From Gemmatimonadota bacterium (lineage in GTDB: Bacteria > Gemmatimonadota > Gemmatimonadetes > Gemmatimonadales > Gemmatimonadaceae), in assembly GCA_025358315.1 (NCBI GenBank), contig JANYKA010000056.1, positions 1 to 52,775 on the forward strand: a stretch of DNA of 52,775 bases. The letters are read 5' to 3'. The notes under the pieces were generated by a model. It did not search any database and was not told the DNA's origin. It saw only the letters and a program-made list of their open reading frames with translations. Position numbers and translations under genes: made by a program. Shown here piece by piece: positions 1-52,775 of this stretch. How positions within the stretch are numbered: the first letter of the stretch is position 1; every line of letters begins with the position of its first letter.

Positions 1-20
1 AACTGGACCTGGAGCTCGAA

Positions 21-386
21 ATGATTCTTGGATTGCGCACTGTTATTTATCCGACCACCGATTTGACGAAAGCCGCTGCGTGGTATGCACAAGTATTGGA
101 GCAGAAGCCATACTTCGAAGAACCGTTTTACGTTGGGTTCGCCGTTGGCGGATTCGAGTTGGGGCTCATACCCGACGGAGTGCCAGGCACGTCGGGCCCA
201 CAGGCCCTCTGGGGAGTGGCGGATGCCGACACTGCCCTTGCGCGTTTGCTCGAGATTGGCGCTATTCTTCTCGATCCCGTGACTGATGTCGGTGGGGGCA
301 TTCGCGTTGCCGCGGTTCAAGATCCGTTCGGCAATCGTTTCGGCATTATCGAGAACCCCAACTTCGATAGGTCGACCGTACGCTAG
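21..386 (+). CDS. VOC-family (glyoxalase/bleomycin-resistance fold) protein
   Basis: This 121-residue protein has the size and pattern of a single VOC module with two beta-alpha-beta-beta-beta repeats. It opens with RTVIYPTTDLTKAAAWYAQVL, where a strand is followed by the xDLxxAxxWY helix typical of the family. It ends with QDPFGNRFGIIENP, the conserved DPxGNxxxxxE strand that usually supplies a metal ligand (Glu). VOC proteins include glyoxalases, dioxygenases and antibiotic-binding proteins, so the substrate cannot be read from sequence. A GGAG sits about 8 nt before the ATG, which fixes the start. No signal peptide is visible, so it is probably cytoplasmic. It lies 38 bp upstream of the carbonic anhydrase on the same strand and may be co-transcribed. 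Confidence 0.85.
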   Translation: MILGLRTVIYPTTDLTKAAAWYAQVLEQKPYFEEPFYVGFAVGGFELGLIPDGVPGTSGPQALWGVADADTALARLLEIGAILLDPVTDVGGGIRVAAVQDPFGNRFGIIENPNFDRSTVR

Positions 387-424
387 TTTAGATACCAGAC
401 GGTTCACCACGGGGAGGATCACGA

Positions 425-1048
425 ATGCTGTCAGCACGCGAAGCACTAGCCGGGCTACGAGAGGGGAACCTCCGGTTCGCCGCGAGGGTGCGCGGATCCG
501 ACGATTTGCGCGTTTACCCGCAACGCACCGAATTGGATATGACGCAGGAGCCGTTTGCGATTGTCCTTGGGTGTTCTGATGCGCGGGTGCCAGCAGAGAT
601 CGTGTTTGATCAAGGCTTAGGTGATCTATTTGTCATTCGCGTCGCCGGTAACATTGTGGCGCCGTCTCAAGTCGGGAGCGTAGAGTTCGCCGCCGAGCGA
701 TTCGGCACGCGACTTGTGGTGGTGCTTGGCCACACGCAGTGCGGGGCAATTTTGGCGACGCTCGAAGAACTTCGGCGCCCGAATGAAAACCAGTCACGAA
801 ATTTACGGTCCATCGTCGATCGTGTGCGGCCCTCGGTGGAGGGCCTCCTCGCCACAGAACTTCGCCACGATGAAAATGCATTAGTGAGACAGGCGGTTCG
901 TGCCAATATCCGCGCGTCGGTAGATCATCTGCGCCATGGCTCCCAAGTGCTCGAACAATTGATTCAGGACGATGGACTCCGTGTCGTTGGCGCTGAGTAC
1001 TCGTTGGAGACCGGCGTCGTAGAGTTTTTTGACGGCGCGGCTGAATGA
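425..1048 (+). CDS. beta-class carbonic anhydrase
   Basis: Predicted to interconvert CO2 and bicarbonate with a zinc active site. The diagnostic motifs are present: GCSDARV at residues 49-55 (zinc Cys50 and the Asp52/Arg54 dyad) and GHTQCGA at 102-108 (zinc His103 and Cys106). The FVIRVAGN strand typical of the family lies between them. At 207 residues it is a normal length for a bacterial beta-CA. A strong GGGGAGG lies about 7 nt before the ATG. No signal peptide is seen, so it is expected in the cytoplasm. The stop codon overlaps the ATG of the next gene by 4 nt (ATGA), so translation of the two is probably coupled. This suggests the membrane protein downstream works with it, perhaps in bicarbonate handling, but that is inference. 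Confidence 0.95.
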   Translation: MLSAREALAGLREGNLRFAARVRGSDDLRVYPQRTELDMTQEPFAIVLGCSDARVPAEIVFDQGLGDLFVIRVAGNIVAPSQVGSVEFAAERFGTRLVVVLGHTQCGAILATLEELRRPNENQSRNLRSIVDRVRPSVEGLLATELRHDENALVRQAVRANIRASVDHLRHGSQVLEQLIQDDGLRVVGAEYSLETGVVEFFDGAAE

Positions 1049-1752
1049 TCGGCAGTACTGATCTGGTCGCGTTGACGCACTATCTCCCGATTGTCACAAC
1101 GATTCTCGTTGTTCCGTTCAGCATTAACCTGTGGCAGCGCTATCGCAGTCGGCCTGCGTCGACATATTACTTGTGTTGGTGTATCGGAGTGGCCGTGTAT
1201 GGGCTCGGCACACTGACCGAAGCGCTGACAACGCTCACCGGATGGCACGCCGGAATATTTCGGCTTTGGTACATCACGGGCGCATTGCTTGGAGGAGCGC
1301 CGCTGGCGCAAGGCACGGTGTACCTGCTCCTTCGCCGGCGGACCGCCAACATCCTCACGGTAGCGTTGGTCAGTTACGTCACCTTCGCCGCTGTCTGTGT
1401 GCTCCTGAGTCCGTTGGATTATTCCAAGGTGGAGCAACACCGTCTCTCCGGTGCGGTCCTCGCGTGGACATGGGTGCGGCTGTTGAGCCCGATGGCGAAT
1501 CTCTACGCAGTAATTTTTTTGATTGGAGGCGCCATTGTTTCGGCGATTCGCTATAGCCGCCAAAGCGAAACACGTCACCGATTTCTTGGTAACGTGTTTA
1601 TTGCTGTCGGTGCGATCCTTCCCGGAATCGGAGGTACCGCGACCCGGATGGGCCATGTCGAGGTCCTCTATGTCACCGAGCTCGTTGGACTCGTGTTGAT
1701 TTGGTACGGGTACCGTCTCAACATTCGGACAACGAGCCCGGTTACGACATAG
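1045..1752 (+). CDS. Seven-helix integral membrane protein of unknown function
   Basis: A 235-residue, strongly hydrophobic protein with about seven predicted membrane segments, near residues 12-30, 42-58, 70-96, 102-122, 136-164, 180-200 and 208-226. I recognise no catalytic or transport motif. The helices are regular and separated by short basic loops (RYRSR, RRRT, RYSRQSETRHR). Its ATG overlaps the carbonic anhydrase stop (ATGA), so the two genes form a tight pair. Its own stop codon directly abuts the stop of the convergent M48 gene with no intervening base. Possible roles include a sensor-type 7TM module or a partner of the carbonic anhydrase. The sequence does not decide between them. 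Confidence 0.8.
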   Translation: MIGSTDLVALTHYLPIVTTILVVPFSINLWQRYRSRPASTYYLCWCIGVAVYGLGTLTEALTTLTGWHAGIFRLWYITGALLGGAPLAQGTVYLLLRRRTANILTVALVSYVTFAAVCVLLSPLDYSKVEQHRLSGAVLAWTWVRLLSPMANLYAVIFLIGGAIVSAIRYSRQSETRHRFLGNVFIAVGAILPGIGGTATRMGHVEVLYVTELVGLVLIWYGYRLNIRTTSPVTT

Positions 1753-2598
1753 CTATTTCCCAACCGGTTTTGGCGCCGGTGACGGCGGCAATGACAGCAG
1801 ACGCCGCTTCACGCGTTGAAACGCATCTGAATCAACCTGCAGATTTCGTAACTGCGCCGGTGGATAAAGGGAAATCTGCTTTGTTGTTGCAGTGATGCGA
1901 TCTTCTTCGCCCGGATGCGTCGCGAACCAGGCATCTACGGCCGATGGATTCGTCTTGCGTTCGTTCAGCAGAATGCGAAACATCTCTGGGACCCCGTGCG
2001 GATCGATGCCGGCGTTCACGGTGTTCTTGACGCCCTGATCGTCGGCTTGTGCTTCATCCTGACGGCTGAAGCTCGCGAAAAAGGCAGATCCACCGAGGTT
2101 GATCCCGGCCTGCGCGGCGCCACTGTTGCAGACCTTGGTGAGTGTGCAAAGCGCCATAAGGCCGCCGTTCACTTCCTGCGATTGCTGCATTTGTTGCACT
2201 GTGTGACGCAGCGTGACGTGGCCGATTTCGTGTCCCACGACGCCAGCAAGCTGATTCATCGTTTGTGCGCGCTCGACCAGGCCTCGGTTCACATAAATCC
2301 ATCCGCCCGGGACGGCAAAGGCATTCACCTCTTTACTGTCAACCACCGCGAAATGCCACGTGAGTCCGCGTGTGTCTGCGACCTTGGCAAGCTGGTTACC
2401 GAGCGCATTAATGTAGCTCACCACCAATGGGTCACGGACAATTGGCAGTTGGGTGTCTATTTGTGCGGCGTACGAGGCCCCCATCTGCACTTCCTGCTGC
2501 GTGGAGACGGCACATGACGCCGCAACGAGCACGAAAGTGCAAATTGCGACGCAACGAGAGGCGCGCTCTATTGGAGCAGAAAAGTTGACCATATTCAA
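1753..2598 (-). CDS. M48-family zinc metalloprotease, exported
   Basis: A 281-residue peptidase with the M48 signature. HEIGH at residues 123-127 supplies two zinc His ligands and the catalytic Glu, and the third ligand is probably Glu182 in the downstream DEAQADD segment. The N-terminal hydrophobic stretch, ending VAASCAVSTQQ, looks like a signal peptide with a possible lipidation Cys29, although the lipobox is imperfect. It lacks the extra membrane helices of HtpX and the TPR tail of BepA, so it resembles the short LoiP/YcaL type that acts in periplasmic or outer-membrane quality control. An AAGGA precedes the ATG by about 8 nt. The gene is convergent with the upstream membrane-protein gene and touches it. 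Confidence 0.92.
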   Translation of the reverse strand: MNMVNFSAPIERASRCVAICTFVLVAASCAVSTQQEVQMGASYAAQIDTQLPIVRDPLVVSYINALGNQLAKVADTRGLTWHFAVVDSKEVNAFAVPGGWIYVNRGLVERAQTMNQLAGVVGHEIGHVTLRHTVQQMQQSQEVNGGLMALCTLTKVCNSGAAQAGINLGGSAFFASFSRQDEAQADDQGVKNTVNAGIDPHGVPEMFRILLNERKTNPSAVDAWFATHPGEEDRITATTKQISLYPPAQLRNLQVDSDAFQRVKRRLLSLPPSPAPKPVGK

Positions 2599-2689
2599 TC
2601 CTTCGGCGACAGTGGATTTGCCGGGACAGTACCCGGATTACCTCTGACATTAGGTCAAGGATCGCGACAGAACAACCCGCGCAAAAGGC

Positions 2690-3076
2690 CTAATCCGTTG
2701 GGGTGAGAGGAAGGTCACTCGCCGTGTACACTACCGTCAGAAGGAAAACTCCGCCCACCGCCGACCGTGCCTCGTGTTCCACACCAGGAGCGAAGACCAG
2801 CACGTCGCCGGTATGCAGCGGATACTCGCGCCCGCGGGCAACGAATGTTACCTCGCCCTCCAATAAATGGATGGTCACGTGCGCTTCGGTGTGGTGCGTC
2901 GGTAACGCGCCGCCCGGTGCAATTCCCATGATGGTGAGGCGGAGTGGCCCTTCTTTGACAATCGTCCGCGCGGTACGGCCATGTCGCGCGAGGAGATCGG
3001 GGTCAAGCAAACGCTCGTCCTGCGTCAGGTGGTGGACGAGTACGTCACCGTCCAGTTCGCGATGCAAGGAAGACAT
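2690..3076 (-). CDS. Small cupin-domain protein
   Basis: A single-domain cupin of about 128 residues. The metal-binding motif 1 is visible as a G(X)5HXH-type segment, PTHHTEAHVTIHLLEGEV, followed by motif 2, YPLHTGDVLVFAPGVEHEARS, with the conserved PxxxxH. The fold is a small beta-barrel that usually binds one divalent metal. Function ranges from dioxygenase to sugar isomerase to sensor, so no substrate is assigned. The frame is open to an upstream ATG at 3124. I prefer the ATG at 3076 because a GGAG lies just before it and the cupin homology begins after it. It is divergent from the DUF488 gene across a 145-bp gap. Confidence 0.8.
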   Translation of the reverse strand: MSSLHRELDGDVLVHHLTQDERLLDPDLLARHGRTARTIVKEGPLRLTIMGIAPGGALPTHHTEAHVTIHLLEGEVTFVARGREYPLHTGDVLVFAPGVEHEARSAVGGVFLLTVVYTASDLPLTPTD

Positions 3077-3221
3077 TGGGGCTCCAGTATATGGGAATGA
3101 GCTATGGCGAACCTCGCGCGCCATGACGTCGAACAGTCGATTTCTCCGCGCGAGGATACTGCCTCAAGCTATCATTCGGAAGTATCCGGCGTACCATCCC
3201 TTCGCTCATGAAGCTCGGTAT

Positions 3222-3767
3222 ATGACTTCTCATTCCGTCGATACGATCTTCACCATTGGCCATTCCACCCGGACGTTCGCCGAATTCGCGGCACTCTTGC
3301 AACAGGTAAACGTCACGCTACTCGTGGATGTGCGCTCGATCCCGCGCTCGCGGACGACGCCGCAATTTAACAAGGACGCTCTCCCGGCTTCTCTCGCCGG
3401 CGATGGCATGCGCTATGATCACTTGCCCGCGCTCGGCGGACGGCGCCACCATCGCAAGGGTGCTCCCCCCTCGCTCAACACCTATTGGCGTGTCAATGCC
3501 TTCCGGAACTACGCTGACTACGCGGAGACCGGCGAATTTCGCACCGGGCTGGACGCGTTGTGCATTCTCGCAAGAAACGATACGTGCGCCATCATGTGTG
3601 CCGAAGCGGTGTGGTGGCGCTGTCATCGGCGGATCATTACCGACTATCTGCTTGCGGATGGACGGCACGTCGAGCATATCATGGGACCAAATCAAATTGT
3701 CGCGGCGACGCTCACGCCCGGCGTGCAGTTGATGGCCGACCGGACGCTTCGCTATCCTCCTCAGTGA
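3222..3767 (+). CDS. DUF488-domain protein
   Basis: A 181-residue protein with the DUF488 landmarks: TIGHST near the N-terminus, LVDVRSIPRSR with the matching FNKD segment, and CAEAVWWRCHRRIITDYL near the C-terminus. The Cys/Trp/Arg-rich final motif is the family hallmark. The family is widespread and its biochemical role is not established; links to nucleic-acid processing have only been suggested. The frame stays open upstream to 2703, but that part is antisense to the cupin gene. The ATG at 3222 starts exactly where family similarity begins. Only 13 bp separate its stop from the copper-protein gene downstream, so the two may share a transcript. Confidence 0.88.
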   Translation: MTSHSVDTIFTIGHSTRTFAEFAALLQQVNVTLLVDVRSIPRSRTTPQFNKDALPASLAGDGMRYDHLPALGGRRHHRKGAPPSLNTYWRVNAFRNYADYAETGEFRTGLDALCILARNDTCAIMCAEAVWWRCHRRIITDYLLADGRHVEHIMGPNQIVAATLTPGVQLMADRTLRYPPQ

Positions 3768-3780
3768 GACAATTCCAGAT

Positions 3781-4797
3781 ATGAAAAAATCGATCAGTCC
3801 TTTCGTATTCGCCCTATTTGCCTTAGCGTGCCGCTCGAAAGACGCGGGCGTGCCTGCGGCCGCACCGGTGGTGCCGATGGCGCAGGCACCAGTCACTGCG
3901 CCCGCGAACGTTTCACACGGTGAGGCTCACGTGGGTGCCGACACGGTGCCCGCGCCAGTGAGCGCTGTCGCACCACCGCGCAGTACGCAACACTTGCAGC
4001 GAATCCGGCTTGAGATATCGAATGCTACAGTGCCGATCGGGGATGGTGTGCAATACGCCGCGTGGACATTTGGCGGTACGGTGCCCGGCCGATTCATTCG
4101 CATTACCGTGGGTGACACGCTGGATTTCACGCTCGTGAATAAGGCACCGATGCCGCACAGTATGGATTTCCACGCTGCCGAAATTGCACCGAGCAAGTAT
4201 TACGTCAATGTCATGCCGAACGACTCGATCCATTACCGATTTGTCCCGCGGGTGCCTGGGGTGTTCATGTATCACTGTGGCACGGCGCCGGTGGCGGCAC
4301 ACATTGCCAATGGCATGTATGGTGCGCTTATCGTGGACCCGGTCACTCCGCGTCCGGCGGCGAGAGAACTCGTGATCGTACAAAGCGAGTTTTATATGAC
4401 ACCGGCCGTGCCAGGCGCGCCGCGTGCACTTGATTGGAATCATGTGCTGAGCTTGGCGCCAGATTTCGTGGTCTTCAACGGACAAGCGTCGCAGTACGCC
4501 ACGCATCCGATCGTCGTGAAGCCGAACGAACTTGTGCGAATGTATGTCGTGAATGCGGGACCGAATCGTTTCTCGTCGTTCCACGTTGTCGGAGGAATTT
4601 TCGAGCGGGTATTCGTCGACGGCTCCCAGCGGAGTCCGCTTGCAGGCGTGCAGACGGTGGCCGTGCCGGTGGGCGGCGGGTCGATATTTGAGATTCGACT
4701 CAAAGAGCCGGGAGACTACCCGTTCGTCACGCATGCGTTCGCCGATGCGACAAAGGGGGCGATGGGGATCCTGCGCGCGGACGCGCGAGCGAAATAG
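3781..4797 (+). CDS. Two-domain copper nitrite reductase-like protein (AniA/NirK class II type)
   Basis: A 338-residue exported cupredoxin. The N-terminus (MKK, a short hydrophobic core, then Cys17 and an Ala/Pro-rich linker to about residue 65) resembles a lipoprotein tether, though the lipobox is weak. Every catalytic position of copper nitrite reductase can be matched. Type-1 copper ligands are His126, Cys166, His174 and Met179. Type-2 ligands are His131, His165 and His318. The proton-shuttling pair is Asp129 and His268. The stretch YHCGTAPVAAHIANGMYG has the shorter Cys-His spacing (8) of AniA-type class II enzymes. The predicted reaction is periplasmic reduction of nitrite to NO. A related two-domain multicopper oxidase remains possible because the electron donor and trimer contacts cannot be judged. 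No other denitrification gene is in the window. Confidence 0.78.
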   Translation: MKKSISPFVFALFALACRSKDAGVPAAAPVVPMAQAPVTAPANVSHGEAHVGADTVPAPVSAVAPPRSTQHLQRIRLEISNATVPIGDGVQYAAWTFGGTVPGRFIRITVGDTLDFTLVNKAPMPHSMDFHAAEIAPSKYYVNVMPNDSIHYRFVPRVPGVFMYHCGTAPVAAHIANGMYGALIVDPVTPRPAARELVIVQSEFYMTPAVPGAPRALDWNHVLSLAPDFVVFNGQASQYATHPIVVKPNELVRMYVVNAGPNRFSSFHVVGGIFERVFVDGSQRSPLAGVQTVAVPVGGGSIFEIRLKEPGDYPFVTHAFADATKGAMGILRADARAK

Positions 4798-4824
4798 CGT
4801 TGCCCGAGTCGCGCGCCCGCCACT

Positions 4825-6465
4825 CTAAAGTAGCGCGGTATCCACAATCGCCTGCGCCTCAGCCACAATCCGGCGCAAATGATCTTCGCCGAGAAAGCTC
4901 TCGGCGTAAATCTTATAGATATTTTCCGTGCCCGATGGCCGCGCCGCGAACCATCCATGATCGGCAATCACCTTCACCCCGCCGATCGGGGCGTTGTTAC
5001 CTGGAGCGTGGCTCTCAATGCTGCGAATAGTCTCACCCGCGAGGTTGGCGCTCTGCACCTGTGCCGGCGACAGCACGGACAACGCCTGTTTCTGTGCCGG
5101 GGTCGCTGGTGCTTCGACGCGGTCCGCAACGGCCACTCCAAATGTGTGTTCAAGACTCCGGTAACTTTCACCGGGGTCGTGACCGGCGCTCGCAGTGATT
5201 TCCGCTGCCAGCAGTGCCGCGGCTATTCCATCCTTGTCTGTCGTCCAGACTGTGCCGTCAATACGGAGCAGGGTGGCGCCTGCACTCTCTTCGCCCGCAA
5301 AGCCAAGCGATCCATCGGAGAGTCCGTCCACAAACCATTTGAAGCCGACCGGAACTTCGTAAAGCCGGCGTCCGAGTTTCTTCGCCACGCGATCGATCAT
5401 CGCACTGCTCACAACCGTTTTTCCAACACCGGTACTGGCGCCCCACTGCGGTCGATGTGTGAACAGATGATCAGTGGCAACGGCTAGATAGTGATTGGCT
5501 GGCATCAATCCCGCACTGCGCGTCACGATCCCATGCCGGTCGTGATCGGTATCGCAGGCGAACGCGATGTCGAAGCGATCCCTCAGATCAATCAGCCGTT
5601 GCATGGCGAATGTCGACGACGGATCCATCCGGATTTGACCGTCCCAGTCGACCGACATAAAGCGGAAGGTCGGATCGACGACATCGCTCACCGTCGTGAG
5701 ATCCAGCTGATAGCGCTCAGCAATCCGAGCCCAGTAATGCACCCCCGCGCCGCCGAGCGGATCAACGCCGATGCGCAACCCGGCGCCACGAATGGCTACC
5801 ATGTTGATCACCTGGCCAAGGTCGTTCACATAGCTAGTGAGATAGTCGTGACGATGCGTCGTCGTTGCCCGCAATGCTTTCTCGTGCGGAACGCGCTGCA
5901 CGCCGGCCAGACCGCTCTGAAGAAATGCATTTGCCTCCGCCTCGATCCACGCCGTGACGGCCGTCGCAGCGGGTCCACCGTTCGGCGGATTGTATTTAAA
6001 TCCACCGTCGCGTGGCGGATTATGCGACGGGGTAATGATAATGCCATCGGCGAGGCCGGTTGTACGTCCCCGATTGTATACAATTATGGCGTGTGATACG
6101 GCCGGTGTCGGCGTGTATTCATCATCTGATGCCAGCATCACGGTCACATTGTTGGCCGCGAGCACCTCGAGCGCAGTCGAGCACGCCGGTGCCGACAGTG
6201 CATGTGTATCCACGCCAACAAACAGTGGACCATTGATCCCCTGCAACGCACGGTATCGACAAATGGCCTGCGTGATGGCGAGCACGTGCCATTCATTGAA
6301 CGACGTGTCGAATGAGGATCCCCTGTGTCCGGACGTTCCAAATGCCACACGCTGCGCTGGCACGGCAAAGTCCGGCACCCCGGCATAGTAGGCGGCAATA
6401 AGCCGCGGCACGTCAACGAGTATTGACAGCGGGGCCGGCTGACCAGCGAGCGGGCTGATTATCAT
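4825..6465 (-). CDS. pgm: Phosphoglucomutase (alpha-D-glucose phosphate-specific)
   Basis: Interconverts glucose-6-phosphate and glucose-1-phosphate, the precursor of UDP-glucose. The 546-residue length matches bacterial Pgm of the alpha-D-phosphohexomutase superfamily. Visible motifs are the substrate-loop GTSGHRG at 43-49, the catalytic phosphoserine loop TPSHNP with Ser147, the metal loop DTDHDRHG with Asp305/307/309, the sugar-binding GEESAG, and the phosphate-binding RPSGTEN near the C-terminus. Its ATG overlaps the end of the glucan synthase gene by 4 nt, making it the third gene of the minus-strand cluster. Supplying donor for glucan synthesis is the obvious job, and pgm genes lie near cyclic glucan synthase genes in some alphaproteobacteria. 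Confidence 0.96.
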
Positions 6466-9400
6466 AGCACGACGCGCACGTGATGCGTCGTCTGATCGTC
6501 GACCAGTGGAATGCCCGTGCGGTCCTCAAGGGCTTTTCCGTCGAGCTCGATCAGCGACACGCCTCGGCTCACGTTGCGCGGATTCTCGACTACGATTTCA
6601 TACTGCGATAATCGATAGCGGAACGAGATGGCAAATGATTTCCACTGCGTCGGGATACAGGGATTGAGTTCCAGTCGCTGTCCCTGTACCCGGAATCCGA
6701 GCACGCCTTCCAGTCCGGCGCGGTACAACCAACCGGCAGAACCGGTATACCAAGTCCACCCGCCACGACCGACGTGGGGAGCTTGAGAGTACACATCGCC
6801 CGCGATCACATATGGTTCCACTTTATACTGTTGCACACCACCGGGCGTTGCCGTGTGTGTGATGGGATTCAACATCGAGAGAAGTTCCGCTGCCTTATCG
6901 CCGTCGCCGAGCGCGGCGTGTGCCATGACCACCCAGGCTCCGGCGTGGGTATACTGCCCCCCATTCTCGCGCACGCCCGGAACATATCCTTTGATGTAGC
7001 CCGGCTCGAGTTTGGTATCGTCGAACGGCGGTGTGAGCAACAGGACCAGCCGGTCGCTCCGCCGGACCAGCCGCTGATCAACCGACGCCATGGCGCGTCG
7101 TGCGCGCTCGGGATCAGCGGCGCCCGACAGCACGCTCCACGATTGCGCGATCGAATCAATGGCACAGGCATCGCTTCCGGCGGTGCCAAGCGGCGTACCG
7201 TCGTCAAAGTAGGCGCGGCGATACCACTCGCCGTCCCACCCCGCGTCCTCGACGGCCTTCTTTAGTGTTCCAAGACGAATCTTCCACGCGGCCGCGCGCA
7301 CGCCTTCGCCGCGTGCCTCGGCGATCGGAATCCACGCCGTAAGAACTGCGTGAAGGAACCACGCGAGCCATACGCTCTCGCCTTTCCCGTCGGCACCGAC
7401 GCGGTTCATGCCGTCGTTCCAGTCGCCCGTGCCCATGAGTGGAAGGCCGTGTATTCCAGCGGTGAGGCATCGGTCGATTGCGCGCGCGCAATGTTCCAGG
7501 ACTGTCCCCCGCTGCACCGAGAGGCGCGGCTCGAAATATGACTCCAATTGTCCGGCGGCCAGCAAGGGTCCGTCCAGAAAGGAAACTTTTTCATGAAGAA
7601 TGTCCGCGTCACCGGTGACTGCCAAATAATGGCTCGACACAAAGGGGAGCCAGAGCAGATCATCGGAGATTCGGGTGCGCACACCGCGACCAGCCGGTTC
7701 GTGCCACCAGTGCTGCACATCGCCTTCGACAAATTGCCGTGACGCGGCTTTGAGGATCTGCGTGCGAGCAAGGTCGCTGCGCACGACCATGAGAGACATA
7801 ACGTCCTGCAACTGGTCGCGAAATCCGAACGCACCGCTCGCTTGGTAGAATCCGGCCCGTGCCCAGAGTCTGCTGGAAAGGGTTTGGTAGAGGAGCCATC
7901 CGTTCGACAAGAGGTCGAGCGAACGATCGGGCGTTTTCACTTGTACGGTGCCGAGTAGGCGCTCCCAATTGTCCGTGACAATCTTCAACTGTTCGTTAAG
8001 GTCGGCGGCTCGGTAACGCAGGATAAGCGCTCTCGACTCCTCGCGGGTGGCGGCTTGCCCAATGATGAAATGCACTTCGGCGCTGGCACCCGCCGCGATC
8101 TCTAGAGTTGTCCGCAGGGCGCAACACGGATCAAGCGCGGCACCGCTGCGCCCCGAGAGCCGGTCACGCCGGCCCAACGCCGCCGGGCGTTCGGTGGTGC
8201 CATTGCGCCCGATGAACTCCGTGCGGTCGGCCGTCCAAGAGGTCTGTTTTCCACCCAGGTCGGCGAACGCAATCCTGTTGCTGAAGTCCCGACTCCATGA
8301 ATTTCTGGCGAACATTGCACCGGTGGCCGGATCGAGCTCGGTGATCACGAACGGGGCAGAGCCGCTTCGCGACGCGCCAAGAATCCATTCGAGATACGCC
8401 GTCACCGACAACCGCCGGGGACGCGACGAATTGTTGGTGAGGATGAGACGGGAGAGCTTCACCGGATCGTCGGTCGGCACAAACTGCACCAGCTCAAGGG
8501 CAATGCCGTGCGAGTCGTACTCAAAGCGGGAATATCCGTGGCCGTGGCGCACGATGTATTCGCCATCGTCCTCGCGGATCGGCAGCGGTGTAGGACTCCA
8601 GAGTTCGCCGGTCTCATCATCGCGAACGTACAACATCTCACTGGGCGGATCGCTCACCGGATCATTCGACCATGCGGTGAGCTGATTTTCCTGACTGTTG
8701 ATAGACCAAGTATATCCCGACCCGGTTTCCGATGTCAGGAATCCGAAATTCGGATTGGCGATTACGTTAACCCACGGTGCGGGCGTCCATTGGCCGCGCC
8801 GGAGAATAATCACGTATTCGCGACCATTCTTGGCGAATCCGCCGAGGCCGTTGAAGTACTCCAACTCGCGGTGCGAGTCGGGTGGCGGAGCAAGTGGCGT
8901 CGCCACTTCTTTCGGGCGCCTCGCGACGGGAGCGACGACAGCTTCCGAGCGTGGTGCGCGAACCATTTGCGCAGCGAGCGTGCCGCGCCGACTGGACAAC
9001 GTTATGCGCGCGGCGGTTCGAAGCGCGTCGGATTGCGTCGCCGTTACGCGGTCGTCACGCAGAATGATGACACTCCCGCGCGCTTCCTGCCCCTCGTGTG
9101 GCGGCATCGACTGACTGGTGCGCACCAATGTCTCCAGCAACGTCTGGAGATCTTGTACGTAGGAGGGCGCCCGGTTGTTCAGGATCACGAGATCGACCGC
9201 GAGGCGCTTCATCCGCCAGTATTCGTGGGCACGCAACAGTTGCCGGACAATACCGATATCCTCAGCGTCATCAATCTCAATGAGTACAATCGGGAGGTCG
9301 CCCGAAATGCCGTTTGGCCAGAGCGCTGCCGCGCCGCCATCCTGTCGCAACAGTATTTCGACCGGCGCACGCCGCGCCCGATCGGCATACAGAATCGCTC

Positions 9401-12400
9401 CGCCAAGCGTTTGAAAGAGGTGCGCTTCGTCGGGGCTGATGCCGCAGTGATGCAATTGTACTTGTGCCTGAGTCCAGGCAAGGGTGGCGACCCGCTCAAA
9501 TGTCGTGACATCATCATACTTGTCAGCGAGGTCGAGCACTTCGCTGCGCGTCGATGCCACCACAGTGGAAAATGCCACGCGCACTGTTTTGCCGGGGCGC
9601 ACACGAATCCGACGACGCAACGCGACGATCGGGTCGAGTACCGAGCCGACCGTATTGGACAGCGCCACGCCATCGGCAATTGCCTGCGCCGTCCGCACTT
9701 GGCGGCCGCGCCCGATGAAATGGCTCCGGTCGGTCTCCCATTCCAGATCGCCGACTGTCTCGCCTTCCACCGCCAATACGTGGGCGAGCCAGACTTGCAT
9801 GTCTTCAGAGGATCGGGGGCGGCGCGTGGCGAGCAGCGTGCCGCGATCGGCGATGCATTCGGTATGTACGAACAGGTTGGAGAACGCCGGATGCGCCGCG
9901 TCGGAAGCCGGCGACGCGAGAACGATCTCGGCGTACGACGTGACTTCGATCTCGCGGGTCCGCGATCCGAAGTTTGTCACGGAGACACGACGAACCTCTG
10001 CATCGTCCTCCGACGATACGATCACCTCAAGGCGGGTCGCGAGCGCGCCGTCGCGGCGAGAGAACTCGGCGCGATCTTCTGAAAAAATCACATCGTAATT
10101 GTCCGGCTCTTGCCCGCTTGGCTGGTACCCGGCGGACCAACTCTCCCCGCTGGCGACGTCGCGAAGAAAGATATACGAGCCCGTATCATCACTTGTCGGA
10201 TCGTCATGCCAGCGCGTGATTGCCAAGTCGCGCCACCGACTGTACCCGGAGCCTGCGGCGGTCAGCATGACCGCGTAGTGCCCGTTCGAGAGCAACTGCG
10301 TGCGCGGCGTTGGACTATGCGGAGACGTGAAGCGACGGGTGTTCGGTGGCACCAGTTCACGGACGTCCGCCATGCTCGCAATGGAGTCCATCGCCGGTCT
10401 CGCGACCGCGACGTCGCGCGGGGTGCGCTCCTGGAGCAGAAGCTCACTGGCGCGAACCATAGGCTCCTCGTGAAAGCGGGCCCGCATCACGCCGCCATCG
10501 AGCGCGTTCGCGGCGGCGACGATCAGCATCCCCTGGTGGTGGGCCATGTACATGCGCACCACAGTATGCGTTTGCTCGGCGGGAAGCCGCGGTACTGTGT
10601 AGTCGAGGGACTCGTAAAAACCGTAGTCGCCATCCGCGCCAGCGTCGGTGAGCGCCCTGAAATTCCGCACCGCCAAGGCCGGCTCAATCATCGCCGCGAG
10701 TCCGGTTGCGTACGGCGTAATAACCATATCGTCCGCAAGGCCGCGTCTCAGGCCGAGGCCGGGCACGCCAAAATTGGAATACTGGTATGTCATCTCCAGA
10801 TCGCGCACGGAATACCCCGACTCCGAAACCCCCCAAGGGACACCGCGTTCATATCCATAATCGATCTGGCGACGCACCACGAGGCGGCACGTCTGTTCCA
10901 GCAGGCTGCCTACGGGCGAGCGCATCACCAACCCAGGCATCAGATATTCGAACATCGACCCTGACCACGACTGCAGAACGGAATCCCGGCCGACAGGCGT
11001 CAATGGGCGGCCGAGCCGGAACCAATGCTGCACGGGCACATCACCCTTGGCAATCGCGATGAAACTCATGAGACGAGCCTCAGACGCGAGGAGGTCGTAT
11101 CGGGCGGAGTCGAGACTGCCGTCGTCAACGCGATAACCGATAGCGAACAGCATTCGAGTCGGATCCAAAAGAAATCCGAACTGCATGGTGGCGACCATTT
11201 CCCGCGTGGTCGCGGCAATCCTGGCGAGGCGATCGAGCAATGCTGATGCCGCTGCCGCCGAGCGCTCGACATTGCTGACGAACGCATCGATCATGCGAAG
11301 CGAGGTCGGTGTTGCGGCGCCGCTGGATTCCATCGTCAATCGGAGTAACGCGAGGTCGCGAATCGCGTCACCGCAACGGCCGGGTAAATCCGCCAGCGAC
11401 GCACGGGCGGTCAGCGCGTCCGCGATGGGAAGCGTCGCCGGGTCAAGCCGCTGCCCAGCCCACGGCATGAGGGTATCGAGGTCACGGGCGTGCGTCTCCA
11501 CCGCGGACTGCAGCGCGTCCGCCCAAACGTGCACAGCCGATTCCGGCGGCTCGGCACGCACGGCGCCCAGATTCCGTGCGCAATTCTCGGCGACGCGGGA
11601 CGCGGATTCGAGTTCCGCCAGCCGGGCGGCCCATTGTGCCGGTGTGCGAGGACTCTGGGCGACCACCGTCATCACGACATCAAGTGCGTTGTCGAGGCGC
11701 TTCAATTCGGCGGCGCCCACCGTGCGTTCACGGTCTGACACATGCGCCGCCTGTTGCAGCAGCAACGCGGCATCTTCAATGCCGCCGAGCATCGCAAAGC
11801 CGATGACGCCTTGCGCGGCGATTTCCCGACATGCGCTGCCGAGCGTAATGAGTGCACCCGCAAGGTTGCCGCTGTCGACCGAAGATACGTACCGCGGATC
11901 AAGCGGGCGACCGTCCGTGGTGTCATACCAATTGTAGAGGTGGCCGCGATGGTGCTCGAGGCCCTGCATCGTTTGCAACGTTGCTTCAAGCCGATCGATC
12001 AGATCGAGTGTGCCGATCCAGCCAAAATCGCGGGCCGCAACAGCCGACAAGAGGTAGAGTCCGATGTTCGTCGGAGAAGTACGCTGCGCGACGACCGGGT
12101 TCGGTGTTTCCTGGAAGTTGTCGGGCGGCAGCGCATGGCTCCCAGGCGTGACGAATGCTGTGAAGTATCGCCAGGTTCGTCGGGCAATCAGGCGAAGCGT
12201 GCGCGCGTCATCCGGTGAAAATGGCACGATCGGCGCGGCGGTGCCTGGAAGACTCACGTGATGCGCGATGGCTGGCGCGGCCGCCCACAGCGCCAAAATC
12301 GGCAGCGCGATCGGCCAAGCGCTCGGATGCCACACTGCCACCGCGATCGCACCGGCCATTGTGAGTACGAGGCCACCAGCCATGCGCTGGTAGAGTCCGG

Positions 12401-15203
12401 TCACGTGAAGGGGAATCCGAAGCGCCGCGTGCGCCGCCGGCGTCCATTGCAACATCCGCCGATGCGACACAAATAGTCGCCACAGGGTGCGCACGATGGC
12501 GTCGGCCATGAGCCACGCTTGATGCGCCATCATCGTGAGCGTCAGCAGTGCATGGCTGATAGCAGACTGGAAGTCTCGTCCAACGGCACGCAGATGGCTG
12601 CGCTTTGAGATGCCGGGCCGGCGTGGCAATAGTCCTGTCAGCACCGGGAAAAGCGCCGGAACCGTGATGACCATGAGGACGAACGCCGTCCATCGCATTG
12701 GCATTGCGTGCGGCAATACCCATCCGGCAATCAAGATGAGATAGACGGATGGCATCAACAGCGTGCGCCGGAGATTGTCGATCATCTTCCAGCGGCCGAC
12801 GGCGGAAACGCGCCCCCGTAAAATCCAAGGAAGCAGCTGCCAATCACCGCGCGCCCAGCGGTGCTGTCGCTTCGCTGCAGCGAGATAATGTGAGGGTGCG
12901 GCTTCGAATAGCTCGGTCTCGGTCAGCAAACATGCCCGGGCAAAGAGCCCCTCGAACAAATCGTGGCTTAGGAGCGCGTTCTCCGGCACGCGGCCCGCCA
13001 ATGACGCTTCGAATGCATCAATGTCGTAAATGCCTTTGCCCGTGTATGAACCTTCGTCGAATAAATCCTGATAGACATCCGAGACGGCCGCCGCATAGGG
13101 GTCAATCCCCGATGACCCTGAACTGAGCCGCTGGAATATTGAACCGGAACGCCCGGGCAGTGGTGGTGTGACCCGTGGCTGCATCACGGCATATCCATCC
13201 ACCACTCGCTGCGTTACCCGATCCAGTCGCGGTCGATTGAGGGGATGCGCCATGGTACCAACGAGTCGCCTGACCGTACCGATGGGTAATCGGGTATCGG
13301 AATCGAGTGTGATGACGTAGCGAACATCACTCGGCGCCGCTGGGGGCACACCGGCAACGCTGAGAAAGGTGGTGTCCGTTACCCCACGAAGCAGGCGGTT
13401 GAGCTCGTGGAGTTTGCCACGCTTGCGCTCCCATCCCATCCACACACCCTCGCGCGGATTCCAGCGTCGTGCACGATGATACAGCAGAAAGCGATCACCG
13501 CCGTCCGCGGCGGGGCCGTGACTCGCATTCAGTCGCGCAATTCCGTCGCGCGCCGCCGCCAGCAGTACCTCATCCGTCGGCATGTGCTCGGTGGGCGCAT
13601 CGGACCAGTCCGACAGCAGGGCGAATCGCACATCGCCGTCATCGTTGGCGAGATAATGCACTTCCAGCCGCTCGACTTCTTCTTCTACATTGCCGCGATT
13701 GGTAAGCAGCGTCGGCACGGCGACCATAGTGCGGAATTCTGCCGGGACGCCACCGAGCAACTCGAGCCGCGGTGGAACACTCGGTGGCACGAGCGATGTC
13801 ACGCCGCGATTCACCAGTGCAATCGCAAAGTCGGACGCTGGCACGATGGCGAGTAATCCCAGGACAATCATGCCAGTCGCCGACAGCCCGTCCCCTGTGC
13901 TCATGGCAAACAGCGATCCCAGTATCACAGCGGTGATCACCAGAAGTGTGCCGAGATATCCCGGCGTTGCCGCGTCGACAAAATTGCGCAACAACAAGAA
14001 CCCGAGCTTCGGATGAAAGTCCAGGGTGCGTTCGAAGTCGCGACGGCCGCCACCGATCAGGTAGTAGCCAGGGTCTGTCCAGCGGTCGTCCCGCTCGGGA
14101 TGTGTTGCCGGATCAAGCCCGTGGGCCCGAGCCGCTGCGGTCAGCGCTTCCTGCGCCACGTCAAGCTGGGTGTACCGGGACCCACGCGAAAGTTCCTCGA
14201 TCGCGTGTCTATAATTGTCGCGGCTGACGAAATCCATCGCCGAAAAGGTGCTGTTCTTGCGCAGTAACTCATCGACGAGGCTCACACTTTCAAAAAACGT
14301 CGACCAGTCGAGCGCCGACATGAGGCGCATGCTGGTGATAATGTTTCGCACCGTTACTGTCATCGCTGCTTGCCGCTGGTGCTCAATCAGCGCGATCTCC
14401 TCGGGCGTTGTTCCCTGAGCCGCGAGTCGCTGATGCAACCACGCGAGGGCCGGCGTAACCGCCGGGTCCTGGTCGCGCAGTCGTTGAAGTAACTCGACGG
14501 CAAATGCCGTGCGTAACGGCGCGCGCTCGGCGCGGTGCAGCGCCGCCGTCACCGAACGGATGCCGTGTTCGCCTACTCCGAGCAGATCGTCGGCGAGCGC
14601 GTCGGCCTCTTGGCGCGCCGCGCGCCCTCGAACCATTGCGTCGGAAAGGCGGCGCAAATTCTCCACCAACGTGACGCGCAATGTGATCGCGACTGCCCAG
14701 AGTTCACCGATCGTCAATGGTTGCACGCGCTGGTAGGCGTTCACGAAGCGGCGTAGCGTGTCCGGATCAAAGCGGGAGTCCGTGTGCGCGACAAACGCCC
14801 AGGCTATGCCAAAGACGCGGGGATACCCGACGAGCGGTCCATCAGCGAGCATCGGGAGTTCGTGATAGAATCCATCGGGCAAGTCGTCGCGGATCTCACG
14901 CAACTGCTCATCGACAATGAAAAAATTGTCGACCAGCCATTCGGAGGCTGGCGTGATCCATCCTTCCTGGGCAATCGCTTCGGAAATGTCGCGATTCGCA
15001 TCGCGCAGTACCCGGCCATTTTCTTCGACACGCGGTAGCAGTGGACGCCCAAGAGACAGATCGTCCGTGACACGTTGCGCGGTGGCAAGTGATTCGGCGT
15101 GCTGTTCAAGGCGTTCGATGCCGAAGAGCTCAGCACGAATGGGTTCGTCGAGTGGTTCAGGCTGCGGGTTCAGCAGCGGGATCTTTGGTAACGTCACGCG
15201 CAC
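6462..15203 (-). CDS. ndvB: Cyclic beta-1,2-glucan synthase (NdvB/ChvB/Cgs type)
   Basis: A giant 2913-residue inner-membrane enzyme of the length and architecture of NdvB/ChvB. Family knowledge says it polymerises glucose from UDP-glucose into beta-1,2-glucan, trims the chain by phosphorolysis and cyclises it. The GT84 part has membrane helices near 405-470 and 800-1000, a DSD at about 634-636 and a QHRW at about 780, the processive GT-A pattern. A glycoamylase-like domain follows at about 1360-1530 ([24 protein letters not shown]). Two GH94-type beta-sandwich modules cover roughly 1590-1850 and 2110-2400. The C-terminal GH94 catalytic domain carries DWNDGMN with the key Asp near 2594. It starts 3 nt after the glucoamylase gene and overlaps pgm by 4 nt. 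Confidence 0.95.
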
Positions 15204-15206
15204 GGG

Positions 15207-16541
15207 TCAGCCTTCCGTGCTAAGGACGGACGACAGCCAGCCGCCGCTGAATCCGGCGACGCGCAATCCGTTCGATACATGCGGGCATCGGCGTATCAGT
15301 TTCCACACCAAGGCCGACTCATAATTCTCGATCATTGTGACGATCGGTCCCTCATTGAGGCCGAAGTGCCACCTTGACACCCAACCGTTTGGAGCGCCAC
15401 CCGGATCGGGAAAGGTCGGGTTGAATGTCGCTTTGAACCCGTATTTGTTGTCGCCCTGCCTTTGGTACCGGCCGAAATCTGCGAGTGTTGGCAGCACAAG
15501 TTCTGGCGCGAACGGCAGCGACGCAATGACGGCCCACGGCGCAATGGTGCCGTCGTCAGGGCCGAACGGAACGGCGCGTGCGCAATAGTCGAGGAACTCC
15601 CGCCGAATGCCGTCAATCAGACGGGTGGTTTCGCCGGGACCATCGCTGGCGGTGATTCCCCAGCATCGTTCGCTGTAATGGTTGTAGCCGTTGGGATTTC
15701 GGATCGCGTATTCCTGTTGAATACGCGTGGCGCGTCGGCTGTTCTCGAAGTAATCGATGCCCCGTTCCCGCATATACGCGTCCTGAATTCCCCGGAAGTC
15801 GATCCAAACGTGTGAGAGTTGGTGTGTGAAGAGCGGGCCGGCATAGAGGAAGTCAATGTTGTAGACCGTCTTCCATTCATAAGTGGACGTCCATGCGACG
15901 TAACTCGACGCCGGAATCGGATGCGTTGGCGAGCCGAGCGCGAGGACATAGAGCAACATCGCCTCGTCGTATCCTTCCCAACGAAACGGAAGGAATCCAC
16001 TCTCCGGCTTCCAGCCGTGCGTTACCGTTGCGCCACCATTCAGGGCCCAACGCCAGTCCGCACGCGCGTACAGTTGCTCGGCAAGTTCGCAGATCTCACG
16101 CTCATCGGACGTGTCCCGGTCAAAGTACGCCGCGCACGTCAACATCCCACCGAACAGCAGGGCAGAGTCGACGGTCGACAGCTCACACTCCCACGCGCGC
16201 GCGCCGGTCTGCATGTCCAGGAAGTGATAATAGAAGCCTTTGTATCCCGTCGTATCGTGCTCCGGGCCCTGCTTGCTTTTCCAGAAGAAGCGCAGGGTCG
16301 TGAGAATGCGCTCGATGGCCTCGGAGCGCGAAACAAATCCGCGCTCAACGCCAACGGGGTACGAAGTGAGTGCAAGCCCGGTGGCTGCGATGCTCGAGGG
16401 CCAGTCGGCGGCTGTTTTGTCGATCACCAATCCGTTGGCGCGGTTTGACTCGTGCAGGAAATAGTTAAACGCCCCGCGCTGAATGTCGCGCAACGTGCGC
16501 GATTCAGCATCGTGAGGGCGTTGATTGGTGTCCTGTTGCAC
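15207..16541 (-). CDS. Glucoamylase-family protein (PF10091 type)
   Basis: A 444-residue protein resembling the glycoamylase domain found inside cyclic glucan synthases and as stand-alone proteins. Visible landmarks are LRDIQRGAFNYFLHE at the start, TGYKGFYYHFLDMQTG near 120, the ECELSTVDSALLFGG segment, and a late NGWVSRWHFGLNEGPIVTMIENY, all typical of an alpha/alpha-barrel glycosidase. No signal peptide is visible from this GTG start, so a cytoplasmic location is implied unless the true start differs; no good ribosome site precedes it. It is the first gene of the glucan cluster and lies 3 nt before the synthase. Trimming or remodelling of beta-glucan is the natural guess. Divergent from it is a structured non-coding stretch. 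Confidence 0.88.
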   Translation of the reverse strand: MQQDTNQRPHDAESRTLRDIQRGAFNYFLHESNRANGLVIDKTAADWPSSIAATGLALTSYPVGVERGFVSRSEAIERILTTLRFFWKSKQGPEHDTTGYKGFYYHFLDMQTGARAWECELSTVDSALLFGGMLTCAAYFDRDTSDEREICELAEQLYARADWRWALNGGATVTHGWKPESGFLPFRWEGYDEAMLLYVLALGSPTHPIPASSYVAWTSTYEWKTVYNIDFLYAGPLFTHQLSHVWIDFRGIQDAYMRERGIDYFENSRRATRIQQEYAIRNPNGYNHYSERCWGITASDGPGETTRLIDGIRREFLDYCARAVPFGPDDGTIAPWAVIASLPFAPELVLPTLADFGRYQRQGDNKYGFKATFNPTFPDPGGAPNGWVSRWHFGLNEGPIVTMIENYESALVWKLIRRCPHVSNGLRVAGFSGGWLSSVLSTEG

Positions 16542-16570
16542 TACTGAGCGTGGGTGATCACTAATGAAAG

Positions 16571-16696
16571 ATACCCGCGGACTCGACGGCGGGTGGAGAC
16601 TTGCAAGTGAGGCAAGTCACCAAGGGGGCATCGGAACGCTCACCCTCTCGGATGCCCTCGAATCCGGGAAGCGGATGGGTATCCAGCGAAGCTGGG
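16571..16696. ncRNA. Multi-helix structured element in the gap before the SDR gene
   Basis: The 223-bp gap between the glucoamylase and SDR genes holds a compact set of complementary segments. A 7-bp closing stem pairs 16571-16577 (GATACCC) with 16678-16684 (GGGTATC). Inside it are a hairpin at 16595-16623 (core GACTTGC/GCAAGTC), a hairpin at 16625-16660 (core GGGCATC/GATGCCC) and a hairpin at 16663-16677 (ATCCG/CGGAT) that abuts the closing stem. Linkers are only 0-2 nt. Next to it is a further hairpin, CCAGC-GAA-GCTGG, at 16684-16696. GGGTG at 16592-16596 could also pair with CACCC in the loop at 16642-16646. The layout looks like a riboswitch or small RNA with a multi-way junction. It matches no class I know, and either strand could be the transcribed one. 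Confidence 0.4.
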
Positions 16697-16764
16697 CCTA
16701 CTCCGGCGCCGAACGGCGCACGGTGCAGTTGGCGCATTCGATGCCATGGGCGCTACGTTCCAGC

Positions 16765-17718
16765 ATGAATGGAAATGGACGCACAGTACTCGTCACCGGC
16801 GCCGCGGGTCTGGTCGGAACGCACACGTGCCGCGCGCTCGCTGCAAACGGATGGCGCGTGCGCGCGCTCGTGCGCAACCGCGGAAAGGCCGAGGCGCGCC
16901 TCGCCGGCTTGCCGGTGGAGTTCGCTATCGCTGATCTGCGCGACGCCGATGCGATCGCCACCGCCGTGCGCGGCGCTGCGGCTATTGTCCATCTCGCGGC
17001 GATCGCCATAGAGCGCCCCGGCCAGCGCTACGAAACAGTAAACACCGAGGCCACCGTCGCACTCCTCGCGGCCGCGCGGGCAGCCGAGGTCACGCGTTTT
17101 GTGCAGATGTCCCAAAACGGCGCATCGAGCGCGTCGCCACATCGTTTTTTGCGGAGCAAAGGGCTCGCGGAAGATGCGGTGCGCGCGAGCGGTCTCGCCT
17201 GGACTTCACTCCGACCGTCAGTGATTGTCGGTGCAGAAGATGAGTTCGTAAATGTGCTGGCGCGTCTGGTGCGACTGTCGCCTGTGATTTACCCGCTCCC
17301 TGGTGGCGGCACGACGCGTTTTCAGCCGGTGGCGGTGGGGGATGTCGCGGCCGTGGTCTCAGCGTGTCTGGAGCGCGACGATACCATCGGACATGCATAC
17401 TCGCTGGGTGGCCCGGAGCCGCTGACGCTGCGGACGATCACGGAACGCGTACTCGCGGCGATGGGCGAACACCGGATACTGTTGGGCGTGCCGGTGGCCG
17501 CGTTACGCCCGCTGGTTGCGCTCGCACAACTGGCCCTGCCACATCCGCCAGTCACCACAGGGTTGCTTGCCTTGCTCGCCAGTGACAATGTGACGCCGGA
17601 CAATGCGTTGCTTCCCGAGTTCGGCATCACGCCGACGCCATTCACACCAGCGACGCTGGCGTACCTTCGTGACATCTCGGCGCGCGGCGCGCTGCGTTCG
17701 ATCTTCACCCGCGCATAG
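16765..17718 (+). CDS. Atypical SDR (NDUFA9-like) NAD(P)-binding protein
   Basis: A 317-residue Rossmann protein with TGAAGLVG at residues 11-18, the nucleotide-binding GxxGxxG, then an Arg (ALVRNR) after beta-2 that often marks NADP. DLRDADAIATAV and the VHLAAIA strand follow. The usual YxxxK catalytic pair is not intact: the equivalent region reads HRFLRSKGLAEDAV, with Phe and a Lys. This is the pattern of atypical SDRs such as NDUFA9-like proteins, which bind cofactor or assist quinone or complex assembly rather than act as classical dehydrogenases. The frame is open upstream to 16564, but that stretch lies over the structured element. The ATG at 16765 begins just before the Rossmann strand. 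A hairpin terminator follows 12 nt after the stop. Confidence 0.85.
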   Translation: MNGNGRTVLVTGAAGLVGTHTCRALAANGWRVRALVRNRGKAEARLAGLPVEFAIADLRDADAIATAVRGAAAIVHLAAIAIERPGQRYETVNTEATVALLAAARAAEVTRFVQMSQNGASSASPHRFLRSKGLAEDAVRASGLAWTSLRPSVIVGAEDEFVNVLARLVRLSPVIYPLPGGGTTRFQPVAVGDVAAVVSACLERDDTIGHAYSLGGPEPLTLRTITERVLAAMGEHRILLGVPVAALRPLVALAQLALPHPPVTTGLLALLASDNVTPDNALLPEFGITPTPFTPATLAYLRDISARGALRSIFTRA

Positions 17719-17730
17719 CTACTCGGAACG

Positions 17731-17765
17731 AGAAAAGGCGCCGCTGATTCGGCGGCGCCTTTTCT
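17731..17765. terminator. Bidirectional hairpin terminator between SDR and fasciclin genes
   Basis: A perfect inverted repeat with the arm AGAAAAGGCGCCGC, loop TGATTCG and the matching GCGGCGCCTTTTCT. The A-run on one side and T-run on the other make it usable from both directions, fitting its place between two convergent genes. Confidence 0.93.
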
Positions 17766-17781
17766 GTGCCTGCATCGGCGA

Positions 17782-18327
17782 CTACATGCCGGGCATCAGC
17801 ACCGTGTCGATCACGTGAATCTCGCCATTTGACTGCTTGACGTTGGCGATTGTCACCGTGGCCACATTGCCCTTTTCATCCTTGAGCTGAAGCTTCTTGC
17901 CCTGCATCATCGCCCGCAGCTTGCCGCCGCTGACGGTCGTCAGCTCGGCCATGCCGTTGCCAGCCTTAATGGCTTTGGCGATCGACTTGCTAGTCCAGTT
18001 ACCAGCGACCACGTGGTAGGTCAGGATCTTCGTGAGGGTCGCCTTGTTCTCCGGCTTGAGCAGCGTTTCCACCGTACCGGCCGGAAGTGCGGCGAATGCT
18101 TCGTTCGTCGGTGCAAAAACAGTAAACGGACCCTTGCCCTTGAGGGTCGCCACGAGGCCGGCGGCCTTGACCGCAGCTACGAGCGTCGTGTGATCTGCCG
18201 AGTTGACGGCGTTGTCGATGATGTCCTTGCTCGGGTACATCTCTTTGCCGCCGACCATCGGGTTCTGCGCCGCGAGCGGGGAGGCAAAAGCAAGTACAAG
18301 AGTCAAGCGCGAGAGGGTGGAACGCAT
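17782..18327 (-). CDS. Secreted fasciclin (FAS1) domain protein
   Basis: A 181-residue protein with a signal peptide (MRSTLSRLTLVLAFASPLAAQ) and one FAS1 domain. The two conserved FAS1 blocks are visible: GPFTVFAPTNEAFAALP near residues 66-82 and LTYHVVAGNW near 102-111, with the terminal GEIHVIDTVLMP strand. FAS1 domains mediate adhesion or matrix interactions in the periplasm or outside the cell. A GGAG lies about 7 nt before the ATG. It is monocistronic: a bidirectional terminator follows it, and the 147-bp gap upstream is shared with the divergent metalloprotease gene. Confidence 0.94.
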   Translation of the reverse strand: MRSTLSRLTLVLAFASPLAAQNPMVGGKEMYPSKDIIDNAVNSADHTTLVAAVKAAGLVATLKGKGPFTVFAPTNEAFAALPAGTVETLLKPENKATLTKILTYHVVAGNWTSKSIAKAIKAGNGMAELTTVSGGKLRAMMQGKKLQLKDEKGNVATVTIANVKQSNGEIHVIDTVLMPGM

Positions 18328-18474
18328 GGGAGCTACTCCGATATCTAGTGAGGTTGTCCTGCTGTCGGGTGATCTACGACACGTGCCTCGCAGTCGGATT
18401 CATTGAGGTTGCGCTAGCGTCCCGGCGGGGTGACGGCGATCTTGGCGCACCACCTTCCTGCTCGGGGTTTACCA

Positions 18475-20961
18475 ATGGCCATATCTGTGCAATTCAGGGC
18501 AACACTATTGCTCGCCGGCGTTTTCACTGTTCCGCTGGAAGCTCAGCAGCCGGTTGCGTCACCGCAGGCCGCCACGATTGCATCACGCACCGCGGGGCTC
18601 GATAAACGCGATGGATTCGTCACCACCTATATAAACGACCGCACTGGGGCGTTATTGCTGGAAATCCCACGTGACTCGATGCGCGCGCTTTTCTTGACTA
18701 CACTGGCCACCGGCTTGGGGTCAAATCCAATCGGGCTTGATCGCGGATCTGGTGGTGATGCCCAAGTCGTCCGCTTCCTAAAAGCGGGTGAGCGGGTTCA
18801 GATCGTCTTTGAAAACGTCGCTTTTCGTTCCAGTGGCAACCCGGATAACAAGCGTTCGGTGGACGAGTCCTTCCCGACCAGTACGGTCGCCGCCCTCCCG
18901 ATCCTCGCCGAAGAAAATGGGCACATACTGTTCGATGCCACCGAATTGGTAATGCGCGACTGGAACGACATTGGGGGCACACTCGCGCGCAACAATCAAG
19001 GCCAGTATTCGGTAGCGCGGGACCGATCGCGCATTAATAAGACCTATACCAAGTCGTTCCCTGAGAACACCGAGATCGATGTGGCGCTTACCTTCGTGCC
19101 CGGCGGCAACCCGGGCGGCGGGCTCGGTCATTTGGTGCCCGATACGCGCGCCCTCGATTTCCGGCAACACATCACGATTTTCAAGCTGCCGGACGACAAC
19201 TTCCGCCTGCGCCATACCGATCCCCGTGTCGGATACTTTGGCGTGTCGTTTAAAGATTATGCTGCGCCGATTCAGGGGCAGATCGAACAGGAGTGGGCGG
19301 CGCGTCACCGTCTTGAACGCGTGAATCCCAACGATCCGACCAGCCCAATCAAGAATCCGATTGTGTACTACGTCGATCGCGGCATTCCCGAGCCACTACG
19401 AACCGCCACACTGCAAGGCGTGAGCTTTTGGGTCGAGGCCTTTAATCGGGCCGGTTTGCCGGGTGGGTTCAAGGTGGACTTGTTGCCGGAAGGCGTCGAC
19501 CCGATGGATGCGCGATACAATGTCGTGCAATGGGAAAATCGAAACGAACGGGGCTGGAGCGTCGGTGGCGCGATCACCGATCCGCGTACCGGCGAAATGT
19601 TGAAAGGCATGGCACGAATGGACTCGCATCGCAATCGCACGGACTACAACATCTATGCGGCCTTTATGGGCGCCGCCGCCGGCCCGGGCGACACGGCGTT
19701 CGTGCTGGCCCGGATCCGACAGGTGAGTGCGCACGAAGTGGGGCACACATTGGGACTGGGGCATAACTACATTGCCAGCACATATGACCGGGGCTCGGTG
19801 ATGGATTATCCGGCGCCACGCATTCTCGTGAAGAACGGTGAAATCGATCTAAGTTCTGCATACGCGAGCGGGCCCGGGGCGTACGACGTGTGGGCGATCC
19901 ACTGGGGCTACGGGATATTCCCGGCCATGAGTGAGGACGACTCACTCACGGCCATCGTCGCTGACGGACTCCGAAAAGGATACCGCTATCTAAGTGACGG
20001 CGATGCACGGCCGGAAAACGCCGCGGACCCGCGCACCAACCTATGGGACGACGCGGCGACCGCTGGCGAATTTCTCACTCATCAAATGGACGCACGCCGC
20101 GTCGCGCTACAACGATTTGGTCTGCGCAACATTCGCGACGGCGAGCCGCTCTCCATTCTGCAAGACCGGTTTCCACTCCTCTATTTCTTTCATCGATTTG
20201 CGATTAATGGCGTGACCAAGACACTCGGCGGACTTGAATATTCCAACCCGGTAAAGGGCGATGGTCAACAGGCCACCAGTGTGATTAGTGCAACACGTCA
20301 GCGGGAAGCCATGAAGCAACTCTTGGGAGCGCTGGATCCCCGGGAGCTGGCGATTCCCGATTCATTGTTGACGCTCTTCTCACCGCGCCTCGATAACAGT
20401 GTGGAACTCCTTGGTAACCGGACCGCACCGGCATTCGATGAACTCGGGGCCGCGCGCACGCTCTCGCAGATGATTGTGGATGGGATTCTGCAACGGGAAC
20501 GCGCCGCTCGCATGGTGCAATTTTCGGCACGTATTCCTGGGGGTTATGCGTTCAATGATGCGATAAGCGATCTCGTGAAGGGGACATGGTACGCGGCAGT
20601 GCCGCCGTCGGGAAAACTTACCGCCATTCAGCGCACCACGCACCGTGCCGTGAGTGACCGATTGATTCTTCTCGCTTCCGATAGAGAAGCCTCTCCTGAG
20701 GTACGCGGCACAGCACTGCTTTGGGTGGACCGATTGCGCCTTGCGGCGGGTACCAAAGCAGCCGCCGCGACCAGTGACGAAGCAAAAGCGCACTGGCTCT
20801 CTATCGCCAACGATCTCAAACGATATCAGGAAAAGGGCGAAGTGCCGGTGCTCACCCCAGCGCTGCGGTCGCCGCCGGGCGATCCGTTCGGCGAGGAATC
20901 AGACAGTTGGCAACCCTTGCGGTTGCCAATGGGGCAAAGAGGCGTACCCAATTCTCCCTGA
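18475..20961 (+). CDS. Secreted zinc-dependent metalloprotease (DUF5117/DUF4953 type)
   Basis: An 828-residue exported protein. The signal peptide (MAISVQFRATLLLAGVFTVPLEAQQ) supports the ATG at 18475; a GTG at 18430 would add 15 residues before it. The zinc site HEVGHTLGLGHN has His420, Glu421, His424 and His430, the long HExxHxxGxxH pattern of metzincin-like enzymes, followed by a turn SVMDYP with Met that fits a Met-turn. Flanking regions match the DUF5117 N-terminal part (DGFVTTYINDRTGALLLEIP) and the DUF4953 family around the active site. It is probably a broad extracellular or periplasmic protease. A strong bidirectional terminator lies 17 nt after the stop. Confidence 0.93.
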   Translation: MAISVQFRATLLLAGVFTVPLEAQQPVASPQAATIASRTAGLDKRDGFVTTYINDRTGALLLEIPRDSMRALFLTTLATGLGSNPIGLDRGSGGDAQVVRFLKAGERVQIVFENVAFRSSGNPDNKRSVDESFPTSTVAALPILAEENGHILFDATELVMRDWNDIGGTLARNNQGQYSVARDRSRINKTYTKSFPENTEIDVALTFVPGGNPGGGLGHLVPDTRALDFRQHITIFKLPDDNFRLRHTDPRVGYFGVSFKDYAAPIQGQIEQEWAARHRLERVNPNDPTSPIKNPIVYYVDRGIPEPLRTATLQGVSFWVEAFNRAGLPGGFKVDLLPEGVDPMDARYNVVQWENRNERGWSVGGAITDPRTGEMLKGMARMDSHRNRTDYNIYAAFMGAAAGPGDTAFVLARIRQVSAHEVGHTLGLGHNYIASTYDRGSVMDYPAPRILVKNGEIDLSSAYASGPGAYDVWAIHWGYGIFPAMSEDDSLTAIVADGLRKGYRYLSDGDARPENAADPRTNLWDDAATAGEFLTHQMDARRVALQRFGLRNIRDGEPLSILQDRFPLLYFFHRFAINGVTKTLGGLEYSNPVKGDGQQATSVISATRQREAMKQLLGALDPRELAIPDSLLTLFSPRLDNSVELLGNRTAPAFDELGAARTLSQMIVDGILQRERAARMVQFSARIPGGYAFNDAISDLVKGTWYAAVPPSGKLTAIQRTTHRAVSDRLILLASDREASPEVRGTALLWVDRLRLAAGTKAAAATSDEAKAHWLSIANDLKRYQEKGEVPVLTPALRSPPGDPFGEESDSWQPLRLPMGQRGVPNSP

Positions 20962-20977
20962 CCAAGTATTAACAAAG

Positions 20978-21024
20978 AACTCCGGCTACCGCGCTCAGAA
21001 AAAACGCACGCGGTAGCCGGAGTT
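20978..21024. terminator. Bidirectional hairpin terminator
   Basis: A perfect 16-bp inverted repeat: AACTCCGGCTACCGCG at 20978-20993 pairs with 21009-21024, with a 15-nt loop. A short T-run follows at 21023-21026. It lies between the convergent metalloprotease and LVIVD genes and fits termination from both sides. Confidence 0.92.
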
Positions 21025-21033
21025 TTCAAACTG

Positions 21034-22908
21034 TTAGCGCGTCGCTTTCTCCAAATCTCTTACCGCTGCTGCCATAGCCCGAACGCGTGATGCGTCAGAT
21101 GCGGAGCCAGCATCCTTATCCAATTGCTCCGCCAGCTCATGCAGCGCGCTCTTACGTTTCCCGCCCGTCATGCTCTCCGCACGGGCTAGGTCACTCGCAA
21201 TCGTTCGGGTTCGCGCACTCGCCAATCCCTGGCCACGGACCAGCTGATCAAGGTATGAGCGCACCACCGGGAACGCCGCCGGCCACACAATCTTCGGCTG
21301 GTTCTGCGGATTGAACTGATCCCACGTCACGAGCTTCGCCGCGTCGATTTCGTTCTGTGACAAATACTCACTCGGCGTGAGCTCAAAAATATCCAGACCG
21401 CGGGCGATTTCGGATCCAATGATGTGGCCATTGTACCAGTAGCCGGCCCAGTATCCTGCAGTGACCAGTTTGGTCGAGTCCACCGGACCACGGTCAAAGT
21501 AGGCGATCTCGTATGGGTGCGACGCGTCAGTGAAATCGAATACGTCGAGGCCACCCTGATACCACCCTTGCACCATGATGTCACGGCCTGGCACTGGCAC
21601 CAGTGAACCATTGTGCGCTACGCAGTTCTCCGTGCTCGTTTGTGCGGCCGGCATCTTGAAATACGCGCCTTGTACCAGTCGGCCGTCTTTCAATGTGAAA
21701 ATCGCATCGGCACCCCAATCGATCGGATCGTTTGCCCGACACTTCGGCGCGGTGCCACCACCCCACTCGTCGGTGAACAGCACTTTCGTGCCGTCATTGT
21801 TGAAAGTCGCCGAGTGCCAAAAAGCGAAATTCGAATCGCCGGCGGCCTGGAGCCGCTTCGGATTCACGGGATCGTGAATGTCGAGCAACAGTCCGTAACC
21901 ACCGCAAGCGCCACCGGCCAGGCCGACGGCCGGATACACCGTGATGTCATGGCATTGGTTCGGACCACCCCGACCACCACCCGGCGGGGCACTGCGTGGC
22001 TTGTCGCTCGGCGCTTCGCCATGAGCGGTCGGTGCTGCAAGATCCTGGAAGATGTGCGCATAGTTCACAATCTTCGCCTGCTCCGGGTGGGCCAACGGAA
22101 CCCGGATCACCTCGATGCGAAAGCGCGACGTGTTTGCAGAGTCGATCGGCCCGTCCATGCAGCCCGGAAGTTCTTCCGCCGAGCGAACACCGGCGGAACC
22201 CGAGACGTAGACGTAAACAATGCTCTTGTCATTCATATCGGGCACTAACGTATGCGTGTGCGATCCGCGACACGTTTGCACGTCAGCCACTTTCCTGGGA
22301 TGCGCGATATCGGAAATATCAAAGATGCGCACGCCGACCATCCGGTCCTTGCTTACCCGGTCCGGCACGCCCTGCGTACCACAATCCACCCGGTCGCCCG
22401 TGCTTTCCGACGAGATGAACAGCAGGTTGCCATAGATCGACGGATCGCCCTGGCCCGTGCCGCAGACCAGCGTTTCACGGAGCACCGGGCTTGCCGGATT
22501 TGCGATATCCCAAATCTGGAATCCGCTGAAGTTGCCTTGAAAAACATAGTTGCCACGGAATGCCAAATCGGAATTGGCAAACGTTAGCCCGTGCGATCCG
22601 CCGTCGCCGTCGAGTTGGGTTGATTTCGAGCTGTGCGACACAAGTACCATATTGCGCGCCGCCACTCCTGCAGTCGTCATTCCGGCGCGAAGTCCGACGC
22701 GCGGGTCCGTCATCGACATTGCCCGTGGCATCGGCGGCAGCGTCACCACCGGCACGCTGGCGAGCGCGGCAGCGGTCGGCGATAGCGTGCTGCCAGATGA
22801 CGAAGAAGCCCCCGCACACGCGGCAGCCGAAAGGACAGCGATGCCGAGCGACAGCGTAGGCACAACACGCCCGGCGAAACGGTGACCAACAAACAGTGCA
22901 CTTCTCAT
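21034..22908 (-). CDS. LVIVD-repeat beta-propeller protein, copy B
   Basis: A 624-residue exported protein. The signal region (LSLGIAVLSAAACAGASSS) suggests a lipoprotein. The body is built of LVIVD-type blades such as SGFQIWDIANPASPV, GVRIFDISDIAHPRKV, GLLLDIHDPVNPKRL and GGLDVFDFTDASHPYEI, which form a propeller. Histidine-bearing segments RGSHTH, CHDITVYP, WHSATFNNDGTKVLF and CVAHNGSL recur in copy A at the same places and could line a metal or substrate site. The last roughly 70 residues are helical and charged. The biochemical function is unknown. Its ATG overlaps the stop of the DUF305 gene (ATGA). It is the last gene of a four-gene run that repeats the pair DUF305-LVIVD twice. Confidence 0.85.
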   Translation of the reverse strand: MRSALFVGHRFAGRVVPTLSLGIAVLSAAACAGASSSSGSTLSPTAAALASVPVVTLPPMPRAMSMTDPRVGLRAGMTTAGVAARNMVLVSHSSKSTQLDGDGGSHGLTFANSDLAFRGNYVFQGNFSGFQIWDIANPASPVLRETLVCGTGQGDPSIYGNLLFISSESTGDRVDCGTQGVPDRVSKDRMVGVRIFDISDIAHPRKVADVQTCRGSHTHTLVPDMNDKSIVYVYVSGSAGVRSAEELPGCMDGPIDSANTSRFRIEVIRVPLAHPEQAKIVNYAHIFQDLAAPTAHGEAPSDKPRSAPPGGGRGGPNQCHDITVYPAVGLAGGACGGYGLLLDIHDPVNPKRLQAAGDSNFAFWHSATFNNDGTKVLFTDEWGGGTAPKCRANDPIDWGADAIFTLKDGRLVQGAYFKMPAAQTSTENCVAHNGSLVPVPGRDIMVQGWYQGGLDVFDFTDASHPYEIAYFDRGPVDSTKLVTAGYWAGYWYNGHIIGSEIARGLDIFELTPSEYLSQNEIDAAKLVTWDQFNPQNQPKIVWPAAFPVVRSYLDQLVRGQGLASARTRTIASDLARAESMTGGKRKSALHELAEQLDKDAGSASDASRVRAMAAAVRDLEKATR

Positions 22909-23543
22909 TGCGGAGTTCTCCGTTGAAGCGGTGAAAGCATCCCTTCCATGCGCGCTATCTCAGCGCGCTGGTCGGCATCGACCCCGGTCGCATATCCGAA
23001 AATTTCCGGTGTCTGCCCGGCGCCTGGTGAATCAAAAAGTGTTGCCACCATCGTGAGGGCACCTTTATGATGCTGGATCATGAAAGTGAGGAATAACCGG
23101 TCGAAAGTCGTGTCGCGGGCTTGATCCAGTTGCTTCAACTGTTCGGGCGTCAACATTCCCGGCATGAGCATGGCATGGTCGCCCATGTCCATTCCGGCCA
23201 TCGCGTCGTGCCCCGTCGTCGCAAGCGGATCGGGGACGGCTTGGCCCTTGTCACGAAGCCAAGTCTGCATCAGCACAATTTCATCGCGCTGTGAGATATC
23301 GACTTTCCTGCAGAACAGCGCAACCTTTGCGCTCGCGCCGTGAGTCGGCGCCATCGCCGCCATGACGACCGCTTGCGCGTGATGTCCGATCATACCCTGC
23401 ATGAACTGCACATCGGCGCTGGTATAGGCCGGGCCGCTTTGCACTGTCGGGCTGCCAGACTGGGCGGAGACACTCTGTGCCGCGATGAACCCCCCGACGA
23501 GCCCAATCCAAACGGCAACGGTTCGATTCGATGTTGATATCAT
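22905..23543 (-). CDS. Secreted DUF305 protein, copy B
   Basis: A 212-residue exported protein with a signal peptide ending near SVSAQS. It has the DUF305 (ferritin-like four-helix) signatures: FMQGMIGHHAQAVVMA at the first helix pair and FLTFMIQHHKGALTMV at the second, each with a His-His pair and regular Met residues. Such His/Met patterns fit copper or other soft-metal binding, and DUF305 proteins are often found in copper-related loci. A Met/His-rich stretch (HDAMAGMDMGDHAMLMPGM) lies between them. The frame is open upstream to 23720, but the ATG at 23543 has a GGAGGG at ideal distance and starts the signal peptide. It overlaps the downstream LVIVD gene by 4 nt, implying coupled production. 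Confidence 0.9.
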   Translation of the reverse strand: MISTSNRTVAVWIGLVGGFIAAQSVSAQSGSPTVQSGPAYTSADVQFMQGMIGHHAQAVVMAAMAPTHGASAKVALFCRKVDISQRDEIVLMQTWLRDKGQAVPDPLATTGHDAMAGMDMGDHAMLMPGMLTPEQLKQLDQARDTTFDRLFLTFMIQHHKGALTMVATLFDSPGAGQTPEIFGYATGVDADQRAEIARMEGMLSPLQRRTPQ

Positions 23544-23688
23544 GGGCGACCCTCCAGGCATTGACGAGCGCGATAACCAAGATAAACAATAGGGGAAGGG
23601 CGTCGGGACCGAAAGCAACGCAGGAAATTCGATCCAGCTTGTGTGGTAGAACTCAGTCGCGCCGCGGCGTGATAACCCATTTAACGGG

Positions 23689-23735
23689 CGTCGGCGCCAG
23701 TGAGTGCGATGTCCGTGCACTCACTGGCGCCGACG
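23689..23735. repeat. 19-bp perfect inverted repeat between the two DUF305-LVIVD modules
   Basis: CGTCGGCGCCAGTGAGTGC at 23689-23707 pairs perfectly with 23717-23735 across a 9-nt loop. It begins 18 nt after the stop of LVIVD copy A on the minus strand. No clear T-run follows on the minus strand, so it may be a processing or attenuating hairpin rather than a standard terminator. The rest of the 210-bp gap (23544-23753) shows nothing else I can support. Confidence 0.85.
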
Positions 23736-23753
23736 TGTGCTATTCCAAAAACA

Positions 23754-25751
23754 TTACTTGCCTGTCGCTGCGGCTAACTCCCGAACCGCACCGGCAAGCA
23801 TCCGTACCCTCGCGGCATCCGGGCCGAGCGCCTCGCCATCCAACTGCGCGGCAATCTTGTGCAACGCTGTATGCCGCGTTTCACCCTTGGCGCCTTCTGC
23901 CGAGCTCAGCGCTGACCGCACCGAGGCAATTCTGCCGCTCGCGAGTCCGCCCGACCGCTCGAGTTGATCAACAAATGAGCGCGCCACTGCGAAGCTCGGT
24001 GGCCATACCAACTTCGACTGGCCTTGGGCATTCAAATAATCAAAATGCACGGTTTTCGCGGCATCAATCTCGTTCTGCGAGATGAATGCGCTTGGCGTCA
24101 ACTCCACGATGTCCAGACCGCGAGCGATTTCGGAGCTCACCATCACGCCATTATACCAGTACACCGACCACGAGCCACCCATCGCCATGTGGGTCGAGTC
24201 GACGGGGCCGCGATCGAAGAATGCAATTTCCTTCGCATGCTGGGCGTCGGTCCAATCGAACACGGAGATACCACCCTGATACCACGCCTGCACCATCACA
24301 TCGCGGCCGGGGATCGGAATGAGCGAGCCGTTATGCGCAACGCAGTTTTCTTCTGCAGTTTGGGGCGCCGGCATTTTGTAATAGCCCTGAAATTCCATTT
24401 TGCCATTGACGATCGTAAAGAGCGCGTCGGCACCCCATTCCTTCTTGTCCGTGATGCGGCACTTCGGCTGGCCACCACCACCCCATTCATCGGAGAACAA
24501 CACTTTGGTGCCGTCGTTGTTGAACGTCGCTGAGTGCCAGTACGAAAAGTTCGAGTCGGCCACGGCGTCAATACGAATCGGATGTGCCGGGTCGCGAATG
24601 TCGAGCAACAGGCCGTACCCTTCGCAGGCGCCGCCGGCCATGCCAATGCCCGGATAGACCGTGATGTCGTGGCACTGCGTCGGGCCGGGGCGCGGACCGC
24701 TCTCTGGACTTGATGCATCACCGACCATCTTTGCGATCATCGCCGGCAGTGCCGCACGAAGCGCAGCGCTATCAGCACCGGTCGGTGCACCGGTCCCATT
24801 GCGTGCCTTCACGGTGCTGTCGAGCATCGGCTTGATCATGCCGTTGGGCAATACGATCTCTTGTCCTCTGATCGTTGCCGTAAATCCGCCGGCTGCCCGT
24901 GCAGCAGTGGCGGCCTTGGCGGCGTTGGCGATATCAAGCGGTGATTCGCCGTGACTGGCCGGTGCGATCAGGTCATTGAAGATGCGGGGTGAGCTGACGA
25001 TCGCCGCCTTTTCGGGATGGGCCAGCGGCACCTTGATGACTTCAATACGAAAGAGCGCCGAGTTGGGATCCTTGCTCGGAGCCTCTTTGACGCAGCCGGC
25101 GAGTTCGTCTGCCGGACGCACGCCTGCAGATCCGGAGATGTAGACGTAGACATTCTCCTTGTCTTTCGGGTCAACGAGAACGGTATGCGTGTGCGAGCCG
25201 CGGCACGTTTGAACCGCGCCGACACTCTTCGGGTTCGCAATGTCCGTGATATCGAAAATGCGCAGGCCGCGGAGGCGGTCTTTACTCACCGGATCCTTAA
25301 CACCCTGTGCACCGCAATCGAGACGGGCCGACGTGCCCTCGCCGGAGACGAAAAGAAGATTTTTGTAAACAGAAACGTCGCTCTGCGACGCCGGGCAGTA
25401 ATACGCTGTCTTCAGGGCGGGATGATTCGGATTGGCAATATCCCAAATTTGATAGCCGTTGTAGCTGCCCTGAATCGCGTAGTGACTGCTGAACGAGAGA
25501 TCGGAATTCGTGATGCCGGCAAATTTTTCCGACGGTGGCGTTTTGGAAAGAACGCGCATGTTCCACGACGCTTCAGCGGCATCCATCAGGCCCGCGCGCA
25601 GTCCAACGCGGGGATCGACTGCGGCCGATTGGCCCCTGAGCGGCGACGCACCGCTCGCAAACAGAGTTCCAACGGCGAGCGATGCCAGAAAAAATCGCGC
25701 GGCTCGTGTGGCTACTGAACGGCTCGCCTGAACTGAAACAGATGTCATCAC
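23754..25751 (-). CDS. LVIVD-repeat beta-propeller protein, copy A
   Basis: A 665-residue paralogue of copy B with the same order of segments: RGSHTH, CHDITVYP, the CEGYGLLLDIRDPAHP blade, WHSATFNNDGTKVLFSDEWGGG, CVAHNGSLIPIPGRDVMVQ and a C-terminal helical tail. A signal peptide (ARFFLASLAVGTLFASGASPL) precedes the propeller. Compared with copy B it carries an extra stretch of roughly 60 residues before the CHD motif, including an Ala-rich piece (NAAKAATAARAAGG). GAGGAACC precedes the ATG at a good distance. It lies 60 bp after DUF305 copy A, so the two are likely one transcript. The function is unknown; the conserved His positions suggest a bound metal or ligand, which is inference. Confidence 0.85.
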   Translation of the reverse strand: MMTSVSVQASRSVATRAARFFLASLAVGTLFASGASPLRGQSAAVDPRVGLRAGLMDAAEASWNMRVLSKTPPSEKFAGITNSDLSFSSHYAIQGSYNGYQIWDIANPNHPALKTAYYCPASQSDVSVYKNLLFVSGEGTSARLDCGAQGVKDPVSKDRLRGLRIFDITDIANPKSVGAVQTCRGSHTHTVLVDPKDKENVYVYISGSAGVRPADELAGCVKEAPSKDPNSALFRIEVIKVPLAHPEKAAIVSSPRIFNDLIAPASHGESPLDIANAAKAATAARAAGGFTATIRGQEIVLPNGMIKPMLDSTVKARNGTGAPTGADSAALRAALPAMIAKMVGDASSPESGPRPGPTQCHDITVYPGIGMAGGACEGYGLLLDIRDPAHPIRIDAVADSNFSYWHSATFNNDGTKVLFSDEWGGGGQPKCRITDKKEWGADALFTIVNGKMEFQGYYKMPAPQTAEENCVAHNGSLIPIPGRDVMVQAWYQGGISVFDWTDAQHAKEIAFFDRGPVDSTHMAMGGSWSVYWYNGVMVSSEIARGLDIVELTPSAFISQNEIDAAKTVHFDYLNAQGQSKLVWPPSFAVARSFVDQLERSGGLASGRIASVRSALSSAEGAKGETRHTALHKIAAQLDGEALGPDAARVRMLAGAVRELAAATGK

Positions 25752-25811
25752 TGGTTCCTCAAAAAGGGGATTGAAGGTGGGAAAACAACGGATTATTCAA
25801 CTGCAGTGTGC

Positions 25812-26498
25812 TTACGGCTCGCGCTCGGTGAGCAAGACGGCGCTCAGCATTTTCTCCATTCGGGCGATCTCGGTCGTTTGATCCACATTGACGTCCGAAG
25901 CAAACTTAAAGACCGTTTCGTCCTGACCGGCGCCATACGTCTCAAATAGTTGCTTGACCATCGAGACGGCACCGCGGTGATGCTGCATCATATAAGTGAG
26001 AAACAGGCGGTTGAACTCGGCTCCCCTGGCCTGATCCAATTCTTTCATTTGCGCTTCGCTGAGCATCCCGGGCATCAGCATCACATGCTGCACGCCGTCC
26101 ATCACCATCAGCATCCCGGCCGTGTGACCATCTGGCACCGGCTGATGGCGATCACGCAACCACGTTTGCATGGTGACGATTTCATCTTGCTGGGCATTAA
26201 TGATCCGTGCCGCCAGCCGGCCAATAGACGCATTGGCGCCGTGACTTGGCGCCCAGCCAGCCATGACGATTGCCTGAGCGTGGTGACCAATCATGCCACT
26301 CATGAACTCGATATCAGCGGCAGTGTACGGATAGCGAAGACTGTCGGCTTTAGCTCGCGCCACTCCCGCAGAGTTCGGGAGCACGGCCGTTGGTTCCGGA
26401 GACGGTCGCATGCCTTGGGCAGCGACAACGTTGCTGGTCGCCAGGAACGCGGCGGACGCAATCGCGACAGCCGTGAATCGAATGAAGCGTGAGGTCAT
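25812..26498 (-). CDS. Secreted DUF305 protein, copy A
   Basis: A 228-residue exported protein with a signal peptide (MTSRFIRFTAVAIASAAFLATSNVVAAQ). It shows both DUF305 motifs: FMSGMIGHHAQAIVMA and FLTYMMQHHRGAVSMV. The middle His/Met stretch of copy B is reduced here (GMLMVMDGVQHVMLMPGM). The length and C-terminal ARMEKMLS match copy B, so these are paralogues. An AGGAG lies about 10 nt before the ATG. It is the first gene of the four-gene minus-strand run. The divergent gap of 168 bp to the PEP-mutase-like gene would hold its promoter. Confidence 0.9.
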   Translation of the reverse strand: MTSRFIRFTAVAIASAAFLATSNVVAAQGMRPSPEPTAVLPNSAGVARAKADSLRYPYTAADIEFMSGMIGHHAQAIVMAGWAPSHGANASIGRLAARIINAQQDEIVTMQTWLRDRHQPVPDGHTAGMLMVMDGVQHVMLMPGMLSEAQMKELDQARGAEFNRLFLTYMMQHHRGAVSMVKQLFETYGAGQDETVFKFASDVNVDQTTEIARMEKMLSAVLLTEREP

Positions 26499-26666
26499 AC
26501 AGTCAAATCTCCTCGGGGCGCGGACGGGTCAAACCCGGATTTTGCCTTTTCCCAACCCTAATTAGTAGCACTGGTGTGCCCTCAATGCCTAATTACGGGC
26601 ACTGCTTGGCCGATGTTTCGCCCGAGGGCACGCTAGTCGGCCTCCTCAACCGCCCGATGACGACTG

Positions 26667-27488
26667 ATGACCACAAGTTTGGCCGAACGTTGCCGCACGT
26701 TTCGCGCTCTCCATCAGGCAGGGTGTTTTGTCATCCCAAACCCGTGGGATAGGGGAAGTGCCCAACTCCTCGCTCAACTTGGTTTCCGCGCTCTCGCGAC
26801 GACGAGTTCGGGAATGGCGTGGTCGATGGCTCGGCGCGACAATGCTGTGTCGCTCGAGGATGTGCTGTCGCACCTCCGATCGATTGCCGACAGCGTGGAC
26901 ATTCCTGTCAACGCAGACTTCGAAGGGGGGTTCGCAACGGATCCCGCTGATGTCGCGGCAAACGTCACTCGGGCGACAGCGACTGGAATCGCCGGACTTT
27001 CGATCGAAGATTCAACGGGCAACGACGCGCGGCCGCTCATTGAATTTCCGCTCGCCGTCGAGCGCATCCGTGCCGCGCGTCAGGCCATCGGCGTAAGCGG
27101 AACGGAAGTTGTCCTCACGGCTCGGTCTGAAGGTTTCATTGTTGGCTGTCCGGATCTCGCGGAAACGATCCGCCGTCTGACGGCGTTCGCGGAGGCGGGC
27201 GCGGATTGTTTGTATGCGCCGGGCATTCGGTCGGTTACCGACATCGCGACCGTGGTGCAAGCCGTGGCGCCGAAGCCGGTTAACGTGCTCGTCGGGAGCG
27301 ATTTTACGACGGTGGCTGAACTCTCTGCGGCAGGCGTGCGTAGGATAAGTGTGGGCGGCGCACTGGCACGGGCAGCCTACGGTGGATTTCTCGAGGTGGC
27401 CCGCGAGATCGCGGTCCACGGGACGTTTGCAGGACTGACCCGTGGAGTGCCCTTTGCCGAAATCAACAGCGCGTTTCCGACGGTTTAA
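26667..27488 (+). CDS. Isocitrate lyase/PEP mutase superfamily enzyme
   Basis: A 273-residue TIM-barrel enzyme of the ICL/PEPM superfamily. Visible motifs are GCFVIPNPWDRGSAQLL at the start, VPVNADFEGGFA, where the Asp and Glu typically hold the catalytic magnesium, GLSIEDSTG at the fourth strand, and VLTARSEGF. The KKCGH loop of true isocitrate lyase is absent. The protein therefore fits the group that contains 2-methylisocitrate lyase-like and oxaloacetate or phosphonate C-C/C-P lyases; the substrate is unknown. The ATG at 26667 begins the domain directly. It reads away from the DUF305 operon and is followed after 66 bp by the S9 peptidase gene. Confidence 0.88.
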   Translation: MTTSLAERCRTFRALHQAGCFVIPNPWDRGSAQLLAQLGFRALATTSSGMAWSMARRDNAVSLEDVLSHLRSIADSVDIPVNADFEGGFATDPADVAANVTRATATGIAGLSIEDSTGNDARPLIEFPLAVERIRAARQAIGVSGTEVVLTARSEGFIVGCPDLAETIRRLTAFAEAGADCLYAPGIRSVTDIATVVQAVAPKPVNVLVGSDFTTVAELSAAGVRRISVGGALARAAYGGFLEVAREIAVHGTFAGLTRGVPFAEINSAFPTV

Positions 27489-27554
27489 TTAGCTCTTTGC
27501 CTGCAGACTGTAAAAGCGGTATTGTCTCCGCCTTACCCGTTCCAACCGAGACTG

Positions 27555-30500
27555 ATGATGCGAACTGCACCAGCCATTCGCGCGGCCATCGCCGCGCTCC
27601 TTGTTCTCGTCCACACCGTCGGTGCCCAGCAAGCACCGGTGATCCAAACGGCTTACGGTGCCACGAGTGCGGCGCCCGTATCGAAGTGGACACCGCCAGC
27701 ATCGGCGGGGCGCCAACTCACCATTACCGATCTTCTGTCGTGGAAGGGGGTGCGCACGCCGCAGCTCTCGAATGACGGAAAATGGTTCGCATACATTCTC
27801 GCGCCCGCTGAGGGCGATGCGGAAGTTGTGATCCGTCCGACGGCAGATGGTGGCAAGGAATGGCGATTCCCGGTCGGTGATGCGACGGCAGCAAACGTTG
27901 CGGGTGGAGGGCGTGCAGGTGGAGCGGGCGGTGCGGGCGGTGCGGGCGCTGCGCCGGCGCTCGCGATGTCGGCGAATGGGCGCTGGGTCGCATTTATGGA
28001 ATACGCGAGTTCCGTCATCACCGGTCGCGGAGCGGGCGGTCGCGGCGGACGCAGTGGTGGCGCAAGCAACGCCGGCGCTGCCGCACCGGCTGCCGCGGCG
28101 GCGAAACTTGCCATCGTCGATGTCACCAATGGTTCCAAGCGCGAGTTTGAAAGCGTGCGGTTGTTCCGCTTTGCCGGTGAGAAATCGAATTGGATCGCCA
28201 TCCAACACAGTGGTCCTGCTGTTGCGGCAGGCGCCGCCGCCACTGGCGCTGGCCGCGCCGGTGGCGCCGCTGGCGCCGCGCCGGTACCGACGGGTACGAC
28301 GCTCGATCTCGTGGACATGTCTTCCGGAACGTCGGAGCCAATTGGCAACGTCACGGAATTCGCCTTCGACGATTCCGGTGACTGGATCGCCTACGCCACC
28401 AGCGTCGCGGATTTATTTGGAAACGCCGTACAACTCCGCCAACTCTCCAGCGGTGTGGTCCGCACACTCGAGTCGAAAAAGGCGTCGTATCGCCGACTCG
28501 TGTGGGGCGACAGCAGTGATGCACTGGCAGCGTTGCGGGTCGTGTCTGATACGGCAGGCGGCGATGAAGAGGCGACCGTGCTTGCGTGGCGTCACGCCGC
28601 CGTCGCTGGTGCGAAGGCCGTCGAATTAACTTCGGCGTCTGTCGCAATTGCCGGAGGACTGGTTATCAGTTCGGACCGCGCGCCGGAATGGGGCGACGCG
28701 CAGAAAACTGTTTACTTTGGACTTCGTGAGCCGCGCCCACCACACCCGATGGTGAGCGGCGCCGGCTTCACGGCACCAAATCCCGGTGGCGTTGCGCCTG
28801 GTGCAGGTGCGGGCGGACAAGTGGCCGCGGCACCGCAGACCGACGCGGACGTGCCATCACTCATCCTGTGGCATTGGAAGGACCCGCGCTTGCAAAGTCA
28901 GCAACAGGTGCAGGAAGGGCAGGATCGGGCGTTCAGTTATCTCGCGTCCTATGTATTCGCGACATCGCACGCCGCACGGCTCGCCGATGAAAAAGTGCGC
29001 GAGGTCGCCATCGGACCCAAGAGTAACTGGGGTGTAGGCACCGACATCACGGCGTACGAGCGCGAAGAAGGAATTAAGGGAAGCGCGTTCCGCGACCTGT
29101 ACGCTGTCAACCTCGCCACAGGTGACCGCAAGCCAATCCAATTGAAGGTGCCGGGGAGCGGTGGCGGCAATGGCGGCCGCGGCGGCTTCGGCGCTTCGCC
29201 ATTCTCGCCAGACAATTCGCAATACGTGTACTACGACACCGGCGATTGGAAAAGCTACGAATTCGCTTCCGGAAAAACGCGCACTATTTCCGCCGGCGTG
29301 CCGGCGAAGTTCTGGAACACCGAAGACGATCACAATCAGGTGAAGCCGCCTATTGGAGGCGCACTGATCGGTTGGTCGAAGGACAGCAAAAATGTCCTGA
29401 TCCGCGACAACTGGGACGCGTGGCGCCTGCCGGTGAATGGCGGAACGGCCGTGAACATTACCGGGAATGGACTGAAAGATCAGATCCATTACCAAGCGCG
29501 ACTTTTGTTTGACCCGAAGGAACGGGACATCGACCTCGAAAAGCCGATGTACTTCAAGACGTACGGCGAGTGGACCAAGAGAGAAGGGCTCTCGCAAGTC
29601 GATCCGGTGCAGGGCGGAACGAAAGTGATTTCGTGGGAAGATGCGAAGGTGGACTATCGCCGCGCCCGTGACGCCGACGTATGGGTATATGCCCGTCAGA
29701 CGGTCGTCAAATATCCCGATTGGTACGCCGCCGATGCCGGTCTCAAAAGCGAACGCCGGCTCACTGACGCAAACCCGCAGCAGAAGGACGTCGCCTGGAC
29801 TCCGGGTGCTCGGCTCATCGAATACACCTGTGAGAACGGAGGCGGCAGGCACCAGGCCGTGCTGTATCTCCCCGCCGGATATGAGCAGGGGAAGACGTAT
29901 CCGATGCTGACCTATATCTATGAAAAACTGTCGCAGGAATACAATGTCTACACGGAACCCAATGCGACGCGCTATTCGAATCCCAGCGTTTTTACCTCGC
30001 GCGGCTACGCGTTCCTCAAGCCGGACATCGTGTACCATCTGAATGATCCGGGCCGTTCGGCAACATGGTGCATCGTTCCCGCCGTGACAGCGGCGATCGC
30101 CACCGGGATCGTGGATGCATCGCGCGTTGGACTGCAGGGACACAGCTGGGGTGGATACCAAACGGCGTTCGTCACGACGCAAACCAAGATCTTCAAGACC
30201 GCCGTCGCCGGGGCACCGCTGACCGACATGGTCTCGATGGCGGGATCAGTGTACTGGAACACCGGTACCTCCGACAACTCGATTTTCATTGCGAGCCAGG
30301 GACGGTTTACCGGCGGACCGAATGATGTTCCCGAGGCGTACGCCCGGAATTCGCCGCAACAGTTTGCCCAGAACTTGTCGTTGCCACTGATGATCCTGCA
30401 CGACGACCGCGACGGCGCGGTGGATTTCAATCAGGGGATCACCTACTACAACCACCTGCGCAATCTTGGCAAGGACGTGGTACTCCTCGAGTACGTGGGT

Positions 30501-30704
30501 GAAAATCACGGACTCGCCCGGCCGGCGAATCAAAAGGACTATGCGCTGCGGATGACAGAGTGGTTCGACACATTCTTGCGCGATCAGCCGGCGCCGGACT
30601 GGCTCAAGGACGGCGTGCCGCGTCTCAAAATGGAACAGCATCTGAAGGATCGGAAACCGTTGGTCGATCCGAAAGCGACACCCGCACCGAAAGTTGTGCC
30701 TTGA
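27555..30704 (+). CDS. Secreted S9-family (prolyl oligopeptidase) serine peptidase
   Basis: About 1049 residues from the ATG at 27555, which begins a signal peptide (MMRTAPAIRAAIAALLVLVHTVGAQQ). A TTG 33 nt upstream is less likely. An N-terminal beta-propeller leads to an alpha/beta-hydrolase domain with the full triad: Ser864 in GLQGHSWGGYQ, Asp953 in HDDRDGAVDF and His985 in GENHGL. Family members cleave oligopeptides, usually as dipeptidyl or oligopeptidases, in the periplasm. Unusual are at least four low-complexity Gly/Ala/Arg loops inside the propeller, near residues 115-136, 157-185, 220-246 and 409-428. The M14 peptidase gene follows 59 bp later on the same strand. Confidence 0.94.
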   Translation: MMRTAPAIRAAIAALLVLVHTVGAQQAPVIQTAYGATSAAPVSKWTPPASAGRQLTITDLLSWKGVRTPQLSNDGKWFAYILAPAEGDAEVVIRPTADGGKEWRFPVGDATAANVAGGGRAGGAGGAGGAGAAPALAMSANGRWVAFMEYASSVITGRGAGGRGGRSGGASNAGAAAPAAAAAKLAIVDVTNGSKREFESVRLFRFAGEKSNWIAIQHSGPAVAAGAAATGAGRAGGAAGAAPVPTGTTLDLVDMSSGTSEPIGNVTEFAFDDSGDWIAYATSVADLFGNAVQLRQLSSGVVRTLESKKASYRRLVWGDSSDALAALRVVSDTAGGDEEATVLAWRHAAVAGAKAVELTSASVAIAGGLVISSDRAPEWGDAQKTVYFGLREPRPPHPMVSGAGFTAPNPGGVAPGAGAGGQVAAAPQTDADVPSLILWHWKDPRLQSQQQVQEGQDRAFSYLASYVFATSHAARLADEKVREVAIGPKSNWGVGTDITAYEREEGIKGSAFRDLYAVNLATGDRKPIQLKVPGSGGGNGGRGGFGASPFSPDNSQYVYYDTGDWKSYEFASGKTRTISAGVPAKFWNTEDDHNQVKPPIGGALIGWSKDSKNVLIRDNWDAWRLPVNGGTAVNITGNGLKDQIHYQARLLFDPKERDIDLEKPMYFKTYGEWTKREGLSQVDPVQGGTKVISWEDAKVDYRRARDADVWVYARQTVVKYPDWYAADAGLKSERRLTDANPQQKDVAWTPGARLIEYTCENGGGRHQAVLYLPAGYEQGKTYPMLTYIYEKLSQEYNVYTEPNATRYSNPSVFTSRGYAFLKPDIVYHLNDPGRSATWCIVPAVTAAIATGIVDASRVGLQGHSWGGYQTAFVTTQTKIFKTAVAGAPLTDMVSMAGSVYWNTGTSDNSIFIASQGRFTGGPNDVPEAYARNSPQQFAQNLSLPLMILHDDRDGAVDFNQGITYYNHLRNLGKDVVLLEYVGENHGLARPANQKDYALRMTEWFDTFLRDQPAPDWLKDGVPRLKMEQHLKDRKPLVDPKATPAPKVVP

Positions 30705-30763
30705 TGCGCACGTAGCATTGGCTACCCCCGCCTGACCTCCATCCACCGGTACACAATCCTACT

Positions 30764-33763
30764 ATGTCGCTTCGCGTAACTGCCCATCGGTTTTTTCGTT
30801 ATTGCACTCTTGTGATCGGGCTCTTGATGGGCGCGGTGCCGGTGTGTTCGGCACAGCAATTCACCACGGACACCCGCGATCCAAAGCAACGTCAGGATGA
30901 CGGCTTCGCGGCCGACTACAAGCAGTGGTTGATCAATCCGCGAACGGGCAGCCCGCTTGTCGATCACCTGCCGCTCGTCAGCGGCATTCCGACGCCCAAA
31001 GACGTCATTGGTTACAACGTTGGCGCTCCGAAAAAGCTCACCTACTATGCCGACCAGCTGAAATATTATCGCGCCCTCGCCGCTGCTACGGGTCGCGTGA
31101 AGATCGAGACCATCGGCCGCTCCGACGAAGGACGCGAACTCGTCGTTGTGTGGGTATCGTCCGACGAGAACATGAAAAATCTCGCGCAGAACCGCACCAA
31201 TCTTGGCAAGATCGCTGACCCGCGCGGCATGAGCGAAGACCAGGTGCACGAGCTCATTGCACGCACCAAGCCGCATTATCATTTAATGGGCGGCTTGCAT
31301 AGCGGCGAAACCGGCCCGTCCGAAATGCTGATGGAGTTGGTCTACCGCATCGCGACCGAAACGTCACCAATCATCACACAGATTCGAAACAATGTGTATG
31401 TGTCTGTAACGCCGGTCGCCGACGCCGATGGACGCGATCGCAATGTCGATTGGTTTTACAAGGGACTGGAGTTTGCGGCGGCGAATCCGCCGGCGCCCGC
31501 CGTCACGACAGCGGTGGCGGTGCCAGGTGCTGTGCCGGTGGTGCCGGCGGTAGCACCAGTCGGGCCGGTCGTGACGCCCGCCGCAGGGATTGGTGGATTG
31601 CCGTACTGGGGCAAGTACGTGTATCACGATAATAATCGTGATATCAATATCGAATTACAGCAAATGCGCGCGATCGTCGATTGGTACTTCACGGCGCATC
31701 CGCCGATCATGCACGATCTGCATGAGTCGCTCTCGCTGCTCTACACCTACAGCGGCGGAATGCCGCAGAATCCAAATCTCGATCCATTGCTCTTTGCTGA
31801 ACTTCCCTGGTTTGCCAACTGGGAAATGTCGCAAATGACCAAGTGGGGAATGCCCGGCGTCTATACCAATGCATTCATGGACGGTTGGTCCCCCGGCTAC
31901 CTCGGCTCGGTGTCGTACAATCACAACGGCATTATGAAGATGTACGAGACGCAATCGGGACGGGACACGACCGTGGGTACGACTCCGCCGTCAGCGACGG
32001 CCGTTGTCGCTGCAGCTCCGGGCGGTGCCCCCGCACGCGGTGCGGCGCCTGGTATTCCGGTGGTTGCTCCAGTGGTTGCTCCAGCGGTTGCTCCAGCGGC
32101 AGGCGGCGGTCGTGGCGGCCCGGCGCCGATCCCCACCGGACGGGGCGGCGCTCAGGACCGCGAATGGTATCGTGGTATTCAGTTCACGCAGGAAGACATC
32201 AGCACCTTCACCCGCCGCTCCAATACCAATTACATGGAGACCGGAGTGCTGTCGTCACTGCAGCTGACCGCAATGTTTCCGGCGACGGTTCTCGAGAATT
32301 TTTACATCAAGACGCGGAACTCCATCGAAGAAGGGAAGCACAAAGCGCCGTTCGGGTTTGTGATCCCGTTACAGCGCGATATGACGAAGGTCGCCGAGTT
32401 CATAAATATTTTGCGTGTGCAGCGCATTGAGGTCGGGCAGGCCGCATCGTCCTTCAAAGTCGGTACGACGACGTATCCCGCCGGTTCATACGTGATCATG
32501 CGCGACCAGCCCTACGGCCGGCTTGCCAAGAATCTGATCGAGAAGCAACAGTATCCTGACGCACGCATCACTACTTACGACGATAGCGGCTGGTCCATGG
32601 GCTTCGCGATGAATGTGGACGTCGCCGAAGTCGCCGACTCGGCGATCTTGCACGTCGCGACAACGCCGGTGACCGCGGTGAGGCTCAAGGGGAAAACGAC
32701 TGGCTCGGCGGCCGCGGGGCTTGCTATTGCACACCTTGGATCGAACAACATGATCAGCTTCCGGTACCGGCTCAAGAATGTGCCGATGCAGATCGCCGAG
32801 AAATCGTTCAAGGTTGACAGTGTGGAATTTCCGGCGGGCTCGTTCGTGATCACGGATATGAAGAATGCTGCGGCGGTTCGCGCGGCCGTGGACGAACTTG
32901 GGCTCACCGCCGCAACCATCAAAGCGGCACCCGCGGTGCCGTTGCATAACGCCGATGTCCCCCGCGTGGCAATCTATTCAGCGTGGAGCAACACCCAGAA
33001 CCTCGGCTGGTACCGGTTGACGTTCGAGAAGTTTGGTGTGCCATACGATCTCATTTTTAAGGAACAGGTCAAGCAGGGAAACCTGCGTGCGAAATACGAT
33101 GTGATTCTGATGGCCGAGCAGAACCTTGGGCGTCAGCAGTCGCTGGCCGTGCCGGCCGCGAAGCCGCAATCGTATCAGAAGAGCGACACGTACAAGTTTC
33201 TCGGTATGTACGGCGAGACGGCCGATATGTCCGGCGGCCTGGGCCAGGACGGCGTCGATGCGATTGGCGCATTCCTCGATGGCGGCGGCACGCTCATCGC
33301 CGTCGGCGATGCGGCGCGACTGCCCATTGAATTTGGTTTTGCCCATACGGTGGATAAAGTGACGGTCCCCGGGCTGACGTCGCAGCGGCCGTTGGTGCAG
33401 GGGGAAATTGTGCGGCCCGAGCATCCGGTGTTTTATGGATATGCCGACAAGCGCCTGCCGATCAAATACGTGGGTGGAAGCCCTCTCAAGGTTGGCTCGG
33501 CCGATGAAAGCAATGTGCTGGCCCGCTATGTCGGAGGCGATGCGTCCGTGATCTCCGGCCTGATGGTTGGTGCCGATTCATTGAAGGGACGACCGTTCGC
33601 CGTTGACGTGCCGGCCGCATACAAGGGGCACGGACGGGTGATACTGTTTTCGAACAATCCGATTTATCGCTGGCAGAATCACGGCGAGTTTAACATGATC
33701 TTTAACTCGGTCCTCAACTGGAATGACGAGCCGGTCGCGGTGCCGTCGAAGATCGTGCCGTAG
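30764..33763 (+). CDS. Secreted M14-family zinc carboxypeptidase-like protein
   Basis: A 999-residue protein with a signal peptide (FFRYCTLVIGLLMGAVPVCSAQQ). The M14 zinc site is visible as GLHSGE with His179 and Glu182, and a second His in IMHDLHES (His317 or His320). The region between them carries YHDNNRDIN. At about 1000 residues it is much longer than a plain M14 domain; the C-terminal third (YSAWSNTQNLGWYRLTFEKFG onward) resembles a glutamine-amidotransferase-like fold. Two long Pro/Val/Ala or Gly-rich inserts lie at about 240-278 and 416-462, the first between the zinc ligands. It probably degrades peptides together with the S9 peptidase upstream. A GC-rich hairpin follows the stop. 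Confidence 0.9.
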   Translation: MSLRVTAHRFFRYCTLVIGLLMGAVPVCSAQQFTTDTRDPKQRQDDGFAADYKQWLINPRTGSPLVDHLPLVSGIPTPKDVIGYNVGAPKKLTYYADQLKYYRALAAATGRVKIETIGRSDEGRELVVVWVSSDENMKNLAQNRTNLGKIADPRGMSEDQVHELIARTKPHYHLMGGLHSGETGPSEMLMELVYRIATETSPIITQIRNNVYVSVTPVADADGRDRNVDWFYKGLEFAAANPPAPAVTTAVAVPGAVPVVPAVAPVGPVVTPAAGIGGLPYWGKYVYHDNNRDINIELQQMRAIVDWYFTAHPPIMHDLHESLSLLYTYSGGMPQNPNLDPLLFAELPWFANWEMSQMTKWGMPGVYTNAFMDGWSPGYLGSVSYNHNGIMKMYETQSGRDTTVGTTPPSATAVVAAAPGGAPARGAAPGIPVVAPVVAPAVAPAAGGGRGGPAPIPTGRGGAQDREWYRGIQFTQEDISTFTRRSNTNYMETGVLSSLQLTAMFPATVLENFYIKTRNSIEEGKHKAPFGFVIPLQRDMTKVAEFINILRVQRIEVGQAASSFKVGTTTYPAGSYVIMRDQPYGRLAKNLIEKQQYPDARITTYDDSGWSMGFAMNVDVAEVADSAILHVATTPVTAVRLKGKTTGSAAAGLAIAHLGSNNMISFRYRLKNVPMQIAEKSFKVDSVEFPAGSFVITDMKNAAAVRAAVDELGLTAATIKAAPAVPLHNADVPRVAIYSAWSNTQNLGWYRLTFEKFGVPYDLIFKEQVKQGNLRAKYDVILMAEQNLGRQQSLAVPAAKPQSYQKSDTYKFLGMYGETADMSGGLGQDGVDAIGAFLDGGGTLIAVGDAARLPIEFGFAHTVDKVTVPGLTSQRPLVQGEIVRPEHPVFYGYADKRLPIKYVGGSPLKVGSADESNVLARYVGGDASVISGLMVGADSLKGRPFAVDVPAAYKGHGRVILFSNNPIYRWQNHGEFNMIFNSVLNWNDEPVAVPSKIVP
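32060..32095 (+). repeat. Three tandem 12-bp units inside the M14 gene
   Basis: GTGGTTGCTCCA occurs twice, followed by GCGGTTGCTCCA, head to tail. They encode VVAP-VVAP-AVAP within a Pro/Val/Ala-rich insert. The repeat is in frame and could vary in number by slippage without breaking the gene. Confidence 0.9.
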
Positions 33764-33785
33764 GCGCTCGGCCTGCTGTGGCAAG

Positions 33786-33811
33786 CGCGCGAGTCCGAGA
33801 GGGCTCGCGCG
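33786..33811 (+). terminator. Probable terminator of the M14 gene
   Basis: CGCGCGAG at 33786-33793 pairs with CTCGCGCG at 33804-33811, followed by the T-rich TATTGTTTGTGCCTTT. It starts 22 nt after the M14 stop on the plus strand. Confidence 0.7.
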
Positions 33812-33853
33812 TATTGTTTGTGCCTTTAGTCGTGCGCACGGTCGGGTGCGCGG

Positions 33854-34087
33854 TCGGGCAAGCGCATTCACTCCTTCGGGCCTGCATGTGGCCTCCGTAT
33901 GCCATCGGCCAACTGGCCCATGGCACACGGCCGCCACGGGGCCCTGTGGAGCGAATGCGCTCGCCCGATCTGGACTGGCCTTAGCGCACAATTTGAGTGT
34001 ACCCGCCCGCCACACACGATGTTCGGCGGGCGGGCCCGAGGGTCTCGCAGCGTGTAAGGCGACGCGAGCCGAAGCGAGATCCTCGGG
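33854..34087. repeat. Cluster of three inverted repeats in the 375-bp M14-M28 gap
   Basis: This is the only gene-free stretch over 300 bp (33764-34138). The outer palindrome has 21-nt arms at 33854-33874 and 33948-33968 with 19 matches, and encloses a central stem of 33900-33911 with 33914-33925 (11 of 12). A second hairpin, CCCGCCCGCC/GGCGGGCGGG, lies at 34002-34034. A third, with 14-nt arms at 34035-34048 and 34074-34087 (13 of 14 matching), abuts it. Because of the symmetry both strands show similar short open frames, which are artefacts and not genes. It may be a dispersed palindromic element or a structured RNA at the 3' ends of the two convergent transcripts. Confidence 0.75.
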
Positions 34088-34138
34088 ACCGACCGCGCGC
34101 ACACACAACTGACGCGCTTTGCACTGCTGAACGGCGTA

Positions 34139-35950
34139 CTAGAGGCGCGGCTTCGTCGTGCGCGGGACCTTGCCGCAGTTCGCCGGCCAGGTCGCCGGCC
34201 ACGTGCCCGGCGACCGGTCACGCGAAATGAAATCCGGATCTTCCGACGCCAGGTACACCATCATCGCCGCCAACGTCGCGTTGTGCTTGAGATCGTCGAA
34301 GACAATCTTGTCGTACGTGTCGCGATTGGTGTGCCAAGTGTAGCTGCCGTAATTCCAGTTGACTGCCCCCATCCCAAAGGACGGTGTGCCAAAGCAGGCA
34401 AACACCGCGCCGTCCGTACCACCGGGATTCCCCGTTGGTACGTCGTTGAAGCTCCACGACACAACGTTTGCACTCATGCTGTCGGTGTAGAAGCCCGGCA
34501 GCTTGGAATACCACGATTTCAGATGGCGACCGATGTCAGTAAGTCCGGACGACGACAGCGACTGCACACGCCCCGTGCCGTTGTCCTGATTGAAGAGTGC
34601 CTGCAATCCCTTCATGACTTCCGGATGATCTTCTGTGAACGCCGTCGAGCCATTGAGTCCTTGCTCTTCGCTCGCCCAGTGGCCGACGAGAATCGTGCGC
34701 TTCGGATGCGGATACACTGCCTTCAAAATACGCATCGCTTCCATCGCCATCATCGTGCCGGTGCCGTTGTCCGTCGCGCCGGACGAGCCATCCCACGAAT
34801 CAAAGTGCGCCGAGAGCATCACATATTCATTTGGCTTCTCGGTGCCCCGAATCGTGGCGATGGTATTGAATACGGGCTTTTCACCGAGCAATTCGCCGTC
34901 GACGTCAAGACGAACCATCGGCTTCTGGTTGTTATCCGCAAGACGGTACACCAGGCCGTAGTCTTCGCATTCAAGTGTGACGGCTGGAACGATCTTGTTA
35001 TACGTCTCAAAAATTTCAATGCTGCCCCATCCGCCGGCGCCGGGCAGTGCATTCGCACCACTACGCGCGGCAGCGGCAACGCTGGCCGCGGGGCCGCCGC
35101 CACGAGCGCTCGCTCCACCTGGCGCTGCACCGGCTCCGCCAGCTCCGCCAGCACCACCGCGGCCACCACCGCCGGCGCCACGACCACCAGCACCTGCAGT
35201 CGCGAACGGATTCGCAAAGCCGCTCTGTTTGGGGCGCGACGAAATCATTCCGACAATGCCGGCCTTCTCAAGCCGCATGCCCAGCGTGCCCGTGCCGAGC
35301 GCGAGGGAATAGCCAGTCCCACGATACAACTTGGTGCTGTCTGGTTTGCCGGCGGAGTCGGTCATCACGGCCCAGTCTCGCTGCATCTGTGCAATCGCCG
35401 TGTCGATTCGGGCAATCGACGCTGGCGTGCCATAGCGATTCCAGTCTTCCGACGGGCGGCAGGTTGGCCATGCCGGGGAGAGCAACACGATCTTGCCCTT
35501 CGCTTTCGGGAGCCATTTTGCGAACTCGGTACTGTCTTTGAATCTCGGAAGTACAATGGCTTCGGCTTTCACCGGAACGCCTTTCGTGCCTGGGCTCCAT
35601 GCGAGCATCGTACCGGCGAGCGATCGGACGCGCGGGCTCACAAGATCGATATGCGAGACGCCGCGCCGCCATCCGCGCCAGGTTCCATAATTCTCACGCC
35701 TGGCGTCGATGCCCCATGACTTGTACTGATTGATCGCCCAGTTGCTCGCCGCAAGAATGCTCGGACTGCCGGTGAGACGCGGGCCGATCGAGTCAAACAG
35801 CGCCTGGGACAGTTGCTGGACGTGTGAGCTGTCCATGCCGAGTCGCCAGATGCGTTCGATGTTCGGATCACTCTGTGCCGAGAGCGGCGCAACAGCACAG
35901 AGCGCGAATGCGCCAGCGACGGAGAATCTGCGGAAGATCTGCGATGTCAT
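34139..35950 (-). CDS. Secreted M28-family aminopeptidase with PA-like insert
   Basis: A 603-residue exported peptidase (signal MTSQIFRRFSVAGAFALCAVAPLSAQS). The two-zinc M28 site is complete: His382, Asp394 (ATDNG), Glu428/Glu429 (ASEEQG), Asp456 (NQDNG) and His540 (TWHTN). A PA-like domain precedes it, roughly 120-370. That domain is split by a striking Gly/Arg/Ala-rich insert of about 55 residues at 251-305. Such enzymes remove N-terminal amino acids in the periplasm or medium, which complements the S9 and M14 peptidases next door. It is convergent with the M14 gene. The dNK-like genes lie 28 bp upstream on the same strand. Confidence 0.94.
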   Translation of the reverse strand: MTSQIFRRFSVAGAFALCAVAPLSAQSDPNIERIWRLGMDSSHVQQLSQALFDSIGPRLTGSPSILAASNWAINQYKSWGIDARRENYGTWRGWRRGVSHIDLVSPRVRSLAGTMLAWSPGTKGVPVKAEAIVLPRFKDSTEFAKWLPKAKGKIVLLSPAWPTCRPSEDWNRYGTPASIARIDTAIAQMQRDWAVMTDSAGKPDSTKLYRGTGYSLALGTGTLGMRLEKAGIVGMISSRPKQSGFANPFATAGAGGRGAGGGGRGGAGGAGGAGAAPGGASARGGGPAASVAAAARSGANALPGAGGWGSIEIFETYNKIVPAVTLECEDYGLVYRLADNNQKPMVRLDVDGELLGEKPVFNTIATIRGTEKPNEYVMLSAHFDSWDGSSGATDNGTGTMMAMEAMRILKAVYPHPKRTILVGHWASEEQGLNGSTAFTEDHPEVMKGLQALFNQDNGTGRVQSLSSSGLTDIGRHLKSWYSKLPGFYTDSMSANVVSWSFNDVPTGNPGGTDGAVFACFGTPSFGMGAVNWNYGSYTWHTNRDTYDKIVFDDLKHNATLAAMMVYLASEDPDFISRDRSPGTWPATWPANCGKVPRTTKPRL

Positions 35951-35978
35951 GGGCGGGTAGGGTGATTGCGGTGAGGTG

Positions 35979-36908
35979 CTACGCCCGAAACTCCTTGGGC
36001 ACGAGCAACGCTTCTATGCCTTCGTATACGGCGATCAGATGCCGCACGTTGGACACAAAATCGATCTGCGAAACGTCGATGATCAGCACCGGGCCACGGT
36101 ACCAGCCCGTCGAGCGCAAGTTCGTGACAAATTCGTCGTACCGCGGGTTCAGCGCCCGCACAAGGCGCGACAATCCCTCGGGAATGTCTTCGGCGTTCGA
36201 CTGCTCTTCGTCGCGCTGGCGGTCACGGATGTTGCGGAGCAGGTAGTCGACCGGGCTCTTGAGGAGAATCATCAAGCCCGGTTGCACGAGTGGACGGAAT
36301 TCGCGATCGAGCCGCGCGTCGATGACCTGCATGGACTCGGCCGTTAGATACGGAACGTCCATGTCACGGTGCAGCACTTCGCAAAATGCGTAGCGATCGG
36401 CGAGCGGAGAGCCATCCACGCACGTCGAGCTCTGCAGGTTGGGCACGGCCTGCAACTGCATTTTGCGCAGGTCGAGATACGCGTGCTGAATATCCAGCGC
36501 CGCCCGTTCGAGATACTTTTTCGCGGCGAGCCAGGCGTGGCTACCCTCGGCTTCGCGCGACTGGCACTCAATGAAGTCATTGATCGCACCGTAGTAGGTG
36601 CCGAGTGTGCGGCGCGCTGAGTTCTTTGCGGTCGAGAGGAGCGGAAATAGCCAGGCGTTTTGCGCGATGTGATCTTCGAAGCCTTCGTCCGGCAGTTCGA
36701 AGAGCGCATTCATTCCCGTGCTGTACGCGAGGAATTTGACCAGCGAACTCTTGCCAGCGCCAATGTTTCCGACGCAGGTCACCAATGTTTGGTTTTTCGC
36801 CAGATAGGTGAGGAGGCGGCGTTCGACGTTGGTGAGGCGTGATGCAATCTGGTGCCGGCTGATCGTGGGATCTTCCCGAACCTCCAGTACCGTGCCGGGT
36901 TCGCTCAC
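35979..36908 (-). CDS. Deoxynucleoside kinase-like protein, second of a pair
   Basis: A 309-residue P-loop kinase of the dNK/dGK type. The P-loop is GNIGAGKSS at 47-55, very close to the family's GNIxxGKS. Later FELPDEGFED supplies the acidic residue after strand 2, and SPLADRYAFCEVL resembles the substrate-binding RS/DRY-F-E block. LLRNIRDRQRDEEQ is a LID-like Arg-rich helix. The first 40 residues extend beyond the typical dNK start. Expected reaction: phosphorylation of deoxynucleosides for salvage, in the cytoplasm. Its ATG overlaps the stop of the neighbouring dNK-like gene (ATGA), so the two are made together and may pair as subunits. Confidence 0.85.
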   Translation of the reverse strand: MSEPGTVLEVREDPTISRHQIASRLTNVERRLLTYLAKNQTLVTCVGNIGAGKSSLVKFLAYSTGMNALFELPDEGFEDHIAQNAWLFPLLSTAKNSARRTLGTYYGAINDFIECQSREAEGSHAWLAAKKYLERAALDIQHAYLDLRKMQLQAVPNLQSSTCVDGSPLADRYAFCEVLHRDMDVPYLTAESMQVIDARLDREFRPLVQPGLMILLKSPVDYLLRNIRDRQRDEEQSNAEDIPEGLSRLVRALNPRYDEFVTNLRSTGWYRGPVLIIDVSQIDFVSNVRHLIAVYEGIEALLVPKEFRA

Positions 36909-37678
36909 AGGTTCAGATTCCGCGCCGCGACCATCCGGCGCACTTTCTCCCGAATCGTTCCCGCCGCCACGTGCACATAGTCGGGATGTTCGTACATATC
37001 AATTTCGGCGGGCAACGTGACCAGGTCGGAGTCGGGTGGGACGATCGCCAACTCCTGGTATTTCCGTAGCGTGCCTTTCCAGTTGCTGACGAGGTTCTCG
37101 TAGCAGTCGTGGATTTCGCTGAGGTAGTCGCCGGTAATGGTCTTGGCGTACGCGTCACCTTCGCTCGCACGCGTTGCCCGCCGCTTTTCGAGCAAGTCGG
37201 GCTCCGACCGCAGATACACGGTGAGGTCGGGCAGCCGGATGCGTTCGTTCTGCAACGTCTGAATGAACAGCGTGTTATACAGGCGGGCGTGAGCCATCGG
37301 CATCTCGCCCGAGTTGATCATCCGTCTCACGAATACTTCCGGGCCATCGAGAAACGGACGGTCTTCGAGAATGAGCACGCCGCTACGGCTCTCGCGCGTC
37401 ATCAAATGACGGATCTCGCGCTGTTGCAACACGCGCATATACAGAAAGGCTGTTTCCGTCGGGAAAATGTTCGCGACGCGGTTTTGATAGAACAGCTTGA
37501 GACATTCGTCGGTCAGCGAATCTTTTTCGACCCGCTCAGAGAATGCGTAGGTCTCGGCGTCGCCAAGGAGCCCTTGGATCTCAGTCCGGTAGGGCTCACT
37601 GGCGAGGGCATTCATGAGCGTCGTCTTCCCTGAGAAGAGGTTGCCCATGATGCCAATGTGAAAATTGCCGGGCGCCAT
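36905..37678 (-). CDS. Deoxynucleoside kinase-like protein, first of a pair
   Basis: A 257-residue P-loop kinase. GNLFSGKTT occupies residues 12-20, and ILEDRPFLDGPEVFVRRM matches the dNK E-D-R-S/P substrate motif. LPDLTVYLRSEPDLLEKRR matches the PDLxxYL-R strand followed by the LID Arg cluster. It is clearly related in plan to the gene that follows but is not a near-identical copy, so the pair is old or divergent. The analogy is the tandem dAK/dGK genes of Lactobacillus, whose products form a heterodimer; that such a complex forms here is inference. The 26-bp gap upstream separates it from a secreted-protein gene on the same strand. Confidence 0.85.
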   Translation of the reverse strand: MAPGNFHIGIMGNLFSGKTTLMNALASEPYRTEIQGLLGDAETYAFSERVEKDSLTDECLKLFYQNRVANIFPTETAFLYMRVLQQREIRHLMTRESRSGVLILEDRPFLDGPEVFVRRMINSGEMPMAHARLYNTLFIQTLQNERIRLPDLTVYLRSEPDLLEKRRATRASEGDAYAKTITGDYLSEIHDCYENLVSNWKGTLRKYQELAIVPPDSDLVTLPAEIDMYEHPDYVHVAAGTIREKVRRMVAARNLNL

Positions 37679-37704
37679 TGGCGTCTCTACAACCCTGCGA
37701 GTTG

Positions 37705-38409
37705 CTACTGCTTGATATACGTCAGGCCAGTGACCGTAGCTTCGGTGTTATGCGAAAAACGAATTCCGTAGATGCCGTCGGTGGATTTGAGTTTGCCGGC
37801 CGTCACGAGGGAAGCCTTGTCGTAGGAGCCAGCGACCGCGCCATTGATGACGCAATCAACTTTATCACCCTTGACCACGATGGCGATTTCCTGCGTGACC
37901 GATGCACCCGGGCCAGCGGCCTTATGGACGGCGTCGCTTGGCGCTCCACGTCCATTCATCTGAAATGCCGCCGGGCCAAACCCGCGCACGATAAAGTTCC
38001 CGCTGCCGTACGCCGCGCAGTACAAATAGCTCTGCGTGTCAGTGCCGAGATCATTGCCGGCGATCATGATGCCATACGGATGCGGATGACTGTTCAAATT
38101 CATGTATTTCGCTTCGGTAAACGTCGCGGTGACGGTGTAGTTGCCGCTGGCCTTGTTGGCCGGATTCCAGTAGGTCACCGACGGACCGGTGGTGACCTTC
38201 ATGCCCGTGCCTTCCTTCGACAGCTTCGAGTCGGAGAGCGTCTTCCCGGCTTTCTCCTCGTTGGCGTCGATTTTCCCCATCCAGCCCGGGATAGCGATCC
38301 CGCCGCCGGTGACCGTGCGGGATGTTTCTGTCTGGCCTTGCGCCACCGTAGTCTGCGGGGCGGAAATGAAAGCAGCGAGCACAAGTGCGGAACCGTAGAT
38401 GCGACGCAT
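37705..38409 (-). CDS. Secreted protein with a lectin-like (DUF1080-like) beta-sandwich
   Basis: A 234-residue protein with a signal peptide (MRRIYGSALVLAAFISAPQTTVAQ). The mature part alternates strands and turns in the manner of concanavalin-A-like or 3-keto-disaccharide-hydrolase-like (DUF1080) domains: VTTGPSVTYWNPANKASGNYTVTATF, YGIMIAGNDL, YLYCAAYGSGNFIVRGFG, EIAIVVKGDKVDCVINGAVAGSYD and GIYGIRFSHNTEATVTGLTY. I cannot name a catalytic residue with confidence. It is upstream of the kinase pair, separated by 26 bp, but being secreted it is unlikely to share their function. A TATAAT and a small palindrome lie upstream. Confidence 0.75.
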   Translation of the reverse strand: MRRIYGSALVLAAFISAPQTTVAQGQTETSRTVTGGGIAIPGWMGKIDANEEKAGKTLSDSKLSKEGTGMKVTTGPSVTYWNPANKASGNYTVTATFTEAKYMNLNSHPHPYGIMIAGNDLGTDTQSYLYCAAYGSGNFIVRGFGPAAFQMNGRGAPSDAVHKAAGPGASVTQEIAIVVKGDKVDCVINGAVAGSYDKASLVTAGKLKSTDGIYGIRFSHNTEATVTGLTYIKQ

Positions 38410-38444
38410 AGAAATCCTCTGGGCGATAGAGTGGACGATGGTGA

Positions 38445-38463
38445 ATTATACTCTCCGCGAGAG
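38445..38463 (-). promoter_or_regulatory. Candidate -10 box with adjoining inverted repeat
   Basis: On the minus strand a perfect TATAAT at 38445-38450 lies about 35 nt before the start of the secreted DUF1080-like gene. Directly 5' of it is CTCTC-GCG-GAGAG (38451-38463), a five-base inverted repeat in operator-like position. I see no good -35 at 17 nt spacing. Nothing else stands out in the 164-bp gap. Confidence 0.4.
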
Positions 38464-38573
38464 GTATCCGGCCACTGCACCGCAGTTCCCGTGGAGCCGT
38501 GTAGCGCTCGGGCGGTGAATCGGCCTAGCTTTCTACAGCATCCATTTCCCATTTCAGCAATTAAGGGTCGGCA

Positions 38574-40784
38574 ATGAAGAAACTCCTTTTGGTCCTCGTC
38601 ATCCTTTGCGGCGTCCGCGCGTCCGCCCAGTCACCGGCCGCCGACGTGGCGCGCTGGGAGCGCATTGCCACGGGCGTGACGATTGTCCGTGATGACTGGG
38701 GGATCGCGCATATCTCGGGAAAGACCGACGCTGATGCCGTGTTCGGGCTGCTGTATGCACAGGCCGAAGACGACTTTAATCGCGTTGAGACGAACTATCT
38801 CAATTCGATGGGGCGGTTGGCGGAGGCCGAAGGGGAGGGGCAACTATACAGCGATCTCCGGATGAAACTTTTCATCGATCCCATCGCGATGCGGGCGGAG
38901 TACGCAAAAAGTCCGGCGTGGCTCAAAGCGCTGATGAACGCCTTTGCTGATGGGTTGAATTTTTATCTGTACAAGCATCCGGATGTGACGCCGCGGGTCA
39001 TCAAGCATTTTGAACCGTGGATGGCGTTGACGTTCAGTGAAGGCAGTATTGGTGGCGACATCGAACGCGTGAATCTGGATCAACTCGAGGATTTCTATGG
39101 CGCCGGTCCGGTGAAACTCACCAGTGGTTCTGCCGCGACGCGTCCGCATGCGTCGTCCGTTGATGCCGATGATGCACGATACGTGGAGCCGACCGGATCG
39201 AATGGCATCGCCATTGCACCTTCGAACACCGCGGGGCACCACGCGTTGCTGCTGATCAATCCGCACACGTCGTTCTTTTTTCGCTCCGAGGTGCAGGTGA
39301 CCAGTGGTCAGGGACTCAATGCCTACGGAGCGGTGACGTGGGGGCAGTTCTTTGTCTATCAGGGATTCAACGAGCATGCGGGCTGGATGCACACGTCCAG
39401 CGGCGTGAATAACGTGAATGAATATTTGGAGAAGGTTATGAAGAAAGGCGAGCAGTTCTATTACACGCACGGCAAGGTGACGCGTCGAATTGCGGCGGCC
39501 AATATCACGGTTCCGTACAAAACGGCGTCGGGAATGAAGACGCGAACCTTCACGGTGTACAGGACGGCGCACGGACCGATCGTCAGGGCCGTTGGCGGCA
39601 AGTGGGTAAGTGTGGCGTTGATGCAGCAGCCGCTCAAGGCGCTCATCCAATCGTATTCGCGGACGAAGGCGAACAACTACGCATCGTTCCGCGCGACAAT
39701 GGAACTGCATACGAATTCATCCAACAATACGATTTTCGCTGACGCCGACGGCGACATCGCATATTTCCATGCGAATTTTATTCCGCGGCGTGATCCGAGG
39801 TTCGATTGGACCAACCCGGTGGACGGCAGCAATCCGGCGACCGACTGGAAAGGGGTACTATCCGTGGAGGAGAGCCCCAAACTGTTGAATCCTGCAAGCG
39901 GCTGGCTATATAACAGCAATAACTGGCCGTGGTCCGCGGCCGGGCCAAGCAGTCAAAAGAAAGAAGATTTTCCCGCGTATGTCGAGCGCGGTACAGAGTC
40001 GGCCCGCGGATTGCACGCGCTCCGCGTCCTCTCGAATACGAAAGATTTCACGGTAAATTCATTGATCACCGCGGCCTATGACAGTTACCTGCCCGCATTC
40101 GAAAAAATGATTCCGGCACTGCTCAGGGCGTACGATCAGACCGCGTTCTCCAATCCCCTCACGGCAAAACTGAAAGAGCAAATCGCTGTCCTTCGGGCGT
40201 GGGATTACCGCTGGTCGTCAAACTCGGTCGCGACGTCGCTGGCGATTTACTTTGGTGAAGATGCGGCGCGCCGGGTGGTGCGCGATGCCCGCTTGTCCGG
40301 TATTCCAGCCGACGAGTACATCTCCACTAGGGCCAACCAGGATCAATTGTTGCAATCCCTGTCTTACGCCAGCGACCGGCTCGCGACCGATTTCGGAACA
40401 TGGAATACACCGTGGGGCGACATCAACCGGTTCCAGCGACTCACCGGTGACATCGTGCAACCGTTCAGTGACGCGGGGCCAAGTTTGCCGGTGGGGTTTG
40501 TATCGTCACGCTGGGGTTCGCTCGCGTCGTTTGGCGCACGCGCTTATCCAGGTACGAAGAAATGGTACGGCACGAGTGGCAACAGCTTTGTCGCGGTTGT
40601 GGAATTTGGCGACAGCGTGCGCGCCAAAGCGGTGACGGCTGGCGGCGAGAGCGGCAACCCAAAGTCCCAACACTTCAACGATCAAGCGAAGCGCTACAGC
40701 ACGGGTGAGTTGAGGGATGTGTACTTCTATCCGTCGCAACTCCAAGGGCATACGGAGCGGACGTACCATCCTGGGGGGCAGTAG
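38574..40784 (+). CDS. Secreted penicillin-acylase-family Ntn hydrolase
   Basis: A 736-residue protein with a signal peptide (MKKLLLVLVILCGVRASAQ). It fits the penicillin/aculeacin acylase family: VTIVRDDWGIAHISGKTDADAVFGLLYAQAEDDF is the A-chain start, and EPTGSNGIAIAPSNTAGHHALLLINPH holds the autoproteolysis site. Ser209 would become the N-terminal nucleophile of the B-chain. The family cleaves amide-linked acyl groups, including N-acyl-homoserine lactones, penicillins and lipopeptides, in the periplasm; the substrate here is not determinable. A possible quorum-quenching role is inference only. The gene is divergent from the DUF1080-like gene and convergent with the BNR gene. Confidence 0.93.
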   Translation: MKKLLLVLVILCGVRASAQSPAADVARWERIATGVTIVRDDWGIAHISGKTDADAVFGLLYAQAEDDFNRVETNYLNSMGRLAEAEGEGQLYSDLRMKLFIDPIAMRAEYAKSPAWLKALMNAFADGLNFYLYKHPDVTPRVIKHFEPWMALTFSEGSIGGDIERVNLDQLEDFYGAGPVKLTSGSAATRPHASSVDADDARYVEPTGSNGIAIAPSNTAGHHALLLINPHTSFFFRSEVQVTSGQGLNAYGAVTWGQFFVYQGFNEHAGWMHTSSGVNNVNEYLEKVMKKGEQFYYTHGKVTRRIAAANITVPYKTASGMKTRTFTVYRTAHGPIVRAVGGKWVSVALMQQPLKALIQSYSRTKANNYASFRATMELHTNSSNNTIFADADGDIAYFHANFIPRRDPRFDWTNPVDGSNPATDWKGVLSVEESPKLLNPASGWLYNSNNWPWSAAGPSSQKKEDFPAYVERGTESARGLHALRVLSNTKDFTVNSLITAAYDSYLPAFEKMIPALLRAYDQTAFSNPLTAKLKEQIAVLRAWDYRWSSNSVATSLAIYFGEDAARRVVRDARLSGIPADEYISTRANQDQLLQSLSYASDRLATDFGTWNTPWGDINRFQRLTGDIVQPFSDAGPSLPVGFVSSRWGSLASFGARAYPGTKKWYGTSGNSFVAVVEFGDSVRAKAVTAGGESGNPKSQHFNDQAKRYSTGELRDVYFYPSQLQGHTERTYHPGGQ

Positions 40785-40793
40785 CAAAACAGA

Positions 40794-40826
40794 GGCGAAC
40801 AATTCAGTTCGTAGTTCCCGTTCGCC
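40794..40826. terminator. Weak candidate hairpin between convergent acylase and BNR genes
   Basis: GGCGAAC at 40794-40800 pairs with GTTCGCC at 40820-40826 with a 19-nt loop. No good T-run follows immediately, so termination here is uncertain. Confidence 0.35.
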
Positions 40827-40850
40827 CTGCAACGTTCGCCGCTTTTCAAT

Positions 40851-43800
40851 TCATGGTTGACCGCTGGCTTTACGTTTGGCATTGAGTCCCGCGAGACCGC
40901 TGGTTTTCACGGCGTTCCACCTCGCCATCACTACACTCAGGTCGACCCGCGCCTTACTACACGCGGCCACCTGTACGGCCGTCGGTGCAACGTCCGCACT
41001 TTGCATCGCCATTGCCGATCCCAACAATTCACTACTGACACCTGCCAGCGTCACGGCATTAGCCGTCGCGGCCCCCCGTCCGCCTGCACCACGCCCGCCG
41101 CGGCCGCCTCCCATTGCAGGAGCTGGTGCAAGCGATTCGACTTTGGCCTTGAATGCGTCGATGTCCGCCCCCGAGAGTTTCGAAAGCTGTGACACCAATG
41201 TCCGCGCCTCAGTTGCGGCATCATGTGCCGCACGGGCGCCGGCGTACATCTCCTTTGTGAGCGCAGCAAGTTGAGTCAGTGCTGCGGCCGGCGTTTTCAC
41301 ACGTGGATCGAGCCGCAGCGTGAGTGGCTGAGTGACGCTCTTGCCATCCACGGTGAGGCGCACGGTGTAGGCACCCGGTGGAGCCCACGGCGAATTGGCC
41401 GCGGTATACGTCCGATGTGGCACCGCACCGGGCGAGCCGTCATCACCGCCGCGACCGCCACCATCACCGGCGATCGGATCGTAATGCATATCCCAGTTGA
41501 ACCGGTGCATGCCTTTCTGACCTGAGAGGATAAGCGACGGCGCCGGCCAGTACAGTGGCAGCCCGCAGTCAGTGGCGTTCGGGTCGAGCTGGCAAAGTTG
41601 ATTGTATTTATCCGGATCCGTTGCCGGTGCCGGGCTCGCGACGCGTTCGTCACCAGCATACGAGCGAACGACGTTTTTGGTAGCATCAAGAATGTCGAGT
41701 TTCACCGCGCCCGATGCGTTGGCATTGAGGTAGTAGTCAATCAGCGCGCCGAACGGCGGGTTCTCACCCGCTGGAACTTCCGGCGGCCACGGTGTGGGAT
41801 CGTTGGTGGCAAAACGCACGCGAACTGCCGTCGCCGGTTTAAATAGATAGGTGCCGCCGCCGGTCGCTGCGGCCGCGGCCTGTCGGAGCGGTGTCACGTT
41901 ATCGAGAATATAAAACCCACGACCGTGCGTCGCCGCGACAAGATCCGAGCAGAGACAGCTGCTGTCGTCCTTTACCTGAATGTCGCGCACCGCAATCGGT
42001 GGCATATCGAGCTTAAGTGATTGCCAGTGATCGCCATCGTCGAACGAGACCCACACTTGCAAGTCGGTCGACGCGTACAGCAGTCCTTTCTTCCGCGGAT
42101 CTTCTCGAATGGAATTCGATACGGCGCCCGGCGCGATACCGTTGTTGATCTCCGTCCACGACTTGCCACCATCGTGCGTGCGCCAGAAGTGGGGATTCAT
42201 GTCATCGATCCGCATCGTATTCGCGGCGGCATACGCCGTGAGATTGTCGAAGTGTCCGGCATCAATATTGAAAATTCGCGTCCACGGCTTAATCGCTGCG
42301 GGCGTAACGTTCATCCACCTGGCGCCGCCATCCATCGTCATCTGGATGTTGCCGTCATCGGTGCCAGCCCAAAGAATGTTCACATTCTTCGGCCCGGCGG
42401 AGAGTGCGGTGATAGCCCCCAACGGGCCTGTCGGTGCGGAGCTGGCGTACTTTCCCGCACTCGCTGGTACGGCCCACGTTTGACGCGCCAGATCCGGGCT
42501 GATACGGGTCCAGCTGTGCCCCCGGTTGAGCGTCTTGAACACGGCATTCGAAACGTAAAAAAGGAGATCCGGGTTAACCGGCGACCACACAATCGGCATC
42601 GTCCGGACATTGCGATTGAAGTCCGGCATCCGAAGCGACGCATCCGGGCCAAGCAGTGTTGTCTGCCCGGTCTTCCGATTGTACAACGAGACGTTTGACC
42701 GCTGGCTGCCGAACACCATATCCGGATCTTTCGGATCCGACGCGCCGATGCCGTATTCCTGAATGTTGACGGGGTGCCAATCGTGGAACGTGATTTCACC
42801 ATCCATCGAGCGGCTGTCCACACACGCCGAACCGGAATCTTGTTGCCCGCCGCAGACACGATAGGGGAAATTCATATCCGTGGACACGTGATACATCGCC
42901 GCCGTCGGCTGGCCGTACCAGTTGCTCCACGATTTTCCGCGATTCGCCGAGACCACACCGCCCTGATCCGCTACCTGCAAAATGATGTCGGAGTTGTTCG
43001 GATTGATCCACGTCTTCTGATAATCATCGCCGCCGGGCGCGCCACGGACTGCGGTCCAGCTGAGGCCAGCATCTTCGGTGCGCCAGAGAACGGTCGACGA
43101 ACTGTAGATCACATTCTGATTTTTGGGATCAACCGTGATCGTCGGCAGGTCACCGCCACCAATGCGAACGAGCGGGCGGTTATCCGCCGGCCGCGCCGAT
43201 TGTCCCGACGGCGCGGGGCCGTCATTCGCGGCGAGATGCCAGTGCTCTCCGCCATCCGTTGACTTATAAAAGCCGACTGTGCCGCCGGCGCCGCGCCCGC
43301 CACCCGCGACGGCCGCTCCGGCGACCATCGCGTACACGACGTTCGATTGACTAGGCGCGATCGCGAGATTCGCCTCAATGATCGACGGTAACCCGTCCGT
43401 GAGGTGCTTCCATGTGCTGCCCCCGTCCGTGGATTTGTAAATTCCGTTGCCTTTGCCGTCGCCGGCACCGCCAAATCCGCCGCCCTCGATAAAACTCTGC
43501 TGCTGCTCCCAGAGTGCGGCATACACGACATTCGCGTCGTTCGGATCAATCCGCACATCGTTCGCGCTTGTGTACTCATCCTTGTACAGAACGTTCTGAA
43601 AACTCTTGCCGCCATCGATCGAGCGAAACACGCCCCGCTCGGTATTCGGGCCATAGGGATGGCCGAGTACGGCGACAAAAATCCGATTCGGGTTCTTGGC
43701 GTCGACCTCGATCTGCGCAATCATCTGACTGTCGAACAGCCCGAGATGCGTCCACGTTTTTCCGGCGTCGGTAGACTTGTACATCCCGTCGCCGGTGGCG

Positions 43801-44147
43801 AGATCGGGGCGAATAATTCCGGCGCCCGTGCCGACATAAATGACATTCGGATCAGAGGGTGCAACGGCAATGGCGCCGATTGATCCGGTGCCTGCCTGGT
43901 CGAACACCGCTTCCCAGTTGGAGCCGTAGTCGGTTGAGCGCCAGACGCCGCCATTGTCAAAGCCGATATAGAAAATATTCGGCTGGCTGGGCACACCAGA
44001 CAGTGCCCGGGCTCGACCGGCGCGAGTTGGTCCGATCTGTCGCCAATGCATCGCAGCGTAGAAGTCTGGCGACTGAGCCGCTATAGCGGTGACGGAGGCC
44101 AGAAGGCCAAGGACAACCATCGAAAAACGCGAAAGCTTGGTGCGCAC
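40851..44147 (-). CDS. Secreted BNR/VPS10-like beta-propeller protein
   Basis: A 1098-residue protein full of BNR (Asp-box) repeats such as STDYGSNWEAV, STDAGKTWTHLG, STDGGSTWKHL, TEDAGLSWTAV and THDGGKSWTEI, so two large propellers of the sortilin/VPS10 or photosystem-assembly type are likely. It carries a signal peptide (MRTKLSRFSMVVLGLLASVTAIAAQ). I place the start at GTG 44147 because AGGTGG lies 5 nt upstream; the frame is open to 44189. The C-terminal part adds a beta-sandwich-like segment and a Gly/Arg-rich tail (GGRGGRGAGGRG). The family is often labelled glycosyl hydrolase, but no sialidase Arg triad is evident to me, so a binding or structural role is equally possible. Confidence 0.88.
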   Translation of the reverse strand: MRTKLSRFSMVVLGLLASVTAIAAQSPDFYAAMHWRQIGPTRAGRARALSGVPSQPNIFYIGFDNGGVWRSTDYGSNWEAVFDQAGTGSIGAIAVAPSDPNVIYVGTGAGIIRPDLATGDGMYKSTDAGKTWTHLGLFDSQMIAQIEVDAKNPNRIFVAVLGHPYGPNTERGVFRSIDGGKSFQNVLYKDEYTSANDVRIDPNDANVVYAALWEQQQSFIEGGGFGGAGDGKGNGIYKSTDGGSTWKHLTDGLPSIIEANLAIAPSQSNVVYAMVAGAAVAGGGRGAGGTVGFYKSTDGGEHWHLAANDGPAPSGQSARPADNRPLVRIGGGDLPTITVDPKNQNVIYSSSTVLWRTEDAGLSWTAVRGAPGGDDYQKTWINPNNSDIILQVADQGGVVSANRGKSWSNWYGQPTAAMYHVSTDMNFPYRVCGGQQDSGSACVDSRSMDGEITFHDWHPVNIQEYGIGASDPKDPDMVFGSQRSNVSLYNRKTGQTTLLGPDASLRMPDFNRNVRTMPIVWSPVNPDLLFYVSNAVFKTLNRGHSWTRISPDLARQTWAVPASAGKYASSAPTGPLGAITALSAGPKNVNILWAGTDDGNIQMTMDGGARWMNVTPAAIKPWTRIFNIDAGHFDNLTAYAAANTMRIDDMNPHFWRTHDGGKSWTEINNGIAPGAVSNSIREDPRKKGLLYASTDLQVWVSFDDGDHWQSLKLDMPPIAVRDIQVKDDSSCLCSDLVAATHGRGFYILDNVTPLRQAAAAATGGGTYLFKPATAVRVRFATNDPTPWPPEVPAGENPPFGALIDYYLNANASGAVKLDILDATKNVVRSYAGDERVASPAPATDPDKYNQLCQLDPNATDCGLPLYWPAPSLILSGQKGMHRFNWDMHYDPIAGDGGGRGGDDGSPGAVPHRTYTAANSPWAPPGAYTVRLTVDGKSVTQPLTLRLDPRVKTPAAALTQLAALTKEMYAGARAAHDAATEARTLVSQLSKLSGADIDAFKAKVESLAPAPAMGGGRGGRGAGGRGAATANAVTLAGVSSELLGSAMAMQSADVAPTAVQVAACSKARVDLSVVMARWNAVKTSGLAGLNAKRKASGQP

Positions 44148-44225
44148 TGAGACCACCTTTGTGAGTTGAGCGATGCAAGGTTGAGTCAAGCTGACACTAA
44201 TATGGAAGCGGTTGCCCTGATCGGC

Positions 44226-44243
44226 GATAGCACGGATGCTATC
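44226..44243. repeat. Inverted repeat in the divergent gap before the 161-aa gene
   Basis: GATAGCA at 44226-44232 and TGCTATC at 44237-44243 flank a 4-nt loop (CGGA). It ends 8 nt before the ATG at 44252 and so could affect initiation, or act as an operator for the divergent pair. Confidence 0.5.
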
Positions 44244-44251
44244 TTACAGCC

Positions 44252-44737
44252 ATGTCTACGCCATCTCCCTATCGCTCGCTCCCTGCGGCCCGCCGAGCGG
44301 CTATTGTCACGCAGGCCATGAAACTTCATCGCGAACTTCGCACTCTCTACGCGCAGCGATTGGTGGCGCGCGGCGGTGGTTTTCGCGCCGTGACGGTGCA
44401 GTCGTGGCCAGTCGATCGGCTGGCCCGTGAAGTGGTGCGACTGAACGCCGAGACGGTCCAGGACGAGCTGGATTTGCTCCATCTGCTCTATGTGGAGCTT
44501 GAGCCGGCAATCCAGATGGCGTTCCTCGATACCGCTGGCGTGCCGCACGAGCAAGGGAAGATTGCCGAGAACGTGGAACCGCCATTCGCCGATGCCGCAA
44601 CCGTGGCACGGGCCGCAAAAGCGGTGCGCGAGCATTATGGCGACGATGGCCGGCACTATCTCACGACCATCGCGACGTATAATCTCGCCTCGTGGCCGGG
44701 ACTCGATCGCGTCTTAGCGGAAATGGACCGCACGTAG
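44252..44737 (+). CDS. Hypothetical protein, helical, 161 residues
   Basis: I do not recognise this protein. It is 161 residues, predicted mostly alpha-helical and acidic in the second half, with no signal peptide or membrane segment. The sequence runs AIVTQAMKLHRELRTLYAQRL, then TVQSWPVDRLAREVVRLNAETVQDELDLLHLLYVELEPAIQMAFLDTAGVPHEQ, then AKAVREHYGDDGRHYLTTIATYN. Its length, clean boundaries and a terminator right after it argue for a real gene. It stands alone between the BNR gene and the regulatory-domain gene. A role cannot be assigned. Confidence 0.75.
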   Translation: MSTPSPYRSLPAARRAAIVTQAMKLHRELRTLYAQRLVARGGGFRAVTVQSWPVDRLAREVVRLNAETVQDELDLLHLLYVELEPAIQMAFLDTAGVPHEQGKIAENVEPPFADAATVARAAKAVREHYGDDGRHYLTTIATYNLASWPGLDRVLAEMDRT

Positions 44738-44752
44738 TCCCAACCATTCCTC

Positions 44753-44785
44753 GCCCGCGTCCGGAAACAGCTCCGGTGCGCGGGC
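44753..44785. terminator. Bidirectional hairpin terminator
   Basis: GCCCGCG at 44753-44759 pairs with CGCGGGC at 44779-44785, with an inner stem CCGGA/TCCGG. It lies between two convergent genes and touches the stop of the minus-strand gene. The T-run is poor, so efficiency is uncertain. Confidence 0.6.
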
Positions 44786-45837
44786 TATGGCTCCGCCGGA
44801 TTACGGCGTAGCCATTCGAATTCGACCAGCCGCTGTTCTTCCGTCTCGGCGATGGTGTTCCATCGACCACGCGAGTGACGCAACGACGTGATGCCATTCA
44901 CGTCGTGAATGACGACAATCGACGGCGACACTTCGCTAAAGAGCGTGGTCACACGAACGGCGGTCACCTGCGGTAGCTCCTTCAACATTTTCGTCAACTG
45001 AAGCTCGGCGGACCGGATCTGATAAGTTTTCGCGTCCAGCAGGATCGACCCGTTGACATCCGGTGTGCGAATTTGGATATCGGCGCGAAATTCGATGCGG
45101 ATCGAAACCCCATCGCGTGTCGAGTCCACTCCCGCATAGCGGAAACAATGATTGTTCAGAAATTCGTAGCTGGCGAAATCCCGGAGAGTGGGGAGGTGCA
45201 TGACGTACCCGCGATTGCCGGTGCGTTCGACGACGTCGCCCATCTTGTATTCCCACCCGTGACCGTCCGTGCGGATTTCCAGCGTGTCGATCGCCGCCGG
45301 GCCACGTCCGCTGTCGCCGCGCATCTCGCGATGCGAGCGGACCATTTTGTACCCGAACGGAAAGGAATCCGTGAGCAGTTGGTAGTGTTCTGCGTTTAGC
45401 CGGAGCTGGCCAACGACCGCCGCAAAGTCAGGCTCGATGTCGGCGTTTGGACGTCCGGGCTTGGTACACGCCGACGACGCAGTGACCTTGAACGCCGCCA
45501 ACTCTACGGAGAAGCGCTTCAGGGCAATCCTGATTCGCGGTGTCGCATCGCCGGCTGCAAAGTCGACGCTGACCTCGGCTGGCACGAACCCAATATGAGT
45601 GGCGCGGAGCCGATACTTGCCCGGTTCCATACCCGTGAACGCGAATATGCCAGCGTCAGAGGTAAAAGTCTGGCGTTCCATGCCCAACACCGTGACCATC
45701 GCGTGTCCCAGCGGCGTCCCCGATTCAGCGCTGATGACATCGCCGACCATCAGTCGGGCGATGCTTTGGGCGGCGGCGACGCGGAACGTGCCGAATACCA
45801 GTACGAACAGGAGCGGGCGATAATGGAGGGCGCGCAT
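44785..45837 (-). CDS. Secreted protein with carboxypeptidase-regulatory-like domain
   Basis: A 350-residue exported protein from the ATG at 45837 ([24 protein letters not shown]); the frame is open to 45870. After the signal is a CarboxypepD_reg-like beta-sandwich: [24 protein letters not shown]...[28 protein letters not shown], a fold common at the N-terminus of SusC/TonB-type and surface proteins. The remaining 240 residues ([23 protein letters not shown] onward) form strand-rich sequence I do not recognise. No TonB box or outer-membrane barrel is seen, so it is not a receptor itself. It may be an envelope-anchored accessory protein. Confidence 0.8.
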
Positions 45838-45895
45838 AGATTTAGTTAACGACACGTATAGGGCATACACCGTTCACGAACAAAAAGGACAGAGG

Positions 45896-46111
45896 ATGGT
45901 GCAACCAAATAACCCGCTACACGGAGTAACACTTGAAACCATCCTCGAGGAGCTCGTACGCCGTCATGGATGGCCCGCATTAGGACGGGAAATTAACATA
46001 CGGTGCTTCACGTACGACCCCAGCGTCAAATCTTCTTTGGCATTTCTGCGGAAGACGCCATGGGCGCGGGCAAAGGTTGAGGCGCTGTATCTCAGTGGAA
46101 ATCAACGATGA
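45896..46111 (+). CDS. VF530-family small DNA-binding-type protein (DUF2132)
   Basis: A 71-residue protein covering the whole VF530/DUF2132 domain: [60 protein letters not shown]. The family is small and basic, with a proposed DNA-binding role inferred from structure. An AGAGG lies directly before the ATG, and the frame is too short to be chance given the family match. It is divergent from the regulatory-domain gene across a 58-bp gap and convergent with rsmD. Confidence 0.93.
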
Positions 46112-46148
46112 CACGAATCCGGATTCGGATACGGTGTTCTGCCCGTCG

Positions 46149-46667
46149 TTAAAGCCGGTAAATCGTGATAGCCGTCTCGTCGAAGACCACCCGTTTGACA
46201 CCGGCTGGAATCACGTGCGTCGCCGCATGCTCAACGGCCAGTACGCGGGAAAACCGGTTGGCCTTCCAGCTGGCAATCACCCGATCGAGCTGACGCGATT
46301 CGTACGGCGGATCAGCGAACGCAATGCCATAACTCTCCGGGGTCGTCAGGGCCGCCGCAAACGGGACCGCGTCTTTCTTGAACAGGCGCGTCTGTTCGCG
46401 CACGCGGAGTGCAGCGATGTTGGCCTTGAGGGCGTGCAGACTGGCAGGCCGGATCTCGAGAAAGTCCACGCTGCGCGCCCCCCGCGACAGCGCCTCCAAC
46501 CCCAGCGCGCCCGTTCCGGCAAACAAATCGAGGACGCGGGAGTTCTCAATATCGGCGGCCAACAAGTCCAGCATCGCTACCCGCACATGTTCGGCGGTCG
46601 GCCGCACGCGAAAATCATTCGGTGAGACCAAGTCACGGTCAGCGAACTTGCCCGCAACAATCCTCAT
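46149..46667 (-). CDS. rsmD: 16S rRNA (guanine(966)-N(2))-methyltransferase RsmD
   Basis: Methylates N2 of G966 in 16S rRNA during 30S assembly. The 172-residue protein opens with MRIVAGKFADRDLVSP, the typical RsmD start, followed by RPTAEHVRVAMLDLL. The SAM-binding motif I is VLDLFAGTGALGLEALSRGA (near 45-65), the acidic strand is VDFLEIRP, and the catalytic motif IV is FADPPYES. Cytoplasmic, of normal length. It appears to be a stand-alone minus-strand gene, 64 bp downstream of the ArsR-type gene. Confidence 0.95.
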   Translation of the reverse strand: MRIVAGKFADRDLVSPNDFRVRPTAEHVRVAMLDLLAADIENSRVLDLFAGTGALGLEALSRGARSVDFLEIRPASLHALKANIAALRVREQTRLFKKDAVPFAAALTTPESYGIAFADPPYESRQLDRVIASWKANRFSRVLAVEHAATHVIPAGVKRVVFDETAITIYRL

Positions 46668-46731
46668 GACTGCACCCGCGCCACTGGTTTCATCTGGTGG
46701 ACTATAACAGCTACCGCCGCGTTGCTGTGGA

Positions 46732-47064
46732 TTATCGTGCGCTCAGCGCCTTGCGCAGGGTATTCGACTCTTTCGACAGGCGGTCGCACATCACGTCGCA
46801 CAGCTTGAGGACATCGCGGTCCGCAAGCGCGTAATACACGTACAGCCCATCCTTGCGCCTCCCCACCAGCCCCGCCGAGTGCAACTGGCCAAGATGCTTC
46901 GAGAGATTGGCCTGACCGATCCCGGTCGCAGCAACAAGTTCACTCACCGTACGCTCGCGCCGGCGCAGTTCGTAGAGAATGTGCAGCCGCGTGGGCTCGG
47001 CGAACGCCTTGAAGCGTTCGGCGACCACGTCGAATAGCTCGGGGGTCATGCGGGCAGGGGGCAT
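46732..47064 (-). CDS. ArsR/SmtB-family transcriptional regulator
   Basis: A 110-residue winged-helix repressor: RFKAFAEPTRLHILYELRRRERTVSELVAATGIGQANLSKHLGQLHSAGLVGRRKDGLYVYYALAD is the complete ArsR fold with the helix-turn-helix in the middle. The classical alpha-3 ELCVCDL metal site is missing (ELVAATG instead). Two Cys lie near the C-terminus (LKLCDVMCDRL), which might sense metal or reactive sulfur. The ATG at 47064 has a GGAG 6 nt upstream; the frame is open much further but without homology. It sits last in the efflux operon, after a DUF2892 gene, echoing ygaV-ygaP and bigR-type loci. It likely represses the operon, which is inference. Confidence 0.9.
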   Translation of the reverse strand: MPPARMTPELFDVVAERFKAFAEPTRLHILYELRRRERTVSELVAATGIGQANLSKHLGQLHSAGLVGRRKDGLYVYYALADRDVLKLCDVMCDRLSKESNTLRKALSAR

Positions 47065-47143
47065 GGGCGCTCCGGCACAGAGTGTGTTACTACCGAATAG
47101 GAACGTAGTGATATCGAAAACCGGACACCAGCTGCCTGTCGTG

Positions 47144-47347
47144 CTATCGCGCCGGACGGCAACCGAACATTCCGAGGCGCCCGAGGATCCGCTCCAGCGG
47201 GCAGAATCCCGTAATGCTCGATTGGAGCAGGTTGAATCCGACGAATGCCGTAAACAGATACCATGCCGGCGACACAGTCCAACCGAGCGCCAGCGAACCG
47301 AGGATGAACGCGCCGGCAAACCGGCGGATTATAAGGTCATTGCACAT
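47144..47347 (-). CDS. DUF2892-family small inner-membrane protein
   Basis: A 67-residue protein with two membrane helices: LIIRRFAGAFILGSLALGW and PAWYLFTAFVGFNLLQSSITGFCPLERILGRLGMFGC. The GFNLLQSSITGFCPLERIL segment is the DUF2892 hallmark, also found as the membrane part of YgaP, where it accompanies a rhodanese. The ATG at 47347 is chosen over an in-frame TTG at 47365 because GGAG lies about 8 nt before it. It lies between the PG0541-like gene and the ArsR gene, in the same direction and 14 bp downstream of the former, so is part of the efflux operon. The rhodanese domain itself is absent. Confidence 0.9.
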   Translation of the reverse strand: MCNDLIIRRFAGAFILGSLALGWTVSPAWYLFTAFVGFNLLQSSITGFCPLERILGRLGMFGCRPAR

Positions 47348-47361
47348 CGGAAGATCTCCGT

Positions 47362-47655
47362 TCAAAGGAAAGTGTCAGTCGGCAGAACGGCCATATGCAG
47401 CCGTTCGCCTGGTGCGAGGGCACCGCGCGCTGCGACAAGCGCGACGGTGAGCGCGTCGACCCGTTCGTCCGGGACGACGCTCAGGAAGACGGTGCTCTCT
47501 CCGGGCCAGGCGCGTGTACCTTCGCGCCGTCCGCTCGTCCCGGTACCGTGCGCCCGGCTCAGTTCGGTGTAGCCACCCACGTGATGCAGATCGAGTTCGC
47601 GCTCGATGATCTGCGGGTCGCTTCCGCTGTAGACGATCAACAGTGTCTTCATCAT
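47362..47655 (-). CDS. PG0541-like transporter-associated (PII-like) small protein
   Basis: A 97-residue protein: MMKTLLIVYSGSDPQIIERELDLHHVGGYTELSRAHGTGTSGRREGTRAWPGESTVFLSVV. The pattern of strand, helix, and a Gly-rich loop containing GTG(T)SGRREG resembles PII-like or PG0541-type proteins, which sit directly after RND efflux genes in many genomes. Its ATG overlaps the RND stop by 4 nt, so the two are translationally coupled. A role in sensing or tuning transporter activity is suggested by that conserved placement; there is no direct evidence in the sequence. Cytoplasmic. Confidence 0.75.
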   Translation of the reverse strand: MMKTLLIVYSGSDPQIIERELDLHHVGGYTELSRAHGTGTSGRREGTRAWPGESTVFLSVVPDERVDALTVALVAARGALAPGERLHMAVLPTDTFL

Positions 47656-50600
47656 TCAGCCCCCGGTGCGTGCCGCCGCAGTTCCCAGTACAACAGCGGC
47701 ACGACAATCATTGTGAGCCCGGTGGCCACTATCGCGCCGCTCATCAGCGCGACAGCAAGTCCCTGGAAAATCGGGTCGAGCACCATCACCATCCCGCCGA
47801 CGACGACCGCCGCCGCCGTCAGTGCGATCGGGCGGAAACGCACTGCACCAGCTTCGAGCACCGCCTCGCGCAATGGGCGGCCTCGTGCCTCGGCCAGCTG
47901 GATAAAGTCCACGAGCAGGATTGAATTGCGCACGATGATGCCGGCGAGCGCGATCATACCGATCATCGAAGTAGCGGTGAAAAACGCACCACTCAACGCG
48001 TGGCCCGGGAGAATCCCAATAAGCGTCAGCGGGATTGGCGCCATAATGACCAGCGGGATCGTGAAGGATTGGAACCATCCCACGACCAGCACATAGATCA
48101 GCACGAGGACAATAGCGAAGGCCAGCCCAAGGTCGCGGAACACTTCGATCGTGACTTGCCATTCGCCGTCCCACTTGATTGCGGTCTCGTCGAGACGCGC
48201 CGGCTGTACGGAGTTGTAGCGGACAATATGGGCGCCACGAACCCGGATGGTGTCGAGCGCTTTGTTCATAGCGAGGATCGCATACACTGGTGCCTCTATT
48301 GTGCCGGCGACGTCAGCGGTCACCGTGATCATCGGACGTTGGTTACGCCGCAGTCTGTCTTGTTCGCGAGCCCGCTCTTCGATGTGCACGAACCGTCCGA
48401 GCGGCTGCGGGCCGCTCGCTGTCGCGACGGGAATCGCGAGGAGCGCCTCGCGCGATGAGCGTGCGGCGAGCCCGAGCCGCGGGCGGATGACCACGGGCTC
48501 ACTCGCATCGGGCGAGGCGGCAACCGCCGCCGGTGCACCGGAAAGTCCGAGATAGAGCGTCTGCGCGATTTGCTCCACGCCGGCACCGGCAGCAGCAGCA
48601 CGAACCCGGTCAATGCGGAAGACCGCTACGGCCTGCGGTGCCACCACCGACCAGTCCACATCCACCACGCCGGCCGTCGCCTCGAATACGCCCTTCACCG
48701 CGCGGGCCGCCTCGAGACGCGTGCTGTCATCAGCGGCATACACCTCGGCGACAAGCGTCGAGAGCACCGGAGGTCCCGGCGGAATCTCCGCTACTTTCGC
48801 CGACGCGCCGTACCGGCGGGCGATCGAATCCACCGTCGGCCGCACGGACACTGCGATCTGATGACTCTGCCGTTTTCGCTCACCCTTGCCCAACAGATTG
48901 ACCTGCACGTCGGCCACGTTCGCGCCGCGTCGCAGGAAATAATGGCGAACGAGTCCGTTGAAATTGAATGGGGCCGCCGTGCCGGCGTACGTTTCGGTGC
49001 TTCGTACCTCGGGCACGGTGCGAAGGTACGCCGCGATTTCCTGGGCAGCCGCTTGGCTCGTCTCAAGCGTCGAGCCTGCGGGCAAATCGAGTACCACCTG
49101 GAACTCGCTCTTGTTGTCGAATGGTAGCATTTTCACTTTCACTGCCCCTACGCCCAACAGCCCGACGCTGGCCAGTAGCAGCAATACGACAGTCGCATAA
49201 AATGTTCGCCGCAGGCCAGGACGATTCATCAGCGGTGTCATAATTCTGGCGTACCACCCGGCGAACTTCCCCGACTCTTCTTCTTCATGCGCGCCGTCAT
49301 GCGGTGCCGAGGCCGCCACGTGTCCCTTCAGCAGTCGGTAGGCGAGCCACGGCGTCACCACAAACGCGACGCCGAGCGAGGCGAGCATTGCGACCGATGC
49401 TCCCACCGGGATGGGGCGCATGTACGGCCCCATCATCCCGGACACGAACGCCATTGGCAAAATGGCCGCAATCACCGCGAACGTCGCGAGGATTGTCGGA
49501 TTGCCGACTTCGTCCACTCCGGCTATCGCTGCTTCCTCGGGCGGCCTGTTTCCCATCCGCAAGTGACGATAAATATTTTCCACAACAACAATCGCATCGT
49601 CTACGAGAATGCCGATTGAGAAAATCAGAGCGAACAGCGTGATACGGTTGAGCGTATAGCCGAGGGCGTAGTACGCGAAGAGCGTCAAGGCGAGAGTGAC
49701 CGGGACGGCGACCAGCACAACCAGTGCCTCCCGCCAACCGAGGAACACCCAGATGAGCACCGTCACCGAGAGTGTGGCGATGAGTAAATGCAACATCAGT
49801 TCGCGTGCCTTCTCGCCCGCAGTCTCGCCGTAATCGCGCGTCACGGCCAACGAAACGTCTCCGGGGAGGATTCGGCCGCGGGCCGCTGCGACTTGCGCTA
49901 AGACTGCTCGGGTCACATCGGTCGCGTTCGTGCCTTTGCGCTTTGCAACGCTGATCGTGACAGCGGGTTCGCTGCCTTCGTTACGCTCGGCGTGCGAGAC
50001 GTATTGCGTAGCGTCACCGGGCCCATCAGAAACGGTCGCCACATCCCGGATAGAAATGGGCACATCACCGCGAACCGCGACGACCACCGACGCGACGTCG
50101 ATCGCATTGACGAGTGGCGCGCCGACGGCCACGCGGACTGTCGCATTTGCCGCCGTGAACTCGCCTGCCTGCAATCGTGCACTCGCGCCGCGCAGTGCGA
50201 GCAATACTTCGCTTGGGCTGACGCCAGTGGCGGTGAGCCGCGACGGATTGAGTGTCACCAACACTTCGCGCGGCTCGCCACCGATGACCCGTGTTTCGGC
50301 AACATCGGCGACGGTGCGGATTTCATCTTCGAGACGCCGTGCAACGGCGCGCAGGGTAGCGACCTCAGCCGTGGCCGAGTGCAACGTCAGGGCTAAGACT
50401 GGCACATCATCAATCGCGTGAGGTTTCACCACCGGCGGCAGTGTACCAACCGGTGCTTCATCCATCGCCGCCGCAAGTTTCGCATGCACTTTCGTGATGC
50501 TCGCCTCCTGGTCTTCGCCGACCCGGAACCGGACCGTGACCATCGCGTAGCCATCTCCCGCCATCGCGTACACATGTTCGACACCATTGATCTCTTGCAT

Positions 50601-50825
50601 CCGGCGCTCGATTGGCCGTACGAGTCGCTGCTCCACTTCGGCCGGACCGGCGCCCGGCATCGCGGCAATGACATCAATCATAGGCACGGAGATCTGTGGC
50701 TCTTCCTCACGCGGCGTCGCGATCAACCCCAGCGCGCCGACAGCGAGCGAAGCAATCGCAATGAGCGGTGTAAGCTTCGAGCGCAGAAATGCACCGGCAA
50801 TGCGTCCTGCGATGCCTGTCGTCAC
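47652..50825 (-). CDS. RND efflux transporter, inner-membrane permease (HAE type)
   Basis: A 1057-residue AcrB-like proton-driven pump. The first helix (LIAIASLAVGALGLIATP), the porter motif VEQRLVRPIERRMQEINGVEHVYA, and helix 4 with Asp409-Asp410 (GILVDDAIVVVENIYRH) are clear. This double Asp is the proton relay of hydrophobe/amphiphile exporters; heavy-metal CusA-type pumps differ there. The second half repeats the helix bundle and ends with ...SILLVDFIQLAEARG... typical of the family. It overlaps both its neighbours by 4 nt (ATGA). With the adaptor and the TolC-like gene it would form a tripartite efflux complex; the substrate cannot be inferred. Confidence 0.96.
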   Translation of the reverse strand: MTTGIAGRIAGAFLRSKLTPLIAIASLAVGALGLIATPREEEPQISVPMIDVIAAMPGAGPAEVEQRLVRPIERRMQEINGVEHVYAMAGDGYAMVTVRFRVGEDQEASITKVHAKLAAAMDEAPVGTLPPVVKPHAIDDVPVLALTLHSATAEVATLRAVARRLEDEIRTVADVAETRVIGGEPREVLVTLNPSRLTATGVSPSEVLLALRGASARLQAGEFTAANATVRVAVGAPLVNAIDVASVVVAVRGDVPISIRDVATVSDGPGDATQYVSHAERNEGSEPAVTISVAKRKGTNATDVTRAVLAQVAAARGRILPGDVSLAVTRDYGETAGEKARELMLHLLIATLSVTVLIWVFLGWREALVVLVAVPVTLALTLFAYYALGYTLNRITLFALIFSIGILVDDAIVVVENIYRHLRMGNRPPEEAAIAGVDEVGNPTILATFAVIAAILPMAFVSGMMGPYMRPIPVGASVAMLASLGVAFVVTPWLAYRLLKGHVAASAPHDGAHEEEESGKFAGWYARIMTPLMNRPGLRRTFYATVVLLLLASVGLLGVGAVKVKMLPFDNKSEFQVVLDLPAGSTLETSQAAAQEIAAYLRTVPEVRSTETYAGTAAPFNFNGLVRHYFLRRGANVADVQVNLLGKGERKRQSHQIAVSVRPTVDSIARRYGASAKVAEIPPGPPVLSTLVAEVYAADDSTRLEAARAVKGVFEATAGVVDVDWSVVAPQAVAVFRIDRVRAAAAGAGVEQIAQTLYLGLSGAPAAVAASPDASEPVVIRPRLGLAARSSREALLAIPVATASGPQPLGRFVHIEERAREQDRLRRNQRPMITVTADVAGTIEAPVYAILAMNKALDTIRVRGAHIVRYNSVQPARLDETAIKWDGEWQVTIEVFRDLGLAFAIVLVLIYVLVVGWFQSFTIPLVIMAPIPLTLIGILPGHALSGAFFTATSMIGMIALAGIIVRNSILLVDFIQLAEARGRPLREAVLEAGAVRFRPIALTAAAVVVGGMVMVLDPIFQGLAVALMSGAIVATGLTMIVVPLLYWELRRHAPGAE

Positions 50826-51844
50826 TTGCCGGCTCCGCGCACGACGAGCACGGCCTCGCCAACGCGCAGGCCGGAGAGAATCTCGATGAAGGCACCGATG
50901 CGGTCACCCACCTTCACCCAGCGTACGTCAACATTCGTACCGACGCGCACTCGTACGCCGGTCAGATCGCCGTTGTGAATCACTGCATTATCTGGAATGA
51001 GCAGGGCGTGTCGCGTGCCGGCGGGCAGGCGCACGAGCGCGGCCGCTCCTGCGGACAGCAGGCCGCCAGGATTAGAAACAATTGCGTTGATCACGTAGAC
51101 ACCACCAGCCGGCGACGGGACGACACCTTCGACGATTGCCTCCACTGGGTGGCCGTCCACTTCGGCGTGGAGCGTCGCGCCGCGGTGTGCCGCACGGGCG
51201 GCGTCCGGCGGAGCTGTGACGGTAAGGCGGAGCCGGGAGACGTCTTGTACTTGTATGAGAGGAACGCCGGGCGCGGCGAAAAACCCGGCATCCGCAAATC
51301 TCTTGGTGACGATGCCGGCGAACGGTGCGCGCACAATGGCGTAGTCTTTCACTGCTGCGACTTCGGCGGCGGCGGCGTGCGCCGCACGCAGGCCGGCATT
51401 CGCTTGCGCAGCGCCGGTCTCTGCGGCGTCGAGCATCGCCCTCGTCGCGGCGCTATCTGTATAAAGCGCGCGCATTCGCCTGAGTTGCAACTGTGCGCTG
51501 GCTTGCGTGGCTTCAGCGGCGGCGACGGACGCGGCGACCTGTGCGCCCTTGGCGTCCACATCGCGCGCGTCAATCCGCAACAGCGCCTGCGCGACGGACA
51601 CGTGGTCGCCCTCACGGACAAGCACTTCGATAACAGTGCCCATCAGTTTTGTCGAAATGACGGCTTGTTGAAACGGCGCCGCAACGCCATTGGCGTCCTG
51701 TGTCGAAGCAATCACTGAGTCGCGCACCACTGCGATAACGAACTGACTTTGTTCCGATCCGGCCGACGGCCGTTGTTTGGAAGGCGGCGCGCTACAGGCG
51801 GTGACGGCGATGGTGGCGAGCAGCAGGGCAGGGCGGGCGGTCAT
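50822..51844 (-). CDS. RND efflux periplasmic adaptor (membrane-fusion protein)
   Basis: A 340-residue protein with a lipoprotein-like start (MTARPALLLATIAVTACSAPPS; lipid Cys likely at residue 17). The biotinyl-lipoyl halves frame an alpha-hairpin: VIEVLVREGDHVSVAQALLRIDARD, then a long Ala/Gln-rich helical region, then DYAIVRAPFAGIVTKRFADAGFF, followed by a beta-barrel and the membrane-proximal domain ending DRIGAFIEILSGLRVGEAVLV. This is the standard MFP layout, connecting the RND pump to the outer-membrane channel. Overlaps the RND gene and the TolC-like gene by 4 nt each. Confidence 0.94.
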   Translation of the reverse strand: MTARPALLLATIAVTACSAPPSKQRPSAGSEQSQFVIAVVRDSVIASTQDANGVAAPFQQAVISTKLMGTVIEVLVREGDHVSVAQALLRIDARDVDAKGAQVAASVAAAEATQASAQLQLRRMRALYTDSAATRAMLDAAETGAAQANAGLRAAHAAAAEVAAVKDYAIVRAPFAGIVTKRFADAGFFAAPGVPLIQVQDVSRLRLTVTAPPDAARAAHRGATLHAEVDGHPVEAIVEGVVPSPAGGVYVINAIVSNPGGLLSAGAAALVRLPAGTRHALLIPDNAVIHNGDLTGVRVRVGTNVDVRWVKVGDRIGAFIEILSGLRVGEAVLVVRGAGK

Positions 51845-52775
51845 TTATCGGTGTCCTTAAAGTTCGTGGATCGGGATTCGGAGTGATCAAGGGCAGCAAG
51901 TGCCGCCGGGTCGAGTCCAAAGGCGAGCTGTCGCGCGGCCAGCGCAGAGACCACGTCAAAACGCGCAACCGCGAGTCTGGTCTTGACATGCGTGTCAGTG
52001 GCGGCAGCGTCGAGCAGCTCGGCGACCGTCGCGAGCCCGCCATCGTAGCGGCGGCTCACAATACGATGAGCGTCGGTTGCCTGTACGGCACCGCGCTCGG
52101 CGATCGCGAGCCGCTGAAGAGCGACCGAGAGGTCGATGGCAGCGCGTTCGACTTCCAAACGTGCTTGCGCGGCGGCGCCATCGGCCAGTGCGTGTGCGGC
52201 ATTGGCACGTCCGATCGCGGCCCGCTGTTCGGCGATTTCCGCCGCCCCAGTGAACGGCGACCAGCTGGCCATCAGTCCCACCGTCCAATTTTTCTCACCA
52301 GCGAACAGGCGCCGTGAGTCGTTCCAGTCCCAGCGGGCGAAACCATTTAGCCGTGGCAAGACGGTGGCCATCGCTCGCGTGGCATCAGCGCGGGCGGCAT
52401 CGGCGCCGAGTGTTGCGGCACGGACGTCACCACGTGGTCCCGCGGAGGCAACGGTATCCGCGGCCACGAAGCGTCGCAGCGCATCAGCGGCCGGCAGGGC
52501 GCCGAGTGGTGTTGCCGGTTCGCGCCCATCACCGCCGACGAGCACGGCAAGTCCGCGTCGGGCATTCGTCACGTCGCCTTGCGCTGTCGCAAGGTCCGCA
52601 TCGAGCTCGCCCGCTTTTACGGCAGCGAGCAAGGCATCGCTGGGCGTGGCGAGTCCATTGCGTTGGAGCGACTCAGCCTGTCGAACGTGTGCGGCCGCGG
52701 AGCGCGTCGCCGCCGCGAGCATGGCTACTTTTTCGTCGGCGAGCAACGCACCGAAATAGGCGCGCACAACATCGG
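51841..52775 (-). CDS. TolC-family outer-membrane efflux protein, 5' end beyond the window
   Basis: The visible 310 residues are the C-terminal two-thirds of an outer-membrane factor. Long amphipathic helices rich in Ala, Glu and Arg (AAAHVRQAESLQRNGLATPSDALLAAVKAGELDADLATAQGDVTNARRGLAVLVG, and later AEIAEQRAAIGRANAAHALADGAAAQARLEVERAAIDLSVALQRLAIAERG) alternate with short barrel strands. The segment VSRRYDGGLATVAELLDAAATDTHVKTRLAVARFDVVSALAARQLAFG is the typical C-terminal TolC repeat. The frame runs off the right edge at 52775, so the start and signal peptide are missing; the in-frame GTG at 52767 is internal. First visible gene of the efflux operon. Confidence 0.92.
   Translation of the reverse strand, partial: DVVRAYFGALLADEKVAMLAAATRSAAAHVRQAESLQRNGLATPSDALLAAVKAGELDADLATAQGDVTNARRGLAVLVGGDGREPATPLGALPAADALRRFVAADTVASAGPRGDVRAATLGADAARADATRAMATVLPRLNGFARWDWNDSRRLFAGEKNWTVGLMASWSPFTGAAEIAEQRAAIGRANAAHALADGAAAQARLEVERAAIDLSVALQRLAIAERGAVQATDAHRIVSRRYDGGLATVAELLDAAATDTHVKTRLAVARFDVVSALAARQLAFGLDPAALAALDHSESRSTNFKDTDK

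Follow-up and report, generated by a model that had tools for sequence, protein, structure and literature searches.

Why would a bacterium carry, twice in a row, a gene for an exported DUF305 protein directly ahead of a gene for an exported LVIVD-repeat beta-propeller? The two modules lie at positions 21034-26498 of a 52,775-nt stretch, here called the window, of contig JANYKA010000056.1 from a Gemmatimonadota bacterium (GCA_025358315.1). As the original prediction held, the four genes run in the order DUF305 then LVIVD, twice, on one strand, and all four are on the minus strand. DUF305-A (25812..26498) encodes a 228-residue exported protein that resembles CopM-family metallochaperones, with a signal peptide recognized by eye. 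LVIVD-A (23754..25751; start at GTG 25751 or ATG 25748) encodes an exported beta-propeller of 664-665 residues with four invariant His residues. DUF305-B (22905..23543) contains PF03713; its open reading frame start at 23720 is over-extended, and ATG 23543 is likelier. LVIVD-B (21034..22908) encodes a 624-residue propeller paralogue with a possible lipoprotein signal, LSAAAC, at its N-terminus (by eye). The spacing was also as first described: the genes of module A are 60 bp apart, counted to GTG 25751, and the LVIVD-B start overlaps the DUF305-B stop in the ATGA of CAATGA.

A perfect inverted repeat is located 3′ of each pair, 19 bp at 23689..23735 behind LVIVD-A (folding z-score -7.9; no clear T run) and 16 bp at 20978..21024 behind LVIVD-B (z-score -6.6). 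These hairpins likely end transcription units A and B, so the modules would form two separate two-gene transcription units. The surrounding genes encode peptidases (18430-20961, 27522-30704, and 30764-33763, all on the plus strand) of the DUF4953 Met-zincin metallopeptidase, S9, and M14 types. A multicopper-oxidase domain protein is encoded at 3781-4797 (plus strand), approximately 16 kb from the modules and too distant to belong to either unit. The window also encodes, at 6462-15203 (minus strand), a 2913-residue glycoside hydrolase 94/glycoamylase protein that resembles cyclic beta-glucan synthase, and its gene adjoins a separate glycoamylase-domain gene (15207-16541, minus strand) and a phosphoglucomutase gene (4825-6465).

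LVIVD-A and LVIVD-B are 58% identical and share the same His and Cys residues, and the two DUF305 proteins are 52% identical. In trees built from 69 pairs, modules A and B occupy separate deep clades of the LVIVD proteins, and they are equally far apart among the DUF305 proteins; the modules are thus old paralogues. The earlier description of the locus as a tandem duplication holds in the sense of old paralogous modules side by side, and these trees rule out a recent duplication. Distance matrices of the two families are correlated (r = 0.80; none of 2000 permutations was as high), a value to which shared species history contributes.

The check proposed with the original prediction was to ask how often the two genes adjoin and co-occur in other genomes. 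At least 571 relatives turned up among 84,980 species genomes, and the best 80 of them were examined; these are top-ranked matches, and related genomes among them are not independent. DUF305 lies within 1 kb of LVIVD in 65 of 75 related LVIVD genes that have at least 1 kb of upstream sequence, against a chance expectation of approximately 0.002 per gene. In 60 of these 65 cases DUF305 is upstream on the same strand, and five have another arrangement. The paired loci include Gemmatimonadota and metagenome-assembled genomes labelled Rhodothermales and Bacteroidota, while at several LVIVD loci (L020, L026, L048, L052, L056, L058, L061) no DUF305 is present nearby. Among 64 same-strand pairs, the LVIVD frame relative to DUF305 is biased (42, 16, and 6 across the three frames), and 21 of them would allow a start codon that overlaps the stop of DUF305; together these suggest translational coupling. 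Extra LVIVD copies that have no DUF305 of their own are found beside pairs at L045 (8180-10081), L053 (3083-4984), L067 (8031-9998), and L073 (8203-10164); at L067, the first LVIVD copy is interrupted by a stop.

Of 121 Gemmatimonadota genomes, 101 contain LVIVD and 100 have a DUF305 that scores above its cut-off, with both missing from 20. Presence and absence of the two agree in 120 of 121 genomes, the sole disagreement being G115, and the double absences are scattered over several families of the phylum. The corresponding Fisher value (p ~6e-22) is not a true probability because the genomes share ancestry. Four genomes of other lineages (G121, G126, G127, G129) each contain a single DUF305 gene, which is the LVIVD neighbour by coordinates. 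That the two exported proteins form a fixed pair is strongly supported, well beyond close relatives.

The pairing is specific. True choice-of-anchor-B propellers from the same phylum have DUF305 at 0 of 25 loci, which rules out that all LVIVD proteins pair with DUF305. Similarly, LVIVD is beside only 2 of 30 top-scoring actinomycete DUF305 loci and absent from 28, which rules out that all DUF305 proteins pair with LVIVD; because these loci were taken as the best-scoring matches, the proportion is a biased estimate. Apart from the two genes, every cluster delimited with a simple gene caller is confined to at most 7 of 97 loci. The 130 immediate neighbours contain no Pfam family in more than three instances and no recurrent copper, efflux, or regulator genes. 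Wider synteny is ruled out as the source of the adjacency, since no third neighbour recurs. By these controls, the unit consists of exactly two genes, and LVIVD of this family accompanies DUF305 rather than the reverse.

Outside the operon arrangement, the pair persists in rearranged form. In Actinomycetota it is mostly divergent or convergent (L080, L081, L084, L087), and 26 of 30 further actinomycete loci (L090-L119, which take in a more distant tier of ~500-residue LVIVD proteins) show adjacency in these orientations within 1.5-kb flanks. Nonomuraea has the two genes 30 bp apart in the same rearranged orientation as other Actinomycetota. The actinomycete genome G348 has two LVIVD genes approximately 5 kb apart with DUF305 matches near both (L128, 1033-8634).

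A second LVIVD family, from Paraburkholderia, Tsukamurella, and relatives, was reached through a fragment of the phosphotriesterase Sb-PTE and has DUF305 downstream of LVIVD. The distance is 68 bp in Paraburkholderia megapolitana, and in Tsukamurella the genes share an ATGA overlap; an adjacent DUF305 is found at 15 of 30 actinomycete loci of this family. First-family DUF305 partners group in a separate lineage (3 label changes versus 27 in shuffles), apart from the P. megapolitana and Tsukamurella partners, which cluster with solo DUF305 genes. Based on this quick tree with moderate support, DUF305 was likely recruited to LVIVD propellers at least twice. No DUF305-LVIVD gene fusion is trusted. 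The sole candidate, L213 (772-2649, minus strand), joins a second-family LVIVD and DUF305 in one open reading frame with a frame break in its propeller part, and a frameshift is more probable than a fusion.

What the two proteins might do is suggested first by DUF305. Both copies match PF03713 far above its gathering cut-off of 27 bits (DUF305-A 134.8 bits, E = 3.4e-39; DUF305-B 130.3 bits, E = 8.2e-38). Against the NCBIfam CopM metallochaperone model NF049983, with a cut-off of 90 bits, DUF305-A scores 92.2 and DUF305-B 74.2 bits, and DUF305-A matches the CopM structure 5fej at E = 2.6e-10. The His-His pairs reported for both copies, H72 H73 and H173 H174 in the numbering used here, are invariant in 55 related sequences. 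CopM of Synechocystis binds copper, is periplasmic and extracellular, is induced by copper, and is involved in copper resistance (PMC4335983). DUF305-A resembles CopM in score, in its conserved His-His motifs, and in its match to CopM structures; the two differ in genomic partner, as the CopM gene accompanies those of the sensor CopRS (PMC4335983), whereas here the partner is a propeller.

The LVIVD proteins score weakly against the Pfam repeat PF08309 (cut-off 20.2 bits; LVIVD-B 24.1, LVIVD-A 16.1), so their assignment as repeat propellers is based on predicted fold and on homology to choice-of-anchor B. The AlphaFold2 model of LVIVD-A (pLDDT 88.4, pTM 0.86) has, by strand count, seven blades, a helical arm inserted at approximately residues 270-345, and a C-terminal helical domain at 586-663. 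On this model, H186/H188, H360, H405, and H472 are assigned to the point where the innermost strand starts in blades 3, 4, 5, and 6, respectively. The segments SHTH, CHD, WHS, and AHNGS, singled out in the original prediction, are conserved across 62 relatives, in which H186, H360, H405, H472, D420, E421, and eight Cys residues are invariant. Invariance of the His residues, D420, and E421 reaches down to approximately 44-50% identity, and these residues together with Y490, Q491, and R513 are also invariant in 30 additional actinomycete proteins; one of the invariant Cys positions is lost in the second-tier actinomycete proteins. DUF305-A and LVIVD-A were also folded as one read-through chain, with stop codons read as residues and the alignment checked. 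The resulting pTM of 0.71 lies between that of separate bodies and a firm complex, and neither shows nor excludes contact.

The CopM likeness admits a reading in which the pair serves copper tolerance: both proteins would bind copper and store it outside the cytoplasm, with the propeller as a non-catalytic scaffold or sponge, in keeping with the copper induction and resistance role of CopM in Synechocystis (PMC4335983). This is improbable, as invariant single His residues accompanied by invariant Asp, Glu, Tyr, Gln, and Arg fit an active site better than storage, and efflux or regulator genes are not recurrent nearby.

Homology places the propeller more precisely. The LVIVD family is linked to choice-of-anchor B (TIGR04312) by profile comparison at 99.0% over 308 columns, covering the whole propeller. 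In this alignment H188, H405, E421, and H472 correspond to choice-of-anchor-B H139, H251, E267, and H306, which are invariant or near-invariant there. The window proteins score 61.8 and 38.4 bits against the TIGR04312 cut-off of 100. By these profiles they are a sister family of choice-of-anchor B rather than members: homology is full-length and His/Glu residues align, but scores lie below the cut-off and choice-of-anchor-B loci have no DUF305 neighbour (0 of 25). The same alignment bears on whether the two genes are linked for a reason other than metal, such as surface adhesion or envelope structure, with the conserved His residues being structural. The repeat was originally reported from cell-surface proteins (PMC2447325), and most LVIVD members have no assigned function. 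Yet such a role is very improbable here, as the conserved His residues are single positions at the strand-a entries of successive blades and match the choice-of-anchor-B invariants.

The preferred explanation, with a probability of roughly 0.5, is that the pair consists of an exported metallo-propeller enzyme and its dedicated metallochaperone, by analogy to methanethiol oxidase and SCO1. The DUF305 protein, as a CopM-family member, would bind a soft metal outside the cytoplasm, likeliest Cu(I)/Cu(II), through its His-His and Met residues. In the seven-bladed LVIVD propeller, the His residues of blades 3 to 6 and the Asp/Glu of blade 5 would face the central channel and coordinate a metal centre, which DUF305 would load or keep correct. 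The propeller itself would be the metal-dependent enzyme, with a substrate that is exogenous or located in the envelope. Export signals were recognized by eye, and we infer metal binding by these residues, copper as the metal, delivery by DUF305, and catalysis. The metal role that had been suggested for both proteins is supported by the invariant His residues, by the placement of DUF305 in the CopM family, and by the shared ancestry of the propeller and a binuclear metal phosphotriesterase.

Methanethiol oxidase (mtoX) is a copper beta-propeller with conserved His ligands, and it is encoded beside the chaperone SCO1/SenC (PMC5739008). SELENBP1 belongs to the same comparison of copper propellers (PMC10362175). 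The likeness to methanethiol oxidase and the SBP56 family is one of working principle, namely an exported copper beta-propeller with His ligands and an adjacent copper chaperone gene. The window proteins lie outside that family, and its chaperone comes from another family. Membership in SBP56 (PF05694) is rejected, as no window protein has a Pfam match to it; the distant relative L107 scores 16.8 bits against a cut-off of 34.

The nearest enzyme by homology is Sb-PTE, the haloalkylphosphorus hydrolase of Sphingobium sp. TCM1 (PDB 5HRM, 5IOJ). A Foldseek search with the LVIVD-A model returned Sb-PTE 5hrm as the best solved match (E = 3e-14; next match 6e-8), although the superposition is loose (TM 0.41/0.54). 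A PDB sequence search with LVIVD-A gave no match. Choice-of-anchor B is linked to Sb-PTE by profile at 98.6%, and Sb-PTE is its only PDB match (E = 4e-8). Judged by these profile links, the LVIVD protein shares ancestry with choice-of-anchor B and, via that family, with Sb-PTE. Both are seven-bladed LVIVD-type propellers, and the H...DE motif WHSATFNNDGTKVLFSDEWGGG of the LVIVD protein resembles LHSVVPASINGVPHLVGAAELGAC of Sb-PTE in one blade by eye, a putative match of metal ligands that is also reached via choice-of-anchor B; the two differ in that identity is approximately 21% in a multiple alignment and the Sb-PTE locus has no DUF305 neighbour. The Sb-PTE gene (L120, 776-2791) is on a Sphingobium plasmid between a TonB-dependent receptor gene and IS6100, and its frame includes an N-terminal SnoaL-like stretch, which points to either a fusion or another start site.

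The metal centre of Sb-PTE is binuclear, according to its structure paper. The metal in Sb-PTE is manganese. The copper reading derives from the DUF305 partner, while homology to Sb-PTE would point to a hydrolase of the binuclear Mn type. Under that alternative the propeller would be a Mn/Zn-type metal hydrolase acting on a phosphotriester, lactone, or similar substrate, and DUF305, rather than supplying that metal, would mop up competing copper or help folding. Sb-PTE is both the best structural match and the only PDB sequence relative sharing LVIVD repeats, and the two motifs look alike, but its gene has no adjacent DUF305, and the direct profile comparison with the LVIVD family is weak (89%) and covers the repeats rather than the site. 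A hydrolase of this type is rather unlikely. Still, the nearest enzyme being a hydrolase and no copper enzyme counts against the copper reading, as does the lack of a recurrent copper gene beside the pair.

DUF305 and LVIVD are annotated in very many genomes as domains or repeats with no assigned function. A literature search, which covered few subscription papers, returned no paper naming both DUF305 and LVIVD and none for LVIVD with Gemmatimonadetes. The conserved and specific pairing gives each family a partner and, with it, a testable function: DUF305 as a metal helper and LVIVD as a metalloenzyme. Tentatively, at somewhat less than even odds, the pairs may represent an undescribed class of exported beta-propeller enzymes, with copper or a dinuclear centre, that is widespread, is served by its own CopM-type chaperone, and is present in most Gemmatimonadota and many Actinomycetota. 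As DUF305 would have been recruited at least twice, the transfer of metal from one fold to the other would be a principle of general reach. If the metallo-propeller and metallochaperone reading is true, it would account for a near-universal, uncharacterised gene pair of the class Gemmatimonadetes and carry the propeller-plus-copper-chaperone idea of methanethiol oxidase over to a new combination of folds. It would also hint at the natural functions of the superfamily that gave rise to a flame-retardant-degrading phosphotriesterase.
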